Origin: Nakamurella deserti
GTDB taxonomy: Bacteria; Actinomycetota; Actinomycetes; Mycobacteriales; Nakamurellaceae
Direction of reading: 5' to 3'
NCBI RefSeq assembly: GCF_003260015.1
Contig: NZ_QCXS01000003.1
Coordinates: 238,315-302,314 of the forward strand
Length of the DNA: 64,000 bases
Numbering within the stretch: the first letter of the stretch is position 1; each line of letters starts with the position of its first letter. A program made the translations under genes and the position numbers. This document shows, piece by piece, positions 1 to 64,000 of the stretch. Under the pieces are notes generated by a model that worked only from the letters and a program-made list of their open reading frames with translations, searched no databases and was not told the origin of the DNA.

Positions 1-191
1 ATGGCGACGGCGACGCGACCGGTGTCGAAGGGGGCGGTGGAACCGTTGCGGCGGATCACGGTCATCGCCGTGGCGGGGGTGCCGCCGTTGCGGTACTGAC
101 CGGCGTCACCGGGAGCGGTGTCGCCCGCATCGGTGCGGTCCTGGGTGTACAGGTCGACACCGTTGTCGGTGGTGCTCACATTGGGGGCCAT
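1..191 (-). CDS. Ribonucleotide reductase alpha subunit, N-terminal fragment (runs off the window)
   Basis: Only the first 63 codons are inside the window. The frame opens with ATG at 191 behind an AGGAGAG Shine-Dalgarno. After about 40 variable residues it reads MTVIRRNGSTAPFDTGRVAV, the start of an ATP-cone domain (a basic-D/N-G turn followed by PFD). This is the allosteric nucleotide-binding domain at the N terminus of class I/II ribonucleotide reductase large subunits. The closest pattern I recall is the class Ia NrdA start VIRRNGKVTPFD. NrdR also carries an ATP cone, but it has a zinc ribbon before it, which is absent here. Two NrdR-box-like sites upstream support a reductase gene. The class (I or II) cannot be decided from this fragment. 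Confidence 0.62.
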   Translation of the reverse strand, partial: MAPNVSTTDNGVDLYTQDRTDAGDTAPGDAGQYRNGGTPATAMTVIRRNGSTAPFDTGRVAVA

Positions 192-870
192 GCGCTCTCC
201 TGTCGAGCTCGTGCGTGCGGATCCACTGCTGCCGGTCGACGGAGCCGATCGGCGGGTGCTGCGTGCTGTGCGTGCTGGTGCGGGTGGTGCCGCGACGGCG
301 GGGTGCGAGGCAGCGGATCAGCCGGCCCGGGGGCCACCTGGTACAGCGCCACCGCGGTCCCGGCCATTCCCCGGAGGGAGCAGCGTGCACGTCGTCGTGC
401 GGTCGGTTCGGGCGGTCCGGTGACGGTGGTCCCACGAGGGGATGCACTGTCGTACGGGTCGTACCCGCCGGGGGCCTCGAACAGTACATCTAGGGGCGCT
501 CGATTTCCTAGACCCCACATCTGGTGTCGGCGTGTCCCGGATGCCCATCAGGCAGGTCTACCACCGCACACCGACAGTGACGGTTCACCGGCTGTCCCGG
601 CACCGTCCCCAACGCATCAACACCCGCCCCGCGCCCACCAGCCGCGATGCCCGCGATCCGTCCCCACGGCATCCACAAATGTGTGCACAGAGCACCCCCG
701 GCGGGCTCACGCGGTGCGACCGGCGCCACCCCGCCCCGACGCCCACCGGCGCCGTTCCCGACACGCCCGGGGAGGCGGCGCCGCTAGTGTTCGGAAGGCC
801 GCGGCCCCGACGGAGCGCCGCACCCGCCGGCCACCGGTCCCACGGAGCCGAGCCCGACCGAGGAGTCCGC
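192..870. other. Divergent intergenic region with NrdR-like sites
   Basis: This 679-bp gap separates the minus-strand reductase gene from the plus-strand oxidoreductase. It holds the NrdR-box pair annotated separately. Open frames cross it, but they have arginine/proline-rich translations typical of GC-rich non-coding DNA and no good ribosome binding site. I looked for a B12-box (GCCACTG) on the minus strand, because some reductase leaders carry a cobalamin riboswitch, and found none. Confidence 0.5.
481..527 (-). promoter_or_regulatory. Tandem NrdR-box-like repressor sites
   Basis: Two 16-bp elements lie at 481-496 (ACAGTACATCTAGGGG) and 512-527 (ACCCCACATCTGGTGT). Each agrees with about 12 of 16 positions of the NrdR box as I recall it (ACACTATATCTAGTGT-like). 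Their starts are 31 bp apart, three helical turns, which is the usual spacing of paired NrdR boxes. They lie roughly 290-335 bp upstream of the reductase start, so a long leader or a promoter close to the boxes is implied. NrdR represses reductase genes when dATP is high. Confidence 0.5.
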
Positions 871-1911
871 GTGTCCGCCCTTCCCGCCCAGCTGCCCACC
901 CCCCGCACCGCCGACCCCCGCACGGCCCCGCCGCTGCGCTGGGGCGTGCTGGCCCCCGGCGGCATCGCGAGCTCGTTCGCCGACGCCGTCCGCAGGCACA
1001 CCGCCCAGGAGCTGGTGGCCGTCGGCTCCCGCAGCGCCGAGCGGGCCCGGTCGTTCGCCGACCGCTTCGGCATCGGCACGGTGCACGACAGCTACCCGGC
1101 CCTGGTCGAGGATCCGCAGGTGCAGGCGGTGTACGTGGCCAGCCCGCACTCCGCGCACCACGAGCACGCCCTGCTGGCCATCGCCGCCGGCAAGCACGTC
1201 CTGGTCGAGAAGGCCTTCACCCAGACCGCGGCCCAGGCCGCGGAGGTCGCACAGGCCGCCGCCGCGGCGGGCGTCGTGGTCATGGAGGCGATGTGGAGCC
1301 GCTTCCTCCCCCACTACGACGTCGTGCGCCAGCTGCTGGCCGACGGCGCCCTCGGCGACCTGGTCACGCTGACCGCCGACCACGGGCAGTACTTCGACTT
1401 CGATCCGCGGTTCCGGCTGTTCAACCCGGAGCTCGCCGGCGGGGCTCTGCTGGACCTGGGCATCTACCCGGTCTCGTTCGCCTCGTTCGTGCAGGGCACC
1501 CCCGACCGCATCCAGGCCACGGGCACGCTGGCGTCGACGGGTGTCGACGGCCAGGTCAGCGCCGTCCTGAGCAGCGACAGCGGCCTGCAGGCGGTCGTGA
1601 ACACCACGCTGTTCGCCAAGACGCCGACGACGGCGTCCATCTCGGGGACCCGGGCGCGCATCGAGATCGCCGGTGACTTCTACATGCCGCAGCCCGTCAC
1701 CCTGATCGACCGCGACGGCGACCGACGCACCTGGGACGGCAACACCGTGCACGGCCACGAGGGCCTGGCCTACGAGGCGGCGGAGCTGGCGCGTGTGGTC
1801 GCCGACGGGCGCACCGGGTCCGACCTGCTGCCGGTCGCCGAGACGCTGGCCATCATGGGCACCCTGGACGAGCTGCGCCGGCAGGTCGGCGCGGCACTGC
1901 CGGGCGACTGA
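871..1911 (+). CDS. Gfo/Idh/MocA family NAD(P)-dependent oxidoreductase
   Basis: The protein has 346 residues. Start GTG 871 was chosen because GAGGAG lies just upstream and the translation then begins close to the Rossmann fold; the open frame extends far further upstream but looks non-coding. The N-terminal dinucleotide-binding region contains RWGVLAPGGIASSFADAV, an unusual APGGI version of the GxGxxG turn. The family signature EKAF (a variant of EKP) is preceded by AAGKHVLV. EAMWSRFLPHY and GGALLDLGIYPVSF are typical of the dihydrodiol dehydrogenase-like branch. Such enzymes oxidise or reduce sugar or cyclic alcohol carbons; the substrate cannot be read from sequence. It converges on mazG, with only 19 bp between the stop codons. 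Confidence 0.85.
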   Translation: MSALPAQLPTPRTADPRTAPPLRWGVLAPGGIASSFADAVRRHTAQELVAVGSRSAERARSFADRFGIGTVHDSYPALVEDPQVQAVYVASPHSAHHEHALLAIAAGKHVLVEKAFTQTAAQAAEVAQAAAAAGVVVMEAMWSRFLPHYDVVRQLLADGALGDLVTLTADHGQYFDFDPRFRLFNPELAGGALLDLGIYPVSFASFVQGTPDRIQATGTLASTGVDGQVSAVLSSDSGLQAVVNTTLFAKTPTTASISGTRARIEIAGDFYMPQPVTLIDRDGDRRTWDGNTVHGHEGLAYEAAELARVVADGRTGSDLLPVAETLAIMGTLDELRRQVGAALPGD

Positions 1912-1930
1912 CTCCGCCGGCGTCCGGGGC

Positions 1931-2599
1931 TCAGGTGCCGGCGTCCAGCGCGCGCATCCGTTCGGCGTGCGCCCTGGCGACGGCGCGGACGGCGACCTCC
2001 GGGTCCTCGCCGGCCGCGCCGGCCGCGTAGGCCAGCCGGAAGACCTGCTCGGCCCACCCGTCCCCGGCGGGCAGGTCGGCGTGGGCGTCGAACTTGCGGG
2101 CCCGGGCCCCGAGCTTGCCGGCCAGCGCCATCGACGGCGCCGCCATCGCGACCCCGGCCAACGGCCCGGAGCGGCCCTTCTCGGTCTTCTTCAGCTCGTC
2201 CCAGCGCTGCTGCTGCTCGTCGGCGTCGGTGAGCGCGGCGTCGTCGGCGAAGACGTGCGGGTGGCGGCGGACCAGCTTGTCCACGAGGTCACCGGCGACG
2301 TCGTCGATGGTGAAACCGTCGGCCGACCCGGCGCGTTCGGCCGCAATCCGGGCATGGAAGAGCACCTGCAGGAGCACGTCGCCCAGCTCCTCGCGCACGG
2401 CGGCCGCGTTCCCGTCCTCGATGGCCTGGACCAGCTCGAAGCACTCCTCGACGAGGTAGCGCACGAGGGAGGCGTGGGTCTGGGCGGCGTCCCACGGGCA
2501 CCCGCCCGGGGACCGCAGGCGGTCCATCACGGCCACCGCTTCGAGCAGGGCGGCGCCGGGGGCGGGTCGGGACGGGGGGACGGCGGCGGGGTCGGTCAC
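1931..2599 (-). CDS. mazG: MazG nucleoside triphosphate pyrophosphohydrolase
   Basis: The protein has 222 residues from GTG 2599. The frame is open to 2665, but that start would reach 44 bp into the cytidylyltransferase gene. MazG hydrolyses NTPs and dNTPs to the monophosphate and PPi, a house-cleaning role. The four-helix MazG core is clear: GGCPWDAAQTHASLVRYLVE, then EECFELVQAI (E51, E52, E55) and EELGDVLLQVLFHARIA (E70, E71, D74), which supply the Mg2+-binding carboxylates. A shorter C-terminal half follows, with KKTEKG and LAGVAMAAPSMALAGKLGAR. It lies 22 bp downstream of the TagD-like gene on the same strand. In several actinobacteria mazG is, as I recall, beside a SurA-like lipoprotein gene; here that gene is about 30 kb away (32203-33117). 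Confidence 0.93.
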   Translation of the reverse strand: MTDPAAVPPSRPAPGAALLEAVAVMDRLRSPGGCPWDAAQTHASLVRYLVEECFELVQAIEDGNAAAVREELGDVLLQVLFHARIAAERAGSADGFTIDDVAGDLVDKLVRRHPHVFADDAALTDADEQQQRWDELKKTEKGRSGPLAGVAMAAPSMALAGKLGARARKFDAHADLPAGDGWAEQVFRLAYAAGAAGEDPEVAVRAVARAHAERMRALDAGT

Positions 2600-2621
2600 C
2601 CGCCCAGTGTCGCGCAGCCGG

Positions 2622-3074
2622 TCAGCCGGTGACGGCGATGGGGTTGTCCTCCTCCGGCACGACACCGGCCAGGAAGCGGCGCAGCAGCGAGCTGGAGGTG
2701 TGCATCGTGTACGGGAAGTAGACGACCTCGACGCCGACGGTGGCGAAGTCGGCCTCGAGCTTGCGGCCCTTGGCCGTGCCCCGCCAGTCGTCGCCCTTGA
2801 AGATGATGTCGAAGCCGACCTCGCGCCAGGTGTCGAGCTTGTCGGGGACGACCTCGGCGACGGCCTCGTCGACGTAGCGGATGCTGCGGACGATCTCCAG
2901 CCGCTCGGCGAGCGGGACGACCGGGGACTTGCCCTTGGTCAGCTGGCTCATCTCGTCGGAGACGACACCGGCGATGAGGTGGTCGCACTGGGAACGGGCG
3001 TGCTTGAGGATGTTGAGATGGCCGATGTGGAACAGGTCGTACACACCCGGTGCGTATCCGATGCGCGTTGTCAT
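2622..3074 (-). CDS. TagD-like cytidylyl/nucleotidyltransferase
   Basis: The protein has 150 residues. ATG 3074 is preceded by GAGG at good spacing. The nucleotidyltransferase signature is complete: GVYDLFHIGHLNILKHA with HIGH at residues 16-19. HTSSSLLRRF near the end occupies the place of the RTSG/RTEGISTT motif. Length and motifs match glycerol-3-phosphate cytidylyltransferase (TagD) and relatives, which condense CTP with an alcohol phosphate to give a CDP-alcohol and PPi in the cytoplasm. The acceptor could be glycerol phosphate or another polyol phosphate. A CDP-alcohol phosphotransferase is encoded in the same locus (26961-27794), a plausible user of the product. It is transcribed away from ugd. 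Confidence 0.82.
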   Translation of the reverse strand: MTTRIGYAPGVYDLFHIGHLNILKHARSQCDHLIAGVVSDEMSQLTKGKSPVVPLAERLEIVRSIRYVDEAVAEVVPDKLDTWREVGFDIIFKGDDWRGTAKGRKLEADFATVGVEVVYFPYTMHTSSSLLRRFLAGVVPEEDNPIAVTG

Positions 3075-3571
3075 TCCCGGTCCTCGAGTTCGTCAGGGCG
3101 CCGTTCTCACGCGCCACCGTCCAGTGCATTCATCGCAAATGGAGTACAGGTTGTGACGCCAAGCGCCTGTGATTTGGTCCACACGACGATTGTCACCCGA
3201 ATGCCAGCTGCAATCTGACGTACTGTAACCCGGAGGAAAGCGCCTCCGCAGTGGTTCCGCGGAATCGGTTCAGACCTCCCGCCGCAGGTCGGCGCGCTGC
3301 TCGCCGGCCGGGGGCGGACGCCTCCCGGAGCACCGCCGCCCGGGCGGGCGGCTGCGCCATCGGGTGCCGCACCTCGCGGCCGGACCGCACCGCGGCCGGC
3401 GTCCCGACGCCCGGTGACGGGTCACGTTTTGTCAGCCGTCGGTTGTTCTGTCACGTTGATGGTGCCCCCGGGCGGATCGACCTCGATACTCCGACAGTGA
3501 TGTCCGGTCGCGCGATCTCCAGCGTCGGCCTGTACCGCCCCCTTTTCGTTCCGGCTAATGAAAGACAGACG
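3075..3571. other. Divergent promoter region between the TagD-like gene and ugd
   Basis: This 497-bp gap has a lower-GC core around 3120-3235. A small hairpin is possible at 3231-3248 (CGGAGG / CCTCCG). An 8-bp direct repeat, GTCACGTT, occurs at 3421-3428 and 3450-3457, start to start 29 bp, about 115-150 bp upstream of ugd; it could be a regulator site. No convincing -35/-10 pair and no gene were found. Confidence 0.35.
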
Positions 3572-4885
3572 ATGAAACTCTCCGTGATCGGATGCGGTTA
3601 CCTCGGTGCCGTCCACGCCGCGTGTATGGCGAAGATGGGCCACGAGGTCGTCGGTATCGACCTGGACACCGCCAAGATCGAGGCGCTCGCCAAGGGGCAG
3701 GCACCGTTCTTCGAACCCGGACTCCCCGAACTGCTCACCGAGGCGATGGCCACCGGCCGGTTGCGTTTCGCCTCCGACATCGCCGCCGCCAAGGGCAGCC
3801 AGGTCCACTTCGTCTGCGTGGGCACCCCGCAGCGCAAGGGCGAGAACGCCGCCGACCTGACCTACGTCAACGGCGCGTTCGAGTCGCTCGTGCCGCACCT
3901 GAGCGACGGCGACCTGGTCGTCGGCAAGTCCACCGTCCCGGTGGGCACCGCCAAGCGGATGGCCGACCTGATCGACGCGGGCACCGCCGACGCCTCGCTC
4001 GCCTGGAACCCGGAGTTCCTCCGTGAGGGCTTCGCGGTCAAGGACACCCTGCACCCCGACCGGCTGGTCTACGGCGTCGCCTCCGGCGAGGAGTCCGACC
4101 CGGCCACCGCCATCCTGGACGGCGTCTACGCGACCCCGCTGTCGGAGGGCACCCCCCGGCTCGTCGCCGACTTCGCCACCGCCGAGCTGGTCAAGGTGGC
4201 CGCCAACTCGTTCCTGGCCACCAAGATCTCCTTCATCAACGCGATGGCCGAGCTGTGCGAGGCCACCGGCGCCGACGTGACCAAGCTGGCCGACGCGATC
4301 GGGCACGACGTGCGCATCGGCCGCCGCTTCCTCAACGCCGGTCTCGGTTTCGGCGGCGGCTGCCTGCCCAAGGACATCCGCGCCTTCATGGCGCGCGCGG
4401 GCGAGCTCGGTGCCGACGAGGCGCTGACCTTCCTGCGCGAGGTCGACAACATCAACATCCGGCGTCGCCGGCGCATGGTCGAGCTGACCCAGGAGATCTG
4501 CGGCGGGACCCTGGCCGGCGCCCGCGTGGCCGTCCTCGGCGCGGCGTTCAAGCCCGACAGTGACGACGTCCGTGACTCCCCCGCTCTCGACGTCGCGGCC
4601 ATCATCGGTCAGCGCGGCGCCACCGTCGTCGTCACCGACCCGGAGGCGATCCACACCGCGCAGCGGCTCCGCCCGGAGCTGACCTACGTGGAGACCGCCG
4701 ACGAGGCCGCCAAGGGCGCCGACGTGGTGCTGCTGCTCACCGAGTGGAAGCAGTTCCGCGAGCTGGATCCGACGACCTTCGGCGACACGATGACCGGCAA
4801 GCGGATCCTCGATGGCCGCAACGTGCTCGACCCGGCCGCCTGGCGTGCCGCGGGCTGGACCTACCGCGCCCTCGGACGTCCGTGA
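3572..4885 (+). CDS. ugd: UDP-glucose 6-dehydrogenase
   Basis: The protein has 437 residues. It oxidises UDP-glucose to UDP-glucuronate with two NAD+. The ATG at 3572 places the Rossmann motif GCGYLG at residues 8-13, as expected. Other landmarks are VGTPQ, GKSTVPVGT, NPEFLREG (146-153), the substrate-binding stretch LVKVAANSFLATKISFIN, and the catalytic cysteine in GFGGGCLPKD (C264, K267, D268). The C-terminal UDP-binding domain has VLGAAFKPDSDDVRDSPAL. The gene divides TagD-like cytidylyltransferase from the tyrosine phosphatase and overlaps the latter by 4 bp (GTGA). The product supplies the uronic acid that the PL14-like lyases downstream would be expected to attack if the polymer contains it. 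Confidence 0.95.
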   Translation: MKLSVIGCGYLGAVHAACMAKMGHEVVGIDLDTAKIEALAKGQAPFFEPGLPELLTEAMATGRLRFASDIAAAKGSQVHFVCVGTPQRKGENAADLTYVNGAFESLVPHLSDGDLVVGKSTVPVGTAKRMADLIDAGTADASLAWNPEFLREGFAVKDTLHPDRLVYGVASGEESDPATAILDGVYATPLSEGTPRLVADFATAELVKVAANSFLATKISFINAMAELCEATGADVTKLADAIGHDVRIGRRFLNAGLGFGGGCLPKDIRAFMARAGELGADEALTFLREVDNINIRRRRRMVELTQEICGGTLAGARVAVLGAAFKPDSDDVRDSPALDVAAIIGQRGATVVVTDPEAIHTAQRLRPELTYVETADEAAKGADVVLLLTEWKQFRELDPTTFGDTMTGKRILDGRNVLDPAAWRAAGWTYRALGRP

Positions 4886-5520
4886 CCGGTTCCGCCCAGA
4901 ACCCGGAAGGCCCCGCGCGGGCCTTCCGGGTTCTCGTCGTCTGTACCGCCAACCAGTGCCGGTCGCCGATGGCCGAGTACCTGCTGCGGGACGCGCTGCG
5001 GGCCGCCGGCATCCCCGCGGACGCGACCGCCGACCTCGCCGACGGGCGTCCGGCCGCCGGCTGGTCGGTCGGCTCGGCCGGCACCCGCACCCGCGGTGGC
5101 CGCCCGATGGATCCCGCCGCGTCGACGGTGCTGGCCGAGCGGGGCATCGACGGATCCGGATTCGTCGGACGCGCCCTCACCCCGCAGTTGATCCGGGACG
5201 CCGACCTGGTGCTGGCGGCGACGCGGGAGCACCGCGGCGCGATCGCCTCACTGCTCCCCGCGGCGCTGTCGCGGCTGTTCACCATCCAGCAGTTCGGCTA
5301 CCTGGCCGCCGCCGCCCAACCGGGCACCGTCACCGATCCGGTCGACGCCGGGTTCGACCTGCTGGCGCGGGCCCGGGCCGCACGTTCCCAGGTACCCGGC
5401 AGGACGGTCGAGGACGACCTGGCCGATCCGGTGGGCCGGCCGGTCGAGGACTTCCGGCGGTGTGCCGGTGAGCTCGACGACGCCATCCGGGGAATGCTCC
5501 GCACTGTTCCGCCGCGCTGA
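4882..5520 (+). CDS. Low-molecular-weight protein-tyrosine phosphatase (Wzb-like)
   Basis: The protein has 212 residues from GTG 4882. The start overlaps the ugd stop (GTGA), suggesting translational coupling. The P-loop CTANQCRSPMAE (C21 nucleophile, R27) is the CX5RS signature of the LMW-PTP family, and ADPVGRP (D182) is in the place of the general acid DP loop. The protein is longer than the usual ~150-165 residues because of an inserted segment around residues 45-75 and 140-160. In EPS loci such phosphatases dephosphorylate the BY-kinase, which resets polymer export and chain length. Here the BY-kinase gene lies tail to tail with it, 68 bp away. Confidence 0.87.
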   Translation: MTGSAQNPEGPARAFRVLVVCTANQCRSPMAEYLLRDALRAAGIPADATADLADGRPAAGWSVGSAGTRTRGGRPMDPAASTVLAERGIDGSGFVGRALTPQLIRDADLVLAATREHRGAIASLLPAALSRLFTIQQFGYLAAAAQPGTVTDPVDAGFDLLARARAARSQVPGRTVEDDLADPVGRPVEDFRRCAGELDDAIRGMLRTVPPR

Positions 5521-5588
5521 CCCGCCGGCGCCGGCGGCCCGTCACGGTTGTCGCGGGGCGGCCCGACGGTCGCCACCCGGCGGACGCC

Positions 5589-7106
5589 TCACTTCCGGCT
5601 GGAACCGCTGCCCGCCGCGTGCCGCGACGAGGCCTTGTCGGAGCCGCCGGGCTGCGTCGCCGCCGGGCTGGTCCTGGCCGAGGAGATCGGCGTGAGGGTG
5701 GGGGCCGACATCGGCTCCAACGGCGCGGCGCGCTTCGTGGGGTCGTCCTCGTAGTAGCCGTAGCCGTCGTAGCCGGTGGCCGCGGCACCCTTGCGGGGCA
5801 CCATCGACAGCACACAGCCGAGGATGCGGGCGTCCACGGCCTCCAGCGAGTACAGCGAGGCGTTGACCTGGTTGCGGGTGGTCTTGCCGTACCGCACGAC
5901 CACGACCACCCCGTCGGCGAGGGTGGCGGCCACAGCGCCGTCGGTCACCGGCAGCAGCGGCGGGGTGTCGATGATGACCAGGTCGAACAGGGTCCGCAAC
6001 TCGGCGAGCAGGTTGACCATGTTCTGGCTGCCCAGCATCTCTGACGGATTCGGCGGCACCGAACCGCTGGGCAGCACCATCAGCCCGTCGGTCCCCCACG
6101 GCTGCAGGACGTCCTGCACCGCGACCTGACCGGCGAGCACGTTGCTCAGCCCGACCGCGCGCTCGAGGCCGAGGTAGTCAGCGGCGCGCGGACGACGCAG
6201 GTCGGCCTCGATGAGCAGCACCCGGCGGCCGGTCTCGGCGGAGACGATGGCGAGGTTGACCGCGGTGCTGGACTTGCCCTCGCTGGCCACCGAGGACGTC
6301 ACCACGAGCACCTGGACCGGCTTGTCGACGTCCATGAACTGCAGGTTGGTCCGGATCTGCCGGTAGTTCTCCGCGCGGATCGACCGTATCTGGTCGCCGA
6401 TCAGCACGGGCGACTTCTTCGCCCCCGAGTCCAGACCGACGGCGCCGAGGACGGGGAGCCCGGAGGCGGTCCGCAGCGCGTCGATCGTCCGCAGCGTGGT
6501 GTCGGTCAGGCCGCGGATGGTCGCCAGCACGAAGCCGAGCACGAGCCCGGCGAGCAGGCCGAGGGCGAGGTTGACCGTCTTCCGGGGTGACACCGGGTCG
6601 GGGTTCAAGGTGGGCCCCGAGGTCACAACCATCTTGACCGTCGAGCCCTGGACGCCTTCTTCGCTCGTACGGTTGTCGAGACCGTCGATGAGCGGGCCGA
6701 ACTCCTGCGCGACCGCATCGGCCAACTGCAGGGAACGGTCCCTCGAGGAGTCGACGACGGTGACCGTGATCAGCACGGTGTTGAGGTCCGACGCCGCGGA
6801 CAGCATGCCGGCGACCTCGGACGGAGACAGATCGAGGCCGGTCCGGGCGATCAGGCGTTCCGCCAGCGCGTCGCTCTTGACGAGCTTGTTGTAGGACTCG
6901 ATCTTGGCCACGGCGTACTGATTGGCCTGGAAGGCGTTACCGCCGGCCGCGTCGGTCGGGGTCGACACGTAGAAGGTCACGTCGCTCTCGAACCGGGGCG
7001 TACTGGTTTCGTTGTACGCGGTGGCCGCGCCCACTCCGAGAACCGCCAGGAGCGCGATCACCCACCAGTTCTTGCGGATGATGCGGAAATACGCTTGCAG
7101 GTCCAT
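5589..7106 (-). CDS. Polysaccharide co-polymerase / bacterial tyrosine kinase (Wzz-Wzc type)
   Basis: The protein has 505 residues from ATG 7106, with GGAGG upstream; earlier in-frame starts add a tail that does not fit the family. Domains: a Wzz chain-length domain between two membrane segments (about 15-32 and 178-197), then a cytoplasmic BY-kinase. The kinase shows Walker A SVASEGKSS (272-280), Walker A' VLLIEADLRRP (296-306) and Walker B LVIIDTPPL (376-384). A tyrosine cluster, GYDGYGYYEDD (Y446, Y449, Y451, Y452), is the expected autophosphorylation site. Kinase and transmembrane parts are on one chain. Unusually, a Pro/Ser/Thr/Ala-rich tail of about 50 residues follows the cluster. Its role would be control of EPS polymerisation and export at the inner membrane. 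Confidence 0.92.
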   Translation of the reverse strand: MDLQAYFRIIRKNWWVIALLAVLGVGAATAYNETSTPRFESDVTFYVSTPTDAAGGNAFQANQYAVAKIESYNKLVKSDALAERLIARTGLDLSPSEVAGMLSAASDLNTVLITVTVVDSSRDRSLQLADAVAQEFGPLIDGLDNRTSEEGVQGSTVKMVVTSGPTLNPDPVSPRKTVNLALGLLAGLVLGFVLATIRGLTDTTLRTIDALRTASGLPVLGAVGLDSGAKKSPVLIGDQIRSIRAENYRQIRTNLQFMDVDKPVQVLVVTSSVASEGKSSTAVNLAIVSAETGRRVLLIEADLRRPRAADYLGLERAVGLSNVLAGQVAVQDVLQPWGTDGLMVLPSGSVPPNPSEMLGSQNMVNLLAELRTLFDLVIIDTPPLLPVTDGAVAATLADGVVVVVRYGKTTRNQVNASLYSLEAVDARILGCVLSMVPRKGAAATGYDGYGYYEDDPTKRAAPLEPMSAPTLTPISSARTSPAATQPGGSDKASSRHAAGSGSSRK

Positions 7107-7319
7107 GGCGTGTCCGCCCCTCCGACAGGTGTGTGCTGGACCGTCCGATCCATCGAGCGCATCGCATTCTGTGATGTCATCGTCCCCCAGCACAGCACGG
7201 CGCGCCCTCTATGTTACGCGCAGTACTGCTTTGATTCCGGACAGTATGCAGACTTTCCCGGCTCGGGACGACTCGCCGGGCCGGTCGGTGACCTGCCGCC
7301 GCGGCCCCGGGCCGGCCGT
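7107..7319 (-). promoter_or_regulatory. Upstream region of the BY-kinase gene with a 10-bp palindrome
   Basis: The 213 bp between the Wzy-like gene and the kinase gene include an AT-richer patch at 7205-7255. It contains the perfect palindrome GCAGTACTGC (7220-7229). Read on the minus strand, GGAAT and CGTAAC flank it about 15 bp apart, which loosely recalls an ECF-sigma promoter. This is suggestive only. Confidence 0.25.
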
Positions 7320-8810
7320 TCAGGCACGGGAGTGCCGGCCGCGTGCCACCGCGTCGCGGACGGACGGGACCCGGACCGGCGAGCGGCCGACCGGTGTACC
7401 CGGGGGGCGGCGGACCGATGCCGGGGGTCGGGTCCGCGTCCGGGGCACCGCCCGACGCGGCGCACCCACACCGGCCGGTCCGTGCTCGACGACCGCCGAC
7501 CCGCCGTCGGCATCGGGCTCCGCCGGCCGGCGGGCCAGGAGGAGGAAGGCGAAGGGCAGCACCGTCGGGACGAGGAAATTGGCGTTGTCGACGTAGGTGA
7601 AGGACTTCTCGAACAGGCACGCGCCGGCGAGAACGGCCAGCCAGGTCACGCCGAACAGGTCGCCGTGGACCGCGGACCGCGTCGCCCGGACGACCCCGGC
7701 CCACAGCTGCGGCACGACGGCGAGGGCGAACACGATCCCGCCGGTGACGAGGAACTGGACCAGCTGGTTGTGCCCGTGGAAGACGCTGCCGGCGATACGG
7801 CTGGAGGAACTGCCGATCACCTCGTACCAGTTCGCACCGAGCCCGAACCAACGGTCCGAGCTCCACGCTCGCAGGCTCACCAGCCAGACCAGCCCCCGGT
7901 TGGTGAACGCGGTCTCCGTCGTCGTCACCAGCGGCACCACGCAGACCACGACGAAAGGCACCAGGACCACGAACGGCGCGACCAGCTGCCGCAACACCGG
8001 CCTGGTGACGCGGACCACCAGGTAGGCCACCGTTCCCACCGCGAGGGCGAGCATCGCCCCGCGGGACGCACTCCACACCACGGCGAAGGTCGCCACCGCG
8101 GCGAGACCGTAGCGCCACCACCGACGGCGCACGAGGAACACGGCCGGCAGCCCGAGCGCGAGGAACTGCCCGAGATTGTTCCCCTGGGTGAAGACCCCGA
8201 CCAGCAGCCCGCCGGGGATGATCTGCTTGTCGTCGACGATCACCTCCCCGCTGGCCGACCGGAAGATGGCGTGCGTGGGCATCGTCACCGCGAGCAGCAC
8301 CGACACCACCGCGGTCGCACCGATCAGATAGCCCAGGATCTCCAGTCGGCGCAGATCCGGTTTGAGGATCCAGACCGCGATCACGATCAGCGGATAGCAG
8401 ACCCCCTCCTCGAGCAGGCGGGCCGGGACGTAGACGTCACGGACCGCGATGTAGGCCCACGGGATCAGCAGACACAGCAGCAGACCCGAGCTCCGCCATT
8501 CCAGGGTGTTGAGGTAGCCCAGGATGATCAGCGCACACACGGCGATGACCGCGATGTACAGGCCGAAGTCGGCGAGTGCGGCGACGCGGCTGTAGGGCGC
8601 GCTGGCGACACCGACGCTGTTCCGGTATTTCGGCGACAACACCGACTGGATGATCTTGGGAACGATGATCCATGCCCAGACCACCCCGATCAGCCCGGCG
8701 GTCCAGAGCGTCCGGGTCCATTCGGTGCGGTCTGCCGACCGGACCTCGGGCAACGGAAATGCCACCGGGCTCCTCCTCGGGGCTTCGATCATCGTCCCCA
8801 CTGTCGACAC
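7320..8810 (-). CDS. O-antigen ligase / Wzy-type EPS polymerase
   Basis: The protein has up to 496 residues (an internal ATG at 8792 is an alternative start). It is a polytopic membrane protein with about ten or more hydrophobic helices. The Wzy_C/O-antigen ligase region is recognisable: GQFLALGLPAVFLVRRRWW, VWSASRGAMLALAVG with the SxSRG turn, a periplasmic loop with GLGANWYEVIG, and SVFHGHNQLVQFLVTGG carrying the HxHN motif. The last ~65 residues are a hydrophilic Arg/Pro-rich cytoplasmic tail. It would either polymerise flipped repeat units or ligate polymer to an acceptor; the neighbouring Wzx and Wzz-kinase favour polymerisation. It is followed after 213 bp by the kinase gene on the same strand. 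Confidence 0.85.
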   Translation of the reverse strand: MSTVGTMIEAPRRSPVAFPLPEVRSADRTEWTRTLWTAGLIGVVWAWIIVPKIIQSVLSPKYRNSVGVASAPYSRVAALADFGLYIAVIAVCALIILGYLNTLEWRSSGLLLCLLIPWAYIAVRDVYVPARLLEEGVCYPLIVIAVWILKPDLRRLEILGYLIGATAVVSVLLAVTMPTHAIFRSASGEVIVDDKQIIPGGLLVGVFTQGNNLGQFLALGLPAVFLVRRRWWRYGLAAVATFAVVWSASRGAMLALAVGTVAYLVVRVTRPVLRQLVAPFVVLVPFVVVCVVPLVTTTETAFTNRGLVWLVSLRAWSSDRWFGLGANWYEVIGSSSSRIAGSVFHGHNQLVQFLVTGGIVFALAVVPQLWAGVVRATRSAVHGDLFGVTWLAVLAGACLFEKSFTYVDNANFLVPTVLPFAFLLLARRPAEPDADGGSAVVEHGPAGVGAPRRAVPRTRTRPPASVRRPPGTPVGRSPVRVPSVRDAVARGRHSRA

Positions 8811-8930
8811 GCAGAGTAGTCAGAATCTCACGGGTCGACGGTTCGGTGGGTCGCTTTCGCGGGACTGGCCCGAGGAACGCATCGCGTCCCCGGTGGCGGA
8901 CGCCCGGGTGGATGGGGAATCGCCGAGCCG

Positions 8931-8957
8931 CGGCGCGGCCCGGGTCGGGCCGCGCCG
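8931..8957 (-). terminator. Stem-loop downstream of the first giant secreted protein gene
   Basis: A perfect 12-bp stem, CGGCGCGGCCCG / CGGGCCGCGCCG, with a GGT loop lies just past the stop at 8965 on the minus strand. There is no U-tract, as is common in actinobacterial terminators. Confidence 0.6.
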
Positions 8958-8964
8958 AGCCGCG

Positions 8965-11900
8965 TCATCCGAGACGGAGGTTGTCCACCCGGGCCGTGAT
9001 CGGCGCCCCGTCCGATCCTGACGACAGGTACGCCTGGAGCGAGAACCCGCCGCCGCTCTGCAGCGCCGCCGTCGTGTCCGTGCGGGTCAGCGCGAACCCG
9101 GCGGGCTCGGCGGTGCCCACCTTCCAGGCCTTCACGGCGAGCGCGGTGGACCCACCTCCGACGGCCTGGAACCGGACGCGGACCACATCCCCCGGCGCGT
9201 ACACGAGCCCCGGCACGGTCGCGGTACCGAGGGACGTGGAGGCGCCGTTGACCAGCCGGGACAACGACACCGTTACCGCACCGCCCGGGAGGAACTTCGC
9301 TGAGGTGACGTATCCGGACGACGCCGCACGGCGGGTCGTCATCGTGGCGTACACCCCGTTACCCGTGGTGGGCAGGCCGCTGAGCGTGATGTCGACCGTC
9401 CCGTCGATGTCCCGTTGGGACACCGTGTCCAGCGATGCGGTCGGACCCGCGCCGGGGGCGTTCAGCGACAGCTGTCCGGCGCCGCCGGACACGCTGAACC
9501 GGGTCGTCCCACCCGCGGCCGACCAGGCCTGGCCGCTGTCCGTGGATCCCCAGCCACCGGTGACCGTGCGTTCGAACGTGTCGGTCACCCCTGCCGTCGG
9601 CGCGGCGGTGACCGTGACGGCGCGGGACGTCGTCGCCGTCGCACCACGGTCGTCGGTGACGGTCAGCTGCACCGTGTACTGACCGGCGGTCGCGTAGGTG
9701 TGGCCGGCCGTGGCTCCACTGTCCGCCGGTGACCCGTCCCCCCAGTTCCAACTGTGCGCGGCGACGGTGCCGTCGGGATCGCTGGACGCGCGCCCGTCGA
9801 CCGAGACAGCCAGTCCCGTGACCGTCGCGGTGAACGACGCCGTCGGCGGCTGCGTGGCCGGCGCCGTGACCGTGACGGTCCGGCTGGTGCTGCTCGACGC
9901 ACCGGCCTGATCGGTGACGGTGAGCGTCACCGTCCGGGTGCCCGCGGTCGCGTAGGTGTGGGTCGCCGTGACCCCCGACGACGCGGCCGTTCCGTCCCCC
10001 CAGTTCCAGCTGTAGGCGGTCACGGTGCCGTCCGGGTCGATCGAACCGGAGCCGTCGACGGACACGCCGAGGCCGCTGGTCTGCGCGGTGAACGACGCCG
10101 TCGGCGTCTGGTTGCCGGCGGCGGCGGTGCCGACGGCCCGGTGTTCGGCGATGGTGGCGGCGGACAGGGCCACCGGGTAGACCGCGACGTCGTCGAGTGA
10201 GCCGGCGAAGTAGTCGCTGGTCGGCCTGGCGGCCCAGCCGTTCAGGTTGTCCCCGCCGACCCGCCAGTACCCGGAGAAGTACTGACCGGAGGTCACGTCG
10301 GTCCGGGAGGCCACGCGTGTCCCGTCGACGTACAGCGCCATCCCGCCGGTCCCCAGGGTCGCGGCGACGTGGTGCCAGGCTCCGTCGCGGTAGGTCCCGG
10401 TCGAGTTGACCGTGCGGGCGGAGCCACCGTTGACCCCGAAGTACACACGCCCGGTGTTGTCCAGGTAGATCTGCCGGTCGTAGCTGGTCGAGGCCCCGCT
10501 GGCGCGGTTGCCGAAGCCGATGATCTTGCCGCCCGCGGTCGTCGTCGTCCGGAACCAGCCCTCGACGGTGAAGGTGTCCGGTCCCTGGACGGGAACGGTG
10601 GTGCTCATCGTGGACGCCGAGGTACCGGCGAAGGTGGTCGCCGTGTCGGGATCGTTGCGGACGGCACCCGCAGCCCCACGGGTCACCGAGGTGACGGCGG
10701 CGTCGGTGAACCCGGCCGTGTCGGCGGCGACGGCGCCGCCGGACTCACCGAGCCGCCAGAACTGTGCGGCCCCGTCGGCCAGTACCCGGTTCACGTACGG
10801 ACGCGCCGGTGCCGAGGACGGGGTGATGGAGGTCGTGGCACCGCCGACGGTGTTCTGGTACGGATCGGAGGCCTCCACCCGGTAGGTGTGGGTCCCCGGG
10901 CTGAGCCCGGTGTCCACGCAGGACAGGCTCGGCCTCTCCCAGAAGGTGGAGTTCCGGGTCACCGTGCACACCGGAGCGGCGGTGTTGCCGTCCCGGATCA
11001 CCCGGTAGGTCAGGCCGAGGTCGTCCCGGTCCCAGTTGGTCTGCCAGCTGACGCGCACCGACGTCGGGGACAGCGCGGTCAACCGGGGCGCCGTTCCGGC
11101 CCCGCTCACCCGCGGGCCCTGGTCGTTGGGGGCGGCGCTCTTCACGCGGAACCGGACGAGGCCGGCCTGCGCGACGCCGTTGACGGTGGGGAACTCGCCG
11201 CCGAGCACGACGTACTCGGAGTTGGCGGTGATGTCCCACGCCGCCTGCGCCTGACCGGTGACGTCGCCGACGGCGACGTCGGGGAACCAGTTGTACAGGG
11301 ACGGGCTCGGGAACCCGAACCAGTCGAAGTAGCCGAGGCGGTCGTGGTCGACGGTGCCGGTCGCATCGCGGGTGAACGCCAGCGCGTGCCGCATGTTGGT
11401 GTACCAGGGCTCGCTCTGCCAGAAACCGCCGATGTTGCCGCAGAAGTGGGCGTGGCTGACCGTGTAGACGATCCCGTTGGCGACGGCGGTGTCGTAGGTG
11501 TCGCCGTGGCAGTCCTCGATCCACTGCACGTCACCCGTGCCGGGGTCGAGCCGGAACGCGCCCTCGAGGTTGCCGCCGGTGCCGAACCGGTACCCGCTGC
11601 CGTAGATCGAGGTCCCGTCGGTGGTCAAGCTGAGGATGGCCGAGTTCGTTCCGGCGTTGCGGATGGCGTTGGTGGCGTTCCACGGCAACCGGGCTCCGGT
11701 CGTGGGGCTGATGGCGGCCATACCGTAGGCGGCACCGCCACCCACGTTCTGGAACGAGCCGCCGACCACGAGCTTGCTGCCGTCCGGGGCCATGACCATG
11801 GAGTTCACCGTGCCGTCGGCATTCGGGTTCCACCCGAGCAGGGCGCCGGTGGACGCGCTGAACGCCGCGAGCCGCCCACGGGGCACCCCCCGGGAGTTGG

Positions 11901-12459
11901 AGAAGCTGCCGCCGACGAACACCGTGCTGTCGGTGGCGACGATGGCCCGAACCACGTAGTCGACGTTCGGGTCGAACGCGGTGATCAACTGGCCGGTCGC
12001 GGTGCTGAACGCCGCGATGCGGGTCTTGGTGCTCCCGTTGACGGTGCGGAAGTCCCCACCGACGTAGATCCGTGATCCATCCGGTGACGCCGTGACGGCA
12101 CGCACCTGGCCGTTGATGACCGGCGCGAAACCGGCGTTGAGGACGCCGGTCCGGATGTCGTAGGACAGCAGATGGGTGCGTGTCACCTGCCCCGCGCCGT
12201 TGACCGGGACCCCGGCCGGCCGCGCGGTGGCGAAATTGCCACCGGCGTAGACGGTGTTACCGACGATGGCCTGCTGCCAGACGACGCCGTCGACCTGCGC
12301 CGTCGGCAACGCGTCCGCCGAGGCGAGCTGGGTCGGCGGGGTCAGCACCGGTCCCGGTGCGGCCGCCGCCACTCCGGACCCGCCGTGCACCACCCCGGCG
12401 CCCGCCAGGACCGCCACCGTGAGAAGGACGCGCCACCGTTGCCGCGAGATGTTGAACAT
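8965..12459 (-). CDS. Giant secreted protein: beta-propeller, FnIII, LamG, two PKD domains, C-terminal module
   Basis: The protein has 1164 residues. ATG 12459 has AGGA six bases upstream and starts a Sec signal peptide (residues 1-34). Domains: a propeller-like repeat region (about 48-440; repeated VYVGG / VVGGSF blades), a fibronectin type III domain (448-547), a LamG/concanavalin-like domain (552-778; WHHVAATL, YVDGTRVASR), two PKD domains (782-867 and 870-953; both with WNWGDG and THTY/GHTY), and a 205-residue C-terminal beta-rich module (956-1164). The propeller carries DCHGDTYD and SHAHFCGNIGG (C316, C340). There is no LPXTG or membrane anchor. It is a shorter paralogue of the 21416-26149 product. 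The likely role is polysaccharide or surface binding outside the cell; no enzymatic function can be assigned. Confidence 0.85.
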   Translation of the reverse strand: MFNISRQRWRVLLTVAVLAGAGVVHGGSGVAAAAPGPVLTPPTQLASADALPTAQVDGVVWQQAIVGNTVYAGGNFATARPAGVPVNGAGQVTRTHLLSYDIRTGVLNAGFAPVINGQVRAVTASPDGSRIYVGGDFRTVNGSTKTRIAAFSTATGQLITAFDPNVDYVVRAIVATDSTVFVGGSFSNSRGVPRGRLAAFSASTGALLGWNPNADGTVNSMVMAPDGSKLVVGGSFQNVGGGAAYGMAAISPTTGARLPWNATNAIRNAGTNSAILSLTTDGTSIYGSGYRFGTGGNLEGAFRLDPGTGDVQWIEDCHGDTYDTAVANGIVYTVSHAHFCGNIGGFWQSEPWYTNMRHALAFTRDATGTVDHDRLGYFDWFGFPSPSLYNWFPDVAVGDVTGQAQAAWDITANSEYVVLGGEFPTVNGVAQAGLVRFRVKSAAPNDQGPRVSGAGTAPRLTALSPTSVRVSWQTNWDRDDLGLTYRVIRDGNTAAPVCTVTRNSTFWERPSLSCVDTGLSPGTHTYRVEASDPYQNTVGGATTSITPSSAPARPYVNRVLADGAAQFWRLGESGGAVAADTAGFTDAAVTSVTRGAAGAVRNDPDTATTFAGTSASTMSTTVPVQGPDTFTVEGWFRTTTTAGGKIIGFGNRASGASTSYDRQIYLDNTGRVYFGVNGGSARTVNSTGTYRDGAWHHVAATLGTGGMALYVDGTRVASRTDVTSGQYFSGYWRVGGDNLNGWAARPTSDYFAGSLDDVAVYPVALSAATIAEHRAVGTAAAGNQTPTASFTAQTSGLGVSVDGSGSIDPDGTVTAYSWNWGDGTAASSGVTATHTYATAGTRTVTLTVTDQAGASSSTSRTVTVTAPATQPPTASFTATVTGLAVSVDGRASSDPDGTVAAHSWNWGDGSPADSGATAGHTYATAGQYTVQLTVTDDRGATATTSRAVTVTAAPTAGVTDTFERTVTGGWGSTDSGQAWSAAGGTTRFSVSGGAGQLSLNAPGAGPTASLDTVSQRDIDGTVDITLSGLPTTGNGVYATMTTRRAASSGYVTSAKFLPGGAVTVSLSRLVNGASTSLGTATVPGLVYAPGDVVRVRFQAVGGGSTALAVKAWKVGTAEPAGFALTRTDTTAALQSGGGFSLQAYLSSGSDGAPITARVDNLRLG

Positions 12460-12767
12460 GGTTCCTGTCCGCCGATCGGGCAGCATCCGTCGTACGCGGG
12501 GCACGGTCGTCCCCCGGGCCCAGCGCACCGTGCCCGGGACCGCGGCACCGGGAGCGCGGCTGTCCCGCCGACGGATCCTGCAGTCGATGTCCGGCGCCGT
12601 AGCGTCGGCCTGAATTCGGACAAAGGTAACGCAATCACCCGCTGGATGAGGTCGGAGGTCACGGGCTGCATCCGAGGATCACCCGTCGGAGGACCAGCGG
12701 TGCACCGTCGGGGAGTCCCGACGCGTCCGCTCTTCGATCGCGCCGCCCCGGCCGGGTGGGTGCGCCC
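12460..12767. other. Intergenic region upstream of the giant protein gene
   Basis: This 308-bp gap lies between the GT2 stop and the giant protein start, both on the minus strand. An AT-richer stretch at about 12610-12635 is the best guess for a promoter. I see no hairpin or gene. Confidence 0.4.
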
Positions 12768-13691
12768 TCAGTAGCCCGACGGGCGACGCAACGCTCCCAC
12801 CAGGATCGCGATGATGACGCCGTCGACCCGCCACCGGGTGACGGCATACCGTGCTCTGGCAGCCGGTGACGGCAGCGTGGTGCTGCGGACGACGTTCCAG
12901 GGCAGCGACACCGACCGGAACAGCTGCCCGGCGAGCAGCCGCAGCAGGTAGCGGCGGGTGTGTGGCCGGCGCGCGGCCTTGCGCACGATGCCACTGGTGG
13001 TACGGACCGTCTTGGTGCGCAACTCCGTCCACGTGTCCCGTGCGGGGTGGGCGACCCACGCCTGCGGCACATAGACCTGCACGCCACCGCCGTCGCGCAC
13101 CCGGCGCCCCCACTCCGCGTCCCCACCCGAGACCAGGTCCGCATCGAAGACTCCGACGCGATCGAAGACCGAACGCCGCGTCACCATGTTCGCGGTGACC
13201 GCGAAGCCGTTCCGTACGTACCGCTCCTGCGGGAACCCCTCGTTGAACTCGAACCATTCCGGCCCGTTCACCGGGCGGCCGTGCGCGTAGGCGAGTTCCA
13301 CCCGACCGCCGACCATGTCGACCTCGGGTCGGGCGAGGAGGACGTCGACGGCGCTGCGCACCCAGCCCCGGTCGGGCAGGCAGTCGGCGTCCGTGAACGC
13401 GAGGATCTCACCGGTCGCGACGGACAGGGCCCGGTTGCGTGCCCGGTAGGAGCCGGGGCCCGGTTCGTCCAGAACCGTCAGGCGGTCGTCCGTCGGCAGC
13501 ACCGCCGCCGGCGGCGACGCGGAACCGTTGTCCACCACGAGGATCTGGTACCTCGACGCGGGATAGTCCTGGGCGAGCAGCGCGTCGACGCATCTGCGCA
13601 GCAGCTCGAAGCCGTCCCGGACGGGGACGATGACCGACACCCGGGGCAGCGTCTCGCCACCGTCCGATCCGGCCGTTCCGGCGACGTTCAC
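12768..13691 (-). CDS. Family 2 glycosyltransferase
   Basis: The protein has 307 residues from GTG 13691, chosen because GGGGAG lies 7 bases upstream and the translation begins shortly before the GT-A fold; the frame is open to ATG 13760 and 13832, which would add a poorly conserved lead. Motifs in order: PRVSVIVPVRDGFELLRRCV (nucleotide-binding start), ILVVDNGS, GSYRARNRAL, AFTDADCLPD (the DxD-type site, DAD), and a later GGDAEWGRRVR. A hydrophobic stretch near the C terminus (VDGVIIAILVGAL) may touch the membrane. It should transfer one sugar in repeat-unit assembly on the cytoplasmic face. It is divergent from the flippase gene, 217 bp away. Confidence 0.88.
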   Translation of the reverse strand: MNVAGTAGSDGGETLPRVSVIVPVRDGFELLRRCVDALLAQDYPASRYQILVVDNGSASPPAAVLPTDDRLTVLDEPGPGSYRARNRALSVATGEILAFTDADCLPDRGWVRSAVDVLLARPEVDMVGGRVELAYAHGRPVNGPEWFEFNEGFPQERYVRNGFAVTANMVTRRSVFDRVGVFDADLVSGGDAEWGRRVRDGGGVQVYVPQAWVAHPARDTWTELRTKTVRTTSGIVRKAARRPHTRRYLLRLLAGQLFRSVSLPWNVVRSTTLPSPAARARYAVTRWRVDGVIIAILVGALRRPSGY

Positions 13692-13908
13692 GAAGTCACT
13701 CCCCTGCGATCCCTGGTCCTGTACCGTCGCCTGCGCAACCGCCTCTCGGCGGGTCCGCATCCACTGCCACCCGCCCTGAGGGACTTCGCTCAATGCTCGA
13801 CGCCGCCCGTGTCCACACACGCTCCGGTACAACCGGGTCGCGGTGTGTGACCGAGGTGGAAACTAGCAGCCGCACCCCGGGGCCCGCAGAGATACGGACA
13901 CGTTGGTC

Positions 13909-15360
13909 ATGAGCCTGGGCGACCGGGCGGCACGCGGCAGCAAGGTCGTCCTGCTGACCCAGGCGGTGCGGGCAGGTCTGCAGTTCGCCTCGATGATCAT
14001 CCTGGCGCGACTGCTGGATCCGAGCGTCTTCGGACTCGTCGCCATGGTGACCGCGGTGATCGGCATCGCCGACCTGGTACGTGATTTCGGCCTGTCGTCG
14101 GCGGCCATCCAGTCCCCGACCCTGTCCCGGGACGAACGCACCAACCTGTTCTGGGTCAACCTCGGGTTCGGTGCTCTGTGCACCGCGGTCGTCGCCTCGT
14201 GCGCTCCGCTCATCCAGGCGATCTACGACCAGGCCGGCCTGACGCCGATCATCCTGAGCCTGTCGGCGGTGTTCTTGATCAGTGGGGCGAACACCCAGTT
14301 CCGAGCCGACCTCACACGTTCCATGCGCTACGGGAAGCTGGCCGCGGCCGACATCACCGCACAGGCGGTGGGCATCGCCGTGGCCGCCGGACTGGCGGTC
14401 GCCGGCGCCGGCGTCTGGGCGCTCGTCGCCCAGCAGCTGACGGTGGCGATCGTCTCGCTGGCGATGAACGTCGTCTCCACACGGTGGCTCCCGGGACCAC
14501 CCCGCCGCCGGGTCTCCCTGCGGCGCTTCTTCGCCTTCGGATCCAGCCTGTTCGCGACCCAGGCGCTGACCTACCTGACGAAGAACGTGGACAACATCGC
14601 GCTCGGCGTCTACTCCGGCCCGTACCAGCTCGGCCTGTACAGCCGGGCGTACCAGCTGCTGATGACGCCGCTCAACCAGATCAACGCCCCGATGACCGGC
14701 GTCGCCCTGCCGGTCCTGTCCAAGATCCAGGACGACGACGAACGGTTCGCCCGGTATCTCGGGCGAGCTCAGCTGGTGGCCTGTTACCTCACCGCCTCGA
14801 TCTTCGCTGTCGCCGCCGGAGTCAGCGGGCCTCTCACCCTCGTGCTGTTCGGAGAGGCCTGGGCTCCGGTCGCGCCCATCTTCGCCATCCTCGCCATCGG
14901 CGGGATCTTCCGGTCGATCCAGCAGATCGCCTACTGGACCTACCTGGCCAAGGGACGGACCGGAGCCCAGCTGAAGATGATCCTGGTGACCCGACCGCTG
15001 ATGATCGCGATCATCCTGGCCGGCGTGCCCTGGGGACCGATCGGGGTGGCGGTGGGCCACACGGTCGCCTACTTCCTGTTCTGGTTGGTGTCGGTCCGCC
15101 ACGTCGGCCGGGTGACCGGCGTAGACAGCGCCCGCCTGCTGCGCAACGCTGTGCGCCCCGTGGCGCTGGTGAGCCTGCCCGCGGGCGCCGTCGCCTTCGC
15201 CGCCACGCTGCTGCCGCTGCCCCCGCTCGCCGACCTGGGGGCCGGGGTCGTTGCGGCCGGCCTCTTCGTCGTCCTGATGATCGCCGTCGTCCGCCCGGTA
15301 CGGGAGGACGTCTCGGTGTTGCGTGATTTCGTCCGGCGGGCCGGCGGTCGTTCGACCTGA
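13909..15360 (+). CDS. Wzx-type polysaccharide flippase (first copy)
   Basis: The protein has 483 residues from ATG 13909; a TTG six bases earlier is the only other plausible start. It belongs to the MOP superfamily of lipid-linked oligosaccharide flippases, with about 12-14 predicted helices. Typical landmarks are the N-terminal SLGDRAARGSKVVLLTQAV, LARLLDPSVFGLVAMVTAV and DFGLSSAAIQSPTLSRDERT, and the mid-protein NVDNIALGVYSGPYQLGLYS, characteristic of the MviN/WzxC branch. It would move undecaprenyl-pyrophosphate-linked repeat units across the membrane. The gene is isolated on the plus strand, divergent from a GT2. A second, unrelated-looking flippase is at 56463-58166. Confidence 0.92.
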   Translation: MSLGDRAARGSKVVLLTQAVRAGLQFASMIILARLLDPSVFGLVAMVTAVIGIADLVRDFGLSSAAIQSPTLSRDERTNLFWVNLGFGALCTAVVASCAPLIQAIYDQAGLTPIILSLSAVFLISGANTQFRADLTRSMRYGKLAAADITAQAVGIAVAAGLAVAGAGVWALVAQQLTVAIVSLAMNVVSTRWLPGPPRRRVSLRRFFAFGSSLFATQALTYLTKNVDNIALGVYSGPYQLGLYSRAYQLLMTPLNQINAPMTGVALPVLSKIQDDDERFARYLGRAQLVACYLTASIFAVAAGVSGPLTLVLFGEAWAPVAPIFAILAIGGIFRSIQQIAYWTYLAKGRTGAQLKMILVTRPLMIAIILAGVPWGPIGVAVGHTVAYFLFWLVSVRHVGRVTGVDSARLLRNAVRPVALVSLPAGAVAFAATLLPLPPLADLGAGVVAAGLFVVLMIAVVRPVREDVSVLRDFVRRAGGRST

Positions 15361-15903
15361 TCGGCTCCGTCCTTCCGGGCCTGCGGGCATGGGCCCGGGA
15401 CGTGGCCGTGGTCACACCACGACATCGCGGCGGGACATCGGCCCCACCGACGGGCCGGTCTGCGGTCACCCACCGTCGTCACCGCGGCGACTTCGAGCCC
15501 GACGCAGGCGCGGGACCGCCACGTGGCGGTGACCGGAGGCAGCGGACGGGCACTCCCGGTGACCCGCCGCACCGGCACGGGTACGAGAGGTCCGGCCTGC
15601 CGGCCAGGAACTCCACTCAGCGGGGTGACACAGGGACCTCGATGGCGTTCGCGGTGACCGTCGGTGCACGTTGACGCTGCGTGATGGAACACCGCGGACT
15701 GACGGCACGCTCCCGGACCGGCTCGCCGGCTACCGTGCGCCACGCCGACCTGCGGTTTTGCGAACGCGCCGTCACTCAACGCTCTTGTCCATCACTATGC
15801 GTAGCGATACGGTCGTCCGCAGTCACAGAAGGTCACCGTCGCGCCGTTCGAGCCGGCACCCGCGGAATCCTTCCTCAGCCACTGCCAGCCAGAAGGATTC
15901 GCC
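15361..15903. other. Intergenic region between flippase and first lyase
   Basis: This 543-bp gap holds the terminator-like hairpin annotated at 15375. A lower-GC stretch at about 15770-15835, before the AGAAGG ribosome binding site of the lyase gene, probably contains its promoter. No gene is supported. Confidence 0.4.
15375..15398 (+). terminator. Possible terminator after the flippase gene
   Basis: A 7-bp stem, CCGGGCC (15375-15381) with GGCCCGG (15392-15398), has a 10-base loop and starts 15 bases past the flippase stop. The short stem makes this weak. Confidence 0.35.
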
Positions 15904-16860
15904 ATGCCCGGTCCCGCCGCCCCCGTCCGCACCGCACCCACCCGGCCCCGCTTCGGCCTGGCCCGCCGGTGGGGCCTCGTCGCACTGGCGGCGACGGTGC
16001 TCGGCACCGGCGTGATGTCCACGGCCGGCTCCGCCGAGGCGGCGGCCGGCTCCACCATCGAGATCATCGACGCCATCAGCCTCTCCGCGTCGACCAGCTA
16101 CCGCACCGTCGGGTTCGAGAACATGCCCAACGGTCCCGTCACCCCGCAGGCGTTCAACGACGCCGTCGGGGCGACGAACAAGAACACCGCCGCCTACGAC
16201 GACATGTCGATCGTCTCCGACGGGCGTGGCGGCAAGGCCGTCCGCACGGTCCTGAGGGCAGGCACCACCCACAGCCTCCCGACCAAGACCGACAACGGCA
16301 ACAACCTGTTCATCGCGCTCCCCGGCAGCTACGACGAGGCCTGCATGAGCTACGACATCCGGTTCGACCGCGACTTCGACTGGTCGCTGGGCGGCAAACT
16401 GCCCGGACTCGAGGGGGTCGCCCCGGGCACCTCGCTCGCCGCACCGACCGGCGGTAACAACACCGACAAGGGGTGGTCGGGACGGTTGATGTGGCTCGGC
16501 CCCAAGGCCTACAAGTGGGCGGGCCCGCTCAACATGGCGGTGAGCTACATGTACCACCCGGGACAGGCCGGAACCTACGGAGACAACGTCCGCTGGAACA
16601 CAGCCTTCGTCGCCGGCCAGTGGCACACGGTCAAGCAGTGCCACTCGATGAACACCGTGGGCAAGGCCGATGGCGTCCTGCGCGCCTGGATCGACGGGAA
16701 GCTCGTCGTCGACGACACCAGCTATGTCTACCGGGTCCGCAACGACGTCCACATCTCGCACATCGTCTTCAGCATCTTCCGCGGCGGCAACACCCTGGAC
16801 TGGGCCGGCAGCCGGGACAACTTCATCGACATCGACAACATCGCCATCACCAGCTCCTGA
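15904..16860 (+). CDS. Secreted PL14-like polysaccharide lyase
   Basis: The protein has 318 residues. The AGAAGG ribosome binding site supports ATG 15904. A Sec signal peptide ends near residue 47 (GSAEAAAGS). The mature protein is one beta-jelly-roll domain resembling PL14-type alginate/glucuronan lyases: YDIRFDRDFDWSLGGKLPGL, GWSGRLMWLGPKAY and GQWHTVKQCHSMNT. K165, S192 and R194 match in position and context the Lys/Ser/Arg I recall for the active site of the viral PL14 lyase vAL-1. C147 and C246 are also conserved in the paralogue at 17638 and may form a disulfide. It probably cleaves a uronate-containing polymer by beta-elimination. A strong terminator follows. Confidence 0.75.
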   Translation: MPGPAAPVRTAPTRPRFGLARRWGLVALAATVLGTGVMSTAGSAEAAAGSTIEIIDAISLSASTSYRTVGFENMPNGPVTPQAFNDAVGATNKNTAAYDDMSIVSDGRGGKAVRTVLRAGTTHSLPTKTDNGNNLFIALPGSYDEACMSYDIRFDRDFDWSLGGKLPGLEGVAPGTSLAAPTGGNNTDKGWSGRLMWLGPKAYKWAGPLNMAVSYMYHPGQAGTYGDNVRWNTAFVAGQWHTVKQCHSMNTVGKADGVLRAWIDGKLVVDDTSYVYRVRNDVHISHIVFSIFRGGNTLDWAGSRDNFIDIDNIAITSS

Positions 16861-17637
16861 CCCGGGCACGGTCGATTCCACCCCCGCCCCCCTGCAGCCA
16901 TGTGCTGCAGGGGGCGGGGGATTTGCCGTTCCCACCACCATGCGCGCGCATGCGTGTGATTTCGACCCGGACAAACATCGCGAACCGCGCCGGACGCTGA
17001 TCGTGATTCGCGCCACAACGAGCAACCCGTGCACCGAAAGGAAATCCGACAGTTCGCCCGGAAGGCCCGTCCCGGTGATTGCGTCATCGGAGGTCGACAC
17101 ACCGCCGGGGCTGTGTGTGCTCGGCCACACCGCCCGACGAAAGCCCTGCTGAGGGCGTGCCCGGGGCCGGATCGGCCGGTGAGGTCTCCCACCGTTGGTG
17201 CGCACTACCGCATCCATCCGGTGACCACCCGAGGGCGGCAGAGGCGCCGCAGTCCCCGCCGAGCCGTCCTGAGCCGACCGTAGTTCACCCTTTCAGCTCA
17301 AGGGATCACCGAACGGGCCTGCGTCATCCGGGTTCTCCAGGCGCCTTGCACCCGGCCGGGGCCACACCCCGGGCGGACTGCCACGCCCGGGTCTGCCGGC
17401 GGGCACACGTTCCGAGTTCCCGCCGTACCCGGGCGTGGTAGTGGAACCGTCCGCACGTCTTTCCAGCGTTAGTCATCGGCATTACTGTCCCGACAGGTCA
17501 CGAGGAGATCACGCATTCATTGACGAATACCCGTTTCGGCGCACTCATCGAGTGGCCGTCACCGCGTCCTCCCTTTTCCCGTGCCGTCCCTTTCCCGGTG
17601 GCGTGCACATCCAGCAGCTGAACAGAGGACGTCACCC
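16861..17637. other. Intergenic region between the two lyase genes
   Basis: This 777-bp gap begins with a strong terminator hairpin (16881-16920). An AT-richer zone at 17465-17540 includes the inverted repeat CTGTC-CC-GACAG (17485-17496) and is the probable promoter region of the next gene. Translations of the open frames here are low-complexity and have no support. Confidence 0.4.
16881..16920 (+). terminator. Strong terminator hairpin after the first lyase gene
   Basis: The arms 16881-16898 and 16904-16920 pair over 17 bp (TGCAGC / GCTGCA at the top, a C/G-rich base) with one bulged C and a CATGT loop. The next bases are ATTT. It starts 20 bases past the stop codon. Confidence 0.8.
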
Positions 17638-19239
17638 ATGCCCATTTGTCAGAAGGCCCCGGGATCTTCCTGGAGAGCCGCTCTGCGACGCCGGTCCACC
17701 CGCGCCGCCGTCGTGGGGATCACTCTCTCGACCCTGGCCACCGCAGTCATGGCCGTCCCGTCCGCCCAGGCCGACGACGTACCGCTGACCGTGGACAGCT
17801 TCACCCGGGCCGACGGCGCCGGGTGGGGTACAGCTCCCGACGGCGGTGAGTACACGACCACCGGTTCCGCCGACTTTTCCATCGTCGGCGGGAAAGGCGT
17901 GATCACCGGGCTCCAGCCCGGGAAGTCCGCCGGCGCGTTCCTCGATGATGTCTCGACCACCGAGGCCCTGGTGGAGTCCGTGGTCACGGTTCCGGCCGGT
18001 GACATCTCCGAACTCCGCCTGCACCACACCGTCGAGGCGCGGCGGCAGGACGACGGTTCCGCTTACCGCGGACGCGTGCTCATCGGCCCGGGCGGTGCCC
18101 TCACCGTCAGTGTGAGCCGGCTGTCGGGCGGCGTGGACACCGGTCTCGGATCGGTCCCCTTGTCCGTGAGCGCCGCAGCCGGACAGGATCTTGCGCTGCA
18201 GATGCAGGTCACGGGCACGGATCCGGTCACCGTGGAGCTCCGTGCCTTCCCGGCGGGCGAGGCCACGCCGGCCTGGCAGCAGACGGTCACCGACGCCGCT
18301 CCGGAGAAGATCGCGGCGGCCGGCGGGGTGGGTGTCTGGGACTACCTGTCCGGCGCGTCCCCGGAGGTGTCCGTGGCCTACGACTCGTTCGCCTCGTACG
18401 ACCTGGCCGCCGAGCCGGCGATCGCGGACACCGAACCCGTCGTCTCCGCTGCGCTGGCCACCACGAGCGGCACCGTCTACAAATCGACCACCTTCGACTC
18501 GATGGCGCTGGGAGCCGTCAACCCGGCGGCGTTCATCAGCGCCCTGGGATCGACGAACACCAACGCCTCGGCCTACAACGACATGAGCCTGGTGAACGAC
18601 AGCCGGGGCGGCAAATTCCTGCGGACCACCCTGAAAGCCGGGACCATCCACAGCAAGCCCGCTCCCGGAGACAACGGCGACAATCTCTTCATCTCCCTCC
18701 CCCGCAGCTACGACTCCGCCTGCGTGGAGTACCAGATCCGTTTCGACGGCAGCTTCGACTGGTCGCTGGGCGGAAAGCTGCCCGGTCTGCTGGGCGTGGC
18801 GCCCGGGACGGCCCCGTCCACCCCGACGGGCGGCGGCAAGACCGAGATGGGCTGGTCCGGACGCTTGATGTGGCTGGGGCCGAAGGCCTACAGCTGGGCC
18901 GGGCCGTCGAACATGGCGGTCAGCTACCTCTACAACTCGGGTCAGGCCGGGTACTACGGCGACAACGTGCGGTGGAACAAGGCGTTCGTCGCAGGCAAGT
19001 GGCACACGGTCAAGCAGTGCTACTCGATGAACACGATCGGCCAGTCCAACGGCACGCTCAAGGCGTGGATGGACGGACAGCAGGTCCTCAACATGAGCAA
19101 CGTCAAGTACCGTACGCGCAGCGACGTGCACATCACCCACCTGTCCTTCGCGTTGTTCCGCGGCGGCGGGACGCTGGACTGGGCGGGCAACCGCACCGGT
19201 TACGTCGACGTGGACAACATGAAGATCAGCAGCAGCTGA
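17638..19239 (+). CDS. Secreted two-domain protein: shared beta module plus PL14-like lyase
   Basis: The protein has 533 residues. AGAGGACG precedes ATG 17638, and a Sec signal peptide ends at about residue 45 (PSAQADD). Residues 46-255 form a beta-rich module homologous to the C-terminal module of both giant propeller proteins (starts VDSFTRADGAGWG, ends at a VAYDSFASYDL strand). Residues about 275-533 are a PL14-like lyase domain closely related to the 15904-16860 product. Candidate catalytic residues K380 (GGKLPGL), S407 and R409 (GWSGRLMW) are kept, as are C362 and C461. The extra module probably tethers the lyase to the same ligand as the giant proteins. A bidirectional-looking terminator follows. 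Confidence 0.75.
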   Translation: MPICQKAPGSSWRAALRRRSTRAAVVGITLSTLATAVMAVPSAQADDVPLTVDSFTRADGAGWGTAPDGGEYTTTGSADFSIVGGKGVITGLQPGKSAGAFLDDVSTTEALVESVVTVPAGDISELRLHHTVEARRQDDGSAYRGRVLIGPGGALTVSVSRLSGGVDTGLGSVPLSVSAAAGQDLALQMQVTGTDPVTVELRAFPAGEATPAWQQTVTDAAPEKIAAAGGVGVWDYLSGASPEVSVAYDSFASYDLAAEPAIADTEPVVSAALATTSGTVYKSTTFDSMALGAVNPAAFISALGSTNTNASAYNDMSLVNDSRGGKFLRTTLKAGTIHSKPAPGDNGDNLFISLPRSYDSACVEYQIRFDGSFDWSLGGKLPGLLGVAPGTAPSTPTGGGKTEMGWSGRLMWLGPKAYSWAGPSNMAVSYLYNSGQAGYYGDNVRWNKAFVAGKWHTVKQCYSMNTIGQSNGTLKAWMDGQQVLNMSNVKYRTRSDVHITHLSFALFRGGGTLDWAGNRTGYVDVDNMKISSS

Positions 19240-19256
19240 CCTGCCGCCGGCTTCCC

Positions 19257-19299
19257 CGACGCCACCCCGGAGCGCCTCGAGCGCTCCGCGGTGGCGTCG
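19257..19299. terminator. Bidirectional terminator between convergent genes
   Basis: The 19-base arms 19257-19275 and 19281-19299 (CGACGCCAC... / ...GTGGCGTCG) pair with a single mismatch around a 5-base loop. The hairpin sits between the plus-strand lyase (ends 19239) and the minus-strand GT2 (ends 19316), so it can serve both. Confidence 0.8.
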
Positions 19300-19315
19300 T
19301 TGCGTTTCCGGCCGG

Positions 19316-20260
19316 TCACGGCGTCCGGCGGTACTCCTGGTAGACGTAGCCGAAGGATCCGGCGGCCATCCCGGCGCCACGGGCCACGGTCCGGGTGCCC
19401 CGCACCCGGCGGCCCAGCCGGCCGGTGACCGCGCCGACGACCACGGCGGCGGAACCGGCGACGATCCGGACCAGCCCGATGCCCAGCGACTGTCCGCGGA
19501 CCGCGGTGCGTCGCAGGCCCGGCGCGGCCAGTTCCAGCGACGTCCTCGTCCACGAGTTCCCCGAGCGGAACGCCCGGCGCAGCACCCAGTCCCTGGTGGT
19601 CCGCGACGCCGGCACCTTGTCGATCACGACGGCCTGGTCGCACCAGATCATCCGACCGCCCGCCCGGACGAGCCGACGGGTGAACAAGGTGTCCGACCCC
19701 CCGCTGGCCCCGAACGCCTCGTCGAACCGCAGGGCGTGCCGGTGCACCTGGGCGAGGTCCAACAGCAGGTTGTTCGTCGCGGCCACCTCGACCGCCGTAC
19801 CGGTGGGCAGGCGGCGCCGGTCGAAGAAGCGGCCGGCCGCCACCCAGGCGTCGGGCTCCACATCGTACTCACTGACCACGGGCCCGACCACCGCGGCGGG
19901 GCGGTGTCGACGGTAGGTGGCGAGCAGCAGTTCCAGCCAGTCGTCCGTCGGCCGCTCGTCATCGTCGATGAAGACGAGCAGCGCGTCGGCAGGTGCCTCG
20001 TCGAGCGCCCGGTTGCGCGCCGCGGCGATGCCCGGGCGGGTCTCGTTGACGTACCACACCCGCCCGCCGAAGGCCGCCACGGCAGCTTCCGCGCTGCCCT
20101 CCGGGTCGTTGTCGACGACCATCAACCGCGCCCCGACCGCCTCCGTGTGCGCGAGGATGCGTGGCAGCGCCTCGCTCAGGTCACCCGGCCGACGGTAGGT
20201 GAGCATCGCGACGACCACGTCGAGGTCGGCTCCGAGTTGATCGACCGGTGCAGCGGACAT
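19316..20260 (-). CDS. Family 2 glycosyltransferase (last gene of the giant-protein operon)
   Basis: The protein has 314 residues from ATG 20260. A GTG at 20269 overlaps the upstream TGA (GTGA) and is an equally possible coupled start. GT-A motifs: DVVVAMLTYRRPGDLSEALP, LMVVDNDPEGSAE, RPGIAAARNRAL, and FIDDDERPTDDW with the metal-binding DDD. ASGGSDTLFTRRLV is typical of this GT2 branch. The C terminus is basic and hydrophobic (RIVAGSAAVVVGAVTG) and probably membrane associated. It lies 5 bp after the GT4 gene, so the two should be co-translated. The sugar and linkage are unknown. Confidence 0.9.
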   Translation of the reverse strand: MSAAPVDQLGADLDVVVAMLTYRRPGDLSEALPRILAHTEAVGARLMVVDNDPEGSAEAAVAAFGGRVWYVNETRPGIAAARNRALDEAPADALLVFIDDDERPTDDWLELLLATYRRHRPAAVVGPVVSEYDVEPDAWVAAGRFFDRRRLPTGTAVEVAATNNLLLDLAQVHRHALRFDEAFGASGGSDTLFTRRLVRAGGRMIWCDQAVVIDKVPASRTTRDWVLRRAFRSGNSWTRTSLELAAPGLRRTAVRGQSLGIGLVRIVAGSAAVVVGAVTGRLGRRVRGTRTVARGAGMAAGSFGYVYQEYRRTP

Positions 20261-20265
20261 GCCCG

Positions 20266-21402
20266 TCACTTTCCCGCCGCCAGCTCGTCGAGCCGGTCGG
20301 CCATTGTTCGTTGGTAGATGTGGGGTGCGTGGCGGTTCCGGGCGATGGCGACATCGGCGGCTGCCGCGATCCGGTAGTCCGACCACCGGTCGACGACCGC
20401 CCTCACGGCGGCGACCCACCCGTCGATGTCCCCGGCGGCGACGCGCTGGGCCGCGGAGTAGCCGGCCACCGCCTCGTCGAGCCCGCTGCTGGAGCTGACC
20501 ACCACCGGCCGCCCGGCCAGCACGGCTTCGACGGCCGTGTTGCCGAACGGTTCGTCGCCCTGGGACGGCACCAGTGCGATGTCGGAGTCGGCGAGGTGGG
20601 ACCAGACGTCCTCGGTGAAGCCGACGAAGGTGACCGCGTCGTCGAGGCCGGCCTCGGCCACCGTCCGGCGCAGCTCCTCCTCGAACCACTCGTAGCCGGG
20701 AAAGACCGAGCCGACGACGGCCAGCCGGGCTGGCACACCGCCGGCGACGAGACGCCGCAGCAGTTCGACGGCGACCTGGGGTCCCTTGCGTGGCGACAGC
20801 CGGCCGACGAACAGCAGCCGGACCCCGCCGGCCAGCGTCTCGCGAGCCGGCACCACCGCCGCCGGACCCGGAACGCCGTTGTAGACGACCTCGGAGTGGC
20901 GGGCGAGTGAGCGGTAGCTCTCCAGCAGCACTCCCCGGGAGAACTCGCTGTTGACGATCAGGTGGTCCGCCGCGAGCAGCGGCCCGGCCAGCACCCGGCG
21001 CAGCCACAGCGGGGCCGCCCGCTCGGACTCGTGGACGTGGCAGACCACGGGGCGTCGCAGGAGCCGGCTGAGCAGGAGCCACGACGGCACGGTCAACGTC
21101 GAGACGTAGACCATGTCGGCGGCCCGGATGAGCCGCACGCTGGAGGGCAGACTGCGCAGCGTGGTGGCGACCAGCCGCAGCATTCCCAGCGGCCGCAGCG
21201 CACTCTTGCGCAGCACCGGGGCTGGGCTGACGACGACCTCCCCACCCCGCCGCTCGATCTCCGGGACCAACGGCCCCGGGGCCGGCAGGGTCGTGACGAC
21301 CCGCCAGCCCCGGAGCTGCAGTCCTTCGATCGTCTCGATCATCACCCGGTCCGAGCCGTACAGCTCGGCACTGGGGTGGGCGATCAGGATCGAACGAGGC
21401 AC
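20266..21402 (-). CDS. Family 4 (GT-B) glycosyltransferase
   Basis: The protein has 378 residues; ATG 21402 has GGAAGGG upstream. N-terminal acceptor domain: SILIAHPSAELYGSDRVMIE, in which YGSDR is a common GT4 variant of the glycine loop; VCHVHE and LIVNSEFSRGVL are also typical. The C-terminal donor domain contains LLFVGRLSPRKGPQVAVELL and the EX7E-like region EPFGNTAVEAVLAGRPVVVS. It is a retaining transferase, assumed to add a sugar to the lipid-linked repeat unit. The gene starts 13 bp after the giant protein stop and ends 5 bp before the next GT2. Confidence 0.92.
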   Translation of the reverse strand: MPRSILIAHPSAELYGSDRVMIETIEGLQLRGWRVVTTLPAPGPLVPEIERRGGEVVVSPAPVLRKSALRPLGMLRLVATTLRSLPSSVRLIRAADMVYVSTLTVPSWLLLSRLLRRPVVCHVHESERAAPLWLRRVLAGPLLAADHLIVNSEFSRGVLLESYRSLARHSEVVYNGVPGPAAVVPARETLAGGVRLLFVGRLSPRKGPQVAVELLRRLVAGGVPARLAVVGSVFPGYEWFEEELRRTVAEAGLDDAVTFVGFTEDVWSHLADSDIALVPSQGDEPFGNTAVEAVLAGRPVVVSSSSGLDEAVAGYSAAQRVAAGDIDGWVAAVRAVVDRWSDYRIAAAADVAIARNRHAPHIYQRTMADRLDELAAGK

Positions 21403-21415
21403 GGCGACCCTTCCG

Positions 21416-24400
21416 TCACGGCTTGACCGCCTTCACCGCGAGGTCGTCGAAGGTGACGACCACGGGGGCGTTGGTGGAGCTGCCGGACAGGTACGGGTAC
21501 AGCGCGACGGTGCCGGCCGGCAACGGCGAGGAAGCGTCGGTGGCCGTGGCCTGCCACGTGGCGGGCTCGGTCGTGCCGGACTTCCAGATCTTCGCTCCGA
21601 GGGCAACGCTAGCTGAACCGGTGACGTCGAACTTGAGATTCAGCGAATCGCCCGCCTTGTACGACAGTCCGTTGACGGTGACGCTGCGCAGGCTGGTGCT
21701 CGCGCCGGCGACGGTCTTGGACAGCTGGACCACGACGGAGCCGTCGGCCAGCAGGCGGGCGGTGGCGCGGTACTCGGAGTTGCCGACCTTGCGGGCACCG
21801 AGCGACATGTACAGGCCGGCACCGGTCGGCGCCTTGTCCATGGCGAACGACACCGAGGTGCTGACATCGGCGGCCGTGGTGGCACCGAGGGTGGCCGTGG
21901 GGCCCGACCCGGCAGCGTTCAGGCGCACCTTGCCGGTACCACCGTTGACGGTGAAGTTCGACGCACCGCCGGTCACCGTCCAGGCGCCACCGATGTCGGC
22001 GGTGCCCCACCCCGAGGTGCTGGTCCGGGAGAAGGTGTCGGAGATCAGCGGGGTGGCCGCCGGGCTCGACACCGTGACCGGAGCCGTCACGGAGTGCGTC
22101 GCACCGTTGTCGTCGGTGACGGTCAACGTCACCTGGTAGGTGCCGGCAACCGCGTAGGTGTGGGTGGCGGTGGCCGTGGTGACCAGGTCCGTCGAGCCGT
22201 CGCCGAAGTTCCAGGCGTAGGCGGCGATCGTGCCGTCCGGGTCCTTCGACGCGGCGCCGTCGACCGACACCTGCAGGCCCGCGGTCGCGGAGGCGAAGAC
22301 CGCGGTGGGTGCGACGTTCGCGGGCGGCGGTGCCGTCACCGTGACCGTCTGCGTCGCGGACCGGCTGGCGCCGCTGTTGTCCACGACCGTCAACGTGACC
22401 GTGTACGAGCCTGCGGTCGCGTAGGTGTGCGTGGCGACGGCGCTGGTGACCGCGGCGGTGCCGTCCCCGAAGTTCCACGACTGGGAGGCGATGGAGCCGT
22501 CGGGGTCGGTCGAGGTGGACTCGACGTTGACCGTCAGGTTCTCCACGGCCTGGGTGAAGCCGGCGACCGGTGCCTGGTTGACCGGGGGTGCGGTGACCTC
22601 GATCGGCTGGCTGGTGGTCGTGGTCTTCCCCTGGTTGTCGGTGACCGTCAGGGTGATCGTCTTGCTGCCGGCGGTGTTGTAGGCGTGCGACGCGGTGACA
22701 CCGGTGGTCGTGAACCCGTCACCGAAGTTCCAGGCGTAGGACGCGATGGTGCCGTCGGGATCGGACGAGCCGGCCGCGTCCACGTTGGCGGTCAGCTGGG
22801 CGGCGGTCGCCGTGAAGGCGGCCACCGGGGCCTGGTTGACCGGTGCGGCGGTGACGGTGACCGGGTTGCTGACCGTGGTGGTCGCGCCCTTGTCGTCGGT
22901 GACGGTGAGGGTCACGGTGTAGGTGCCCGCAGCGGCGTAGGTGTGCGTCGGGTTGACGTCGGTGGAGCTGGCGCCGTCACCGAAGTTCCAGGCGGACGAG
23001 GCGATGGTGCCGTCGGCGTCGGTGGACGACGAGGTGAACGACGCGTCCAGGAACGTCGTGGCGGAGGTGAACCCGGCGACCGGCGCCTGGTTCGGCGGCG
23101 TCACCGTGTTCCCCAGGGTGAAGTGGTTCTTGACCTGGGCGGCGGTCAGGCCGCCGCTGTAGACGGCGACGTCGTCGATGGTGGCGTTGATGAAGCGGGA
23201 CCCGCTGCCCCAGTGGTTGTCACCGCCGACCCGCCAGTACCCGGTGGTGCCGTCGGCTCCGGTCTGACCGTTGCTGCCGACGAGGACGCCGTCGACGTAG
23301 AACCGCATGCCCTCGGCGTTGGTCTGGCTGCCGACGACGTGGTGCCACACCCCGTCGTTGAGAGCGGTCGGCGAGGTGATGGTGTTGGTGAACCCGGTCC
23401 AGACTCCGAAGGTGACCTTGCCGTCGGGCGTCATGTAGATGTGCCGGTCGTAGCCGCCGGACGTGCCCGTCTGGCTCGTCCCGAAGCCGATGATCTTGCC
23501 GCCGTTGGTCGACGTGGTCTTGAACCACGCCTCGACCGCGTAGTTCCTGGGGTTCACGAAGCTGTTGGTGCTGGCCACCAGGTCGTCGGCTCCGTCGAAG
23601 GCGGCCGCCGTGCCGGCGGTGCCCTTGATGCCGCCGGGGACACCCAGCGTGACGCCGTTCTGGATCACACCGGTCTGGTCGCCGTTGGGTCCGCTGTCGA
23701 CGGCGGTGGTGGCGCCGGCGGACTCCCCGAGCCGCCAGAACAGCAGCGGGCTGTCGTTGTAGACGGTGGCGCCGTACGGGTCGGTGGGCGGCGCCGGGAT
23801 GGTGGAGGTGCGGCCGGCGGCGACCCACTGCGCGTCGATCTGCGGGCGGCTCAGGACGGTCGGGTAGACCGCCACCTCGTCGATGGCACCGGCGAAGTTG
23901 TTCGAGACCACGTTCGGCCAGCCGCCCGTGTTGTCGCCTCCCACCCGCCAGTACCCGGAGTAGGCCTGTCCGGAGGTCACGTCGCTGCGCTGCGCGACCT
24001 GCTTGCCGTCGATGGACAACGTCATGCCGCCGGCACCCATGCTCGCGGTGATCTGGTGCCACTGGCCGTCGTTGTAACCGGTGCCCGAGTTGACGGTGGC
24101 CACCCAGCCGGGGTACACGCCGAAGAAGATGCGGCCGGCGCCGTCCATGTAGACGTGGCGGTCGTAGCTGCCGGAGTTACCGGTGCGGTTGTTGCCGAAG
24201 CCGATGATCTTGCCGCCGTTGGTGGTGGTCGTGTTGATCCACGCCTGGACGGTGAAGGTGTTCGGCCCGACGACAGCGGTCCGGGTGGCGGCCGACCCGG
24301 TGCCGTCGAAGGAGGACGCGGTGTCGCCGGCGATGGCGCCCGGTGCGACGGAGCGGGTGAGCCCGGCCGACGCGTCGGCGTCGTTGAACGTCGACGAGTT

Positions 24401-26149
24401 GTCGAACAGGACGTTGCCGCTGGTCTCGTTCATCGGCCAGTACGGGGAGGCGCCGTCGGCCAGCACGCGGGTCGTGTAGGCGCTGGTGGCGCCGGCGGCC
24501 GGCGCGGTGAAGTTGACGTTCTCGCTGGTGGCGGTGTTGCCGTCGGCATCGGTGGCGGTCAGGCGGTAACGGTAGACCGTGCCGGGCACCAGGTTGGCGG
24601 CCGGATCGATGTACCCCATCGTCGGGCGGTTCCAGAACGTCGAGGACGCCTCGACCTGGTGGATCAGCACGCCGTTGCGGGTGAGACGGTAGGTCAGGGT
24701 GTTGTCGTCCATGTCGGAGTTGGCCTGCCAGGTGACGCGGGCGGCTCCGGTGGACAGCCCGAGGACGGTGGGGTTGCTGTTGCCACCCTTGACGTCCGGA
24801 CCGACCTTCTTCGGCGCGATGGTGTCGACCGCGAAGCGCACCAGGCCCTGCTGGCCGACGCGGTTGACCAGCGGGAACTCCCCACCCATCACGACGTACT
24901 GACCGTTGCCGGTGACGCTCCAGGCAGCCTGTCCCTTGCCGGTGACGTCACCCGGCTCGAGGTCGGGGAACCAGTTGATCATCGACGGGCTGGGGGTGCC
25001 GAACCAGTCGAAGTAGCCGTGCGGGTCGTGCTGCAGCGTGCCGGTCGCGTTGGTGGTGAAGGCCAGCGCGTGGCGCATGTTGGTCGACCAGGGGTCGGAC
25101 TGGAAGAAGCCGCCGAGGTTGCCGCAGTAGTGGGCGTGGCTGACCGTGTAGACCTGGGTACCGTCGGAGTAGGCGTCGTAGGTGTCGCCGTGGCAGTCCT
25201 CGACCCACGTGACGTCACCCGAGGCGGGATCGGCCGAGAACGTGCCCTCCAGGTTGCCGCCGGCCCCGAAGTGGTAGGCGGTCCCGTAGATGGCGTTGCC
25301 GTCGGTGCTCAGGCTGGTGATCGCGGCGTTCTTGCCCGCGTTGCGGATCTTCGCGGTGGCGTTCCAGGGCAGCAAGGCGCCGGTGACCGGATCCAGTGCG
25401 CCCAGTCCGTAGGCGGGCGAGCCGTTGAGGTTCTGGAAGGCCCCACCGACGACGACCTGGCCGGCGGGCGAGAGCACCATGGCGTTGACGGTTCCGTCGG
25501 ATGTCGGCGCCCAGGCGGTGGGCTTGCCGTCGACGGCGCTGAAGGCCGCGAGGCGGGGGCGGGCCAGCCCTCCGCCGGTGGTGAAGATGCCGCCCACGTA
25601 CACCGTCGTGTCGGTGGCGACGATGGCGTTCACCGTCGCGTCGACATTGGGCGCGAAGGAGTTGATGATGGCGCCGGTGGTGGCGTCGTAGGCGGCGATG
25701 CGGTTGTGCTTGACGCCGTTGGCCGTCGTGAACGCGCCGCCGACGTACACCCGCTTCTTGTCGGGAGAGACCGCGACCGCCTTGACCTGGGCGTTCAGCG
25801 AGGGCGCGATCGAGGTGATCAGCGCACCGGTCGTGAGGTTGTAGGCCAGCAGGTTGTTGCGGGTGGTCAGCTGGGTGCCCGGTGCGGCCCCCGCCGGCCG
25901 GGCGTTGGCGAACTGGCCGCCGGCCCAGACGGTGTTGCCGACGATGGCCTGGTCCCACACCACGCCGTCGATCTGGACGGTGGGCAGCGCGTCCGCGGTC
26001 ACCGTGGACGACGCCGGCGCGGCGATGGGCGAGACGTCGGCTGACGCCTGGGGTGCGACGATCGTCGACACCGTCAGTCCACCGGCGACCAGCGCGCTGG
26101 TTGTCAGGACTGCGGTGAGACGAGCGCGCAGGTGGTCGGGGAACCTCAT
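21416..26149 (-). CDS. Giant secreted protein: beta-propeller, FnIII, two LamG, four PKD domains, C-terminal module
   Basis: The protein has 1577 residues. ATG 26149 has AGGAG nine bases upstream; the frame remains open further but runs into the lipoprotein gene. A signal peptide ends near residue 38 (PQASADVS). Domains: propeller-like repeats (about 50-445), FnIII (450-552), LamG (555-782), a second LamG (785-1013), PKD domains at 1020-1102, 1106-1188, 1191-1273 and 1278-1362 (each with WNFGDG), and the shared C-terminal module (1366-1577). DCHGDTYD and SHAHYCGNLGG (C319, C342) are conserved with the 8965-12459 paralogue. No sortase or membrane anchor is present. It is encoded within a glycosyltransferase operon, 50 bp after a lipoprotein gene and 13 bp before the GT4, which suggests a dedicated role with the polymer those enzymes make. 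Confidence 0.87.
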   Translation of the reverse strand: MRFPDHLRARLTAVLTTSALVAGGLTVSTIVAPQASADVSPIAAPASSTVTADALPTVQIDGVVWDQAIVGNTVWAGGQFANARPAGAAPGTQLTTRNNLLAYNLTTGALITSIAPSLNAQVKAVAVSPDKKRVYVGGAFTTANGVKHNRIAAYDATTGAIINSFAPNVDATVNAIVATDTTVYVGGIFTTGGGLARPRLAAFSAVDGKPTAWAPTSDGTVNAMVLSPAGQVVVGGAFQNLNGSPAYGLGALDPVTGALLPWNATAKIRNAGKNAAITSLSTDGNAIYGTAYHFGAGGNLEGTFSADPASGDVTWVEDCHGDTYDAYSDGTQVYTVSHAHYCGNLGGFFQSDPWSTNMRHALAFTTNATGTLQHDPHGYFDWFGTPSPSMINWFPDLEPGDVTGKGQAAWSVTGNGQYVVMGGEFPLVNRVGQQGLVRFAVDTIAPKKVGPDVKGGNSNPTVLGLSTGAARVTWQANSDMDDNTLTYRLTRNGVLIHQVEASSTFWNRPTMGYIDPAANLVPGTVYRYRLTATDADGNTATSENVNFTAPAAGATSAYTTRVLADGASPYWPMNETSGNVLFDNSSTFNDADASAGLTRSVAPGAIAGDTASSFDGTGSAATRTAVVGPNTFTVQAWINTTTTNGGKIIGFGNNRTGNSGSYDRHVYMDGAGRIFFGVYPGWVATVNSGTGYNDGQWHQITASMGAGGMTLSIDGKQVAQRSDVTSGQAYSGYWRVGGDNTGGWPNVVSNNFAGAIDEVAVYPTVLSRPQIDAQWVAAGRTSTIPAPPTDPYGATVYNDSPLLFWRLGESAGATTAVDSGPNGDQTGVIQNGVTLGVPGGIKGTAGTAAAFDGADDLVASTNSFVNPRNYAVEAWFKTTSTNGGKIIGFGTSQTGTSGGYDRHIYMTPDGKVTFGVWTGFTNTITSPTALNDGVWHHVVGSQTNAEGMRFYVDGVLVGSNGQTGADGTTGYWRVGGDNHWGSGSRFINATIDDVAVYSGGLTAAQVKNHFTLGNTVTPPNQAPVAGFTSATTFLDASFTSSSTDADGTIASSAWNFGDGASSTDVNPTHTYAAAGTYTVTLTVTDDKGATTTVSNPVTVTAAPVNQAPVAAFTATAAQLTANVDAAGSSDPDGTIASYAWNFGDGFTTTGVTASHAYNTAGSKTITLTVTDNQGKTTTTSQPIEVTAPPVNQAPVAGFTQAVENLTVNVESTSTDPDGSIASQSWNFGDGTAAVTSAVATHTYATAGSYTVTLTVVDNSGASRSATQTVTVTAPPPANVAPTAVFASATAGLQVSVDGAASKDPDGTIAAYAWNFGDGSTDLVTTATATHTYAVAGTYQVTLTVTDDNGATHSVTAPVTVSSPAATPLISDTFSRTSTSGWGTADIGGAWTVTGGASNFTVNGGTGKVRLNAAGSGPTATLGATTAADVSTSVSFAMDKAPTGAGLYMSLGARKVGNSEYRATARLLADGSVVVQLSKTVAGASTSLRSVTVNGLSYKAGDSLNLKFDVTGSASVALGAKIWKSGTTEPATWQATATDASSPLPAGTVALYPYLSGSSTNAPVVVTFDDLAVKAVKP

Positions 26150-26199
26150 TGGTCGACTCCTGGGTGAACGGCTCTGACGGGGGCTGTGGAGGTGCGGGT

Positions 26200-26964
26200 T
26201 CATGCGAGATCGCCGGTGAAGACGACGACCGGCGCATCGACCGTGTAGCTGACGCTCACGGTGGCGGGACCGGTGTAGGTGGACGGCAGGGTGAAGACGT
26301 AGGTCCCGTCGGCGGACGCACCGGGAGCCAGCGATCCGGTCATCGGTGCGGCGGGGCTGGTGGTCATCGGGATGGCAGGGGTGCCGGCGGCGTCCTGGAG
26401 ATCGACGACCACCACCCCGAGGTCGATGGGCGCGTCGCTGTCGTTGACGAGCCGCACGGTCAGGGCGACGCCCGGACCGGCGATCTCCCCCGGCAGTTCG
26501 GCCGTGGTGGTCAGCTTCTCGGTCTTCGTCAGGGAAGCGGTGACCCCGTTCCCGTAGTCGGCGGTGTCGGTCACCGCGACCGGCGGGTTCGTCGTCACGG
26601 TGGATTCCGCCACCGTCTCGTCGATGTTCCCGCCGCCCGGCGCCGGCACCTCGGTGGTGGCCGGATCCGGTGCCGGCGGCAGCTCGGTGTTCGCCGGGAT
26701 CGACTCCGACGACTCCGGTGCCGACGGGTCGGTGGTCGCCGGCGGCAGCACGTTGTCCGAGCCGTCCGGGTTCTCCGCGGCCGTGTCCGACACCGGCCCG
26801 TCCGACACCTGCCCGTCCGACACCGTCTGCGACGCACCGGAAGTGACCGACGCAGCGGTGCTGGTGGCCTGGTCGGAGTCGGCGGAGCTGCACGCCCCGA
26901 CGGTGAGCAGGACGAGCGCACCGAGGGCGGCCACCAGGGCACGGGTGCGGGGGACGGCGTTCAT
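26200..26964 (-). CDS. Lipoprotein with Pro/Ser/Thr/Asp-rich linker and C-terminal beta domain
   Basis: The protein has 254 residues. ATG 26964 overlaps the stop of the CDP-alcohol phosphotransferase (ATGA), so the genes are coupled. A lipobox, LLTVGAC, ends the signal peptide, and cysteine ~22 should be lipidated. Residues about 25-125 are disordered, with short repeats such as VSDGQVSDGPVSD. The C-terminal ~120 residues (from YGNGVTASLTKTEKL) resemble a DUF4352/Ig-like domain: LTVRLVNDSDAPIDLGVVVV and a final SVSYTVDAPVVVFTGDL. The function is unknown. As an extracytoplasmic lipid-anchored partner it could hold the unanchored giant protein encoded just downstream; that is inference. Confidence 0.82.
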   Translation of the reverse strand: MNAVPRTRALVAALGALVLLTVGACSSADSDQATSTAASVTSGASQTVSDGQVSDGPVSDTAAENPDGSDNVLPPATTDPSAPESSESIPANTELPPAPDPATTEVPAPGGGNIDETVAESTVTTNPPVAVTDTADYGNGVTASLTKTEKLTTTAELPGEIAGPGVALTVRLVNDSDAPIDLGVVVVDLQDAAGTPAIPMTTSPAAPMTGSLAPGASADGTYVFTLPSTYTGPATVSVSYTVDAPVVVFTGDLA

Positions 26965-27794
26965 CGGGCGGGATCCGTTCGGGGGGTGGCCGGGCGGGGG
27001 GCGTCGGTGCGGGGTGCGTCCAGCGAGGCCATGTCGCGGAACCACTTGACGGCGGCCAGCGCCATGAAGGCGGCGTTGGCGACGAACAGCAGGGAGTAGA
27101 CGGTGAAGAAGACGGAGCTCGCGCCGAGCAGCAGGAACACCGCGCACAGCAGGCCGTAGTCGGTCGGCACCACCAGCAGCGACCGCAGCAACGAGGGCTT
27201 GCGGTCCCGGGCGACCGGTGTGCCGGTCTTCGCGGCCTGCCGCGCCCGCAGCAGGTCGTTCAGGATCATCCCGAAGAACATGACGTTGGCGACCAGCACG
27301 AACCCGATCGGCACCAGCAGCCAGCCCGCCGACCCGAGGTCGAAGAACCGGTACGCGGCGATCAGCACGGCCAGGTGCAGCGCGGTGATCTTGGCGGCGT
27401 CGACCATGTGGTCCAGCCACTCCCCCGCGTGGCTGCCGCCGCCGCGCAGCCGGGCCAGCTGGCCGTCGGCGGCGTCGAAGGCGTAACCGACGACCAGCGC
27501 TAGGCACACCACGATCCCCGACCACCAGGACGGCCGGGCCAGGGCGAGTACGGCGATCCCGGCGAAGGAGAACGCCGCCGAGATGCCGGTGATGACGTTC
27601 GGCGTCAACCCCGCCAGGTAACCCGCCGCGGCGAGCCGCCGGCCGAGCGGCCGGTTCACGTACCGCGAGTAGGCGGGCGCACCCGGCGTGTGCTTCTGCG
27701 CGCCGGCGAGCCTGGCGACGACATCGCCGTACCGCTCCCGGGTGGGGGGCGATGTCGCGGCGCGGTCAGGGCCGGCCGTGGTGGTGCTGGGCAT
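26961..27794 (-). CDS. CDP-alcohol phosphatidyltransferase family membrane enzyme
   Basis: The protein has 277 residues from ATG 27794, which has CGGAGAA at good spacing; a GTG ten codons earlier has no such site. The family motif is complete: DAADGQLARLRGGGSHAGEW followed by LDHMVD, matching DX2DGX2ARX8GX3DX3D, the metal- and CDP-binding core. About six membrane helices follow. These enzymes displace CMP from a CDP-alcohol with an acceptor hydroxyl. In this operon, between a DUF1972 glycosyltransferase and a lipoprotein, it could form a phosphodiester-linked decoration or lipid anchor. The TagD-like enzyme at 2622-3074 could supply the CDP-alcohol. Confidence 0.9.
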   Translation of the reverse strand: MPSTTTAGPDRAATSPPTRERYGDVVARLAGAQKHTPGAPAYSRYVNRPLGRRLAAAGYLAGLTPNVITGISAAFSFAGIAVLALARPSWWSGIVVCLALVVGYAFDAADGQLARLRGGGSHAGEWLDHMVDAAKITALHLAVLIAAYRFFDLGSAGWLLVPIGFVLVANVMFFGMILNDLLRARQAAKTGTPVARDRKPSLLRSLLVVPTDYGLLCAVFLLLGASSVFFTVYSLLFVANAAFMALAAVKWFRDMASLDAPRTDAPRPATPRTDPAR

Positions 27795-27842
27795 CTGGGG
27801 TTCTCCGGGATCAGGGACGGTCACAACGGGTGGTTCTCACAC

Positions 27843-29048
27843 TCACGAAGGCTGCTTCTGTAGCTCTCTCGGGTGGGACGCCCGTCGCGCTCGGTCATCA
27901 CGCGATTTGCGCAGATTCCGGCAGAGAGTTTCGTAGCGGTCGGCGACGTCGTCCCAGGTGTACAGATCGGCCCGTCGCAGGGCCGCCGCCCCGCGGCTGC
28001 GGGTGGCGTCCGGATCGGCCTCGGCCTCCTCGACCAGCCGGCGGACGTCGTCGGCCGAGGCGAAGTAGCGGCCGGAGTCGCCGAGCACCTCGCGGTTGAA
28101 CACGACGTCGAAGGCGGTGGTCGCCGCGGCCGCGCCGAGCGCGCGCAGCAGCGACGGGTTGGTGCCGCCGACCGAGTGGCCGTGCAGGTAGGTCAGGCCG
28201 TTGGCGTACAGCTGGTCGAGCAGCTCCTGGTCCCACACCCCACCGAGGAAGCGGACCCGGTCGTCGGCCAGCGCGTGCAGTCGCGCGGTGTACTCGTCGG
28301 CGTAGGGCGCCGAACCGACCACGATGAGCGGCTTGGTCGCCGAGCTCGCCGTGTACCCCTCGACGATGAGGTGCACGTGGTTCTCCGGCTCGAACCGGGC
28401 CACCACCAGGTGGTAGCCGCGGCTGGTCAGGTCCAGTTCGTGCAGCCGGTCGGACGCGTCGCTGACGATCGGCGCCCCGTAGGCGATCAGCTCGGTGTCG
28501 GCGTCGAACTTCTGCCGGTAGTAGTCGCTGATGCCCTGGGCGTCGGCGATCAGGGCGTCCGACCACCACACCGAGGCCCGCTCGGCCAGCTGGTAGTAGC
28601 GCTTGCCGGTGCCGCCCCACTTGCCGCGCTGCCACTCGAGGCCGTCGACGTGGGTGGCGAACGGGATGCGCGCGGCCCGCAGGATCGGCAGGAACGGCGC
28701 GTTCGCCGAGTTGAACACGATGGCGGCATCGGTGCGGTGGCCGAAGAGGTGCGCCGCGGACAGCGCGGTGTGGCTCAGCGTCTCCAGCGAGCGCTTGCGC
28801 ATCGCCGGCTTGTGCACGAGTTCCATGCCGCGGTAGCTGGTGGGGCGCTGGTCGAGCGGGGTCTCGCTGGTCGCGTCCCGGCAGTAGACGACGACCCGGT
28901 GGCCGCGGTCGGCCAGCCGGTGGCCCACCTCCTCGACACACGTCTCGAACCCGCCGTACCGGGCGGGGACACCGCGGGTGCCGACGAGCGCGATGCTCAT
29001 CGGGGTGGAGCCGGCCGCGCGGTCGGCGGCGGTCGTGGTGTCGGTCAT
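27843..29048 (-). CDS. DUF1972/GT4-type glycosyltransferase (rhamnosyltransferase-like)
   Basis: The protein has 401 residues; ATG 29048 is seven bases after AGGAG. The DUF1972 signature IALVGTRGVPARYGGFETCV opens the GT-B fold, as in WchF/RgpA-type rhamnosyltransferases. Further landmarks are HVDGLEWQRGKWGGTGKRYY, LIADAQGISDYY, a donor-domain stretch VVARFEPENHVHLIVEGY, and YLHGHSVGGTNPSLLRAL. The donor may be dTDP-rhamnose, but no rml genes are in the window, so the sugar stays open. It would often add the second sugar after the initiating phosphosugar transferase, and it lies 286 bp downstream of that gene. It is the first gene of the tightly packed run down to 19316. Confidence 0.9.
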   Translation of the reverse strand: MTDTTTAADRAAGSTPMSIALVGTRGVPARYGGFETCVEEVGHRLADRGHRVVVYCRDATSETPLDQRPTSYRGMELVHKPAMRKRSLETLSHTALSAAHLFGHRTDAAIVFNSANAPFLPILRAARIPFATHVDGLEWQRGKWGGTGKRYYQLAERASVWWSDALIADAQGISDYYRQKFDADTELIAYGAPIVSDASDRLHELDLTSRGYHLVVARFEPENHVHLIVEGYTASSATKPLIVVGSAPYADEYTARLHALADDRVRFLGGVWDQELLDQLYANGLTYLHGHSVGGTNPSLLRALGAAAATTAFDVVFNREVLGDSGRYFASADDVRRLVEEAEADPDATRSRGAAALRRADLYTWDDVADRYETLCRNLRKSRDDRARRASHPRELQKQPS

Positions 29049-29334
29049 GCGGGAACTCCTTCGGGTGGTCCGGCGCCGCGGCGGTGCCGCGGGGCCGGGC
29101 CGCCGGGCGCAGCGACGCCGGTCGCTGCCGCCTCGACGGCGTGTGGGACCGGCCGGGGGCGCGGGGCCGCCCGGCCGGGGGCGTGGTCCGAGAGCCGGCG
29201 GGTGATTCATCGGGGCGCCCGCTGGTAGTTACTCTCAGTGAGCCACGCTAACATTTCGTGCCCGGCAGGGGGCCGATACGGATCGGGCTCCGACCCGCCG
29301 GAACGGGTCACGACGGTGACGTCACGTCACCTCG

Positions 29335-30900
29335 TCAGTAGGCACCTGACGACGACAGGACGGCCTTGGCCGTCTTGAACAGGATCATCAGGTCGCCCGT
29401 GATGGACCAGTTCTCGACGTAGGACAGATCGAGCCGGACCGTCTCCTCCCAGGACAGGTCGCTGCGGCCGGAGACCTGCCACAGGCCGGTCATGCCCGGC
29501 CGGACCAGCAGTCGGCGGTGCACCTCGTCCTGGTACTGGGCGACCTCGGCGGCCAGCGGCGGCCGCGGCCCGACGAGGCTCATCTCCCCGCTCACCACGT
29601 TGAACAGCTGCGGGATCTCGTCGAGGCTGTACCGACGCAGGAACCGCCCCACGCGGGTGATCCGCGGGTCGTTCTTGATCTTGAACAGCACCTCGTTGCC
29701 GGCGTCGGTCTGTTGCGCGCGGCGCAGATCCTCCAGCATGGCTTCGGCGTCGACCCGCATGGTGCGGAACTTGGCCATCCGGAAGCGGGTTCCGTCGACC
29801 CCCACCCGCTCCTGGCGGAAGAACACCGGGCCGGGACTGTCGAGCTTGACCGCCACCGCGATGGCCAGCATCACCGGTGAGAACAGCATCAGCAGCAGGG
29901 TCGCACCGACCATGTCGAACGCCGACTTCACCACCCGGGTCGGACCCGAGTACGTCGGCCGCTCCACGTGGATCAGCGGCAGTCCGGCCACCGGCTGGGT
30001 GTGCACCCGGGGACCGGCGATGTCGGTCAGGGCCGGCGCGAGGATGAGCTCGGCGTCGGTCTTCTCCAGCTCCCACGACAACTCGCGGACGGCGGTGGGA
30101 CCGAACGCCGCGGTCGCGGTCACGGCGACCGCGTCGGCGCCGGTCATCCGGACGGCGCTGAGCACCTGGCTCAGTGACCCGACGACCGGGACCCCCAGGA
30201 TGTTCTCCCCGGACAGCGTCGCCTGGCCGGCGGCCGCCGACTGCGCGGTACCACCGGACACACACGCGCCGATGACCCGGTACCCCGCACGCGGGGCGCG
30301 CCGCAGCTCGGTGATCAGGTCACGCACCGTCTGCGCGTTGCCCACGGCGAGCACGTTGGTGACGAACTGCGCCCGGTCCCGCTGCAACTGCAGCCACCGC
30401 CGCCACACGAAGCGGCCGGCCACCAGGCCGATCACGCCGGCCGGCATGACCACCAGCAGATAGCTGCGGGAGAACGGAAGTTGGAACAGGTAGGACACCA
30501 TCGTGTACAGCGCGAAGACCACGAAGGTGGCGTTCAGCACCCGCTTGTACTCCTCGGAGCCGAAGCCGACGACCTTGGCGTCACGGGTGTCGAAGACGGC
30601 CAGCAGCAGGATCCACAGCAGGACCACCGCGCAACTGGTGGTGATCGAGTCGATCCCGAACGGGTCGATCGGCCCCCGCAGCCCGAGGCTGATGATGGAT
30701 TGCGCGAAGTGCGCGCCCGCCGCCGCCCAGATGATGACGAGCAGATCGGTGAGGGCGAGGTAGCGGGCGTAGCGCTGCCGCCAGCTCAGCCCGGACGCGT
30801 GCTGCGAACGGGCCGGGCGGTGGGTGGTGCGGACGGAGCCGCGGGTCGTGGCGGCGGGCGCCGGGGTGGAGCGTGCTGGTGTCTCGTCGATCAGGGCCAC
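29335..30900 (-). CDS. Initiating polyprenyl glycosylphosphotransferase (WbaP/WcaJ type)
   Basis: The protein has 521 residues from GTG 30900. It starts the repeat unit by moving a hexose-1-phosphate from a UDP-sugar to undecaprenyl phosphate. The N-terminal half has membrane helices (about 46-170) and a Rossmann-like domain (180-310). The C-terminal catalytic domain (about 325-516) is textbook: SPGPVFFRQERVGVDGTRF, MAKFRTMRVDAE, RRYSLDEIPQLFNVVSGEMS, LVGPRPPLAAEV, RPGMTGLWQVSGRSDLSWEE and LDLSYVENWS. The start is 3 bp past the stop of the small membrane protein gene, so the two are almost certainly co-translated. Confidence 0.95.
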   Translation of the reverse strand: MALIDETPARSTPAPAATTRGSVRTTHRPARSQHASGLSWRQRYARYLALTDLLVIIWAAAGAHFAQSIISLGLRGPIDPFGIDSITTSCAVVLLWILLLAVFDTRDAKVVGFGSEEYKRVLNATFVVFALYTMVSYLFQLPFSRSYLLVVMPAGVIGLVAGRFVWRRWLQLQRDRAQFVTNVLAVGNAQTVRDLITELRRAPRAGYRVIGACVSGGTAQSAAAGQATLSGENILGVPVVGSLSQVLSAVRMTGADAVAVTATAAFGPTAVRELSWELEKTDAELILAPALTDIAGPRVHTQPVAGLPLIHVERPTYSGPTRVVKSAFDMVGATLLLMLFSPVMLAIAVAVKLDSPGPVFFRQERVGVDGTRFRMAKFRTMRVDAEAMLEDLRRAQQTDAGNEVLFKIKNDPRITRVGRFLRRYSLDEIPQLFNVVSGEMSLVGPRPPLAAEVAQYQDEVHRRLLVRPGMTGLWQVSGRSDLSWEETVRLDLSYVENWSITGDLMILFKTAKAVLSSSGAY

Positions 30901-30903
30901 GGG

Positions 30904-31251
30904 CTATCGGCCGGCCACGGTCGTGGAAGGGGCCGGACGCTCCGGGCGGGACGGCGAGATCGTCGCGGTCAGCGGCACCACCGGCGCGAGCACGGCGGCC
31001 GGGGCGACGTCGGTGACGGCCGCCGTGCGACTGCGTCGAAGGACCAGCAGCGCGGCGAACGCGGCGACGACCGCCACGGCGAGCCACAGGACCATGCCGA
31101 GGTCGGCGGCCGAGACACCGGCCGCCACGGCGGCCGTGGGGAGCTCGGCCGACGGGACGGCGGTGTCGGGGGCCGCACCGGCGGCCTGCTGTACGGACAC
31201 CGGCAGCGCCACCAGTACGGCAGCTGCGGAGAGCGCGGCCCAGGCTTTCAT
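30904..31251 (-). CDS. Small secreted/membrane protein upstream of the initiating transferase
   Basis: The protein has 115 residues from ATG 31251, with GAAGG upstream; the longer open frame lacks a site. It has a signal peptide (MKAWAALSAAAVLVALPV, cleavage near AAGAAP), a short Ala-rich extracellular part, one membrane helix (LGMVLWLAVAVVAAFAALLV) and a basic then Pro/Ser/Thr-rich cytoplasmic tail of about 45 residues. I do not recognise a family. Because its stop is 3 bp before the glycosylphosphotransferase start, it is a candidate small partner of that enzyme. Confidence 0.65.
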   Translation of the reverse strand: MKAWAALSAAAVLVALPVSVQQAAGAAPDTAVPSAELPTAAVAAGVSAADLGMVLWLAVAVVAAFAALLVLRRSRTAAVTDVAPAAVLAPVVPLTATISPSRPERPAPSTTVAGR

Positions 31252-32202
31252 GATGACCTTCAGTTCGGGAGTGGTCGGCGGTGTCGTGGTCGGGTGGCGG
31301 CGGTGCCGGTGATCGAGCCGGGCGGTGCCGGCGGGGCGGTGGCCGCCGATCGAGTGATGGCGGGCGCGAGGAGTCACTGTTTCTTCGCTTCTCGACCCGA
31401 CGTTACAACAGCATCGCCACTTCTGCAGGCATATGGGGGAACAGCTGACGCTCCGTGACGAATTTGTTCACGAACCGGCTCCTTCCACTGCGCCAAACGA
31501 GGAACCTCGCATTACGCACTCCGCCGACAGACTGGCACGAACCGGACAACCGATCGCGCACTGCCTCCCGAGCCGCCGACGACCGACCCGGACGTGGCGG
31601 CGGTGTCGTCCGTCGGGCCGTCCCGGCGTGGAGCCGTCGCCGGGTGACCTGGTGCTGATGCGTGGCCGATCCCGCAGCCGCTCCACCGCCACCGGCAGCG
31701 GTGCGGACCCCGGGGGCCACCCACCGATCACTGCTGGGACACATCGGGCGCGGAACGGCGAACGTTACAGCCGGTGAGCGGTTCACCCCTGGGAGTCGCC
31801 CGTTCGGGCGCCCACCGCAGCCCGCGGGGCGGGGCGGCAGGGCGGAGGTGGACACAGCGCTCAACGTAGGGGACCCGTCGTGGCGCCGACGGGGCTTTGA
31901 CGCGCTGTCCCCCGCCTGCCGCATCACGATCACGTCACGTGCCCGGACGCCGTCGACGGGCGTGGTCCGGTGGGGCGGCGACACGCCGGTCGCGTGCAGC
32001 GCGGGCTCGGTCGGGGACGGAACAGGCATCGGGAACTCCGGGGCGTCACGGGCCGCGGCGGGTTCCGCGGCCGTGTTCCCAGCATTCGCCGGCGGGTCCG
32101 GCAGCGGTGTCCGCCGATCGTCCGACCCGGGGGTGGACGACGGTCCCCCGATCGGTGGACCTCGAGCCCTCCGGCCGGACCGCGTCCCGGACCTTCCGCG
32201 AC
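31252..32202. other. Gene-free region upstream of the initiating-transferase operon
   Basis: This 951-bp gap has a distinctly AT-richer patch at about 31375-31530, likely the promoter region of the minus-strand operon. The rest is GC-rich with low-complexity, arginine-rich translations in every frame. No RNA gene, riboswitch core or strong hairpin was recognised. Confidence 0.4.
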
Positions 32203-33117
32203 CTACAGCTGAGCCGGAGCGGGCACCACGTGCGCGACGACGGGATCCCAGACCCCGAAGCGCGGATTGACCTCGACGTCACCGGCGGCCGACCCGGCCC
32301 GCTGCGCGAGCAGCATCCCGCCGAGTGCGTTGACCGCGTTCGGGTCGAGCTGGGAGAGGGCGGCGCCGTCCAGCGGCGCCGACCCCACCGACCGCTCGGT
32401 CACCCGCAGCACCGTGGCGGTGCCGTCGCCGCCGGGCACCACGACGAAGCTGCCCGGGGCGGCGGAGAACAGCCCGGTGGGGATGAGTCGCGCGCCCGCG
32501 CCCGCCGCGACCGCCTCGCCCTCACCGCCGCGCTGCTCCCCGGCCGCGGCGACGTCGCCCGCCCAGGCGCCGGGATCGCCGGCGTACCGCGTCCGGGCGT
32601 CCAGCGCGGCGGCCAGGGTGTCGACGGCGAGGAACTCGTACCGGATGGTCGGACCGGACACCGGCGTGCCCGCCTGGACCGCGTCCTGCACCAGCTGCTG
32701 CAGGGAGAAGGTGTCCTCGACCCGTTCGCGCAGCGTGTCCGGGCCGGTGACCAGCAACCCGGAGATCCGGGACACGGTCGCGGCGTCGGCGACGAACTGC
32801 GCGTACTCCTCGTCGGTCAGGGGCGAGACGATGCCGGCCCGTTGCAGTTGGCGGTGCCAGATGGCGTAGGTGACCAGCGTCCGGTCCTCGGTGATCCTGG
32901 CTGCCTGGGCCACCCGGTCGGCCGCCGGTGCCGGGGTGTCGGTCGCGTCCGGCAGGGCACTGCGCTGGGCGTCGATGGTGGCGGAGCTGATCGGATCACC
33001 GCCGACGACCGCGGCCGCTCCGACCTGCCTCCCGCACCCGGCGAGCAGCAGTGTGCCGGCGGCGGCCAGGGCCACCCACCGGGCGGGACGACGGCGACGT
33101 CGCGCAGAGATCGGCAC
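32203..33117 (-). CDS. SurA N-terminal-like lipoprotein
   Basis: The protein has 304 residues. Lipobox LLLAGC (cysteine 28) follows an Arg-rich N region. The mature part begins GRQVGAAAVVGGDPISSATI, then helices with a TLVTYAIWHRQLQRAGI stretch, similar to SurA/trigger-factor-like N-terminal domains of actinobacterial lipoproteins. No parvulin PPIase signature is evident in the C-terminal half. It probably acts outside the membrane as a chaperone-like protein. It is divergent from ppc (101 bp). In related genomes I recall this gene beside mazG; here the EPS block separates them. Confidence 0.75.
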   Translation of the reverse strand: MPISARRRRRPARWVALAAAGTLLLAGCGRQVGAAAVVGGDPISSATIDAQRSALPDATDTPAPAADRVAQAARITEDRTLVTYAIWHRQLQRAGIVSPLTDEEYAQFVADAATVSRISGLLVTGPDTLRERVEDTFSLQQLVQDAVQAGTPVSGPTIRYEFLAVDTLAAALDARTRYAGDPGAWAGDVAAAGEQRGGEGEAVAAGAGARLIPTGLFSAAPGSFVVVPGGDGTATVLRVTERSVGSAPLDGAALSQLDPNAVNALGGMLLAQRAGSAAGDVEVNPRFGVWDPVVAHVVPAPAQL

Positions 33118-33218
33118 CTGTGCAGCTTGTCACACCGCCCCGGATCGGGGCAGGTGGGCGCACCCGTGCGACCAGCGGGGAAATGCTGCCGTAACGCATT
33201 CGCGGGAAACTGGCCCCC

Positions 33219-36089
33219 GTGACTGTCGACAGCGCCGCACCCGCGCAGGTACCCACCCTCACGGCCGGGAGCGTCCGGCCCGCGGTCCCCTCGGACCCGC
33301 CCGGCGTCACCGACGCCTCCGATGCCGACCTCCGCGCCGACGTCCGCCGGGTCGGCGCGCTGCTCGGCCAGACCCTGGTCCGGCAGCACGGCGACCAGCT
33401 CCTCCAGCTCGTCGAGCAGGTGCGCGCCCTGAGCAAGGCGGCCAAGGAGCTCGACGACGAGGCCGACCGGGAGACCACCCGCAACGAGCTGCGGCGGCTG
33501 CTCGCCGACCTCCCGCTGCCCGAGGCGACGAAGCTGGTCCGCGCCTTCGCCTCCTACTTCCATCTGGCCAACGCCGCCGAGCAGGTGCACCGCGTCCGGC
33601 GGCTCCGCGACCGGCCCGCCGGCGACGGCTGGCTCGCCCGGGCGGTCCGCGACATCGCGGGCACCGCCGGTCCGGGCGTGCTGACCTCCGCCATCGCCGA
33701 GCTGACGGTCCAGCCGGTGTTCACCGCGCACCCGACCGAGGCGTCCCGCCGGTCGGTGCTGACCAAGCTGCGCCTGCTCTGCGACATCCTCACCGTGCCG
33801 ACCGCGCCGGACACCGCGGCCCGCGCGGCGCAGGACCGCCGGCTCGCCGAGCTGGTGGACCTCATCTGGCAGACCGACGAGCTGCGTCAGGTCCAGCCGA
33901 CGCCGGTCGACGAGGCCCGCAACGCCATGTACTACCTCAGCGACATCATCTCCGAGACCATCCCGCAGCTGTCGGCCGACCTGGCCGGCCTGCTCGAGGA
34001 CGAGGGTGGCGTGCTGCCGCCGGACGCGGCCCCCCTGACCTTCGGCAGCTGGATCGGCGGTGACCGCGACGGCAATCCCAACGTCACGCCCCAGATCACC
34101 CGCGAGATCCTGCGGCTGCAGAACCAGACCGCCATCGCCATCATGATCCGCCAGCTCGACGAGCTCATCCACGCGCTGTCGATCTCGTCCGGCATCGTCG
34201 GGCACTCGACCGCGCTGCAGGAGTCCATCGACGCCGACCTGGCGGTGCTGACCAGGTTGCCGCAGCGGATCCTGGAGCTCAACGCCCAGGAGCCGTACCG
34301 GTTGAAGCTGACCTGCATGCGCGCCAAGCTGCTCAACACCCGCACCCGGGTGGACGACGGCACGGCCTCGAAGCCGGGCCGCGACTACACGTCGATCACG
34401 CCGCTGCAGGACGAGCTCGCCCTGATCCGCGACTCGCTGACCGCCAACGGCGGAGGGCTCGCCGCCCACGGCATGCTCGCCCGCTTCGAGCGGACCGTCG
34501 CGATGTACGGGCTGCACCTGGCGACGATGGACATCCGCGAGCACGCCGACGCCCACCACCACGCGGTCGGGCAGCTCGTCGACCGCCTCGGTGAGCACAC
34601 CTGGCAGTACGCGGACCTCCCCCGCGATGCACGGATGCGGTTGCTGTCCCGCGAGCTCGCCTCGCGGCGGCCGCTGGCCAGCACCCCGCCGCCGCTGGAC
34701 GCCGCCGGGACGAAGACCTGGTCGGTGTTCCGCGAGGTCGTCCGGGCGCTGGACACCTACGGCGACGAGGTCATCCAGACCTACATCATCTCGATGACCC
34801 GCGGGGCCGACGACGTGCTGGCCGCCGCCGTGCTGGCCCGCGAGGCCGGACTGCTCGACGTGCACGGCGCCGCCGGGGGCGGGGGCCGGTTCGCCCGCAT
34901 CGGGTTCGCGCCACTGCTGGAGACGGTCGACGAGCTGCGCAGGTCCGGTGAAGTGCTCGACGAGCTGCTGTCCGACCCGACCTACCGGCTCATCGTCCGG
35001 CTGCGCGGGGACGTGCAGGAGGTGATGCTGGGCTACTCCGACTCCAACAAGGAGTCCGGCGTGACCACCTCCCAGTGGGAGATCCACAAGACCCAGCGCA
35101 CGCTGCGCGACGTGGCCACCCGGCACGGCGTCCGGTTGCGGCTGTTCCACGGCCGCGGCGGCTCGGTGGGCCGCGGCGGCGGGCCCACCTACGACGCCAT
35201 CCTGGCCCAACCGCACGGCACCCTGACCGGCGAGATCAAGTTCACCGAGCAGGGCGAGGTGATCAGCGACAAGTACCTGCTGCCCGACCTCGCCCGGGAG
35301 AACCTGGAGCTGACGGTCGCCGCGACGCTGACCGCGTCGGCCCTGCACGTCAAGGCCCGCGCCTCCCACGCCCAGATGGCGGCGTGGGACGAGACGATGA
35401 CGACGATGAGCGACGCGGCCTTCGGCGCCTACCGGCAGCTGTTCGACCACCCCGACCTGCCGGCGTACTTCATCGCCTCCACCCCGGTGGAGCAGCTCGG
35501 ATCGCTCAACATCGGGTCCCGGCCGTCGAAGCGCCCGTCCAGCGGCGGTGGCCTGGGCGCGCTGCGGGCGATCCCGTGGGTGTTCGGCTGGACGCAGTCG
35601 CGACAGATCGTGCCGGGCTGGTTCGGCGTCGGCTCCGGGATCCGGGCCGTCCGCGAGGCCGGTGGTTTCGACACCCTGCGCGAGATGCACCAGAAGTGGC
35701 ACTTCTTCCGCACCTTCATCTCCAACGTCGAGATGACGCTGGCGAAGACGGACATGGAGATCGCCGCGCACTACGTGGACACCCTGGTGCCGGCGGAGCT
35801 GCGTCCGCTGTTCGAGATGGTGCGCACCGAGCACGCCCTCACCGTCCGCGAGGTGCTGGCCGTCACCGAGGAGTCGTCGCTGCTGGACGCCCAGCCCGGG
35901 CTGCAGCGCACGCTCACCGTCCGCGACCCCTACCTGGACCCGATCTCGTTCATCCAGGTCGACCTGCTGGCCCGGCTGCGCGCCGCCGAGAACGACGGCG
36001 GCGGCGGCTCGGCGCCCGACCCGGAGCTGCGGCGGGCGCTGCTGCTCACCATCAACGGTGTGGCCGCCGGGCTGAAGAACACCGGCTGA
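33219..36089 (+). CDS. ppc: Phosphoenolpyruvate carboxylase
   Basis: The protein has 956 residues from GTG 33219, a normal length. It carboxylates PEP to oxaloacetate with bicarbonate, replenishing the TCA cycle. Hallmarks: [19 protein letters not shown] (catalytic His), [53 protein letters not shown] (the mobile GRGGSxGRGG loop), [17 protein letters not shown] and [14 protein letters not shown] 30-residue variable Pro/Ala-rich lead precedes the conserved part. The gene has no obvious link to the surface genes around it. Confidence 0.98.
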
Positions 36090-36154
36090 CCGGTGAGCGG
36101 CGGCACACCGGGTGGGGCGGCGGGACCTGTCCGCGGCCCCTACCGTCGGGGGTC

Positions 36155-36769
36155 ATGACGACCTGGTGGCGGACGGCGGCCCGGCCGGCGGCCGTCCGCG
36201 CGATCGCCGCGGTCGGCCGCCAGCCGCTCGTGCCGGTCGCGCTCGCCGGTGTGATCGTGCTCGTCGACCGGGCGATGCGCCGGGCCTCGTCGCGGCTGGA
36301 GATCGGGCTGTTGGACGAGCCGGGCCACGTCGCGACCGCGGCCCTGGTCCTGCTGGCCGTCGTCGGTGGCCGCCGGCTCGGCGCGGCACCGGCGTTCACG
36401 CTGTCCGCGCTGGCCTGCTCGACGCTGATCGACGTCGACCACGTACCGCTCTACGCCGGGGTGCCGGGGGTCGCCGAGCACGGCGGCCGGCCGTACTCGC
36501 ACTCGCTGGTCACGGTGCTGATCCTCTTGGCGGTGTGGCTGGTGTCCGGCCGGCGGTGGACGGTGGTGGCCGGCGCGGCGGTCGGGGTGGCGTTGCACTT
36601 CGTCCGGGACATCGCCACCGGCCCGGGCCTGCCGCTGTGGTGGCCGGTCACCGCGGATCCGGTCCGCTACCCCTACCGCTGGTACCTGGGGCTGATCGTG
36701 GTGCTGGCGCTGGTCGCGGCCGTCCGGGCCCTCGTCGAGCGTCATCGTGCCGCCACGGCCCCGGAATGA
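36155..36769 (+). CDS. YdjM-family inner-membrane metal-dependent hydrolase
   Basis: The protein has 204 residues from ATG 36155, 65 bp after ppc. It has four to five membrane helices. Conserved family features: STLIDVDHVPLY (acidic/His site), EHGGRPYSHSLVTVL and VALHFVRDIATGPGLPLWWP, giving the His/Asp set seen in YdjM/DUF457 membrane-bound hydrolases. The substrate is unknown; the family has been linked to membrane or surface stress responses. It could be co-transcribed with ppc. Confidence 0.75.
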   Translation: MTTWWRTAARPAAVRAIAAVGRQPLVPVALAGVIVLVDRAMRRASSRLEIGLLDEPGHVATAALVLLAVVGGRRLGAAPAFTLSALACSTLIDVDHVPLYAGVPGVAEHGGRPYSHSLVTVLILLAVWLVSGRRWTVVAGAAVGVALHFVRDIATGPGLPLWWPVTADPVRYPYRWYLGLIVVLALVAAVRALVERHRAATAPE

Positions 36770-36773
36770 CGAA

Positions 36774-36810
36774 CGGCGCCGGCCGATCCCGGGGGGACCG
36801 ACCGGCGCCG
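36774..36810 (-). terminator. Terminator for the PhyH gene
   Basis: The arms 36774-36790 and 36794-36810 (CGGCGCCGG... / ...CCGGCGCCG) pair over 17 positions. Two positions are G.U wobbles only in minus-strand RNA and would be mismatches in plus-strand RNA. It therefore best fits the minus-strand gene ending at 36827. Confidence 0.65.
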
Positions 36811-36826
36811 CCGGAACGGGCAGGGG

Positions 36827-37807
36827 TCAGCGGGCCGCGCGGAGCCGGTAGTCGGCCAGCGCGGAACGCCTGGTGCCCGGCGCCGCCTGCAGGTTGCGGG
36901 GCCGGATGGAGGCGTTGGAGGAGTAGGTGATCTGCAGGACGACCCGCTCGGTGTCCTTGGCGAACCCGCCGCGGTGCAGCCCGCGGGTGTCGGCGAAGAC
37001 GATGGTGCCCGCGGAACCCTCGGCGGTGACGATCTGGTCGTCGGTGTAGGTCGACGCGATGTCCTCGTCGGCGACCCGGAACCCGACTCCGTCGAACTCC
37101 GACTTGAACCACTGACGACGGCCCTCGACCGTGTTGGTGGTGCGGATGTACTGCAGCGGCCCCGCGCCCGGCGTCACGTCCGCCAGGTACACGAAGCACT
37201 TGATGATCTCGAAGTCGTCGGGCAGGTCGCGGTGCCAGCGCTGCGACTGGGTGGGACCGGCGCCGGTGGGCAGGTTGATCCAGACGTTCATGTCCTGCAC
37301 CCGGAGCTTCATCTGCGCGTAGGCCTCCGCGACACCGCGGACCCGGTCCTTCAGCGCGAACGAGAACAGGGTGTCGTCGGCGGAGACCACCGGACGCGCC
37401 CCGAACAGCTCGATCAGGTAGGGCTTGAGCGGATCGCGGGCGATCTCGCGCTCGGCGCGGGCCTGCGCCACGTAGGCCTGCAGCTCGTGCAACGCCTCGT
37501 CGGAGCCGAGCAGCGACTCGATGGACGTCATCGCGACACCGGAGGTCCGCAGTTCACGGGCGACCCGCTGCACCTCGCTGTCCAGCGGCGTCGCCGCGCG
37601 GCGGTAGCGCCACACCGGCACGGCGTTGAAGACGTAGCGAGAGACGGCGCGGCTCTCGGTGCGCACGGCACGCAGCGCGCGACGGGCCTGCCGCAGCGGC
37701 TCGATCAACGAACGCGGCGCCGCCACCGGTGGCGCGTCGGCGGCCGAGGCCGGGAGGGTTGCTGCGGACGTCTGGGTCTTGGACACCACGATGACGGGAC
37801 CTTTCAC
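36827..37807 (-). CDS. Phytanoyl-CoA dioxygenase (PhyH)-like Fe(II)/2-oxoglutarate oxygenase
   Basis: The protein has up to 326 residues from GTG 37807. GTGs at 37789 and 37786 have AAAGG before them and may be the real start. The jelly-roll core shows the 2-His-1-carboxylate triad: RWHRDLPDD (H192, D194) and DTRGLHRGGF (H278), with R288 in DTERVVLQITY positioned for 2-oxoglutarate. NVWINLPTG and FVYLADVTPGAGPLQYIRTT are typical PhyH strands. Such enzymes hydroxylate lipids, amino acids or natural products; the substrate is not deducible. It stands alone, with over 1.2 kb of non-coding DNA upstream. Confidence 0.85.
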   Translation of the reverse strand: MKGPVIVVSKTQTSAATLPASAADAPPVAAPRSLIEPLRQARRALRAVRTESRAVSRYVFNAVPVWRYRRAATPLDSEVQRVARELRTSGVAMTSIESLLGSDEALHELQAYVAQARAEREIARDPLKPYLIELFGARPVVSADDTLFSFALKDRVRGVAEAYAQMKLRVQDMNVWINLPTGAGPTQSQRWHRDLPDDFEIIKCFVYLADVTPGAGPLQYIRTTNTVEGRRQWFKSEFDGVGFRVADEDIASTYTDDQIVTAEGSAGTIVFADTRGLHRGGFAKDTERVVLQITYSSNASIRPRNLQAAPGTRRSALADYRLRAAR

Positions 37808-38115
37808 AATGTCTGATCGACGGCGGATCCGGCGCGCGCCCGTCGGTCAGACGAGGGGCGCCGGAGCGCTGGGTAGCGCTGGCGGCCGCCCGGCGAGGAG
37901 CCGGACAGCGGGGCAACCGACCGGCGGTGACACGACGACCGGCCCGCGCGGCCGGTGGGCCACGCCGATCGCCATCGCAGCTTTCCGGCGATGTCCACAC
38001 TGCCGATACCGGCCGGATGACCAGGAATCGTGACGCGACCCCGATTCGCATCACCACGAGCATAACGTCCACCCTCCCGGGAATCCGGGGCTCGGAGAAC
38101 ATCGATCGTCGTTAC

Positions 38116-38129
38116 GACAAGCGCTTGTC
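38116..38129. promoter_or_regulatory. LacI-type operator-like palindrome
   Basis: GACAAGCGCTTGTC is a perfect 14-bp palindrome with a central CG, the form recognised by LacI-family sugar regulators. It lies about 310 bp upstream of the PhyH start. No LacI-family gene is in the window. Confidence 0.4.
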
Positions 38130-38855
38130 ACCGACTGTGGTGGTGAATGCGGGACCCGTGACGAAAACATCCACCGCGGCGCGTCGAAGGTCGGGATGAC
38201 CCCCGACCGGTGCATCGCGTGCGCCGATCCGGGGTGACCGAACAGACAGCGCGACGCCGCGTCCGGCGCTGGTGCGACGAGCCGGCCGGGAGGTCGACGG
38301 AGGCCGGGCGGTGAACCGCCCGACCCCGACCCGCCGCCGCGGGACCCGATCGCCGGACGTTCACCGGCCTTTCACCGGAAGAGGGTGGACCCCGCCCGAC
38401 CGGTCCGAGTGCACCCATCGGTTGATGACGTTGTGTCACCCCGGCGGGCATCCGGTGCGATGTGACTCAATCCCTGCACACGAGCGGTTCTCTCGTGCGG
38501 CGTTGTTCGATACTCTCCGTCATACGGGGCTGTTGCCTGTGGCGTTGGAGTGAAGCGCCCGGCGCCGTCCCCATCGGTGGTTCCGGTCGGCGCAACGACG
38601 CGCGGCGGGCGTCCCCACGGCGGCACCGGTGTCCACGGCGGCGACCTCGGATCCGCGGTGGACCGATCCGCGGGACACTCCCCGCCACCACCGCACCATT
38701 CGCCCCACCCCGCCCCGCCCTGGTCCGCTGAGCTCCGTCCGTCGAAAGGTGTCGTCATTCCTGTCGTGGGAACCACCTCGTCGACGACGGCGCGAAATGC
38801 ATTCGACAATGCGAGGGATATCTCGTCGTGTAACACCGCGGTCGGTCCGGACGAG

Positions 38856-38872
38856 TCCGTTCGGGACGCATT
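38856..38872 (+). repeat. 17-base repeat, copy 1
   Basis: TCCGTTCGGGACGCATT occurs identically here and at 50356-50372, in both cases on the plus strand about 180-215 bp upstream of a plus-strand gene (39071 and 50540). Flanking sequence does not align, so it may be a protein-binding or promoter element. Confidence 0.45.
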
Positions 38873-39070
38873 CGTGCGCATGGATCGCGCAGCCACGCAT
38901 TACCGGCCCTTGACGTTTCCGGCCGGCCGGACCACCCGTTCCGGCCGCCCGACCCACCCGGGCCGACCCGGCGTGACCTGCTCGACCCCCGACAGCCGTA
39001 CCCGACGACGGGTCGGTGTCCCGGCACGTCCTGGACCCCGCACCCATCCCTCAGCGTTCTGGAGCTCCGA

Positions 39071-41344
39071 ATGAGCAAACTGCACCGCCCGCGTCTGCTG
39101 GCGGCGGCCTCGACCGTGCTGGCACTGTCCGTGTCCGCCGTCGCCCTGCCGTCGACGGCGCACGCCGACACCCTGGTCAGCAGCACCTTCAAGGTGAACT
39201 TCCAGGCCACCACCACCAGCACCCCCGCCGGATGGACCGGTGACGCCGGTCAGGCCTACTCCGACACCCGGGGCTACGGCTGGACCACCACCGGTGGCAC
39301 TCCGCTGGACCTGACCGCGAACGGCCGGCAGCGCAACGTCAGCAGCGATCCGCTGCTGGACACGTTCATGCAGATGCAGGCCAAGGCCGGCTCGGGCACC
39401 ACCACCCAGGGCAGCTGGAAGGCCGCCATCGCCAACGGCACCTACACGGTGACCGTGGGGGTCGGCGATCCGTCGTACTTCGACAGCCGTCACGTGGTCA
39501 ACGTCGAGGGCACCCGGGTGGTCGACCACACCGCGACCTCGGCCGCGCGCTCGAAGGTGTCCACCGCCGACGTCACCGTCACCGACGGCTTCCTCGACGT
39601 GGACGCCACCGGCGGCACCAACACCAAGATCGACTACCTGCAGATCGCCCCGCAGGGCAGCACCTCACCGGCGGCCATCGCGGTCAGCTCCCCCGAGGAC
39701 GCCCTGGCGCTGGGCAGCCGGATGGTCTTCAGCACCGTCCAGAACGAGTTCCGCGCCGGCCACAACCTGACCGTCCGCAACACCGGCGGCAGCCCGCTCG
39801 CCGTCACCGGGCTCACCTTCGGTGGCGCCTCGGCCGGTGACTTCCGCCTCTGCACCGGGCAGGCGACCAGCTTCTCGGTGCCGGCCGGCGGCAGTGCCGC
39901 GGTGTGCGTCCGCTACACCCCGCAGAAGAACGCCGCGACGACCAACAGCACCGTGGTCAGCCAGGCCACGCTGACCGTCAACAGCAGCGCCGGCCCCTGG
40001 GTCGTCACGCTCGGTGGCCTGAGCGCCATCAAGTACGAGAACGACAAGGAACCGTCCCTGCAGCTGATCTTCGACGCGCTCGGCTACACGACCAACGCCG
40101 CCGTCAGCTTCAAGCCGTTCTGGGGTTCGATCTCGGGCACCTCGGCTCCGGTCGGCGACGAGGTCCTCGCGCCCTACTTCACCCGGCTGGACTCCTCGGC
40201 GCCGGTCAAACTGGTGCCGCTGGCCCAGTACTCCGGCAAGAGCAGCAACAAGTCGGCCTCCATCGGCTGGTACGCCAAGGGCTCGTCCACCAACAACTAC
40301 CTGTACGCCTACCCGGGCGGCGCCGACGGCTCCAACAGCGGCTACGGCCAGAACCAGTTGCTCGTGCCGGCCACGACGACGGCCAGCAACGGGGTCAACA
40401 CGGTGAACTTCACGCCGTCCGGCGCCTTCGGCATCGTCGACGCGCTGTCCTACAGCAACCGCTCCGACGACGCCCGCAACGGGTCGCGGTGGCACAACAT
40501 GCGCGCCTACCCGGCGAAGGACGCCGCCGGCAACGTCATCCGCGGTGCCTACCTGATCGGCAACGACATCGGCGGCGTGGCCAACAACAGCGCCAAGAAC
40601 TGGGACTACCAGGACTTCGCCTTCCTGCTGCTCAACGCCACCCCGGACGCCGGCAGCAGCCAGCCCACCGCGGGTGAGTACAGCAAGACCCTCGCCGGCT
40701 TCACCGGTGCGGCCGGTGGCGTCGACGGCTCCGGGTTCACCACCGCCCAGGGCACGGTGGACGCGGCCAAGATCAACTACGGCGGCGGCTCGCTGCTGCT
40801 GACCTCCAGCAACGACACCAACACCAGCCACACCAACGCGCTGCAGCTGGGCGTCAACGCCGGCACCAAGTTCCGCGTACAGAGCCGGCTCCTCGGCCCG
40901 TTCACGGCCATCAACGCCGGTGCCGAGCAGCAGGGCATCTACTTCGGCCCGAACGCGACCAACTACATCAAGGCCGAGCTCGAGTGGAGCACCGCCGACA
41001 ACGCCCGCAAGCTGACCGTCTGGAAGCAGACGAGCTCCGCCGGTGGCGCCGTCGCGGCCAGTGTGCTGCTGCCCGGTGGCGACTCGCAGCGCGTCGACCT
41101 GCGCATCGAGGTCGACCCGGCGCCGCGCGACGCCGCGCACTACAACGGTGCCCCGCAGGTCGTCGTCTCGTACTCGCTGTACGGCACCTCGACGTGGACC
41201 CGGATCAACACCGGGGACGTGTCGATCCCGGCGACCTGGGTCACCGCCAACACCCCGGCCGGCATCATCGCCTCCCACCAGCAGGGCGGCTCGCCGTTCG
41301 TGGCCAACTTCGCCAACTTCTCGGTGACGCGGGTCAACGGCTGA
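39071..41344 (+). CDS. Secreted multidomain protein with N-terminal malectin-like domain
   Basis: The protein has 757 residues. GGAG precedes ATG 39071, and a Sec signal peptide ends near residue 32 (STAHADTL). Residues 38-193 form a malectin-like carbohydrate-binding domain (KVNFQ, AGWTGDAGQAYSDTRGYGW, GDPSYFDSRHVVNVEG, TDGFLDVDATGGTNTKIDYL). Residues 200-318 are an ASPM/SPD-2/Hydin-like Ig domain (LTVRNTGGSPLAVTGLTF). Residues 325-525 form an unrecognised domain ending DYQDFAFLLLN. The last ~220 residues look like a jelly-roll of the laminin G or glycosidase-associated kind. No catalytic motif was seen. It is followed by a terminator and then another malectin-type gene, so the pair may bind the same glycan. 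Confidence 0.8.
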   Translation: MSKLHRPRLLAAASTVLALSVSAVALPSTAHADTLVSSTFKVNFQATTTSTPAGWTGDAGQAYSDTRGYGWTTTGGTPLDLTANGRQRNVSSDPLLDTFMQMQAKAGSGTTTQGSWKAAIANGTYTVTVGVGDPSYFDSRHVVNVEGTRVVDHTATSAARSKVSTADVTVTDGFLDVDATGGTNTKIDYLQIAPQGSTSPAAIAVSSPEDALALGSRMVFSTVQNEFRAGHNLTVRNTGGSPLAVTGLTFGGASAGDFRLCTGQATSFSVPAGGSAAVCVRYTPQKNAATTNSTVVSQATLTVNSSAGPWVVTLGGLSAIKYENDKEPSLQLIFDALGYTTNAAVSFKPFWGSISGTSAPVGDEVLAPYFTRLDSSAPVKLVPLAQYSGKSSNKSASIGWYAKGSSTNNYLYAYPGGADGSNSGYGQNQLLVPATTTASNGVNTVNFTPSGAFGIVDALSYSNRSDDARNGSRWHNMRAYPAKDAAGNVIRGAYLIGNDIGGVANNSAKNWDYQDFAFLLLNATPDAGSSQPTAGEYSKTLAGFTGAAGGVDGSGFTTAQGTVDAAKINYGGGSLLLTSSNDTNTSHTNALQLGVNAGTKFRVQSRLLGPFTAINAGAEQQGIYFGPNATNYIKAELEWSTADNARKLTVWKQTSSAGGAVAASVLLPGGDSQRVDLRIEVDPAPRDAAHYNGAPQVVVSYSLYGTSTWTRINTGDVSIPATWVTANTPAGIIASHQQGGSPFVANFANFSVTRVNG

Positions 41345-41348
41345 GCGG

Positions 41349-41373
41349 GGGGCGCCCGGTCACCGGGCGCCCC
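41349..41373 (+). terminator. Terminator after the first malectin-domain gene
   Basis: A perfect 11-bp stem, GGGGCGCCCGG / CCGGGCGCCCC, with a TCA loop starts 5 bases past the stop codon at 41344. Confidence 0.7.
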
Positions 41374-41616
41374 GACCGCATCGACAGGCCCGGACGGGGC
41401 CGGTGGCGACCGCCGCCGGCCCCGTTCGTCGTTCCGGGTACCACCCGGACGTGGCTGCCCGCCGGCCGCGTGGCGACGTTCCGACGCCCGCCGGGCCGGC
41501 GTTGGCCAGGACCAACGACAGACGCCCCCGTTTCGGGGCGCGCACCGCAACAAGACGGTGATTTCGTGACAGACGGGACGCGGCGACCGGTATCGCCGCC
41601 CACAGGGGGAACACCG

Positions 41617-44600
41617 ATGACATCCACACTCCGACGCCGCGCGCCCTGGCGCGCCCGGATCACCCTCGCGGTGACCGCCGTCGTCCTGGCGGCCGGCCTG
41701 CCGTGGTCGGCGCCGGCCGCCGCCGCCGCGGGTGTCGACGCCCAGTTCGTCTTCCAGCCGGCGACCGCCTCGACCCCGGCGGGCTACGTCGCCGACACCG
41801 GCCGCGCGTTCGACGCCACGCGCGGTTACGGCTGGGTCCGTCAGGACAACCCCGCGACACCGCTGGACCTGTCGGCCAACACCCGGTTGCGGACCCGGAC
41901 GACCGTGACGCCGGTGCAGAACCGGCTGATCCACGTGCAGTACGGCGATCTCGTGCCCCGGCCGACGTCCGGCGGCAACCTGACGCCCGGTGCCTGGCAG
42001 TACGTGGTGCCCAACGGCCGGTACACCGTGACCGCCGGCGTCGGCGACCAGGCCGGCCCGGGCCGCACCGGCTGCGCCGCCCCCTGCTACGACAGCTTCC
42101 ACACCGTCCGCGCCGAGGGCGTCACCCTGATCAACCGCTTCCAGGGGTCCAACGCCCGGCAGTACGCCACCGGCAGCGCCACCGTCGAGGTCACCGACGG
42201 CCGGCTGACCGTCGACGCGATCGGCGGCACCAACACCAAGCTGAACTTCCTGACCGTCGCGGCCGTCACCACCCCACCGGCCACCGGCACCCGCGTCGAC
42301 TTCACCGACGCGGTGACCGCTCCCCCGGCGGGCTACGTGGCCGACTGGGGCCAGCCCTACGGACCGCGGACGTCGGCCAACCAAGGCAGCGGCCTGACCT
42401 ACGGCTGGATCTCCCCGACCGACCAGACCCCGGTGTCGCTGGTCGGCAACGGCCGCAACCGCAACACCGGCAGTGCGCCGGTGAACCAGCCGGACGCGCG
42501 GCTGGCCTCGTTCATGCACATGCAGCTCGGCGCGGCCACCGGCCGGTGGGAGCTGGCGGTGACCAACGGCGCCTACGAGGTGACGGTGGCCGTCGGTGAC
42601 GCGGGCACGGCGACCGACAGCGCGCACTGGGTCGACGTGGAGAACCAGAACGCCATGGCCCGGTTCGTGCCGACGGTGGCCACCCGGTTCTCCACGGTCA
42701 CCCGCACCGTGGTGGTCGCCGACGGGCGGCTGACGCTGAGCCCGACCGGTGGCACCAACACCAAGATCGACTACGTCGACGTGGTCCCCGTCGACCTCGC
42801 CGGACGGCCGTACACGGTCAAGTCCACCCCGGCCAACGGCACCACCGGCGCGGTGGTCAACTCCTCGGTCACCGCGGACAACCTGCTCAACCCGTCCGGC
42901 GGCGCGGTCGACGAGTCGACCCTGACCGGTGACAACGTCAAGCTGACCCGGGTGGCCGACAACGCCAGGGTCTCCGGCGGCGGCGTCACCAGCGGCGGCG
43001 GCGACACGGTGTCGTTCGAGCCCGGCGTCACGCTGGACGGCAACACGCTCTACCGCTTCGAGATCACCACCGGCGTCAAGGACGTCAGCGGCCGGTCGTT
43101 CATGCCGTTCAGCTCCGTCTTCACCACCTCCAACGGCTCCGGCCCGGGTGTCGCCAACGTCGCCTTCGACGCGCTGGACTCCGGTGCCGCCAAGGGCAAC
43201 AGCTACAGCTCGGTGGTCCTCGGGCCCGACGGCAAGCTCTACGCCGGCAGCATCTACGGGCAGATCTACCGGTGGACGATCAACGCCGACGGCACCCTGG
43301 GCAACCAGCAGACGATCACCACCGTCCGCGACCACGCCGTCGCCGCCGGCTGGGAAGGCGCCCCGAACCGTTCGGTCATCGGCCTGGCCTTCGACCCGGC
43401 GTCGACGCCGACCGCGCCGATCCTGTGGATCACCGACAACCAGGCCTACCTCGGCGAGCCCACCCCCGACACCACCGGCGCCGTGGCCCGGCTGACCGGC
43501 CCGAACCTGGAGAACTACCAGGCGGTACTGGTGAACCTGCCCCGGTCGAACAAGGACCACCTGACGAACTCGATCGCGCTGAAGAACGGCAAGGTCTACT
43601 TCGCCCAGGGTGCGATGAACGCGATGGGTGCCCTGGACGGCACCTGGGAGCGCGAGGAGCACCTGCTGTCCGCCGCCGTCCTGCAGCTCGATCCGGCGAA
43701 ACTGCCCGCCACCCTGCCGGTGGACGTCGCCACCGCGGACATGAAGGTGCCCGCCCGGTCGGGCGTGCCCGCGCACACCGGTACCTACGACCCGTATGCG
43801 ACCACCGCCCCGCTGACCCTCTACGCGACCGGCGTCCGCAACGCCTTCGACCTGGTCTTCCACAGCAACGGGCACCTCTACGCCCCGACCAACGGCTCGG
43901 CGCTCGGCGGCAACACCCCCGGCACCCCGACCCCCTACCCGGCGTCCTGCGCGCGACGGGCGGACGGCGGCTACACCGGACCGGCGGCGCCGGCCCTGAA
44001 GGGGGTCCTGCAGGAGGAGACCGACTACGTCTTCGACGTCAGACCCGGTAAGTACTACGGGCACCCCAACGCGCTGCGCTGCGAGTACGTGCTGGCGGCC
44101 GGCAACCCCACCGGCTACACCGGCAATCCGCTGTTCCGGTTCGGCGCCTACCCCGAGGGTCAGAAGGCCGATCCGAACTTCGACCTCGCCGGGGTCTACG
44201 ACGCCGGCCTGCACGCCTCGGCCAACGGTGCGCTGGAGTACCGCAACAGCTCCGTGTTCGGCGGCGCGCTCGCCGGTTCGTTGCTCGTGGTGCGCTACCA
44301 CGCCAACCAGGAGGTCGTCGCGTTCAGCGTGAACGGGACCGGCGGGCTGTCGCTGCCGATCACCGGCATCACCGGATTCACCGGCCTGCGTCAACCGCTG
44401 GACATCGCGCAGGTGCCGGCCTCCGGCAACCTCTACGTCACGGAGCTCACCGACAACCCGGCCACCACCGGGATCAAACTGCTCCGGCCCCGGGGGACCA
44501 CGGCGACCGCGGTGGCGCGGATCGACTTCAAACCTGCCGCGGCCGCGCTCCCGGCCGGCTACACCGCCGACACCGGTACCGCCTTCAGTGCCACCACCGG

Positions 44601-44982
44601 CTTCGGCTGGGTGCGCACCGGCACCACGACCGCGCTCGACATGACGGCCCAGACCCGCGACCGGGCGGTGACCGCCGATCAGCGGCTGCGCAGCATCATC
44701 CAGATGCAGCCGACCGGTGCGACCGCCGGCAGCTGGGAGTACGCGGTGCCGACCGGCCGGTACAAGGTGACGTTCAGTGTGGGCGACCCGTCCTACACCG
44801 ACTCGGTGCACCGCATCCAGGTCGAGGGGCAGCCCGGGGTGACGTTCACGCCGACCAGCACCGAACGTTCCCGAGCGGTCACCGTGACCGTCGACGTGTC
44901 CGACGGCCGGCTCACGCTGGACGCCGCCGGCGGCACCAACACCAAGCTGCAGTACGTGGACATCGACCGCGTCAGCGGCTGA
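41617..44982 (+). CDS. Secreted protein: three malectin-like domains around an Ig-like domain and a GSDH-like propeller
   Basis: The protein has 1121 residues. AGGGGGA lies upstream of ATG 41617, and a signal peptide ends near residue 38. Order: malectin-like 1 (40-216), malectin-like 2 (224-392), SbsA/Big_5-like Ig domain (396-507; YTVKSTPANGTTGAVVNSSV), a six-blade glucose/sorbosone dehydrogenase-like propeller (about 512-955; YSSVVLGPDGKLYAGSIYGQ, HLTNSIALKNGKVYFAQGAM, YATGVRNAFDLVFHSNGHLY), and malectin-like 3 (about 962-1121). Each malectin copy ends GR-LT-D-GGTNTK. The propeller may bind PQQ or Ca2+ and oxidise sugars, or it may only bind them; catalytic residues are not certain. It is probably extracellular. 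Confidence 0.82.
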   Translation: MTSTLRRRAPWRARITLAVTAVVLAAGLPWSAPAAAAAGVDAQFVFQPATASTPAGYVADTGRAFDATRGYGWVRQDNPATPLDLSANTRLRTRTTVTPVQNRLIHVQYGDLVPRPTSGGNLTPGAWQYVVPNGRYTVTAGVGDQAGPGRTGCAAPCYDSFHTVRAEGVTLINRFQGSNARQYATGSATVEVTDGRLTVDAIGGTNTKLNFLTVAAVTTPPATGTRVDFTDAVTAPPAGYVADWGQPYGPRTSANQGSGLTYGWISPTDQTPVSLVGNGRNRNTGSAPVNQPDARLASFMHMQLGAATGRWELAVTNGAYEVTVAVGDAGTATDSAHWVDVENQNAMARFVPTVATRFSTVTRTVVVADGRLTLSPTGGTNTKIDYVDVVPVDLAGRPYTVKSTPANGTTGAVVNSSVTADNLLNPSGGAVDESTLTGDNVKLTRVADNARVSGGGVTSGGGDTVSFEPGVTLDGNTLYRFEITTGVKDVSGRSFMPFSSVFTTSNGSGPGVANVAFDALDSGAAKGNSYSSVVLGPDGKLYAGSIYGQIYRWTINADGTLGNQQTITTVRDHAVAAGWEGAPNRSVIGLAFDPASTPTAPILWITDNQAYLGEPTPDTTGAVARLTGPNLENYQAVLVNLPRSNKDHLTNSIALKNGKVYFAQGAMNAMGALDGTWEREEHLLSAAVLQLDPAKLPATLPVDVATADMKVPARSGVPAHTGTYDPYATTAPLTLYATGVRNAFDLVFHSNGHLYAPTNGSALGGNTPGTPTPYPASCARRADGGYTGPAAPALKGVLQEETDYVFDVRPGKYYGHPNALRCEYVLAAGNPTGYTGNPLFRFGAYPEGQKADPNFDLAGVYDAGLHASANGALEYRNSSVFGGALAGSLLVVRYHANQEVVAFSVNGTGGLSLPITGITGFTGLRQPLDIAQVPASGNLYVTELTDNPATTGIKLLRPRGTTATAVARIDFKPAAAALPAGYTADTGTAFSATTGFGWVRTGTTTALDMTAQTRDRAVTADQRLRSIIQMQPTGATAGSWEYAVPTGRYKVTFSVGDPSYTDSVHRIQVEGQPGVTFTPTSTERSRAVTVTVDVSDGRLTLDAAGGTNTKLQYVDIDRVSG

Positions 44983-44987
44983 GCCGA

Positions 44988-45010
44988 CGCCGGCCGGGTG
45001 GCGGCCGGCG
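44988..45010. terminator. Hairpin between convergent genes
   Basis: CGCCGGCC (44988-44995) pairs with GGCCGGCG (45003-45010) around a 7-base loop. It lies between the plus-strand gene ending 44982 and the minus-strand regulator ending 45043. Confidence 0.5.
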
Positions 45011-45042
45011 CACCCACCGCGTGCGGGTCGGCCCACGCCGGA

Positions 45043-46113
45043 TCAAGGTCCGGCCGCGGGCCCGTCGCCGCGGCGGTCCGGACCCGCAGCGGGCCGCGGG
45101 TCCGAGCCGGCGCCGAGCAGGCCACGGGTCAGCTCGACCCGGGACCGGACGCCCAGCTTGCCGAAGGCCCGCTTCACCCGGCTGTCCACGGTGTGCCGGG
45201 ACACACCCCCGGTGGCGGCGATCTCGGCGTTGGTCAGGCCCCGGGCGACCAGCTCGACGGTGCGCCGCTCGCCGTCGGTGAGCCGGGGCCAGCCGGCCGC
45301 GAACGCCGCGTCGTCGGCCGGCGCCGGTCGGGCACGGTCCGGTGCCGTCCGCGGCGTCGGGATCACCGGCGGCCCGGGCGGCGGCGAATCACCGGCGCCG
45401 CGGGCTCCGGCCCGCGCCACCGCGAGGGCGATCAGGTCCTGCCGGGCGGGCAGCTGGAGCTTGCGCAGGAGCTGCGCGATGTGCCAGCGGACGGTGCCCT
45501 CGCTCACCACCAGCCGGTCGGCGACCGCCCGGGTGGTGGGCGCGGCGGCCAACGCGGACAGGACGTCGAGTTCGCGGTCGGTGAGGTCGACGGCGACGCC
45601 GTCGGACCGGAGCACGGTCCGTGGCGAGGAACGCCGCAACGCGGTGATCAGGTGGGCGACGTGGTGGCGGGCCAGCCCGGGTTCCCCGGCGGCCACCGCC
45701 ACCAGCGACCGCCGGAGGGCGTCGGCCGGCAGGTCGGTGGTCAACCAGCCGTCGGCGCCGGCGGTCACGGCGGCGAGGAGGGCGTCCGGCGTCACCGCCA
45801 CGGGCGGCGTCAGCAGCACCACGCGGCCGCCCGATCCGTCGGCCAGCACCGCGTCGATGAGCGCCGGCAGTCCGCTGAGCACCGGATCCCCCGGCGCCCC
45901 CTCCCCCGCCCACAGGATGACCGTGAGATCCACGGCACCGGGACGGCCCCGGCGGTCCGGCGCGGCGACGGCGACACCGCCGTCCCGCAGTACGGAACGC
46001 ACCCGGTCCGACCACGGTCCCGGTGCGCCGACGAGCCGGACGCTGGGCGGATGCGGCCGAGCTCCGGCGGTGGTCGTCCCGGCGGGTTCCGGGCGTCCGG
46101 CGACGTCCGTCAT
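45043..46113 (-). CDS. LuxR-type regulator with two HTH domains
   Basis: The protein has 356 residues. The N-terminal ~150 residues resemble a degenerate response-regulator receiver (VRLVGAPGPWSDRVRSVL, VVLLTPPVAVTPDALLAAVT, AGADGWLTTDLPADALRRSL) without a clear phospho-acceptor Asp. Two LuxR/GerE HTH domains follow: residues 176-231 (LTDRELDVLSALAAAPTTRA then VSEGTVRWHIAQLLRKLQ) and 277-333 (LTDGERRTVELVARGLTNAE then VSRHTVDSRVKRAFGKLGV). A Pro-rich linker of about 45 residues joins them. One HTH per chain is the rule, so the tandem is odd. It is the only clear transcription factor in the window and a candidate regulator of the adjacent glycosidase and surface genes. Confidence 0.85.
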   Translation of the reverse strand: MTDVAGRPEPAGTTTAGARPHPPSVRLVGAPGPWSDRVRSVLRDGGVAVAAPDRRGRPGAVDLTVILWAGEGAPGDPVLSGLPALIDAVLADGSGGRVVLLTPPVAVTPDALLAAVTAGADGWLTTDLPADALRRSLVAVAAGEPGLARHHVAHLITALRRSSPRTVLRSDGVAVDLTDRELDVLSALAAAPTTRAVADRLVVSEGTVRWHIAQLLRKLQLPARQDLIALAVARAGARGAGDSPPPGPPVIPTPRTAPDRARPAPADDAAFAAGWPRLTDGERRTVELVARGLTNAEIAATGGVSRHTVDSRVKRAFGKLGVRSRVELTRGLLGAGSDPRPAAGPDRRGDGPAAGP

Positions 46114-46170
46114 GGCGGTCGATGCTAGACCGGAGGCCCCGCCGCGTCGGGCCGGCCGCCCCGACGCACG

Positions 46171-46202
46171 ACGACGGGCCCGCCGGTGGGCGGGCCCGTC
46201 GT
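46171..46202 (-). terminator. Terminator after the first GH16 gene
   Basis: A perfect 14-bp stem, ACGACGGGCCCGCC / GGCGGGCCCGTCGT, with a GGTG loop is 23 bases beyond the GH16 stop on the minus strand and upstream of the regulator gene. Confidence 0.75.
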
Positions 46203-46224
46203 GGACGTCAGCAGGGGGTGGGGA

Positions 46225-47442
46225 TCAGCCGAGGCGCTTCCAGGCCGAGGCGGTCTCGATCTGCGCCGCACCGGAGGTGGTGGTGACCGGGGCGGTGCTG
46301 CCCGAGGTCGGCACCGCGGTGCCGGTGGTGCCGGGGCTGTAGGTGTAGACGGAGATCCAGTCGATCTGCAGGTGGCCGTCCTGGGTGATGGCGTTGGCGC
46401 TGGTGGTCTCCGTCTGCAGGACCCAGTGCATCGGGCTGCTGGGGATGTTCTTGGTGTCGTTGCCCACGACCTGGCCGTCCAGCAGGTAGGTGACGCGGGT
46501 CGGCGTCCACTCCAGGCTCAGCGTGTGCCAGCTGGTGTAGGTGGTCTGGGTGTCGACCCAGGAGCAGTTCTTGCTCGGGTTGCCGACGCAGTGGTTGAAG
46601 GCCCACATCGTCCCCTTGAGACCGCCCTCGGGGAAGTCGATCTCGCCCTCGCTCCAGTTGTTGGAGTCCGGCCACAGCAGCCAGGCGGTCTTGTACCCCG
46701 ACAGCGCCTCGGACTTGAACCGGACGGAGAACTTGCCGTAGGTCTGGCCGGCCCACGGGGTGGTGACGATCGGGGCCGGGGCGGCGACCTGGGGGCGGCC
46801 GTTCTCCTTGTGCAGGAACATGTCCAGCACCCCGTTGTTGGCGGACAGGATGTTGCGGTTGTAGGTGCCGCCGTTGTAGGAGTCGGCGAAGCCGTGGTAG
46901 GTCGAGAACTTGTTCTTGTACACGTCACCGAAGGTGCCGGCGGCGGCGTTGGTGGTGAAGTCGTCGGAGAAGACCTGCTTCCAGCCGGGGAGATCGCCCT
47001 TGGGCATCGAGACGATGTCCGGCCCGTCCACCGTCGGCGTGCTGCTGACCACGAACGGCTTGGCGCTGTCCAGGGTGAGCCAGGCGCCGTTGTAGTAGGC
47101 GCACGTCCAGTAGCTGTAGGAGCCGGCGGGCAGGGTCTGGGTGGCGGTCTGGGTGTAGCCGCTGGTGCCGACGGTGACGTTCTGGGCCTTCACGAAGTCG
47201 AAGTTGGACCTGTCGGCCCCGCGGACGCAGACGCCGAACTTGGCCACCACCGTGGGCGACGTCGCCGTGACGGTCGTCGTGGCGGTGACCTCGAAACCCC
47301 GGACCGTGGCGGCCAGACCGCTCGAGCTCAGGGTGGGGGCGGCGGCGGCGCTGGCGGTGGCCGGCGCGGCGCCGAGGAGCAGCGACCCGAGGATGCCGGC
47401 GACGGCGGCGGCGCGGAGACGGCGGGCGGTGAACAGAGCCAT
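46225..47442 (-). CDS. Secreted GH16 glycosidase, copy 1
   Basis: The protein has 405 residues. ATG 47442 has GGAAGG upstream, and a signal peptide ends near residue 34. Residues 36-131 are an extra beta module with cysteines in GVCVRG and YWTCAYY. The GH16 jelly-roll follows (about 147-368) with the catalytic motif EGEIDFPEGG: nucleophile E267 and acid/base E272. TAWLLWPDSNNW and DGHLQIDWISVYTY are family landmarks. GH16 enzymes hydrolyse or transglycosylate beta-1,3/1,4-glucans or galactans; this subfamily's substrate is unknown. Unlike the other two copies it has a Thr/Ser-rich C-terminal tail of about 35 residues. It shares long near-identical DNA with the copy at 60896-62023. Confidence 0.9.
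   Translation of the reverse strand: MALFTARRLRAAAVAGILGSLLLGAAPATASAAAAPTLSSSGLAATVRGFEVTATTTVTATSPTVVAKFGVCVRGADRSNFDFVKAQNVTVGTSGYTQTATQTLPAGSYSYWTCAYYNGAWLTLDSAKPFVVSSTPTVDGPDIVSMPKGDLPGWKQVFSDDFTTNAAAGTFGDVYKNKFSTYHGFADSYNGGTYNRNILSANNGVLDMFLHKENGRPQVAAPAPIVTTPWAGQTYGKFSVRFKSEALSGYKTAWLLWPDSNNWSEGEIDFPEGGLKGTMWAFNHCVGNPSKNCSWVDTQTTYTSWHTLSLEWTPTRVTYLLDGQVVGNDTKNIPSSPMHWVLQTETTSANAITQDGHLQIDWISVYTYSPGTTGTAVPTSGSTAPVTTTSGAAQIETASAWKRLG
46881..46938 (-). repeat. Near-identical segment shared with the GH16 copy at 60896
   Basis: These 58 bases match 61450-61507 with a single mismatch, in the same orientation 14.6 kb apart, within the two GH16 coding regions. Similar stretches continue on both sides. 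This indicates a recent duplication or gene conversion. Confidence 0.8.
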
Positions 47443-47967
47443 GGGAGGGCCTTCCGGGACTGACGGACAGATGATCGGGCCGGCGTGTGGCGGATCGTCC
47501 GTGACCCTGGCCGGATACGCACCGTGTTGGTGGCATAACCGACAGTAAGCGTCCATGGCGCTGCGCAACAGGGTTTCCCGAGAACCGGGTCGCCGGGTGT
47601 CGGTGACGATGGGTGACCGGGCGGTCCCGTCCGGACGCCCCGCACACGACCGCCGACCTTCTCGACCGGTGGCTCACCGGACGCACGGTGACGGCGTAAA
47701 GCTCAGGTAACCGTTCGTACGTCAGTACGATCAATTGCTGGGAACACCGGTGATAATGGGGAGACCGTCGCACGGCTGGGCGCCGCCGCCCCCGACTGAG
47801 CATCCCGGCCGTCCCCTGACCGATGACGGTGTGATCTGGCCCACGGAACCGAACGGAGCAGCGCACGACGAAGCCCGGGGCCGGGATCCGGCCCCGGGCT
47901 CCGAGGATTGGGGGTGGCTGTGCGTGACCACGGCTCGAGCCCGCGGTCACGGACCGCGAGCGGCCGG
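47443..47967. other. Intergenic region upstream of GH16 copy 1
   Basis: This 525-bp gap contains the terminator of the OpgC-like gene (47872-47900). An AT-richer segment at about 47690-47765 contains the inverted repeat CGTAC-GTCA-GTACG (47716-47729), a possible regulator site for the minus-strand GH16 gene. No gene is supported. Confidence 0.35.
47872..47900 (-). terminator. Terminator after the OpgC-like gene
   Basis: A perfect 13-bp stem, AGCCCGGGGCCGG / CCGGCCCCGGGCT, with a GAT loop lies 67 bases beyond the minus-strand stop at 47968. Confidence 0.7.
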
Positions 47968-49155
47968 TCAGGCGGTGGGCGTCGCCGCAGCCGCCGTCGG
48001 CCGGCCCGGACGGCCGTAGCGCAGCAGCACGTACCCGTACATCACGAACAGCGACGCCACCGCGATCACCGTGGCCACCGCGCCCGGGACGTCGTCGCCG
48101 GCCACCACGGGCACCAGCACGGTGATCACGGTCAGCACGATGAACGACGCCAGGCTGCGCTTGCCGATGGTCTCCACCGGCGCCAGCCAACGGAGCCGGA
48201 ACGTACCCAGCAGCCAGCTCAGTCCCGCGTAGAGGGTGACGAACGCCGCCCAGGCGAGCACGAAGCGGCCGAGCCCCTGGTCGGTCTTGTCGTAGAACGC
48301 GTCGTGCAGCGCCGGCTGGATCCCGGGGATGACGCCCATCCGTGCGAACAGCACACCGACCAGCGTGACACCCGCCCAGAGACCGGCGCTGAGCACAAGC
48401 GCCCGGGGCGAGGTCAAGCGGCGGCGCAGCTCCAGGCGCTTCCAGTACCAGCCGACCGCCAGCGCGCTGAGGAACAGCAGCTGCCAGGCGCCCGCGTTGA
48501 ACTTGCTCGACTCACCGTTGCCGATGGGCAGGATGAACGCCGACGGCAGCGCCGAGGCGACCACGTACACGCCCACGCTGAGCACGCCGAGCAGCCAGGC
48601 GAGTCCGCCGGCCAGCAGAGCGGTGCCGATCATCGCCGACAGCAGCAGCAGCACGTACAGGCTCAGGATGTCGATGTCCGGCGGGTTGACCTGCAGCAGC
48701 AGCGTGTCCCGGACGGTGCCCCAGGTGCCGCCGTGGTCCTCGGTACGCGGGAGCCAGCCGACCGCGGGCGCGAAGTGGCCGGCCACCACCGCGAGCAGCA
48801 CGGTCAGCACGTGCGCGACGTAGAGCAGACCCGCCCGGCGCAGCAGCTTGATCTCCGCGGCGAGGATGCCGCCGCGGCCGATCCGTCCCGGCTGCACCAT
48901 GCCCAGCACCAGACCGGACATCAACACGAAGCCCGAGGCGCCGTCGACCCAGGGCGCGGGATGGGTGACCTTGTCGGCCAGCGTGCCCATCGCCAGATGG
49001 CTGAAGGTCATCGTGACGATGCAGATGCCGCGGATGGTGTCGATGGCGGCGTCACGGCGACGCGTCGGAGCCCCCACCGCCGTCGCAGCGCTCGCGACGT
49101 CGGCGGCGGGCTCAGTGGTGCGGGGGCCGGGCTCGCCGGGGCGGGTGACGGTCAC
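47968..49155 (-). CDS. OpgC-like polytopic membrane protein (acyltransferase superfamily)
   Basis: The protein has 395 residues from GTG 49155, with GAGGAG upstream. It has ten or so membrane helices. The start of the domain, RDAAIDTIRGICIVTMTFSH followed by LAMG, carries the D-x-RG and His pattern of OpgC/acyltransferase-3-type proteins, and HPAPWVDGASGFVLMSGLVL is an OpgC hallmark. OpgC adds succinyl groups to periplasmic glucans in proteobacteria; in this context it may acylate the extracellular polysaccharide. It shares orientation with a GT2 gene 151 bp upstream. Confidence 0.8.
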   Translation of the reverse strand: MTVTRPGEPGPRTTEPAADVASAATAVGAPTRRRDAAIDTIRGICIVTMTFSHLAMGTLADKVTHPAPWVDGASGFVLMSGLVLGMVQPGRIGRGGILAAEIKLLRRAGLLYVAHVLTVLLAVVAGHFAPAVGWLPRTEDHGGTWGTVRDTLLLQVNPPDIDILSLYVLLLLSAMIGTALLAGGLAWLLGVLSVGVYVVASALPSAFILPIGNGESSKFNAGAWQLLFLSALAVGWYWKRLELRRRLTSPRALVLSAGLWAGVTLVGVLFARMGVIPGIQPALHDAFYDKTDQGLGRFVLAWAAFVTLYAGLSWLLGTFRLRWLAPVETIGKRSLASFIVLTVITVLVPVVAGDDVPGAVATVIAVASLFVMYGYVLLRYGRPGRPTAAAATPTA

Positions 49156-49306
49156 TGCGGTACTCCTCGGGGTCGGGCGGCGGAACGGCGGCGGCCGGTC
49201 CTGCGACGGCGGGGCCGTCGCAGGGAGACGGCCGGAGTCGTCGGGAGCGACGTCGTCGTCGGAGCGGGCGGAGCGCCGTCCGGCCCGGGTGGGCCGGCCC
49301 GGCGGA

Positions 49307-50281
49307 TCAGCGGATGCGGTCGGCGACCCAGCGGGCGCCGGCCCGGGCCACCCCGAGCGAGCGCGTGGTCACGGTGCGGTAGACCGCCGAGCCCTGCGGA
49401 CCCAGCAGGCGCCAGCCCAGGAGCTTGCGCCCCGGGCCGGTGCGGATCAGGTAGGGCAGGCCCGACGACCGGGCCAGATCGCTCCAGCGCTCGATGCGCT
49501 CGGCGTCGTCGCCCCGGTGGGCGAACACCGCGTGGTCGACGTAGGCGTAGCTCTGCGGGAGCCGGGTCATCAACGGCACGTAGTTGGCGAGGATCTTCTC
49601 CACCGCCAGCAACCGGCGTTCGATCGCCCGGCTGACCTGACCGCCGCGCAACCGGTAATCGATGAGATAACGCTTGTCGGCCCAGTACAGCGGGGTCGCC
49701 GAACCGTGCGCGATTCGCAGTTCGAGATCGAAGTCGGTGGCCGACGTGTATTCCTCGGAGAAATACCCGACGTCGTCGAAACACGATTTACGGAACAGCA
49801 ACGACGAACCGTTGCGGGCCGGGCAGTTCTCGGCCAGCAGGTCGTCCATGTCGTGGCGGCCCGGTCGCGCATTCTGCACGCCGATGACCAGACCGTCCTC
49901 GGTGATCAACCGCGAGCGGCTGAAGACCACGCCGTACTCGGGCCCGAGGTGGTTCAGGACGTCGATCTGGTGGCGCAGCTTGTCGCGGTGCCAGCGGTCG
50001 TCGCCGTCGAGGAACGAGATGAGCGGGGCCTTCGCCTGCTGGATCCCGGTGTTGCGGGCCTGCGAGCCGCCCTGGTGGTCGTTCTGGATGAGCCGCATCC
50101 GCGGGTCACCGTCGAAGGCGGCGAGGATCTCCGAGACCGTGTCGTCGGTGGACCCGTCGTCGACCACCAGGTACTCGAATCGGCCCTCGGTCTGCGCCTT
50201 GACCGATTCGATCGCCTCGCGAATGAAAGGGCCCACGTTGTATGCCGGGGTAATGACAGTCACCAGGGGTTCGTCAGCCAT
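49307..50281 (-). CDS. Family 2 glycosyltransferase
   Basis: The protein has 324 residues. AGGAGAT directly precedes ATG 50281. GT-A motifs: PLVTVITPAYNVGPFIREAI, YLVVDDGSTDDT, GGSQARNTGIQQAK, and SFLDGDDRWHRDKL with the metal-binding DGDD. ATDFDLELRIAHG lies where the catalytic acidic site is expected. The middle part of the gene (about 49600-49900) has more A/T in third positions than its neighbours. It is divergent from the NRPS-like gene with 258 bp between, and a copy of the 17-base repeat lies there. It probably adds a sugar of the surface polymer. Confidence 0.9.
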   Translation of the reverse strand: MADEPLVTVITPAYNVGPFIREAIESVKAQTEGRFEYLVVDDGSTDDTVSEILAAFDGDPRMRLIQNDHQGGSQARNTGIQQAKAPLISFLDGDDRWHRDKLRHQIDVLNHLGPEYGVVFSRSRLITEDGLVIGVQNARPGRHDMDDLLAENCPARNGSSLLFRKSCFDDVGYFSEEYTSATDFDLELRIAHGSATPLYWADKRYLIDYRLRGGQVSRAIERRLLAVEKILANYVPLMTRLPQSYAYVDHAVFAHRGDDAERIERWSDLARSSGLPYLIRTGPGRKLLGWRLLGPQGSAVYRTVTTRSLGVARAGARWVADRIR

Positions 50282-50355
50282 ATCTCCTGAGGCTACCGGC
50301 GGGCTCGGGATCGATCCAGTTCCCGGGCGGACATCACAGTACGGACACGCCGACA

Positions 50356-50372
50356 TCCGTTCGGGACGCATT
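50356..50372 (+). repeat. 17-base repeat, copy 2
   Basis: The sequence is identical to 38856-38872 (TCCGTTCGGGACGCATT). It lies in the divergent promoter region between the GT2 and the NRPS-like gene, 184 bp before the latter. Confidence 0.45.
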
Positions 50373-50539
50373 TCAGGCACCGTCCGGAATCGGATGGTCA
50401 CGAAGCGACGCCGAACGCTGTCCGGAATACACCTCGCGTTTCCGTCGATAAGCTCATCCGTCGCAGCCTGCATCCGCGCGACGGACGCAGTGCCCACCCG
50501 AACGGCCGATCCGTGGCCGAGCCCCCCGTGGAGATCCCG

Positions 50540-53251
50540 ATGGCCGACGTAGCAACACCGCTCCCGCCCGTGACCGTGCCGGGGCCGACGCGGTCCCTGG
50601 CCGCGCGCTGGCGCACGGTCGTCGAGCACCAGCCGGACCGCACCGCGATCTGCTCCGACGACGCCACCTACACCTTCGCCGAGGCGGACGCGGCCGCACT
50701 GCGGGTGGCCCGCGCGGTGGCCCGCGATCTCGGCCCCGACCGCTCCCGCGACGCCTCCGGCATTCCCGGCACCGACGGCACCGACAGCACCGAACCGGTG
50801 GCGCTGTTCGTCGACAACAGCGCGATCGCACTGGTCGGCATCCTGGCGTTGCTGCGGCTGGGCCGGGTCCTGGTCGTCCTGGACCGTCACCAGCCCGTGG
50901 AACGGCTCCGGCAGGTGGTCGAGATCGCCGGTTGCCGCACCTGCCTGGCCGACGCGACCAATCTGGCGGCGGCCAGGTCGATCGGCGGCACCCTGACCGA
51001 CATCCGGCCGCTCGAGGAACTCGCCGCCGAGCCCGACACCGGTACCGGCACCGAGGCGGTCGACGTGGCGGGCCGGCTGCCCGACCCGGACGATCTGCCC
51101 GCCGGCCCGGCACCGGTCTCGGTGGTGTTCACCTCGGGTTCGACCGGCCGCCCGAAGGGCGTCGCGCAGACCCACGAACAGTTCCTCAACGAGGTCGCGG
51201 CCAAGGGCACCACCTTCGGCCTGACGCCCGCCGACCGGGTCGGCGTCCTGTTGCCGTTCGGCTTCGCGGCCGGCTTCTCGGCGCTGATGGCCGCCCTGCT
51301 GAACGGGGCGGGCGTGTACACCTACGACCCGCGGGACCGGGGGGTGGCGCCGTTCGCGGAATGGGTGGCCCGGCACCGGGTCACCGCCGTGCACTGCACG
51401 CCGCACCTGGTGCGGTCGCTGACCGCGGTGCTGCCGCCCCGCTCGTCACTGGCCACCCTGCGCTACGTCTGCACGCTGGGCGAACCGGTGTTCGCCGGGG
51501 ACGTCACCGGCATCCGCGCGCACCTGCCCAACGACGGGGCGTTCTTCAACGAGACCGGGTCGTCGGAGATGGGGACGTTGGCGATCAAGCGCATCGGCAA
51601 CACCGACCCGCTGCCGGACGGCCAGGTGCCGGCCGGTGTCCCCATCCGCAACAAGACCGTCCTGATCCTGCGCACCGACGGCACCGAGGCCGACCGCGGT
51701 GAGGCCGGCGACATCGTCGTGGTCTCGGACTACCTCTCGGGCGGTTACTGGCGTGACCCCGCCGCCACGGCCGCCCGGTTCGGACGCACCGCCGACGACC
51801 GGCCGATGATCCGGCAGGGCGACCTCGGCCGGTGGGACGCCGCCGGCGAGCTGATGATGCTGGGCCGCGCGGACGCCGCCGTGAAGGTGCGCGGCTACCT
51901 GGTGGAACCGAGCGAGATCGAGGCGGCCATCCTGGCCGGCGAGGGTGTGCTGGAGACCGTGGTCGTCGCGGTGTCGGAGCCGCCCGCGGCCACCCGGCTG
52001 GTGGCCTACGTCGTCCCCGACCCGACCGTGCGCACCGAGTCGCCGGCTGCGCTGCGCCGCCGGTTGCGCAGTCGCCTGCCGGAGTACATGGTCCCCGGCT
52101 CGATCGTGGCGCTGGCCCGGCTGCCGCGCAACGAACGCGGCAAGGTCGACCGGCGGCTGCTGCCGGCGGCCCCGGCCCGGGAGAGCTCGGCGCGGCCCAC
52201 CGGCCAGTGGGAGCTCGTCGCGGCCGACATCTGGGAACGCGTGCTCGGCCTGGAGCAGATCGGTCTGGACGACGACTTCATGGCCCTGGGCGGTGACTCG
52301 TTGACCGTGGAGGAGATGCTGGCCGCCCTGCGGGAGGCCACCGGCGTCGCGCTGGTCTCCACCGACCTGCTGGCCGCGCCGACGCTCCGGGAGTTCGCCG
52401 CCCGGATCGGCCAGGGCTCGGCGCCGCTGCCGAGCCTGCCCGACGTGGTGCTGCTGCAGGACGGTGGGGACGCTCCACCGCTGTTCTGCTTCGCCGGCTC
52501 CGGCGGCCTCGCCCTGAGCTTCCGTCCGCTGAGCCGGTACTTCGCCGATCGCCGCGTGTACTCGTTCCAGGCGCACGGACTGGAGCGGCGGGCGGTGCCG
52601 GACTGGAGCGTGGAGAAGGCGGCGACCCGATACCTCGAGTTCATCCGGGCCGTCCAGCCGCACGGTCCCTACCTGCTGCTGGGCCATTCCTTCGGTGGTC
52701 TGGTCGCGATGGAGCTGGCCCACCGGCTGACCGCGGCGGGTGAACCGGTCGATCTGGTCGCCGTGCTCGACACCTATCTGCCCCGCAGCTCCGGCGTACT
52801 GCCGGTGCCGCTCGGCGCGACCCCGTCGGAGCTGTCCGCCGACCCGCTGTCGGATCGGCGGGCCCGCCCCGGGCCGTGGCGGCGACGGCTCTCCCCCGGT
52901 GGTGTCCCGGTATGGCAGGACCTCCCGTTCCGGGTGTCGCGCCGGCTGCGGGCGCTCACCGCGGGCGTCGTCCGGTTCGACGGGCAGCGGCACTTCGACG
53001 CGTTCTTCGACCAGGGGGTGATGGTCAGCGGCCGTTACCGGCTGCGTGCCTACGCCGGGCCCACCCTGATGGTCTTCGCGGTCAACAACCCCAACGGCCC
53101 CGCCGAATGGGAGCCCCTGCTGACCGGCCCGCACCGCTACCTGCACGTCCGCAGCGAGCACACGTCGCTGTTGCGGGACCCGCACGTCGCGGCTGTGGCG
53201 GCATCCGTCGGTGAATGTCTGGACGGACGTCGCCCGATCACGGTTGCATAA
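50540..53251 (+). CDS. Single-module NRPS-like synthetase: adenylation, carrier and thioesterase domains
   Basis: The protein has 903 residues from ATG 50540 (GGAG 7 bases upstream; GTG 50513 is possible). The adenylation domain (about 15-545) has FTSGSTGRPKGV (197-208), NETGSSEMG, GDLGRWDAAGELMMLGR, VKVRGYLVEPSEIEAAI and NERGKVDRRLL (K535). The carrier domain has LGGDSLT, with phosphopantetheine Ser587. The type I thioesterase has LLLGHSFGGL (Ser717) and SEHTSLLRDPH (His874). No condensation domain exists. Where amino-acid-activating enzymes have FDxS (A4), this one has FAAG, so the conserved Asp that holds the alpha-amino group is missing. Non-amino-acid substrates (aryl, keto or fatty acids) are more likely. 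It may make a small acyl product or load an acyl group for polymer decoration. Confidence 0.88.
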   Translation: MADVATPLPPVTVPGPTRSLAARWRTVVEHQPDRTAICSDDATYTFAEADAAALRVARAVARDLGPDRSRDASGIPGTDGTDSTEPVALFVDNSAIALVGILALLRLGRVLVVLDRHQPVERLRQVVEIAGCRTCLADATNLAAARSIGGTLTDIRPLEELAAEPDTGTGTEAVDVAGRLPDPDDLPAGPAPVSVVFTSGSTGRPKGVAQTHEQFLNEVAAKGTTFGLTPADRVGVLLPFGFAAGFSALMAALLNGAGVYTYDPRDRGVAPFAEWVARHRVTAVHCTPHLVRSLTAVLPPRSSLATLRYVCTLGEPVFAGDVTGIRAHLPNDGAFFNETGSSEMGTLAIKRIGNTDPLPDGQVPAGVPIRNKTVLILRTDGTEADRGEAGDIVVVSDYLSGGYWRDPAATAARFGRTADDRPMIRQGDLGRWDAAGELMMLGRADAAVKVRGYLVEPSEIEAAILAGEGVLETVVVAVSEPPAATRLVAYVVPDPTVRTESPAALRRRLRSRLPEYMVPGSIVALARLPRNERGKVDRRLLPAAPARESSARPTGQWELVAADIWERVLGLEQIGLDDDFMALGGDSLTVEEMLAALREATGVALVSTDLLAAPTLREFAARIGQGSAPLPSLPDVVLLQDGGDAPPLFCFAGSGGLALSFRPLSRYFADRRVYSFQAHGLERRAVPDWSVEKAATRYLEFIRAVQPHGPYLLLGHSFGGLVAMELAHRLTAAGEPVDLVAVLDTYLPRSSGVLPVPLGATPSELSADPLSDRRARPGPWRRRLSPGGVPVWQDLPFRVSRRLRALTAGVVRFDGQRHFDAFFDQGVMVSGRYRLRAYAGPTLMVFAVNNPNGPAEWEPLLTGPHRYLHVRSEHTSLLRDPHVAAVAASVGECLDGRRPITVA

Positions 53252-53843
53252 CCGCAGCTGAACCCGGACGAATCGAACGCAGCAGAGCGGCGACGTCCGG
53301 GACCAGGTGCGCATCGTTCGCACGAAAGTGTGAAAGTGCACCCGACCGCCCGCCGGGGCGGCGCCGTTCGCGGCGTTCGTCCGATTCTCGGCCACCGTCC
53401 GTGACGTGTGACCCACCTCATGCCAGGATCACGCAACTCTCGTTCGCGCGGCACCTCGGGTCGCATCACACCGGTTCGGCCCAACGTTCTCACTGCACCG
53501 CCCGGGACATCGCTCCGCCCGGTCACCGATGCGCTCCGCGCCGACACCCGTCCGGCTCAGCGGGAGGCCGGCGCACCAAATCGCCCGTGATCACGCTGGA
53601 TGTCCGATTGTTGCGCTGAGTCACCGATATCGTTTTGTAATGTCTGTGCACAGTCATCGATCCGGATGAGGGTCCGACTGCGACACCGTCACCGAACACA
53701 ACCCCACCCCGAAGCATCACCGGTCGTCCGTGCCCGGGAACTGCGTGCGGCGCCGCCCCACGCTCCCGCGGCACAGCCTTCGCGTTTCCGTACGCAGGGC
53801 GGGGCGGTCTCACCACGATGCCCCGACGAAAGGCACCGCGTTC
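53252..53843. other. Intergenic region upstream of GH16 copy 2
   Basis: This 592-bp gap becomes AT-richer at about 53595-53665, where the palindrome CTGTGCACAG lies (53644-53653); this is the likely promoter zone. An inverted repeat GTGCG-N7-CGCAC lies near 53310-53328. No gene or terminator is evident after the synthetase stop. Confidence 0.35.
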
Positions 53844-54950
53844 ATGTCATCCCCCACCAAGCGAGGCGGTAAACGCATCCTCGCCGTCGCGGCCACCATC
53901 GGCCTGCTGACGACCGCGTTCACCACCCCGGCGATGGCGGCGACGCTCTCCGCGGGCACGCTGGACAGCTCCGTCTCCGGTAACTCGGTGACCGTCCGGA
54001 CGACCATCTCCACCACCGACGGTCTCACCGCGACCCGTGCGGGCGTCTGCATCCGGGACGAGTCCGGCGACAACTTCGACCTGAAGAACTCCGGCGTCTG
54101 GCTCAGCGAGTCCGGTACCACGATCACCAAGACCGGCCAGTTCGACGCCGGCACCTACCGCTACTGGTCGTGCGCCAAGATCGACGGCGCCTGGCAGGAC
54201 CTGGGTGCGGCCAAGACCTTCACCGTCAGCGGCGGCGGTGGCGCCGCCACCGCCAGCGGCCAGGCGATGCCGGTGGGCGACCTGCCCAACTTCAAGCAGG
54301 TGTTCAAGGACGACTTCACCACCGACCTGGCCCGCGGCTCGTTCCCCGGCAGCTACCGGTCGAAGTGGGCCAGCTACAGCGGCTTCGGTGACACCCTCGG
54401 CGGTGGTGTCTACAACAAGGACATCATCTCGATGGGCGACGGGATGATGGACCTCTACCTGCACAAGGCCAACGGCAAGGGACAGGTCGCGGCCCCGGTG
54501 CCGTTGATCAACGGCGACTGGAACTCGCAGACCTACGGCAAGTACACGATCCGCTTCAAGTCCGACGCACTGCCCGGTTTCCGGACCGCATGGCTGCTCT
54601 GGCCGACCAGCGGCAACTGGAAGGAGGGTGAGATCGACTTCCCCGAGGGCGGTCTGGCCGGCGAGATGTGGGGCTTCAACCACTGCATCGGCAACCCCTC
54701 GGTCAACTGCGGCTGGGTGAACACCGGCAAGTCGTTCACCGGCTGGCACACCGCCAGCGTCGAGTGGACCCCGTCGTCGGTGGTGTTCCTGATGGACGGC
54801 GAGAAGGTCATGACCTCGACCAACGCGGTCCCCCGCACCCCGATGCGCTGGATCCTGCAGACCGAGAGCGGCACCACCAACCCGGACCGGATGACCACCA
54901 ACGGCCACCTGCAGATCGACTGGGTCACGATGTACGACTACACCGGCTGA
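53844..54950 (+). CDS. Secreted GH16 glycosidase, copy 2
   Basis: The protein has 368 residues from ATG 53844 (GAAAGG upstream), with a signal peptide ending near residue 32 (AMAATLS). The extra N-terminal module (33-130) has cysteines in GVCIRD and YWSCAK. The GH16 domain (about 142-368) carries EGEIDFPEGG, with E263 and E268 as nucleophile and acid/base. TAWLLWPTSGNW and NGHLQIDWVTMYDYTG end the fold. It is the most divergent of the three copies in this window and the only one on the plus strand. Confidence 0.9.
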   Translation: MSSPTKRGGKRILAVAATIGLLTTAFTTPAMAATLSAGTLDSSVSGNSVTVRTTISTTDGLTATRAGVCIRDESGDNFDLKNSGVWLSESGTTITKTGQFDAGTYRYWSCAKIDGAWQDLGAAKTFTVSGGGGAATASGQAMPVGDLPNFKQVFKDDFTTDLARGSFPGSYRSKWASYSGFGDTLGGGVYNKDIISMGDGMMDLYLHKANGKGQVAAPVPLINGDWNSQTYGKYTIRFKSDALPGFRTAWLLWPTSGNWKEGEIDFPEGGLAGEMWGFNHCIGNPSVNCGWVNTGKSFTGWHTASVEWTPSSVVFLMDGEKVMTSTNAVPRTPMRWILQTESGTTNPDRMTTNGHLQIDWVTMYDYTG

Positions 54951-55022
54951 GTCGGCCCGGTCCGCCGCCGGCGGACCGGTCGGTCTGGCGACGGACCACC
55001 CGGGGCAGGTGTCCCGGAACAG

Positions 55023-55060
55023 ACAGCGGGGCGGTCACCTTCCGGTGACCGCCCCGCTGT
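55023..55060. terminator. Bidirectional terminator between GH16 copy 2 and the GT14 gene
   Basis: A perfect 17-bp stem (55023-55039 with 55044-55060; ACAGCGGGGCGG... / ...CCGCCCCGCTGT) closes a TTCC loop. A second hairpin, CCGGTCCGCCG / CGGCGGACCGG, occurs at 54957-54979 right after the GH16 stop. The genes converge here. Confidence 0.8.
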
Positions 55061-55099
55061 CGTCGGTTCCGGAGTGCCGGAGAGACGGGTGTCGACCCG

Positions 55100-56026
55100 T
55101 CAGTGCAGCTCGGCGTCGATCCGGTCCAGCAGGCCCGCGCTGCGGTCGGAGGCGAACTTGCGGGCGAAGAACGGTCGGATGCGGTGAGGCTGTGGGCGGG
55201 TGAGGCTCACCGGATCTCCCTCGGGCGCCGCGAGCGCCTCGACGAGGCTCTCGAAGTCGTCGTCGACGAGCCACTCCGGATGGTGGGCCCCCCGTTGACC
55301 CCACTTGATGTACCACGGGCTGCCGTGACATTCGGGAAGGTCAGGTCCGCCGGTCAATTCAGGTGAGCTGAGGATCGAAGCGACGCAGCTCTCGTCAGGG
55401 ACGAGTGTGGACCGCCAGAATCGGACCAGGTCCGGTCGCTCGTCCAAAGTGGCCAGCAGCCGGGTTGCGTCGTCGCGGCCGTAGATCTTCCATTGGCTGG
55501 AGGCGCGCACCGAGAGATGTTCGGGTAGCGGACGCTTCCATGGGAAGCGCACCGGCACCCCTCTGATGGTCAAGAGATCGTCGCCCCGTGTGAGGAACCG
55601 GTGCGCAGTGCGCCACTGTCCGCCGTCGGGATGCCGATCGACACTCCAGTGTTCGAAGGGCACCGGGCGGTTCAACAAGAAGGAACGGCCGGCCCACGGC
55701 CTCAAGGCCGCGCGGAGCGCATCGACCCCCAGCAGCGGGTAATCGGCGCCGGACAGCACGACGATGTGTTCAGCTGCGGAATGGCGGAGCGCAGATCGGA
55801 GCGCGTCGAGCTCGATGCGCACCAACGACCAGCTGTTCAGGGAGCCCGAGCTACGGTGCAGTAGCTCGACTCGGGAATCCCATCCTGCGGCCATGGCGGT
55901 GGCGACCTCAGTCGGGGCCTTAATGTCGCAGTGCAGACTCACCGGCACATCACCGAGAGCGGTGATGAGTCGCCGTACTTGTGGAGCGTCGCGGTGAGCG
56001 AGAACGACGGCGGCCAAGCCCGTCAC
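55100..56026 (-). CDS. GT14 (core-2/I-branching-like) glycosyltransferase
   Basis: The protein has 308 residues from GTG 56026, with only a weak ribosome binding site. Family features: LAAVVLAHRDAPQVRRLITA, HIVVLSGADYPLLGVDALRA (the SGxDYPL motif), STLVPDESCVASIL (the PDE motif holding the catalytic Glu) and WGQRGAHHPEWLVDDDF. Bacterial members add beta-linked GlcNAc or xylose branches to polysaccharides. The gene has lower GC and more A/T-ending codons than its neighbours, and an AT-rich upstream flank, so it may have been acquired separately. Confidence 0.85.
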   Translation of the reverse strand: MTGLAAVVLAHRDAPQVRRLITALGDVPVSLHCDIKAPTEVATAMAAGWDSRVELLHRSSGSLNSWSLVRIELDALRSALRHSAAEHIVVLSGADYPLLGVDALRAALRPWAGRSFLLNRPVPFEHWSVDRHPDGGQWRTAHRFLTRGDDLLTIRGVPVRFPWKRPLPEHLSVRASSQWKIYGRDDATRLLATLDERPDLVRFWRSTLVPDESCVASILSSPELTGGPDLPECHGSPWYIKWGQRGAHHPEWLVDDDFESLVEALAAPEGDPVSLTRPQPHRIRPFFARKFASDRSAGLLDRIDAELH

Positions 56027-56462
56027 GCTGTCACTACTTTAGTCGTGACGAACATCGCGGCGTCGATCACGCAGCGTTCCATGTGACTGCCACCTCAGGT
56101 CCTCTTTCCCCGCGTTCCACTGGTTACCCTCAGAACTGGGCCCGACTCCGGTGACGTTGTGTACGGCATCGCGGTCCCGGCGTCGGCCCGATGTCGATGC
56201 TATGCCGCAGTTGGAATGCATGGCTCACCGACGACCACGCCACAACCGGGCAACCTGCTGCCACCGTCGGCCGTCTGGTTGATGCTGTTGGATGGTGGTC
56301 GACCGGACGTTCCGCGCCGTCGGTGCCCTGCCGCGGTGGCAGTGATTCATCCCTGACTCGACGACGACAGGACCGGTGTGCCGCCCGTCGGCGCGCACCC
56401 GGACCCGCACCGACTCCGTCGCTGCGGTCGCGACGAGAACGGCAACGGAGAAAGGACGACAG
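56027..56462. other. Divergent region between the GT14 gene and the second flippase
   Basis: The 436-bp gap is AT-richer near 56030-56160 than the surrounding genes. Promoters for both directions should lie here, but none stands out. A GGAGAAAGGA ribosome binding site ends it. No gene is supported. Confidence 0.4.
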
Positions 56463-58166
56463 GTGGCGAGGTTGGTGCCCGAAGGCAGTGTGTCACCGAC
56501 GGAGGTTCCGTCGGACGACACCACCGCACCGACCGGCCGGCCCGCACCGGCCGCCACCCCCTCCACCATGACCTCCGACGACTCCCCCACCCCTCCCGAC
56601 GCCCCCCGGGCCGACCATGACGGAACGGCCGCGGACCCGGCGCTCTCCGACGCCGTGACGCCGGAGCTGGCCTCGGGCACCCCGGTGACCGGCCCGCTGG
56701 AGCACACCGACACGGTGCCGGCTCCCCCGGCCGCCGACACCGACGCCCAGAAGGCGCACAAGGCCGGCGCCAGCAGTTCGGCGCTGTTCGGCCGCGGCAT
56801 GCTCTACGTCGTCGTCGCCTCGCTCCAGCTGGTCACTGGCGCGTTCGTGTCGCCGGTCATGACGCGTCTGTTGGACACACAGGCATTCGGGCAGCTGACA
56901 ACAGCGATCGCGCTGCACCAGTTGCTGATCGTCGCCGCGATCGTCGGCCTCGACCAGGCCATCGTGCTCAAGCGCGCCGAGGACGGCCACGACCGCAACG
57001 TGCGGGCCCTGGCCAGCACCTCGATCCTGATCGCGACCGCGGTCACCGCCGTGCTGGCGGCGACGTCGCCGTGGTGGTCGGTGTGGCTCGGTTTCGATCC
57101 TGGTTCTCAGCTTCTGGTCCTGATCACCGTGCTGTGGACGATCCCGTCCGCCGGCGTCATGGTCCAGCTCGCCCTGCTGCTCACCAACGACCGGCTCAAG
57201 GCCTACGCCACGGTCAGCGTGCTCGCCGCGGTCGGCGGCCAGATCGCCGGCATCACCGCCGTCCTGGTACTGGGCCGCCAGTCGTCGATCTACGCCTGGG
57301 GCCTGCTCGGGGCCGACCTGCTCGCCACCCTGATCGGGTGGACCCTCACCCGGCCCACGCTCAAGCGGGCGTTCTCGTGGGAGCTGATCAAACCCTCGCT
57401 GCTCCTCGGCGCGCCGTTGATGCTGGGTTCGCTGTCCAGTTTCGTGCTCAACGCCGGGGATCGGATCATCGTCCAGTCGCTGCTGGGCGCGGTCGAGGTG
57501 GGCCGGTACCAGATCGCCTACACGGTGGGCTTCGTCGCTGTGCAGCTGATCGGCCTGACCAGCAGCGCCTGGACGCCGCGGTTCGCCGCCGTCCGCGACC
57601 GTGCGCTGCGCTGGCGGATCATCGGGTCCTCTCGCGACTCGATCTTCGCCCTGCTGTCGCCGGTCGTCCTCGGGATCGTGCTGGCCGCTCCGATACTGCT
57701 GCGGGTGGTGGCCCCGGCCCGCTATGAGCTCGAGCCGCTGCTGTTCGTCTCCTTCCTGGTGCTGATCAGCGCCTATCCGGTGGCCGCTAGCGGCGCCAGC
57801 GGTCGGATCCTGATCACCTCCCGGCGGGCCAAGCCGCTCGCCGCCTGGGCCGCCGCCGCGGCGCTGCTCAACGTCGCACTCAACTTCGCCCTGGTGCCGC
57901 CGTTCGGCATCGCCGGCGCGGCCGGCGCCACCCTCGTCGCCTACACGCTGCAGAGCTTCGGTCTGCGCTGGTCGGTCGGGAACCGGGCGGAATGGCCGTC
58001 GACCCCGCCGCGCATCCTCGCGCAGGCCGCCGCGGTGATCCTGATCGGCGCCGGGTCCACGGCGCTGCCGCAGAGCACCGCCTGGAACATCGCGCGGCTG
58101 GTCCTGGCCCTGGCCTGCCTGCCGTGGGCCTGGATCCAGCTGCAGCGCACCCGCCGCGCCGGGTGA
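56463..58166 (+). CDS. Wzx-type polysaccharide flippase (second copy)
   Basis: The protein has 567 residues from GTG 56463, the only start with a strong site (GGAGAAAGGA). The first ~115 residues are a disordered Pro/Thr/Asp-rich cytoplasmic extension, unusual for the family. The rest is a MOP-family transporter with about 12-14 helices: YVVVASLQLVTGAFVSPVMT, RLLDTQAFGQLTTAIAL, and LNAGDRIIVQSLLGAVEVGR followed by YQIAYTVG. It would flip lipid-linked oligosaccharides, probably of another repeat unit than the copy at 13909. It is followed after 127 bp by a short leader frame and a large membrane protein gene. Confidence 0.9.
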   Translation: MARLVPEGSVSPTEVPSDDTTAPTGRPAPAATPSTMTSDDSPTPPDAPRADHDGTAADPALSDAVTPELASGTPVTGPLEHTDTVPAPPAADTDAQKAHKAGASSSALFGRGMLYVVVASLQLVTGAFVSPVMTRLLDTQAFGQLTTAIALHQLLIVAAIVGLDQAIVLKRAEDGHDRNVRALASTSILIATAVTAVLAATSPWWSVWLGFDPGSQLLVLITVLWTIPSAGVMVQLALLLTNDRLKAYATVSVLAAVGGQIAGITAVLVLGRQSSIYAWGLLGADLLATLIGWTLTRPTLKRAFSWELIKPSLLLGAPLMLGSLSSFVLNAGDRIIVQSLLGAVEVGRYQIAYTVGFVAVQLIGLTSSAWTPRFAAVRDRALRWRIIGSSRDSIFALLSPVVLGIVLAAPILLRVVAPARYELEPLLFVSFLVLISAYPVAASGASGRILITSRRAKPLAAWAAAAALLNVALNFALVPPFGIAGAAGATLVAYTLQSFGLRWSVGNRAEWPSTPPRILAQAAAVILIGAGSTALPQSTAWNIARLVLALACLPWAWIQLQRTRRAG

Positions 58167-58293
58167 TCCGGACCCCGCGCACCACCCACGAATCCCCGAC
58201 GGCGACGGACCGGCCCTTGGCGGCCGCGCCGATGAGACGATCGACACCTGCGATCCGGCGCGCGCCGGTCCGCGGCGGAAAGAGGACACCCCG

Positions 58294-58338
58294 ATGAAGA
58301 ACCGACCGGACAGCGGCGCTCGGAGGAGGCCATGGTGA
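58294..58338 (+). CDS. Possible 14-codon leader peptide
   Basis: ATG 58294 has a strong site (GAAAGAGG) and reads MKNRPDSGARRRPW before TGA at 58336-58338, overlapping the next gene's start at 58332. The GGAGGAGG that encodes its Arg codons is also the ribosome binding site of that gene. Translation of the leader could couple to, or block, the downstream start. There is no comparative evidence. Confidence 0.35.
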   Translation: MKNRPDSGARRRPW

Positions 58339-60572
58339 CCGACCAGGCGACGACCGGCGATCCGACCGAGGAGATCCGTCCCCTGCCACCCGTGACCGGC
58401 GGTTCCCGTGTGACACCGCGGATGCTGGCGCTGGGCGTCACCGCCGTGCTCGCGGTGCTGGTGCCGTTGCTGGCCACCGTGGACCTCGACGTCGCCGGCC
58501 GCCCGCTGCTCGCCTCGTTGTTTATGCTGCTCGTCCCTGGTGTGCCAATAGTCCTGTGCCTGCGGCTGCGCAGCGGTCTGGCCACGGCGGTCCTGGCGGT
58601 CGCCGCGAGCTTCAGCTACCACAGCGTCTACGGGACCTTCGCGATCAAAGACGCGTTCTGGCATCCGGTCGGCGGGTCCTGGTTCGCCACCGTCATCGCG
58701 CTGGGCTTCACCGTCCTCGCGTTGCGCCCGGAGCAGCGGTCCGCGGTTCCCGCGCCGCCGATCGGCGAGCGACTGCGGTCCGTGGTCGCCGACCGGGTGC
58801 GCCTGATCAGCCTCAGCGCCGTCCTGATCGCCGGCCTGCTGTGGTTCTGGGAGACGCAGACGATCGTCCTCGACGACGCCGCGGCTTACGGTCTCTTCGA
58901 GGTGGTCAGCTGGCGCTTCGTGCTGGCGCTGATCGTGCTGTCCGCGGTCACCGGCTACAGCCTGCTACGGGCCCGCATCGACCAGCTGGTCCTCACGCTG
59001 GCGGTCACCGTCTGGGCGCTGGTCGGCTACGCCACGGTGCCGGTCGCCGACGGTCAGGGCAGCGTTCCCGTCGGGTGGGTGCACGTCGGCTTCATCCAGT
59101 ACATCTCCGAGAACGGCGCGGTCCCCAGCAGCTACGACGCCCGGTTCAGCTGGCCCGGCTTCTTCGCCGCCGGCGCGCAACTGGTCTCGCTGGGCGGCAC
59201 CGTCGATGCCCGCAGCTTTCTGGTCCTCGCTCCGGTGGTCTACTTCCTGGCCGCTCTTCCCGGGTTGCTGCTGATCGCCCGCTCCATCACCCACTCCTGG
59301 CGGTGGTCGTGGGTCGCGGTGCTCGTCTTCGTGGTGACCAACTGGTACCAGCAGGACTACTTCTCCCCGCAGGCCACCGCGTTCGTCATCTACGTCGCGG
59401 TCATCGGCACGCTGCTGTGGATGATCGACACGGCGGTGGTGCCGCGGCTGCGCGGCAACCTGGCGGCCAAGGTCATCGGCGCCCTCAAACGCACGCCGGC
59501 TCTACCGGAGGCTATGAGCGCCCGCTCCGCGCAGGGCCTGGGCATCGTGCTCACCCTGCTCTGCGGTGGACTGGTGGTGACCCACCAGCTGACCCCGTTC
59601 ACGATGATCTTCGCGCTGGTCGGCTTCGCCGTCACCGGGCTCACCCGCTACCGGCTGTTGTGGGTCGCCACCGGGCTGATCTTCGTCGGCTACTTCAGCT
59701 ACGGTGCGATCGACTTCTGGATCGGACACCTCGACGGCCTGCTGGGTGACGTCGGCAAGGTCGGCAATGCGGTGACCGCCGGCGTCGGTGGCCGCATCGT
59801 CGGTGACGCGACGTACCAGTCCAACCAGTACGTCCGTATCGGCTGGTCGTTGCTGCTGCTCGCTCTGGGCGCCGTCGGTGTGTGGACACTGCGCCGGCGG
59901 CGCGAGGCGCTGCTGCTGGCCGGGCTCGCCTGCGCGCCGTTCGCCCTGCTGGTCGTGCAGAGTTACGGGGGCGAGGTCGTCATCCGCTCGTTCCTCTACG
60001 CCTCCCCCGTGTTGGCTCCGCTGGCGGCCTCGGCCATCCGCTCCGGCCTCGAGCTGGTCCGTTCGCGACGCGCGACCACCCCCACCTCCACCGTCCCGGC
60101 AGACCAGCGCCGATCGGTGCTCGTCGGCACGGCGGTCATGGTGCCCGTGCTGGTGGTGTCGGGTCTGCTGCTCACCTTCACCCGCGGGCTCAACGCCTCG
60201 TTCGAGCGGACACCGCCCGATCAGGCCGCTGCCGCACAGATGATGTACGACCGGACCGTCCCCGGCGACAATGTCGGTCTGCCCCTGTTCTCCGGTCTGA
60301 CGCCGTATCTCCAGCTGACCGAAGTGCGAACTCGGTATGTACTCGCCGAGACCTGCGTCGGCTCGACCCTCACCGAGTGCATCGCCGACCCGCTGCCGCG
60401 GTTCGTGCTGATCACCCGCACCCAGGACCGCGTCGGTGAGCTGACCCGCAGCCGCCCGCCCGGCTGGGTCTGGGAACTCGGCCAGCAGCTGATCGACTCG
60501 GGTGAGTACACCCGGACCTACGAGGGACCCGATGCCTGGCTCCTGGAACTCAACGCGCAGGGAGCGTCCTGA
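58332..60572 (+). CDS. Large polytopic membrane protein, possibly GT-C-like
   Basis: The protein has 746 residues. GGAGGAGG precedes ATG 58332. It has about fourteen hydrophobic helices and a soluble C-terminal part of about 140 residues (from MMYDRTVPGDNVGLPLF) with cysteines in AETCVGSTLTECIADPL. The loop FIQYISENGAVPSSYDARFS followed by WPGFF is extracytoplasmic. The layout of many helices with a C-terminal soluble domain recalls GT-C glycosyltransferases and some Wzy-like polymerases, but I recognise no diagnostic motif. It stands between a flippase and a small membrane protein, so a role in extracytoplasmic sugar transfer or polymerisation is likely. Confidence 0.75.
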   Translation: MVTDQATTGDPTEEIRPLPPVTGGSRVTPRMLALGVTAVLAVLVPLLATVDLDVAGRPLLASLFMLLVPGVPIVLCLRLRSGLATAVLAVAASFSYHSVYGTFAIKDAFWHPVGGSWFATVIALGFTVLALRPEQRSAVPAPPIGERLRSVVADRVRLISLSAVLIAGLLWFWETQTIVLDDAAAYGLFEVVSWRFVLALIVLSAVTGYSLLRARIDQLVLTLAVTVWALVGYATVPVADGQGSVPVGWVHVGFIQYISENGAVPSSYDARFSWPGFFAAGAQLVSLGGTVDARSFLVLAPVVYFLAALPGLLLIARSITHSWRWSWVAVLVFVVTNWYQQDYFSPQATAFVIYVAVIGTLLWMIDTAVVPRLRGNLAAKVIGALKRTPALPEAMSARSAQGLGIVLTLLCGGLVVTHQLTPFTMIFALVGFAVTGLTRYRLLWVATGLIFVGYFSYGAIDFWIGHLDGLLGDVGKVGNAVTAGVGGRIVGDATYQSNQYVRIGWSLLLLALGAVGVWTLRRRREALLLAGLACAPFALLVVQSYGGEVVIRSFLYASPVLAPLAASAIRSGLELVRSRRATTPTSTVPADQRRSVLVGTAVMVPVLVVSGLLLTFTRGLNASFERTPPDQAAAAQMMYDRTVPGDNVGLPLFSGLTPYLQLTEVRTRYVLAETCVGSTLTECIADPLPRFVLITRTQDRVGELTRSRPPGWVWELGQQLIDSGEYTRTYEGPDAWLLELNAQGAS

Positions 60573-60805
60573 TGCAGAACCTCATCGTCGGCTGGCTCGG
60601 CATCGTGATCTTCGTGGTGGCGGTACTCGCCACGGTCGGAGCGGACTTCTTCCGGCAGCGTGATTCCGGCCCCCGGACCACCACCGCCGAGACGATCGCG
60701 GCCCGGACCCCCGGTGGCCGGGTGTTCTGGCTGACCGTCGTCTCGGTGCTGCTGGCGGTCGTCGCCGTGATCGCCACCGTCATCCGGCTCGCGACGCTGG
60801 CCTGA
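60572..60805 (+). CDS. Small two-helix membrane protein
   Basis: The protein has 77 residues. ATG 60572 overlaps the preceding stop by one base (TGATG), with GGAG upstream, so translation is coupled. The two membrane helices, NLIVGWLGIVIFVVAVLATV and VFWLTVVSVLLAVVAVIATV, are joined by a polar loop. I recognise no family. It is presumably an accessory subunit of the preceding membrane protein. Confidence 0.7.
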   Translation: MQNLIVGWLGIVIFVVAVLATVGADFFRQRDSGPRTTTAETIAARTPGGRVFWLTVVSVLLAVVAVIATVIRLATLA

Positions 60806-60818
60806 CCGACCCCACTGC

Positions 60819-60859
60819 ACGACAGAGCGCCCCGGCCGTCGGCCGGGGCGCTCTGTCGT
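60819..60859. terminator. Strong bidirectional terminator
   Basis: A perfect 19-bp inverted repeat (60819-60837 with 60841-60859; ACGACAGAGCGC... / ...GCGCTCTGTCGT) closes a GTC loop between convergent genes ending at 60805 and 60896. Confidence 0.85.
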
Positions 60860-60895
60860 GTGTGGGGGTGCGCGACGGGCCTCAGGCCCGCGACG

Positions 60896-62023
60896 TCACT
60901 TGTTGTAGGTGTAGACGCTGACCCAGTCGATCTCCAGGTGCCCGTCCCTGGTGATGGCCGGGTTGGCGCTGGTGGTCTCGGTCTGCAGGATCCAGTGCAT
61001 CGCGGTGTGCGGGACGTTCTTGGTGTCGTTGCCGACGACCTGGCCGTCGAGCAGGAAGGTCACGCGGGTGGGGGTCCATTCGATGCTCACGGTGTGCCAG
61101 TCGGTGAAGCTCACCTGGGTGTCGGCCCACGAGCAGTTCTGCATCGGGTTGCCCACGCAGTGGTTGAAGCCCCACATCTTGCTGTTCAGGCCGCCCTCGG
61201 GGAAGTCGATCTCACCCTCGTTCCAGTTGTTGGAGTCCGGCCACAGCAGCCAGGCCACCTTGTAGCCCGGCAGCGAGTCCGACTTGAAGCGGACCGAGAA
61301 CTTGCCGTACGTCTGGCCGGCCCACGGGGTGGTGACGATCGGGGCGGGGGCGGCGACCTGCGGTCGGCCGTCCTTCTTGTGCAGGAACATGTCCAGCTTG
61401 CCGTCGTGGACGGACAGGACGTCACGGTTGTAGGTGCCGCCCTTGAAGGAGTCGGCGAAGCCGTGGTAGGTCGAGAACTTGTTCTTGTAGACGTCACCGA
61501 AGGTGCCCGTGGGGGCGTTGGTGGTGAAGTCGTCGGAGAAGACCTGCTTCCAACCGGGCAGGTCCCCCTGCGGCATGGTGGTCACCGGGGTGGTGGAGGC
61601 CGGGGTGGTCCCGACGGTCGGGTCGGGCACGGTGACCACGAACGGCCTGGCCTTGTCCAGCGTCAGCCAGGCGCCCTCGTCGTAGGCGCAGGTCCAGTAG
61701 TTGTAGGTGCCCGGAGCCAGCGTCTGGGTGGCGGTGTGGGTGGTGCCGGTGGGGGTGACCCAGGCGTTCTGCGCCTTGATGAAGTCGACGTTGAGCTTGT
61801 TGGCCCCCCGCACGCAGACGCCGAACTTCTCGACGCTGGTGGCGACACTGGACTTGACGGTCGTCGTGGCGGTGACCTCGTAGCCGTGGACGGAGGCGGT
61901 GAGGGTGCCGGCGGACAACACCGGGGCGGCGGCGGCCTGGGCCGGTGCGGCCGCCAGGAGCAGGGAGCCGACGACGCCGGCCATCGTGAGGGATCGCAGT
62001 CGGCGGGTGGAGAAGAGAGCCAT
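60896..62023 (-). CDS. Secreted GH16 glycosidase, copy 3
   Basis: The protein has 375 residues from ATG 62023 (GAAAGG upstream), with a signal peptide ending near residue 33. The N-terminal module (35-132) has cysteines in GVCVRG and YWTCAY. A short Pro/Thr linker follows, then the GH16 domain with EGEIDFPEGG (E271, E276). It lacks the C-terminal tail of copy 1, and its protein ends DWVSVYTYNK. The DNA is nearly identical to copy 1 in long stretches (for example 61450-61507), so these two arose by recent duplication or are kept alike by gene conversion. Confidence 0.9.
   Translation of the reverse strand: MALFSTRRLRSLTMAGVVGSLLLAAAPAQAAAAPVLSAGTLTASVHGYEVTATTTVKSSVATSVEKFGVCVRGANKLNVDFIKAQNAWVTPTGTTHTATQTLAPGTYNYWTCAYDEGAWLTLDKARPFVVTVPDPTVGTTPASTTPVTTMPQGDLPGWKQVFSDDFTTNAPTGTFGDVYKNKFSTYHGFADSFKGGTYNRDVLSVHDGKLDMFLHKKDGRPQVAAPAPIVTTPWAGQTYGKFSVRFKSDSLPGYKVAWLLWPDSNNWNEGEIDFPEGGLNSKMWGFNHCVGNPMQNCSWADTQVSFTDWHTVSIEWTPTRVTFLLDGQVVGNDTKNVPHTAMHWILQTETTSANPAITRDGHLEIDWVSVYTYNK
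61450..61507 (-). repeat. Near-identical segment shared with the GH16 copy at 46225
   Basis: This is the partner of 46881-46938, with 57 of 58 bases identical and the same orientation. Confidence 0.8.
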
Positions 62024-62586
62024 CGGAGGTAGCCTTTCGGGAGGCACAGCGTGAGCGGTCTGAGTCAGCGGTCGACCGGCTTCTTGTTACTCACCGTGTC
62101 TTCCTAGATACGGACTGTAACGACGTTTGCGAGCGGCGGGAAGCTTTCTCCGAAGTCCGCCACCGCCTCCGCTGTCACCCTGGGTGACCACCCCTCGCGA
62201 CTGCTCCCCCGCTCCGACGCCTCGCCGTCCTCCCCTCGCGTGACGCGAACGTCACCCCGGCCCACCGACTCCCCGTCGAACGCGCGTTCGACAAAGGGGC
62301 CGCATCGGCATTGATCGGCGATCACGCGGGAACCGGTGTCGCGTTCCCCGCACCCCATCGGTGGCGATGGGACCACGGGAGAGCGCAGATGTGACCTGCC
62401 TCACGCTCACTCGGCGTCGTACCCGCCGCAGCCCTGACCCCGGATGACGCGGGCTCTGGCACGGGTCCGGTGAACGCGGTGCGTGACCAGCACCCGACCC
62501 AGCAGACACGGCCCGTGACAACAGACAGCGGCCGCACCGGGAAGATCCCGGTGCGGCCGCTGTGATGGGAATGCGGGTCGATCGGC
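62024..62586. other. Intergenic region upstream of GH16 copy 3
   Basis: The 563-bp gap has an AT-richer stretch at 62070-62145, the probable promoter zone of the minus-strand GH16 gene, and the terminator of the next gene at 62525-62563. No gene or riboswitch core was recognised. Confidence 0.4.
62525..62563 (-). terminator. Terminator after the FnIII/propeller gene
   Basis: A perfect 18-bp stem (62525-62542 with 62546-62563; ACAGCGGCCGCA... / ...TGCGGCCGCTGT) with an AGA loop lies 24 bases beyond the minus-strand stop at 62587. Confidence 0.85.
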
Positions 62587-63912
62587 TCAGCCGACGACCA
62601 CCACGTCCCTGAAGGAGCCCGACGCCAGCACGGTGGCTGCGCCACCGGCGGCCGGGATGCCGGCGAGTCCGTTCGACGACGCGAGGTAGAACGCGCCCTT
62701 GCCGTCCACCGCCAGATCGCCACCCTGCCCCGGGAGCGTCAGCCCGGAGACCGGGACCGCGCCTGCGGAGGTTCCGTCGGGGTTGATCACCTCGACCTGC
62801 TTGACCGTGTCGTCGTCCACGCAGGGAGGGTTCGGGTCCTCGGGGTGGTGAGGCGGCCCGACACACAGGTGGGTTGTCTCCAGGAGGTAGAACCGGTCAG
62901 CCGGCCCGACCGCCGCGGCGAACCGGACCAGCGAGTTCTCGACCGACTCGACGACCGTCGCACCGGCGGCCAACCGGGGCCACCAGGAGAACCCGCTGGC
63001 GCCGGTGGCGACCACGTTGATGTAGACGGTTCCCGCGTCGTCACCGAGCATGCCGCTCCCGAAGCAGTAGGCCAGGCAGTCGACCACCCGCGACGCCGGA
63101 GCCTCGCCCGGGGCGATGGTGACGATGGTGGTCTCGACGCTCTCGGTCACGTACTTGACGGTCACCGCACCGGCCGCGGTCACCGTGAAGTGATCGACGT
63201 CCTCGGTCGCGGTGAAGACCACGGTCTTCTTACCTGCCGGCGAGATCCGGACGATGTCCCGTCCGTTCACGGCATAGACGTTGCCCGCCTGGTCCACGTC
63301 GAGATCACCACTGACCCCGGTGGCGACGGTGGAGACCACACCACCCGCGGCGACCTTCTTGAGCGCCCCGCCGGCCGTGAAGTACACGTTGCCGCTCGCG
63401 TCCGCGACCAGGCCGGAGATGTCCGGTGCCGAGAACACCGTCACCGGCGTCCCACCCGTCGTCGGTACCGCGACCAACCTGCCGGCAGCGGTGTCCACGC
63501 TGTACACAGTGGGAACGCTCGCCGCGGCGGCCGGGGTGTAGGTCACCGTGGCTGCAGGGCTGCTGCCGGCCAGGCTCCAGGCCTTGACCGTGAACGAGAC
63601 GCGCACACCGGGCTTGAGATTGGCGAAGGTGCGCACGTACCCCTTCGAGGTGTTCCGATCGGCCTTCTGCCAGTACACGGATCGGGCGCCTCCGCCCTCC
63701 TTGACGATCGAGTAGCCGTAGATCTTCTTGGAACCCGCCTTCGCGGGCGACGACCAGCTCAGCACCGCCTGAGCCGGTGTCTTGCCGGCGGCGACGACCA
63801 CGGCAGAGGGCGCCGTCGGCTTCTCCCAGGTCGGCTTCGCCGCCGCCTGGGCCGGCGCCACCCACACCAGGCCCATCAGCACCGCACACAACAGGACCAG
63901 CACACGCTTCAT
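62587..63912 (-). CDS. Secreted FnIII plus NHL/propeller-like protein
   Basis: The protein has 441 residues. GGGGGAG precedes ATG 63912, and a signal peptide ends near residue 24 (APAQAAAKP). A fibronectin type III domain covers about 28-130 (AVLSWSSPAKAGSKKIYGYS, VSFTVKAWSLAGSSPAATVT). The rest is a beta-propeller with NHL/SMP-30-like repeats such as ISGLVADASGNVYFTAGGAL, LDVDQAGNVYAVNGRDIVRI and LAVDGKGAFYLASSNGLAGI. Cysteine pairs occur in DCLAYC and LCVG...PPC. No catalytic residues can be named. It is a probable extracellular binding protein. The first 88 bases beyond its start show nothing notable. Confidence 0.78.
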   Translation of the reverse strand: MKRVLVLLCAVLMGLVWVAPAQAAAKPTWEKPTAPSAVVVAAGKTPAQAVLSWSSPAKAGSKKIYGYSIVKEGGGARSVYWQKADRNTSKGYVRTFANLKPGVRVSFTVKAWSLAGSSPAATVTYTPAAAASVPTVYSVDTAAGRLVAVPTTGGTPVTVFSAPDISGLVADASGNVYFTAGGALKKVAAGGVVSTVATGVSGDLDVDQAGNVYAVNGRDIVRISPAGKKTVVFTATEDVDHFTVTAAGAVTVKYVTESVETTIVTIAPGEAPASRVVDCLAYCFGSGMLGDDAGTVYINVVATGASGFSWWPRLAAGATVVESVENSLVRFAAAVGPADRFYLLETTHLCVGPPHHPEDPNPPCVDDDTVKQVEVINPDGTSAGAVPVSGLTLPGQGGDLAVDGKGAFYLASSNGLAGIPAAGGAATVLASGSFRDVVVVG

Positions 63913-64000
63913 GAGAACTCCCCCACGACCACCCGACCCGCTTTTGCGGACGTCGAGCAGATTAACCAGATCGAGCAGCCCGGCATGGGTTTCCGCGCAT

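Follow-up and report, generated by a model that had tools for sequence, protein, structure and literature searches.

Results

Six packed minus-strand genes lie in a probable exopolysaccharide-type neighbourhood

We analysed a 64,000-nt stretch of Nakamurella deserti contig NZ_QCXS01000003.1 (the window), in which six packed minus-strand genes occupy positions 19316-29048. A first-pass annotation had described six genes in close succession, and all six frames are open where it placed them. It had given the gaps as 48, -4, 50, 13 and 5 bp. The last four are correct, while the first, between the DUF1972 and CDP-alcohol genes, is 18 bp when counted from the GTG start and about 48 bp from the next ATG. 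The run and its neighbours are listed below; the starts of most neighbour genes are first-start readings.

29335..30900, minus strand: initiator, a polyprenyl-phosphate sugar transferase, 521 aa (PF02397, 235 bits; TIGR03025, 446.5 bits, cut-off 295.55)
27843..29048, minus strand: DUF1972 glycosyltransferase, 401 aa (PF09314, 65.7 bits, cut-off 25)
26961..27824, minus strand: CDP-alcohol phosphotransferase, 287 aa, several hydrophobic segments (PF01066, CDP-OH_P_transf, 34.0 bits, cut-off 22)
26200..26964, minus strand: lipoprotein, 254 aa, with lipobox, Ser/Thr/Pro/Ala/Gly-rich low-complexity stalk and C-terminal Ig-like domain
21416..26149, minus strand: giant secreted protein, 1577 aa (signal-type N-terminus by hydropathy; Pfam domains)
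24800..26032, minus strand: seven-bladed beta-propeller head of the giant (model mean pLDDT 95.9; WD40-type propellers, Z about 31)
23120..24349, minus strand, approximate limits: two LamG (concanavalin-like) domains (PF13385, 2 stretches)
22070..23095, minus strand, approximate limits: four PKD repeats (PF18911, 4 stretches)
21416..22036, minus strand: CBM66-like jelly-roll module, C-terminus of the giant (model mean pLDDT 92.6; CBM66 4azz, Z 18.6)
20266..21402, minus strand: GT4 glycosyltransferase, 378 aa (PF13692 and PF00534, above cut-offs)
19316..20260, minus strand: GT2 glycosyltransferase, 314 aa (PF00535, above cut-off)
17581..19239, plus strand: PL14-type lyase with a CBM66-like module as in the giant (PF21294, 110 bits; module, 181 bits)
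15904..16860, plus strand: second PL14-type lyase (PF21294, 111 bits)
13903..15360, plus strand: polysaccharide flippase (PF13440; MOP flippase model, 234 bits, below cut-off 273)
12768..13832, minus strand: GT2 glycosyltransferase adjoining the second giant (PF00535)
8965..12528, minus strand: second giant, with propeller (61% identity), LamG, two PKD and end module
5589..7193, minus strand: Wzz-type chain-length and tyrosine-kinase protein (PF02706; TIGR01007, 167.6 bits, cut-off 108.05)

The two plus-strand lyase genes converge on the minus-strand run. A gap of 286 bp separates the DUF1972 gene from the initiator. A scan for sigma-70 promoters and terminators gave signal near shuffle level, and Rfam returned no match within positions 15000-34000 of the window.

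The DUF1972 glycosyltransferase scores 201.9 bits against its nearest NCBIfam model, Cps2T rhamnosyltransferase (NF046071), below the equivalog cut-off of 500. The CDP-alcohol enzyme lies nearest to inositol-phosphate lipid synthases in NCBIfam, all below cut-off (phosphatidylinositol phosphate synthase NF045883, 38.5 bits; equivalog cut-off 170). Residues D117, D120, G134, D138 and D142 of the family motif, which we take to be DxxDGxxAR...GxxxDxxxD, are invariant in 13 homologues, and the predicted product matches both this motif and the PF01066 profile.

The giant combines a constant propeller head with a variable tail

The annotation of the giant as a propeller/LamG/PKD protein was borne out by Pfam, which finds a Rax2-type propeller, two Laminin_G_3 stretches and four PKD_4 stretches. 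The propeller scores 49 bits against Rax2 (PF12768; cut-off 28.8) over part of the model. Seven blades were counted from DSSP strands of the predicted structure, and single WD40 seven-blade chains align along nearly all of it; WD40 chains took up the PDB fold lists, so that another propeller family, the lyase fold included, may still fit. PDB sequence searches with the propeller profile (13 matches at E<=10) and with the lipoprotein profile returned nothing informative.

Six residues, E262, C280, D283, H299, H301 and C303, do not vary among 44 propellers; C280 and C303 are the only cysteines among the giant's 1577 residues. With loops labelled by the WD40 strand order, the top loops (159 positions) contain 22 invariant residues and the bottom loops (62 positions) contain 3. 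Mean conservation did not differ significantly between top and bottom loops (p 0.15), and conservation of one face was therefore dropped as support.

While the head is constant, the tail varies, with 32 module combinations in 135 ORFs. The CBM66-like end module is common to the giant and to the PL14-type lyase of the window, and it also occurs in 8 of 10 scanned beta-helix proteins from such loci. Nor is the giant a lone oddity, since 21 of the 394 genomes sampled in the class carry full-type relatives; the named genome set holds at least 529 related stretches.

The lipobox of the lipoprotein reads LLTVGACSS by eye; Pfam gave the protein no match at E 1e-3. DUF4352 (PF11611) reaches 13.2 bits (E 0.11), against a curated cut-off of 25.9 bits, and matches 25 of 36 homologous lipoprotein domains weakly at E<=0.1 (best 5.9e-7). 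In three genomes in which no lipobox was found (G033, G052 and G060), a predicted membrane helix seems to replace it as the attachment.

Giant and lipoprotein occur as a pair

Among the 394 class genomes, 19 carry both the full-type propeller and the lipoprotein domain, 2 carry the giant only (G075 and G328), none carries the lipoprotein only and 373 carry neither. At most 4 propeller, 11 lipoprotein, 5 DUF1972 and 7 CDP-alcohol candidates were scored per genome, so that absences in these counts are lower bounds. The full-type limits (437 bits for the propeller, 71 for the lipoprotein and 450 for DUF1972) were set at score gaps after the lists had been inspected. In 14 of the 19 genomes, giant and lipoprotein sit on the same strand no more than 1.5 kb apart; in the other 5 they are placed otherwise. 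By genome labels, the lipoprotein is present in 14 of 16 giant-bearing genera. In a set of 61 relatives, the giant (propeller identity of at least 43%) and the lipoprotein occur in the same 18 genomes; G019 and G053, with propellers at 39% and 34% identity and no lipoprotein match, were classed as diverged. Common descent inflates all such counts, and the Fisher values ignore kinship. As judged from sequence, the pairing of lipoprotein and giant is genuine. The first-pass annotation had named a giant widespread without its lipoprotein as evidence against a joint system; instead, the lipoprotein accompanies 19 of the 21 full-type giants.

The order initiator, DUF1972 glycosyltransferase, CDP-alcohol phosphotransferase, lipoprotein, giant was found in 17 of 79 named loci, including Arthrobacter and Cellulomonas; these loci were picked via the propeller, several come from one record, and the association was tested in this direction only. 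The same order in other genera suggests that the arrangement exceeds chance. A further 21 of the 79 show no lipoprotein domain; several of these are ended by contig ends, and three are Cryobacterium loci with 10 kb upstream.

Conservation of the pair with the two flanking glycosyltransferases had been proposed as a check. It holds for the DUF1972 enzyme, which was detected at E<=1e-60 in all 21 giant-bearing genomes. It does not hold for the other side: GT4 and then GT2 directly follow the giant in only 5 of the 79 named loci, so those two genes are the least constant members of the module. The unit had also been set too small upstream, where initiator and CDP-alcohol enzyme belong to the conserved order, and its limits were too narrow around the run, with lyases, flippase, Wzz/kinase and a second giant nearby. 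The proposal of a single system, in which enzymes for a polymer act with a large binding protein and its anchored partner, is partly supported: it stands for the pairing and is weaker on the constancy of GT4 and GT2 and on the limits of the unit.

The CDP-alcohol gene is a recurring neighbour: a propeller lies within 25 kb of it in 36 of 50 genomes carrying this subfamily. Among the matches listed, diverged propellers have a CDP-alcohol gene at most 25 kb away in 19 of 20 genomes; mapping of seven such genomes found the CDP-alcohol gene kept and no lipoprotein next to the propeller. Between Nakamurella genomes, the genes around the core change order. In 168 phylum-wide genomes, some of the same class, only the window genome's own matches exceeded 437 bits; the remaining matches reached at most 212 bits and were mostly partial.

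Discussion

A recurring module comprises an initiator, a DUF1972 glycosyltransferase, a CDP-alcohol phosphotransferase, an N-terminally membrane-anchored Ig-like protein and a giant, the last with a constant seven-bladed propeller head and a variable LamG/PKD/CBM66-like tail. We give a probability of roughly one half to the reading that the run forms the centre of an exopolysaccharide locus which encodes polymer-holding hardware as well, that is, a dedicated protein-polysaccharide anchoring system. This reading draws on the co-occurrence, the five-gene order, the closeness of propellers to the CDP-alcohol gene, the shared end module, the constant head and variable tail, the apparently kept membrane attachment and the Vibrio precedent discussed below. 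Against it stand the giants without a lipoprotein, the 5 of 19 pairs that are not same-strand neighbours, the diverged propellers for which no adjacent lipoprotein was found, the lack of a significant conservation difference between top and bottom loops and the inflation of the counts by common descent. In such a system, the polymer made by the locus enzymes would leave the cell by a flippase/Wzz-type route. The secreted giant would grip it with its lectin-like modules, and the propeller would hold the giant at the cell via the anchored partner, the polymer or both. The giant could thereby crosslink and retain the polymer as a capsule or matrix, which lyases bearing the CBM66-like module might trim or release.

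As the main rival, the propeller could instead be a polymer-processing enzyme (a lyase, hydrolase or transglycosylase) with the invariant HxH, Glu, Asp and two cysteines as an active or metal site and a tail that merely targets it. The invariance of these residues in 44 propellers, the sole cysteines among them, is consistent with this idea, as are the lyases with a matching end module at the same locus; histidine-using propeller lyases exist and offer a precedent. However, a Pfam scan of 44 members at E<=0.1 showed no propeller-enzyme family, and strict pairing with an anchored protein better suits a structural role, leaving a catalytic propeller unlikely. It is distinctly less probable that giant and anchored protein act together as an adhesin, attaching to outside surfaces or to other cells, which is merely co-regulated with the polymer of the locus and does not bind it. 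LamG, PKD and CBM66-like modules are able to bind foreign glycans, and highly variable tails are expected of outward-facing parts. That reading fits poorly with an end module common to the giant and enzymes of the same loci, and with the closeness of propeller and CDP-alcohol gene (25 kb at most) in most genomes of that subfamily.

Simple hitch-hiking, in which a surface-protein family accumulates in exopolysaccharide islands with no functional link, would suit the fluid gene order around the core and the inflation of co-occurrence by common descent. We consider it very unlikely, since the lipoprotein is present in nearly all giant-bearing genera and, among the matches listed, even diverged propellers sit near a CDP-alcohol gene. 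The least probable of the alternatives is a protein-glycosylation or cell-wall glycopolymer system, in which the glycosyltransferases and CDP-alcohol enzyme decorate the giant and the lipoprotein stalk, or build a wall polymer to which both attach. The Ser/Thr-rich stalk and the sub-threshold likeness to inositol-phosphate lipid synthases point that way. Against this, the initiator and the Wzz/kinase exceed the cut-offs of exopolysaccharide models, and no oligosaccharyltransferase family was found in the 20 window proteins scanned.

A more specific and rather improbable reading is that the CDP-alcohol phosphotransferase writes a phospho-alcohol mark on the polymer or its lipid end, that the propeller's invariant His/Asp/Glu face is dedicated to reading the mark and that the anchored Ig-like protein tethers this face to the membrane. 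Such a role would account for the CDP-alcohol gene within 25 kb of diverged propellers that have no adjacent lipoprotein. If true, it would be a writer-reader-anchor capsule system, spread through actinobacteria, with an origin separate from the Vibrio matrix adhesins.

Comparison with known systems

To our knowledge, few bacteria have well-described matrix proteins whose genes lie with those for the polymer that the proteins hold, and we found no description of the present module in the open-licence PubMed Central literature. It gives a common context to four groups without names: the propeller type, the anchored protein, the CBM66-like module and the CDP-alcohol subfamily.

The 44 aligned propellers all match the model of Rax2, a fungal polarity protein, at E<=0.1 (DUF5122 in 42 of 44), but the match covers part of the 254-position model, whereas the full-type family keeps its own invariant residues over 411 positions. 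The initiator, flippase, Wzz/kinase and glycosyltransferases resemble a Wzx/Wzy-type locus, which differs in that here the giant, the anchored partner and the CDP-alcohol enzyme lie inside the run; no Wzx/Wzy-type polymerase was found in the 20 window proteins scanned. In structure, the giant's end module matches CBM66 best (4azz; Z 18.6, rmsd 2.4, 163 residues), although identity is 14% and other concanavalin-like folds follow at Z 15-17. The modelled module is CBM66-like in fold, and its sugar binding is putative. Two Clavibacter loci (L098 and L099) carry the initiator, DUF1972, CDP-alcohol gene, GT4 and giant in that order. Four Clavibacter EPS clusters have been reported; the excerpted text of that report mentions neither giant nor lipoprotein, and we paired the two loci with no cluster named in it (PMC4059874).

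The closest functional parallel is in Vibrio cholerae, where rbmC sits in the VPS gene region. Bap1 and RbmC are reported to be secreted modular biofilm adhesins with a conserved beta-propeller, which binds exopolysaccharide, and lectin-like modules (PMC10102183). The giant is likewise of secreted type and modular, with a propeller and lectin-like modules known here from sequence and models. It differs in having seven blades by DSSP strands of the model, where the Vibrio propeller has eight, and in showing none of the Vibrio beta-prism domains among its Pfam matches at E<=1e-3. The LamG, PKD and CBM66-like modules, the anchored-partner gene and the adjoining CDP-alcohol enzyme also set it apart. 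Bap1 and RbmC are absent from the 13 PDB matches at E<=10, which come from a sequence search with the propeller profile and not from a pairwise comparison. Our best reading, by analogy, is that the Nakamurella system would work like Bap1/RbmC while lying outside that family. The Vibrio authors remark that the generality of the double-sided-tape design would be interesting to see (PMC10102183). The present module, widespread in actinobacteria, allows that question to be tested: its propeller head stays constant, its lectin-like tails are exchangeable, it comes with an anchored partner, and a phosphotransferase recurs in it. In many actinobacteria the set of polymer enzymes, giant and membrane-anchored partner probably holds polymer to cells.

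The gene run and its surroundings

Six tightly packed minus-strand genes had been described in the first-pass annotation, and measurement of frames and gaps bore this out from 29048 down to 19316. A DUF1972 glycosyltransferase, a CDP-alcohol phosphotransferase, a lipoprotein, a giant protein of 1577 residues and two glycosyltransferases (GT4 and GT2) follow each other with gaps of 18 bp (about 48 if counted from the next ATG), -4, 50, 13 and 5 bp. The domain calls also held, with Pfam supporting both upstream enzymes, both downstream glycosyltransferases and the giant's propeller, LamG and PKD modules. Pfam and NCBIfam scans added a flippase, two PL14-type lyases, another GT2, a second giant, a Wzz/tyrosine-kinase protein and a UDP-glucose/GDP-mannose dehydrogenase family gene to the locus; no polymerase was identified among the 20 window proteins scanned. 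A uronic-acid polymer may be suspected from the dehydrogenase and the PL14-type lyases.

Features around the run (window positions unless a contig is named)
29335-30900, minus, same strand as the run: sugar-transferase initiator, a seventh gene 286 bp upstream
15904-16860, plus: PL14-type lyase without the CBM66-like module
17581-19239, plus: PL14-type lyase with the CBM66-like module (181 bits)
8965-12528, minus: second giant, beside a GT2, with no lipoprotein of its own nearby
33219-36089, plus: PEP carboxylase-like gene, read by eye
G000:C3:1012220-1013449 and G000:C2:1007318-1008535: further giant-type propellers of the same genome, outside the window

The two lyase genes lie in tandem and converge on the run. 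Counting that of the second giant, the genome (4.6 Mb) encodes three further giant-type propellers, at 61, 51 and 50% identity. The PEP carboxylase-like gene also adjoins the module in nine mapped relatives (65-69% identity).

The lipoprotein and the giant occur together

Among 61 relatives, the propeller (at least 43% identity) and the lipoprotein (at least 52 bits) are found in an identical set of 18 genomes. Within the genus, 13 of 17 genomes have the pair and the other four have neither part above 23 bits. An even sample of 394 genomes of the class was searched as well, and gaps in the scores set the limits at 437 bits for a full-type propeller (next score 250) and 71 bits for the lipoprotein domain (next 57). 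Full-type propellers were detected in 21 genomes and the lipoprotein domain in 19, all of them inside the 21, which supports co-conservation of lipoprotein and giant; G075 and G328 have the giant without the lipoprotein. Counted from genus labels, 14 of 16 genera with the giant also hold the lipoprotein. Common descent inflates these co-occurrence figures.

The two genes lie on the same strand within 1.5 kb of each other in 14 of the 19 genomes with both. They are divergent with 0.7 kb between them in G105 and on separate contigs in G422; in G159, G332 and G265 the distance is 4.6 to 5.4 kb. N. endophytica has a second, diverged pair apart from its main locus (L075, G008:C4, 5409-7465).

Gene order was then compared across 79 named loci selected by propeller. 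The lipoprotein domain turns up somewhere in 58. Where upstream DNA sufficed (73 loci), it precedes the first giant by at most 1.5 kb in 49. It was not found in 21 of 79, several of them truncated by contig ends; three Cryobacterium loci lack it despite 10 kb of upstream DNA. The CDP-alcohol gene lies upstream within 3 kb of the first giant in 25 of 66 loci, and the initiator within 8 kb upstream in 17 of 48. The order initiator, DUF1972, CDP-alcohol, lipoprotein, giant is found on one strand in 17 of 79 loci, and its last four genes in 20. Of the glycosyltransferases flanking the pair, DUF1972 is found no more than 5 kb upstream in 24 of 58 loci, and the giant-GT4-GT2 order occurs in 5 of 79. 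This order is retained in the mapped relatives G008 and G013, and occurs with 1 to 3 kb intervening in G002, G032 and G052.

Upstream enzymes and diverged propellers

Of the 21 genomes with the giant, 17 have the close DUF1972 subfamily (at least 450 bits) and the other four a more distant DUF1972 (E<=1e-60). Since 14 genomes without a full-type giant also have the close subfamily, it is not exclusive to the giant. The CDP-alcohol subfamily occurs in 18 of the 21 giant genomes and in 32 others. At least 37 of these 50 genomes have a propeller on the same contig, within 25 kb in at least 36. Among the matches listed, the propeller is of diverged type only (127-249 bits) in 20 of these 37 genomes, and in 19 it lies within 25 kb of the CDP-alcohol gene. 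In seven diverged-propeller genomes that were mapped, no adjacent lipoprotein domain was found, and six have Wzz-like or initiator genes in the vicinity. On these figures, the deepest link is that of propeller and CDP-alcohol enzyme, and the tightest that of full-type propeller and lipoprotein. Loci L176-L181, from 5.8-10 Mb genomes with the genus label g50, lack the lipoprotein but combine a diverged propeller protein with the CDP-alcohol enzyme and with Wzz-like or initiator genes.

Architecture of the two proteins

Inspection by eye shows a lipobox in the lipoprotein. Some 100 residues, rich in Ser, Thr, Pro, Ala and Gly, form its stalk, and its C-terminal domain carries a G-E-x-x-G-P motif that hardly varies. 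Weak DUF4352 matches were obtained for 25 of 36 such domains, the window copy reaching only E 0.11. No lipobox was found in G033, G052 and G060; since their N-terminus resembles a membrane helix, membrane attachment seems to persist in another way.

The 411-residue propeller head, modelled from 44 homologues (mean pLDDT 95.9), resembles seven-bladed propellers of WD40 type (Z about 31), a widespread fold that reveals little about function. Residues invariant in 44 of 44 propellers include E262, C280, G282, D283, H299, H301, C303, Q368 and E385 (add 39 for full-protein numbering), and C280 and C303 are the only cysteines of the giant. There is a chance that these residues mark an active site. 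Conservation did not differ significantly between the propeller faces.

Among 135 complete, distinct giant ORFs (median 1344 residues, stop to stop), LamG, PKD and CBM66-like modules are combined in the tails in 32 different sets of counts, and 12 ORFs have none of these modules. Tandem giants are frequent, with three in G012. In a Nakamurella MAG (L072, G009:C153, 13287-14772), the giant directly following the lipoprotein is interrupted by stops, with an intact copy nearby, reflecting either decay or an assembly error.

The end module has no credible Pfam match. Its model is a concanavalin-type jelly roll (mean pLDDT 92.6) whose best structural matches are CBM66 entries (Z 18.6). Forty ORFs have the module without a propeller match, some being giant fragments; a right-handed beta-helix region was detected in 8 of ten scanned and no match in the other 2. 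Secreted-type beta-helix proteins with the module were seen at loci L038, L040, L043, L056, L060, L098, L135 and L169, and might be polymer lyases or epimerases. The giant thus has a module in common with polymer-active enzyme types, such as the PL14-type lyase at 17581-19239, and no other indirect sign speaks as strongly for its meeting the same polymer.

Proposed working and relation to known systems

In the most likely reading, drawn from genes, sequence comparison and models, the enzymes of the run would assemble a polymer and the giant would be secreted, its lectin-like tail gripping the polymer and its head held by the anchored partner, by the polymer or by both. Binding is predicted, and either head or tail could be the polymer-facing end. 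Several points speak against this reading: the lipoprotein was not found in two genomes with the giant or in 21 of the 79 named loci, some pairs are not adjacent, the propeller faces show no significant difference in conservation, and the invariant residues may mark an active site. A bolder idea, prompted by the CDP-alcohol gene staying with diverged propellers, is that this enzyme makes a mark which the head would read.

Full-text searches of open-licence literature found no description of the module. The parts belong to known families; their combination and spread appear undescribed in the open-licence literature searched. Matrix proteins encoded at polymer loci are a known kind. In its proposed mode of action the system comes closest to the Vibrio cholerae proteins Bap1/RbmC, in which, according to PMC10102183, the propeller binds exopolysaccharide and other domains face outward. 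Judged by modelled blade number and by lectin domains, which both differ, the giant is not a member of the Bap1/RbmC family.
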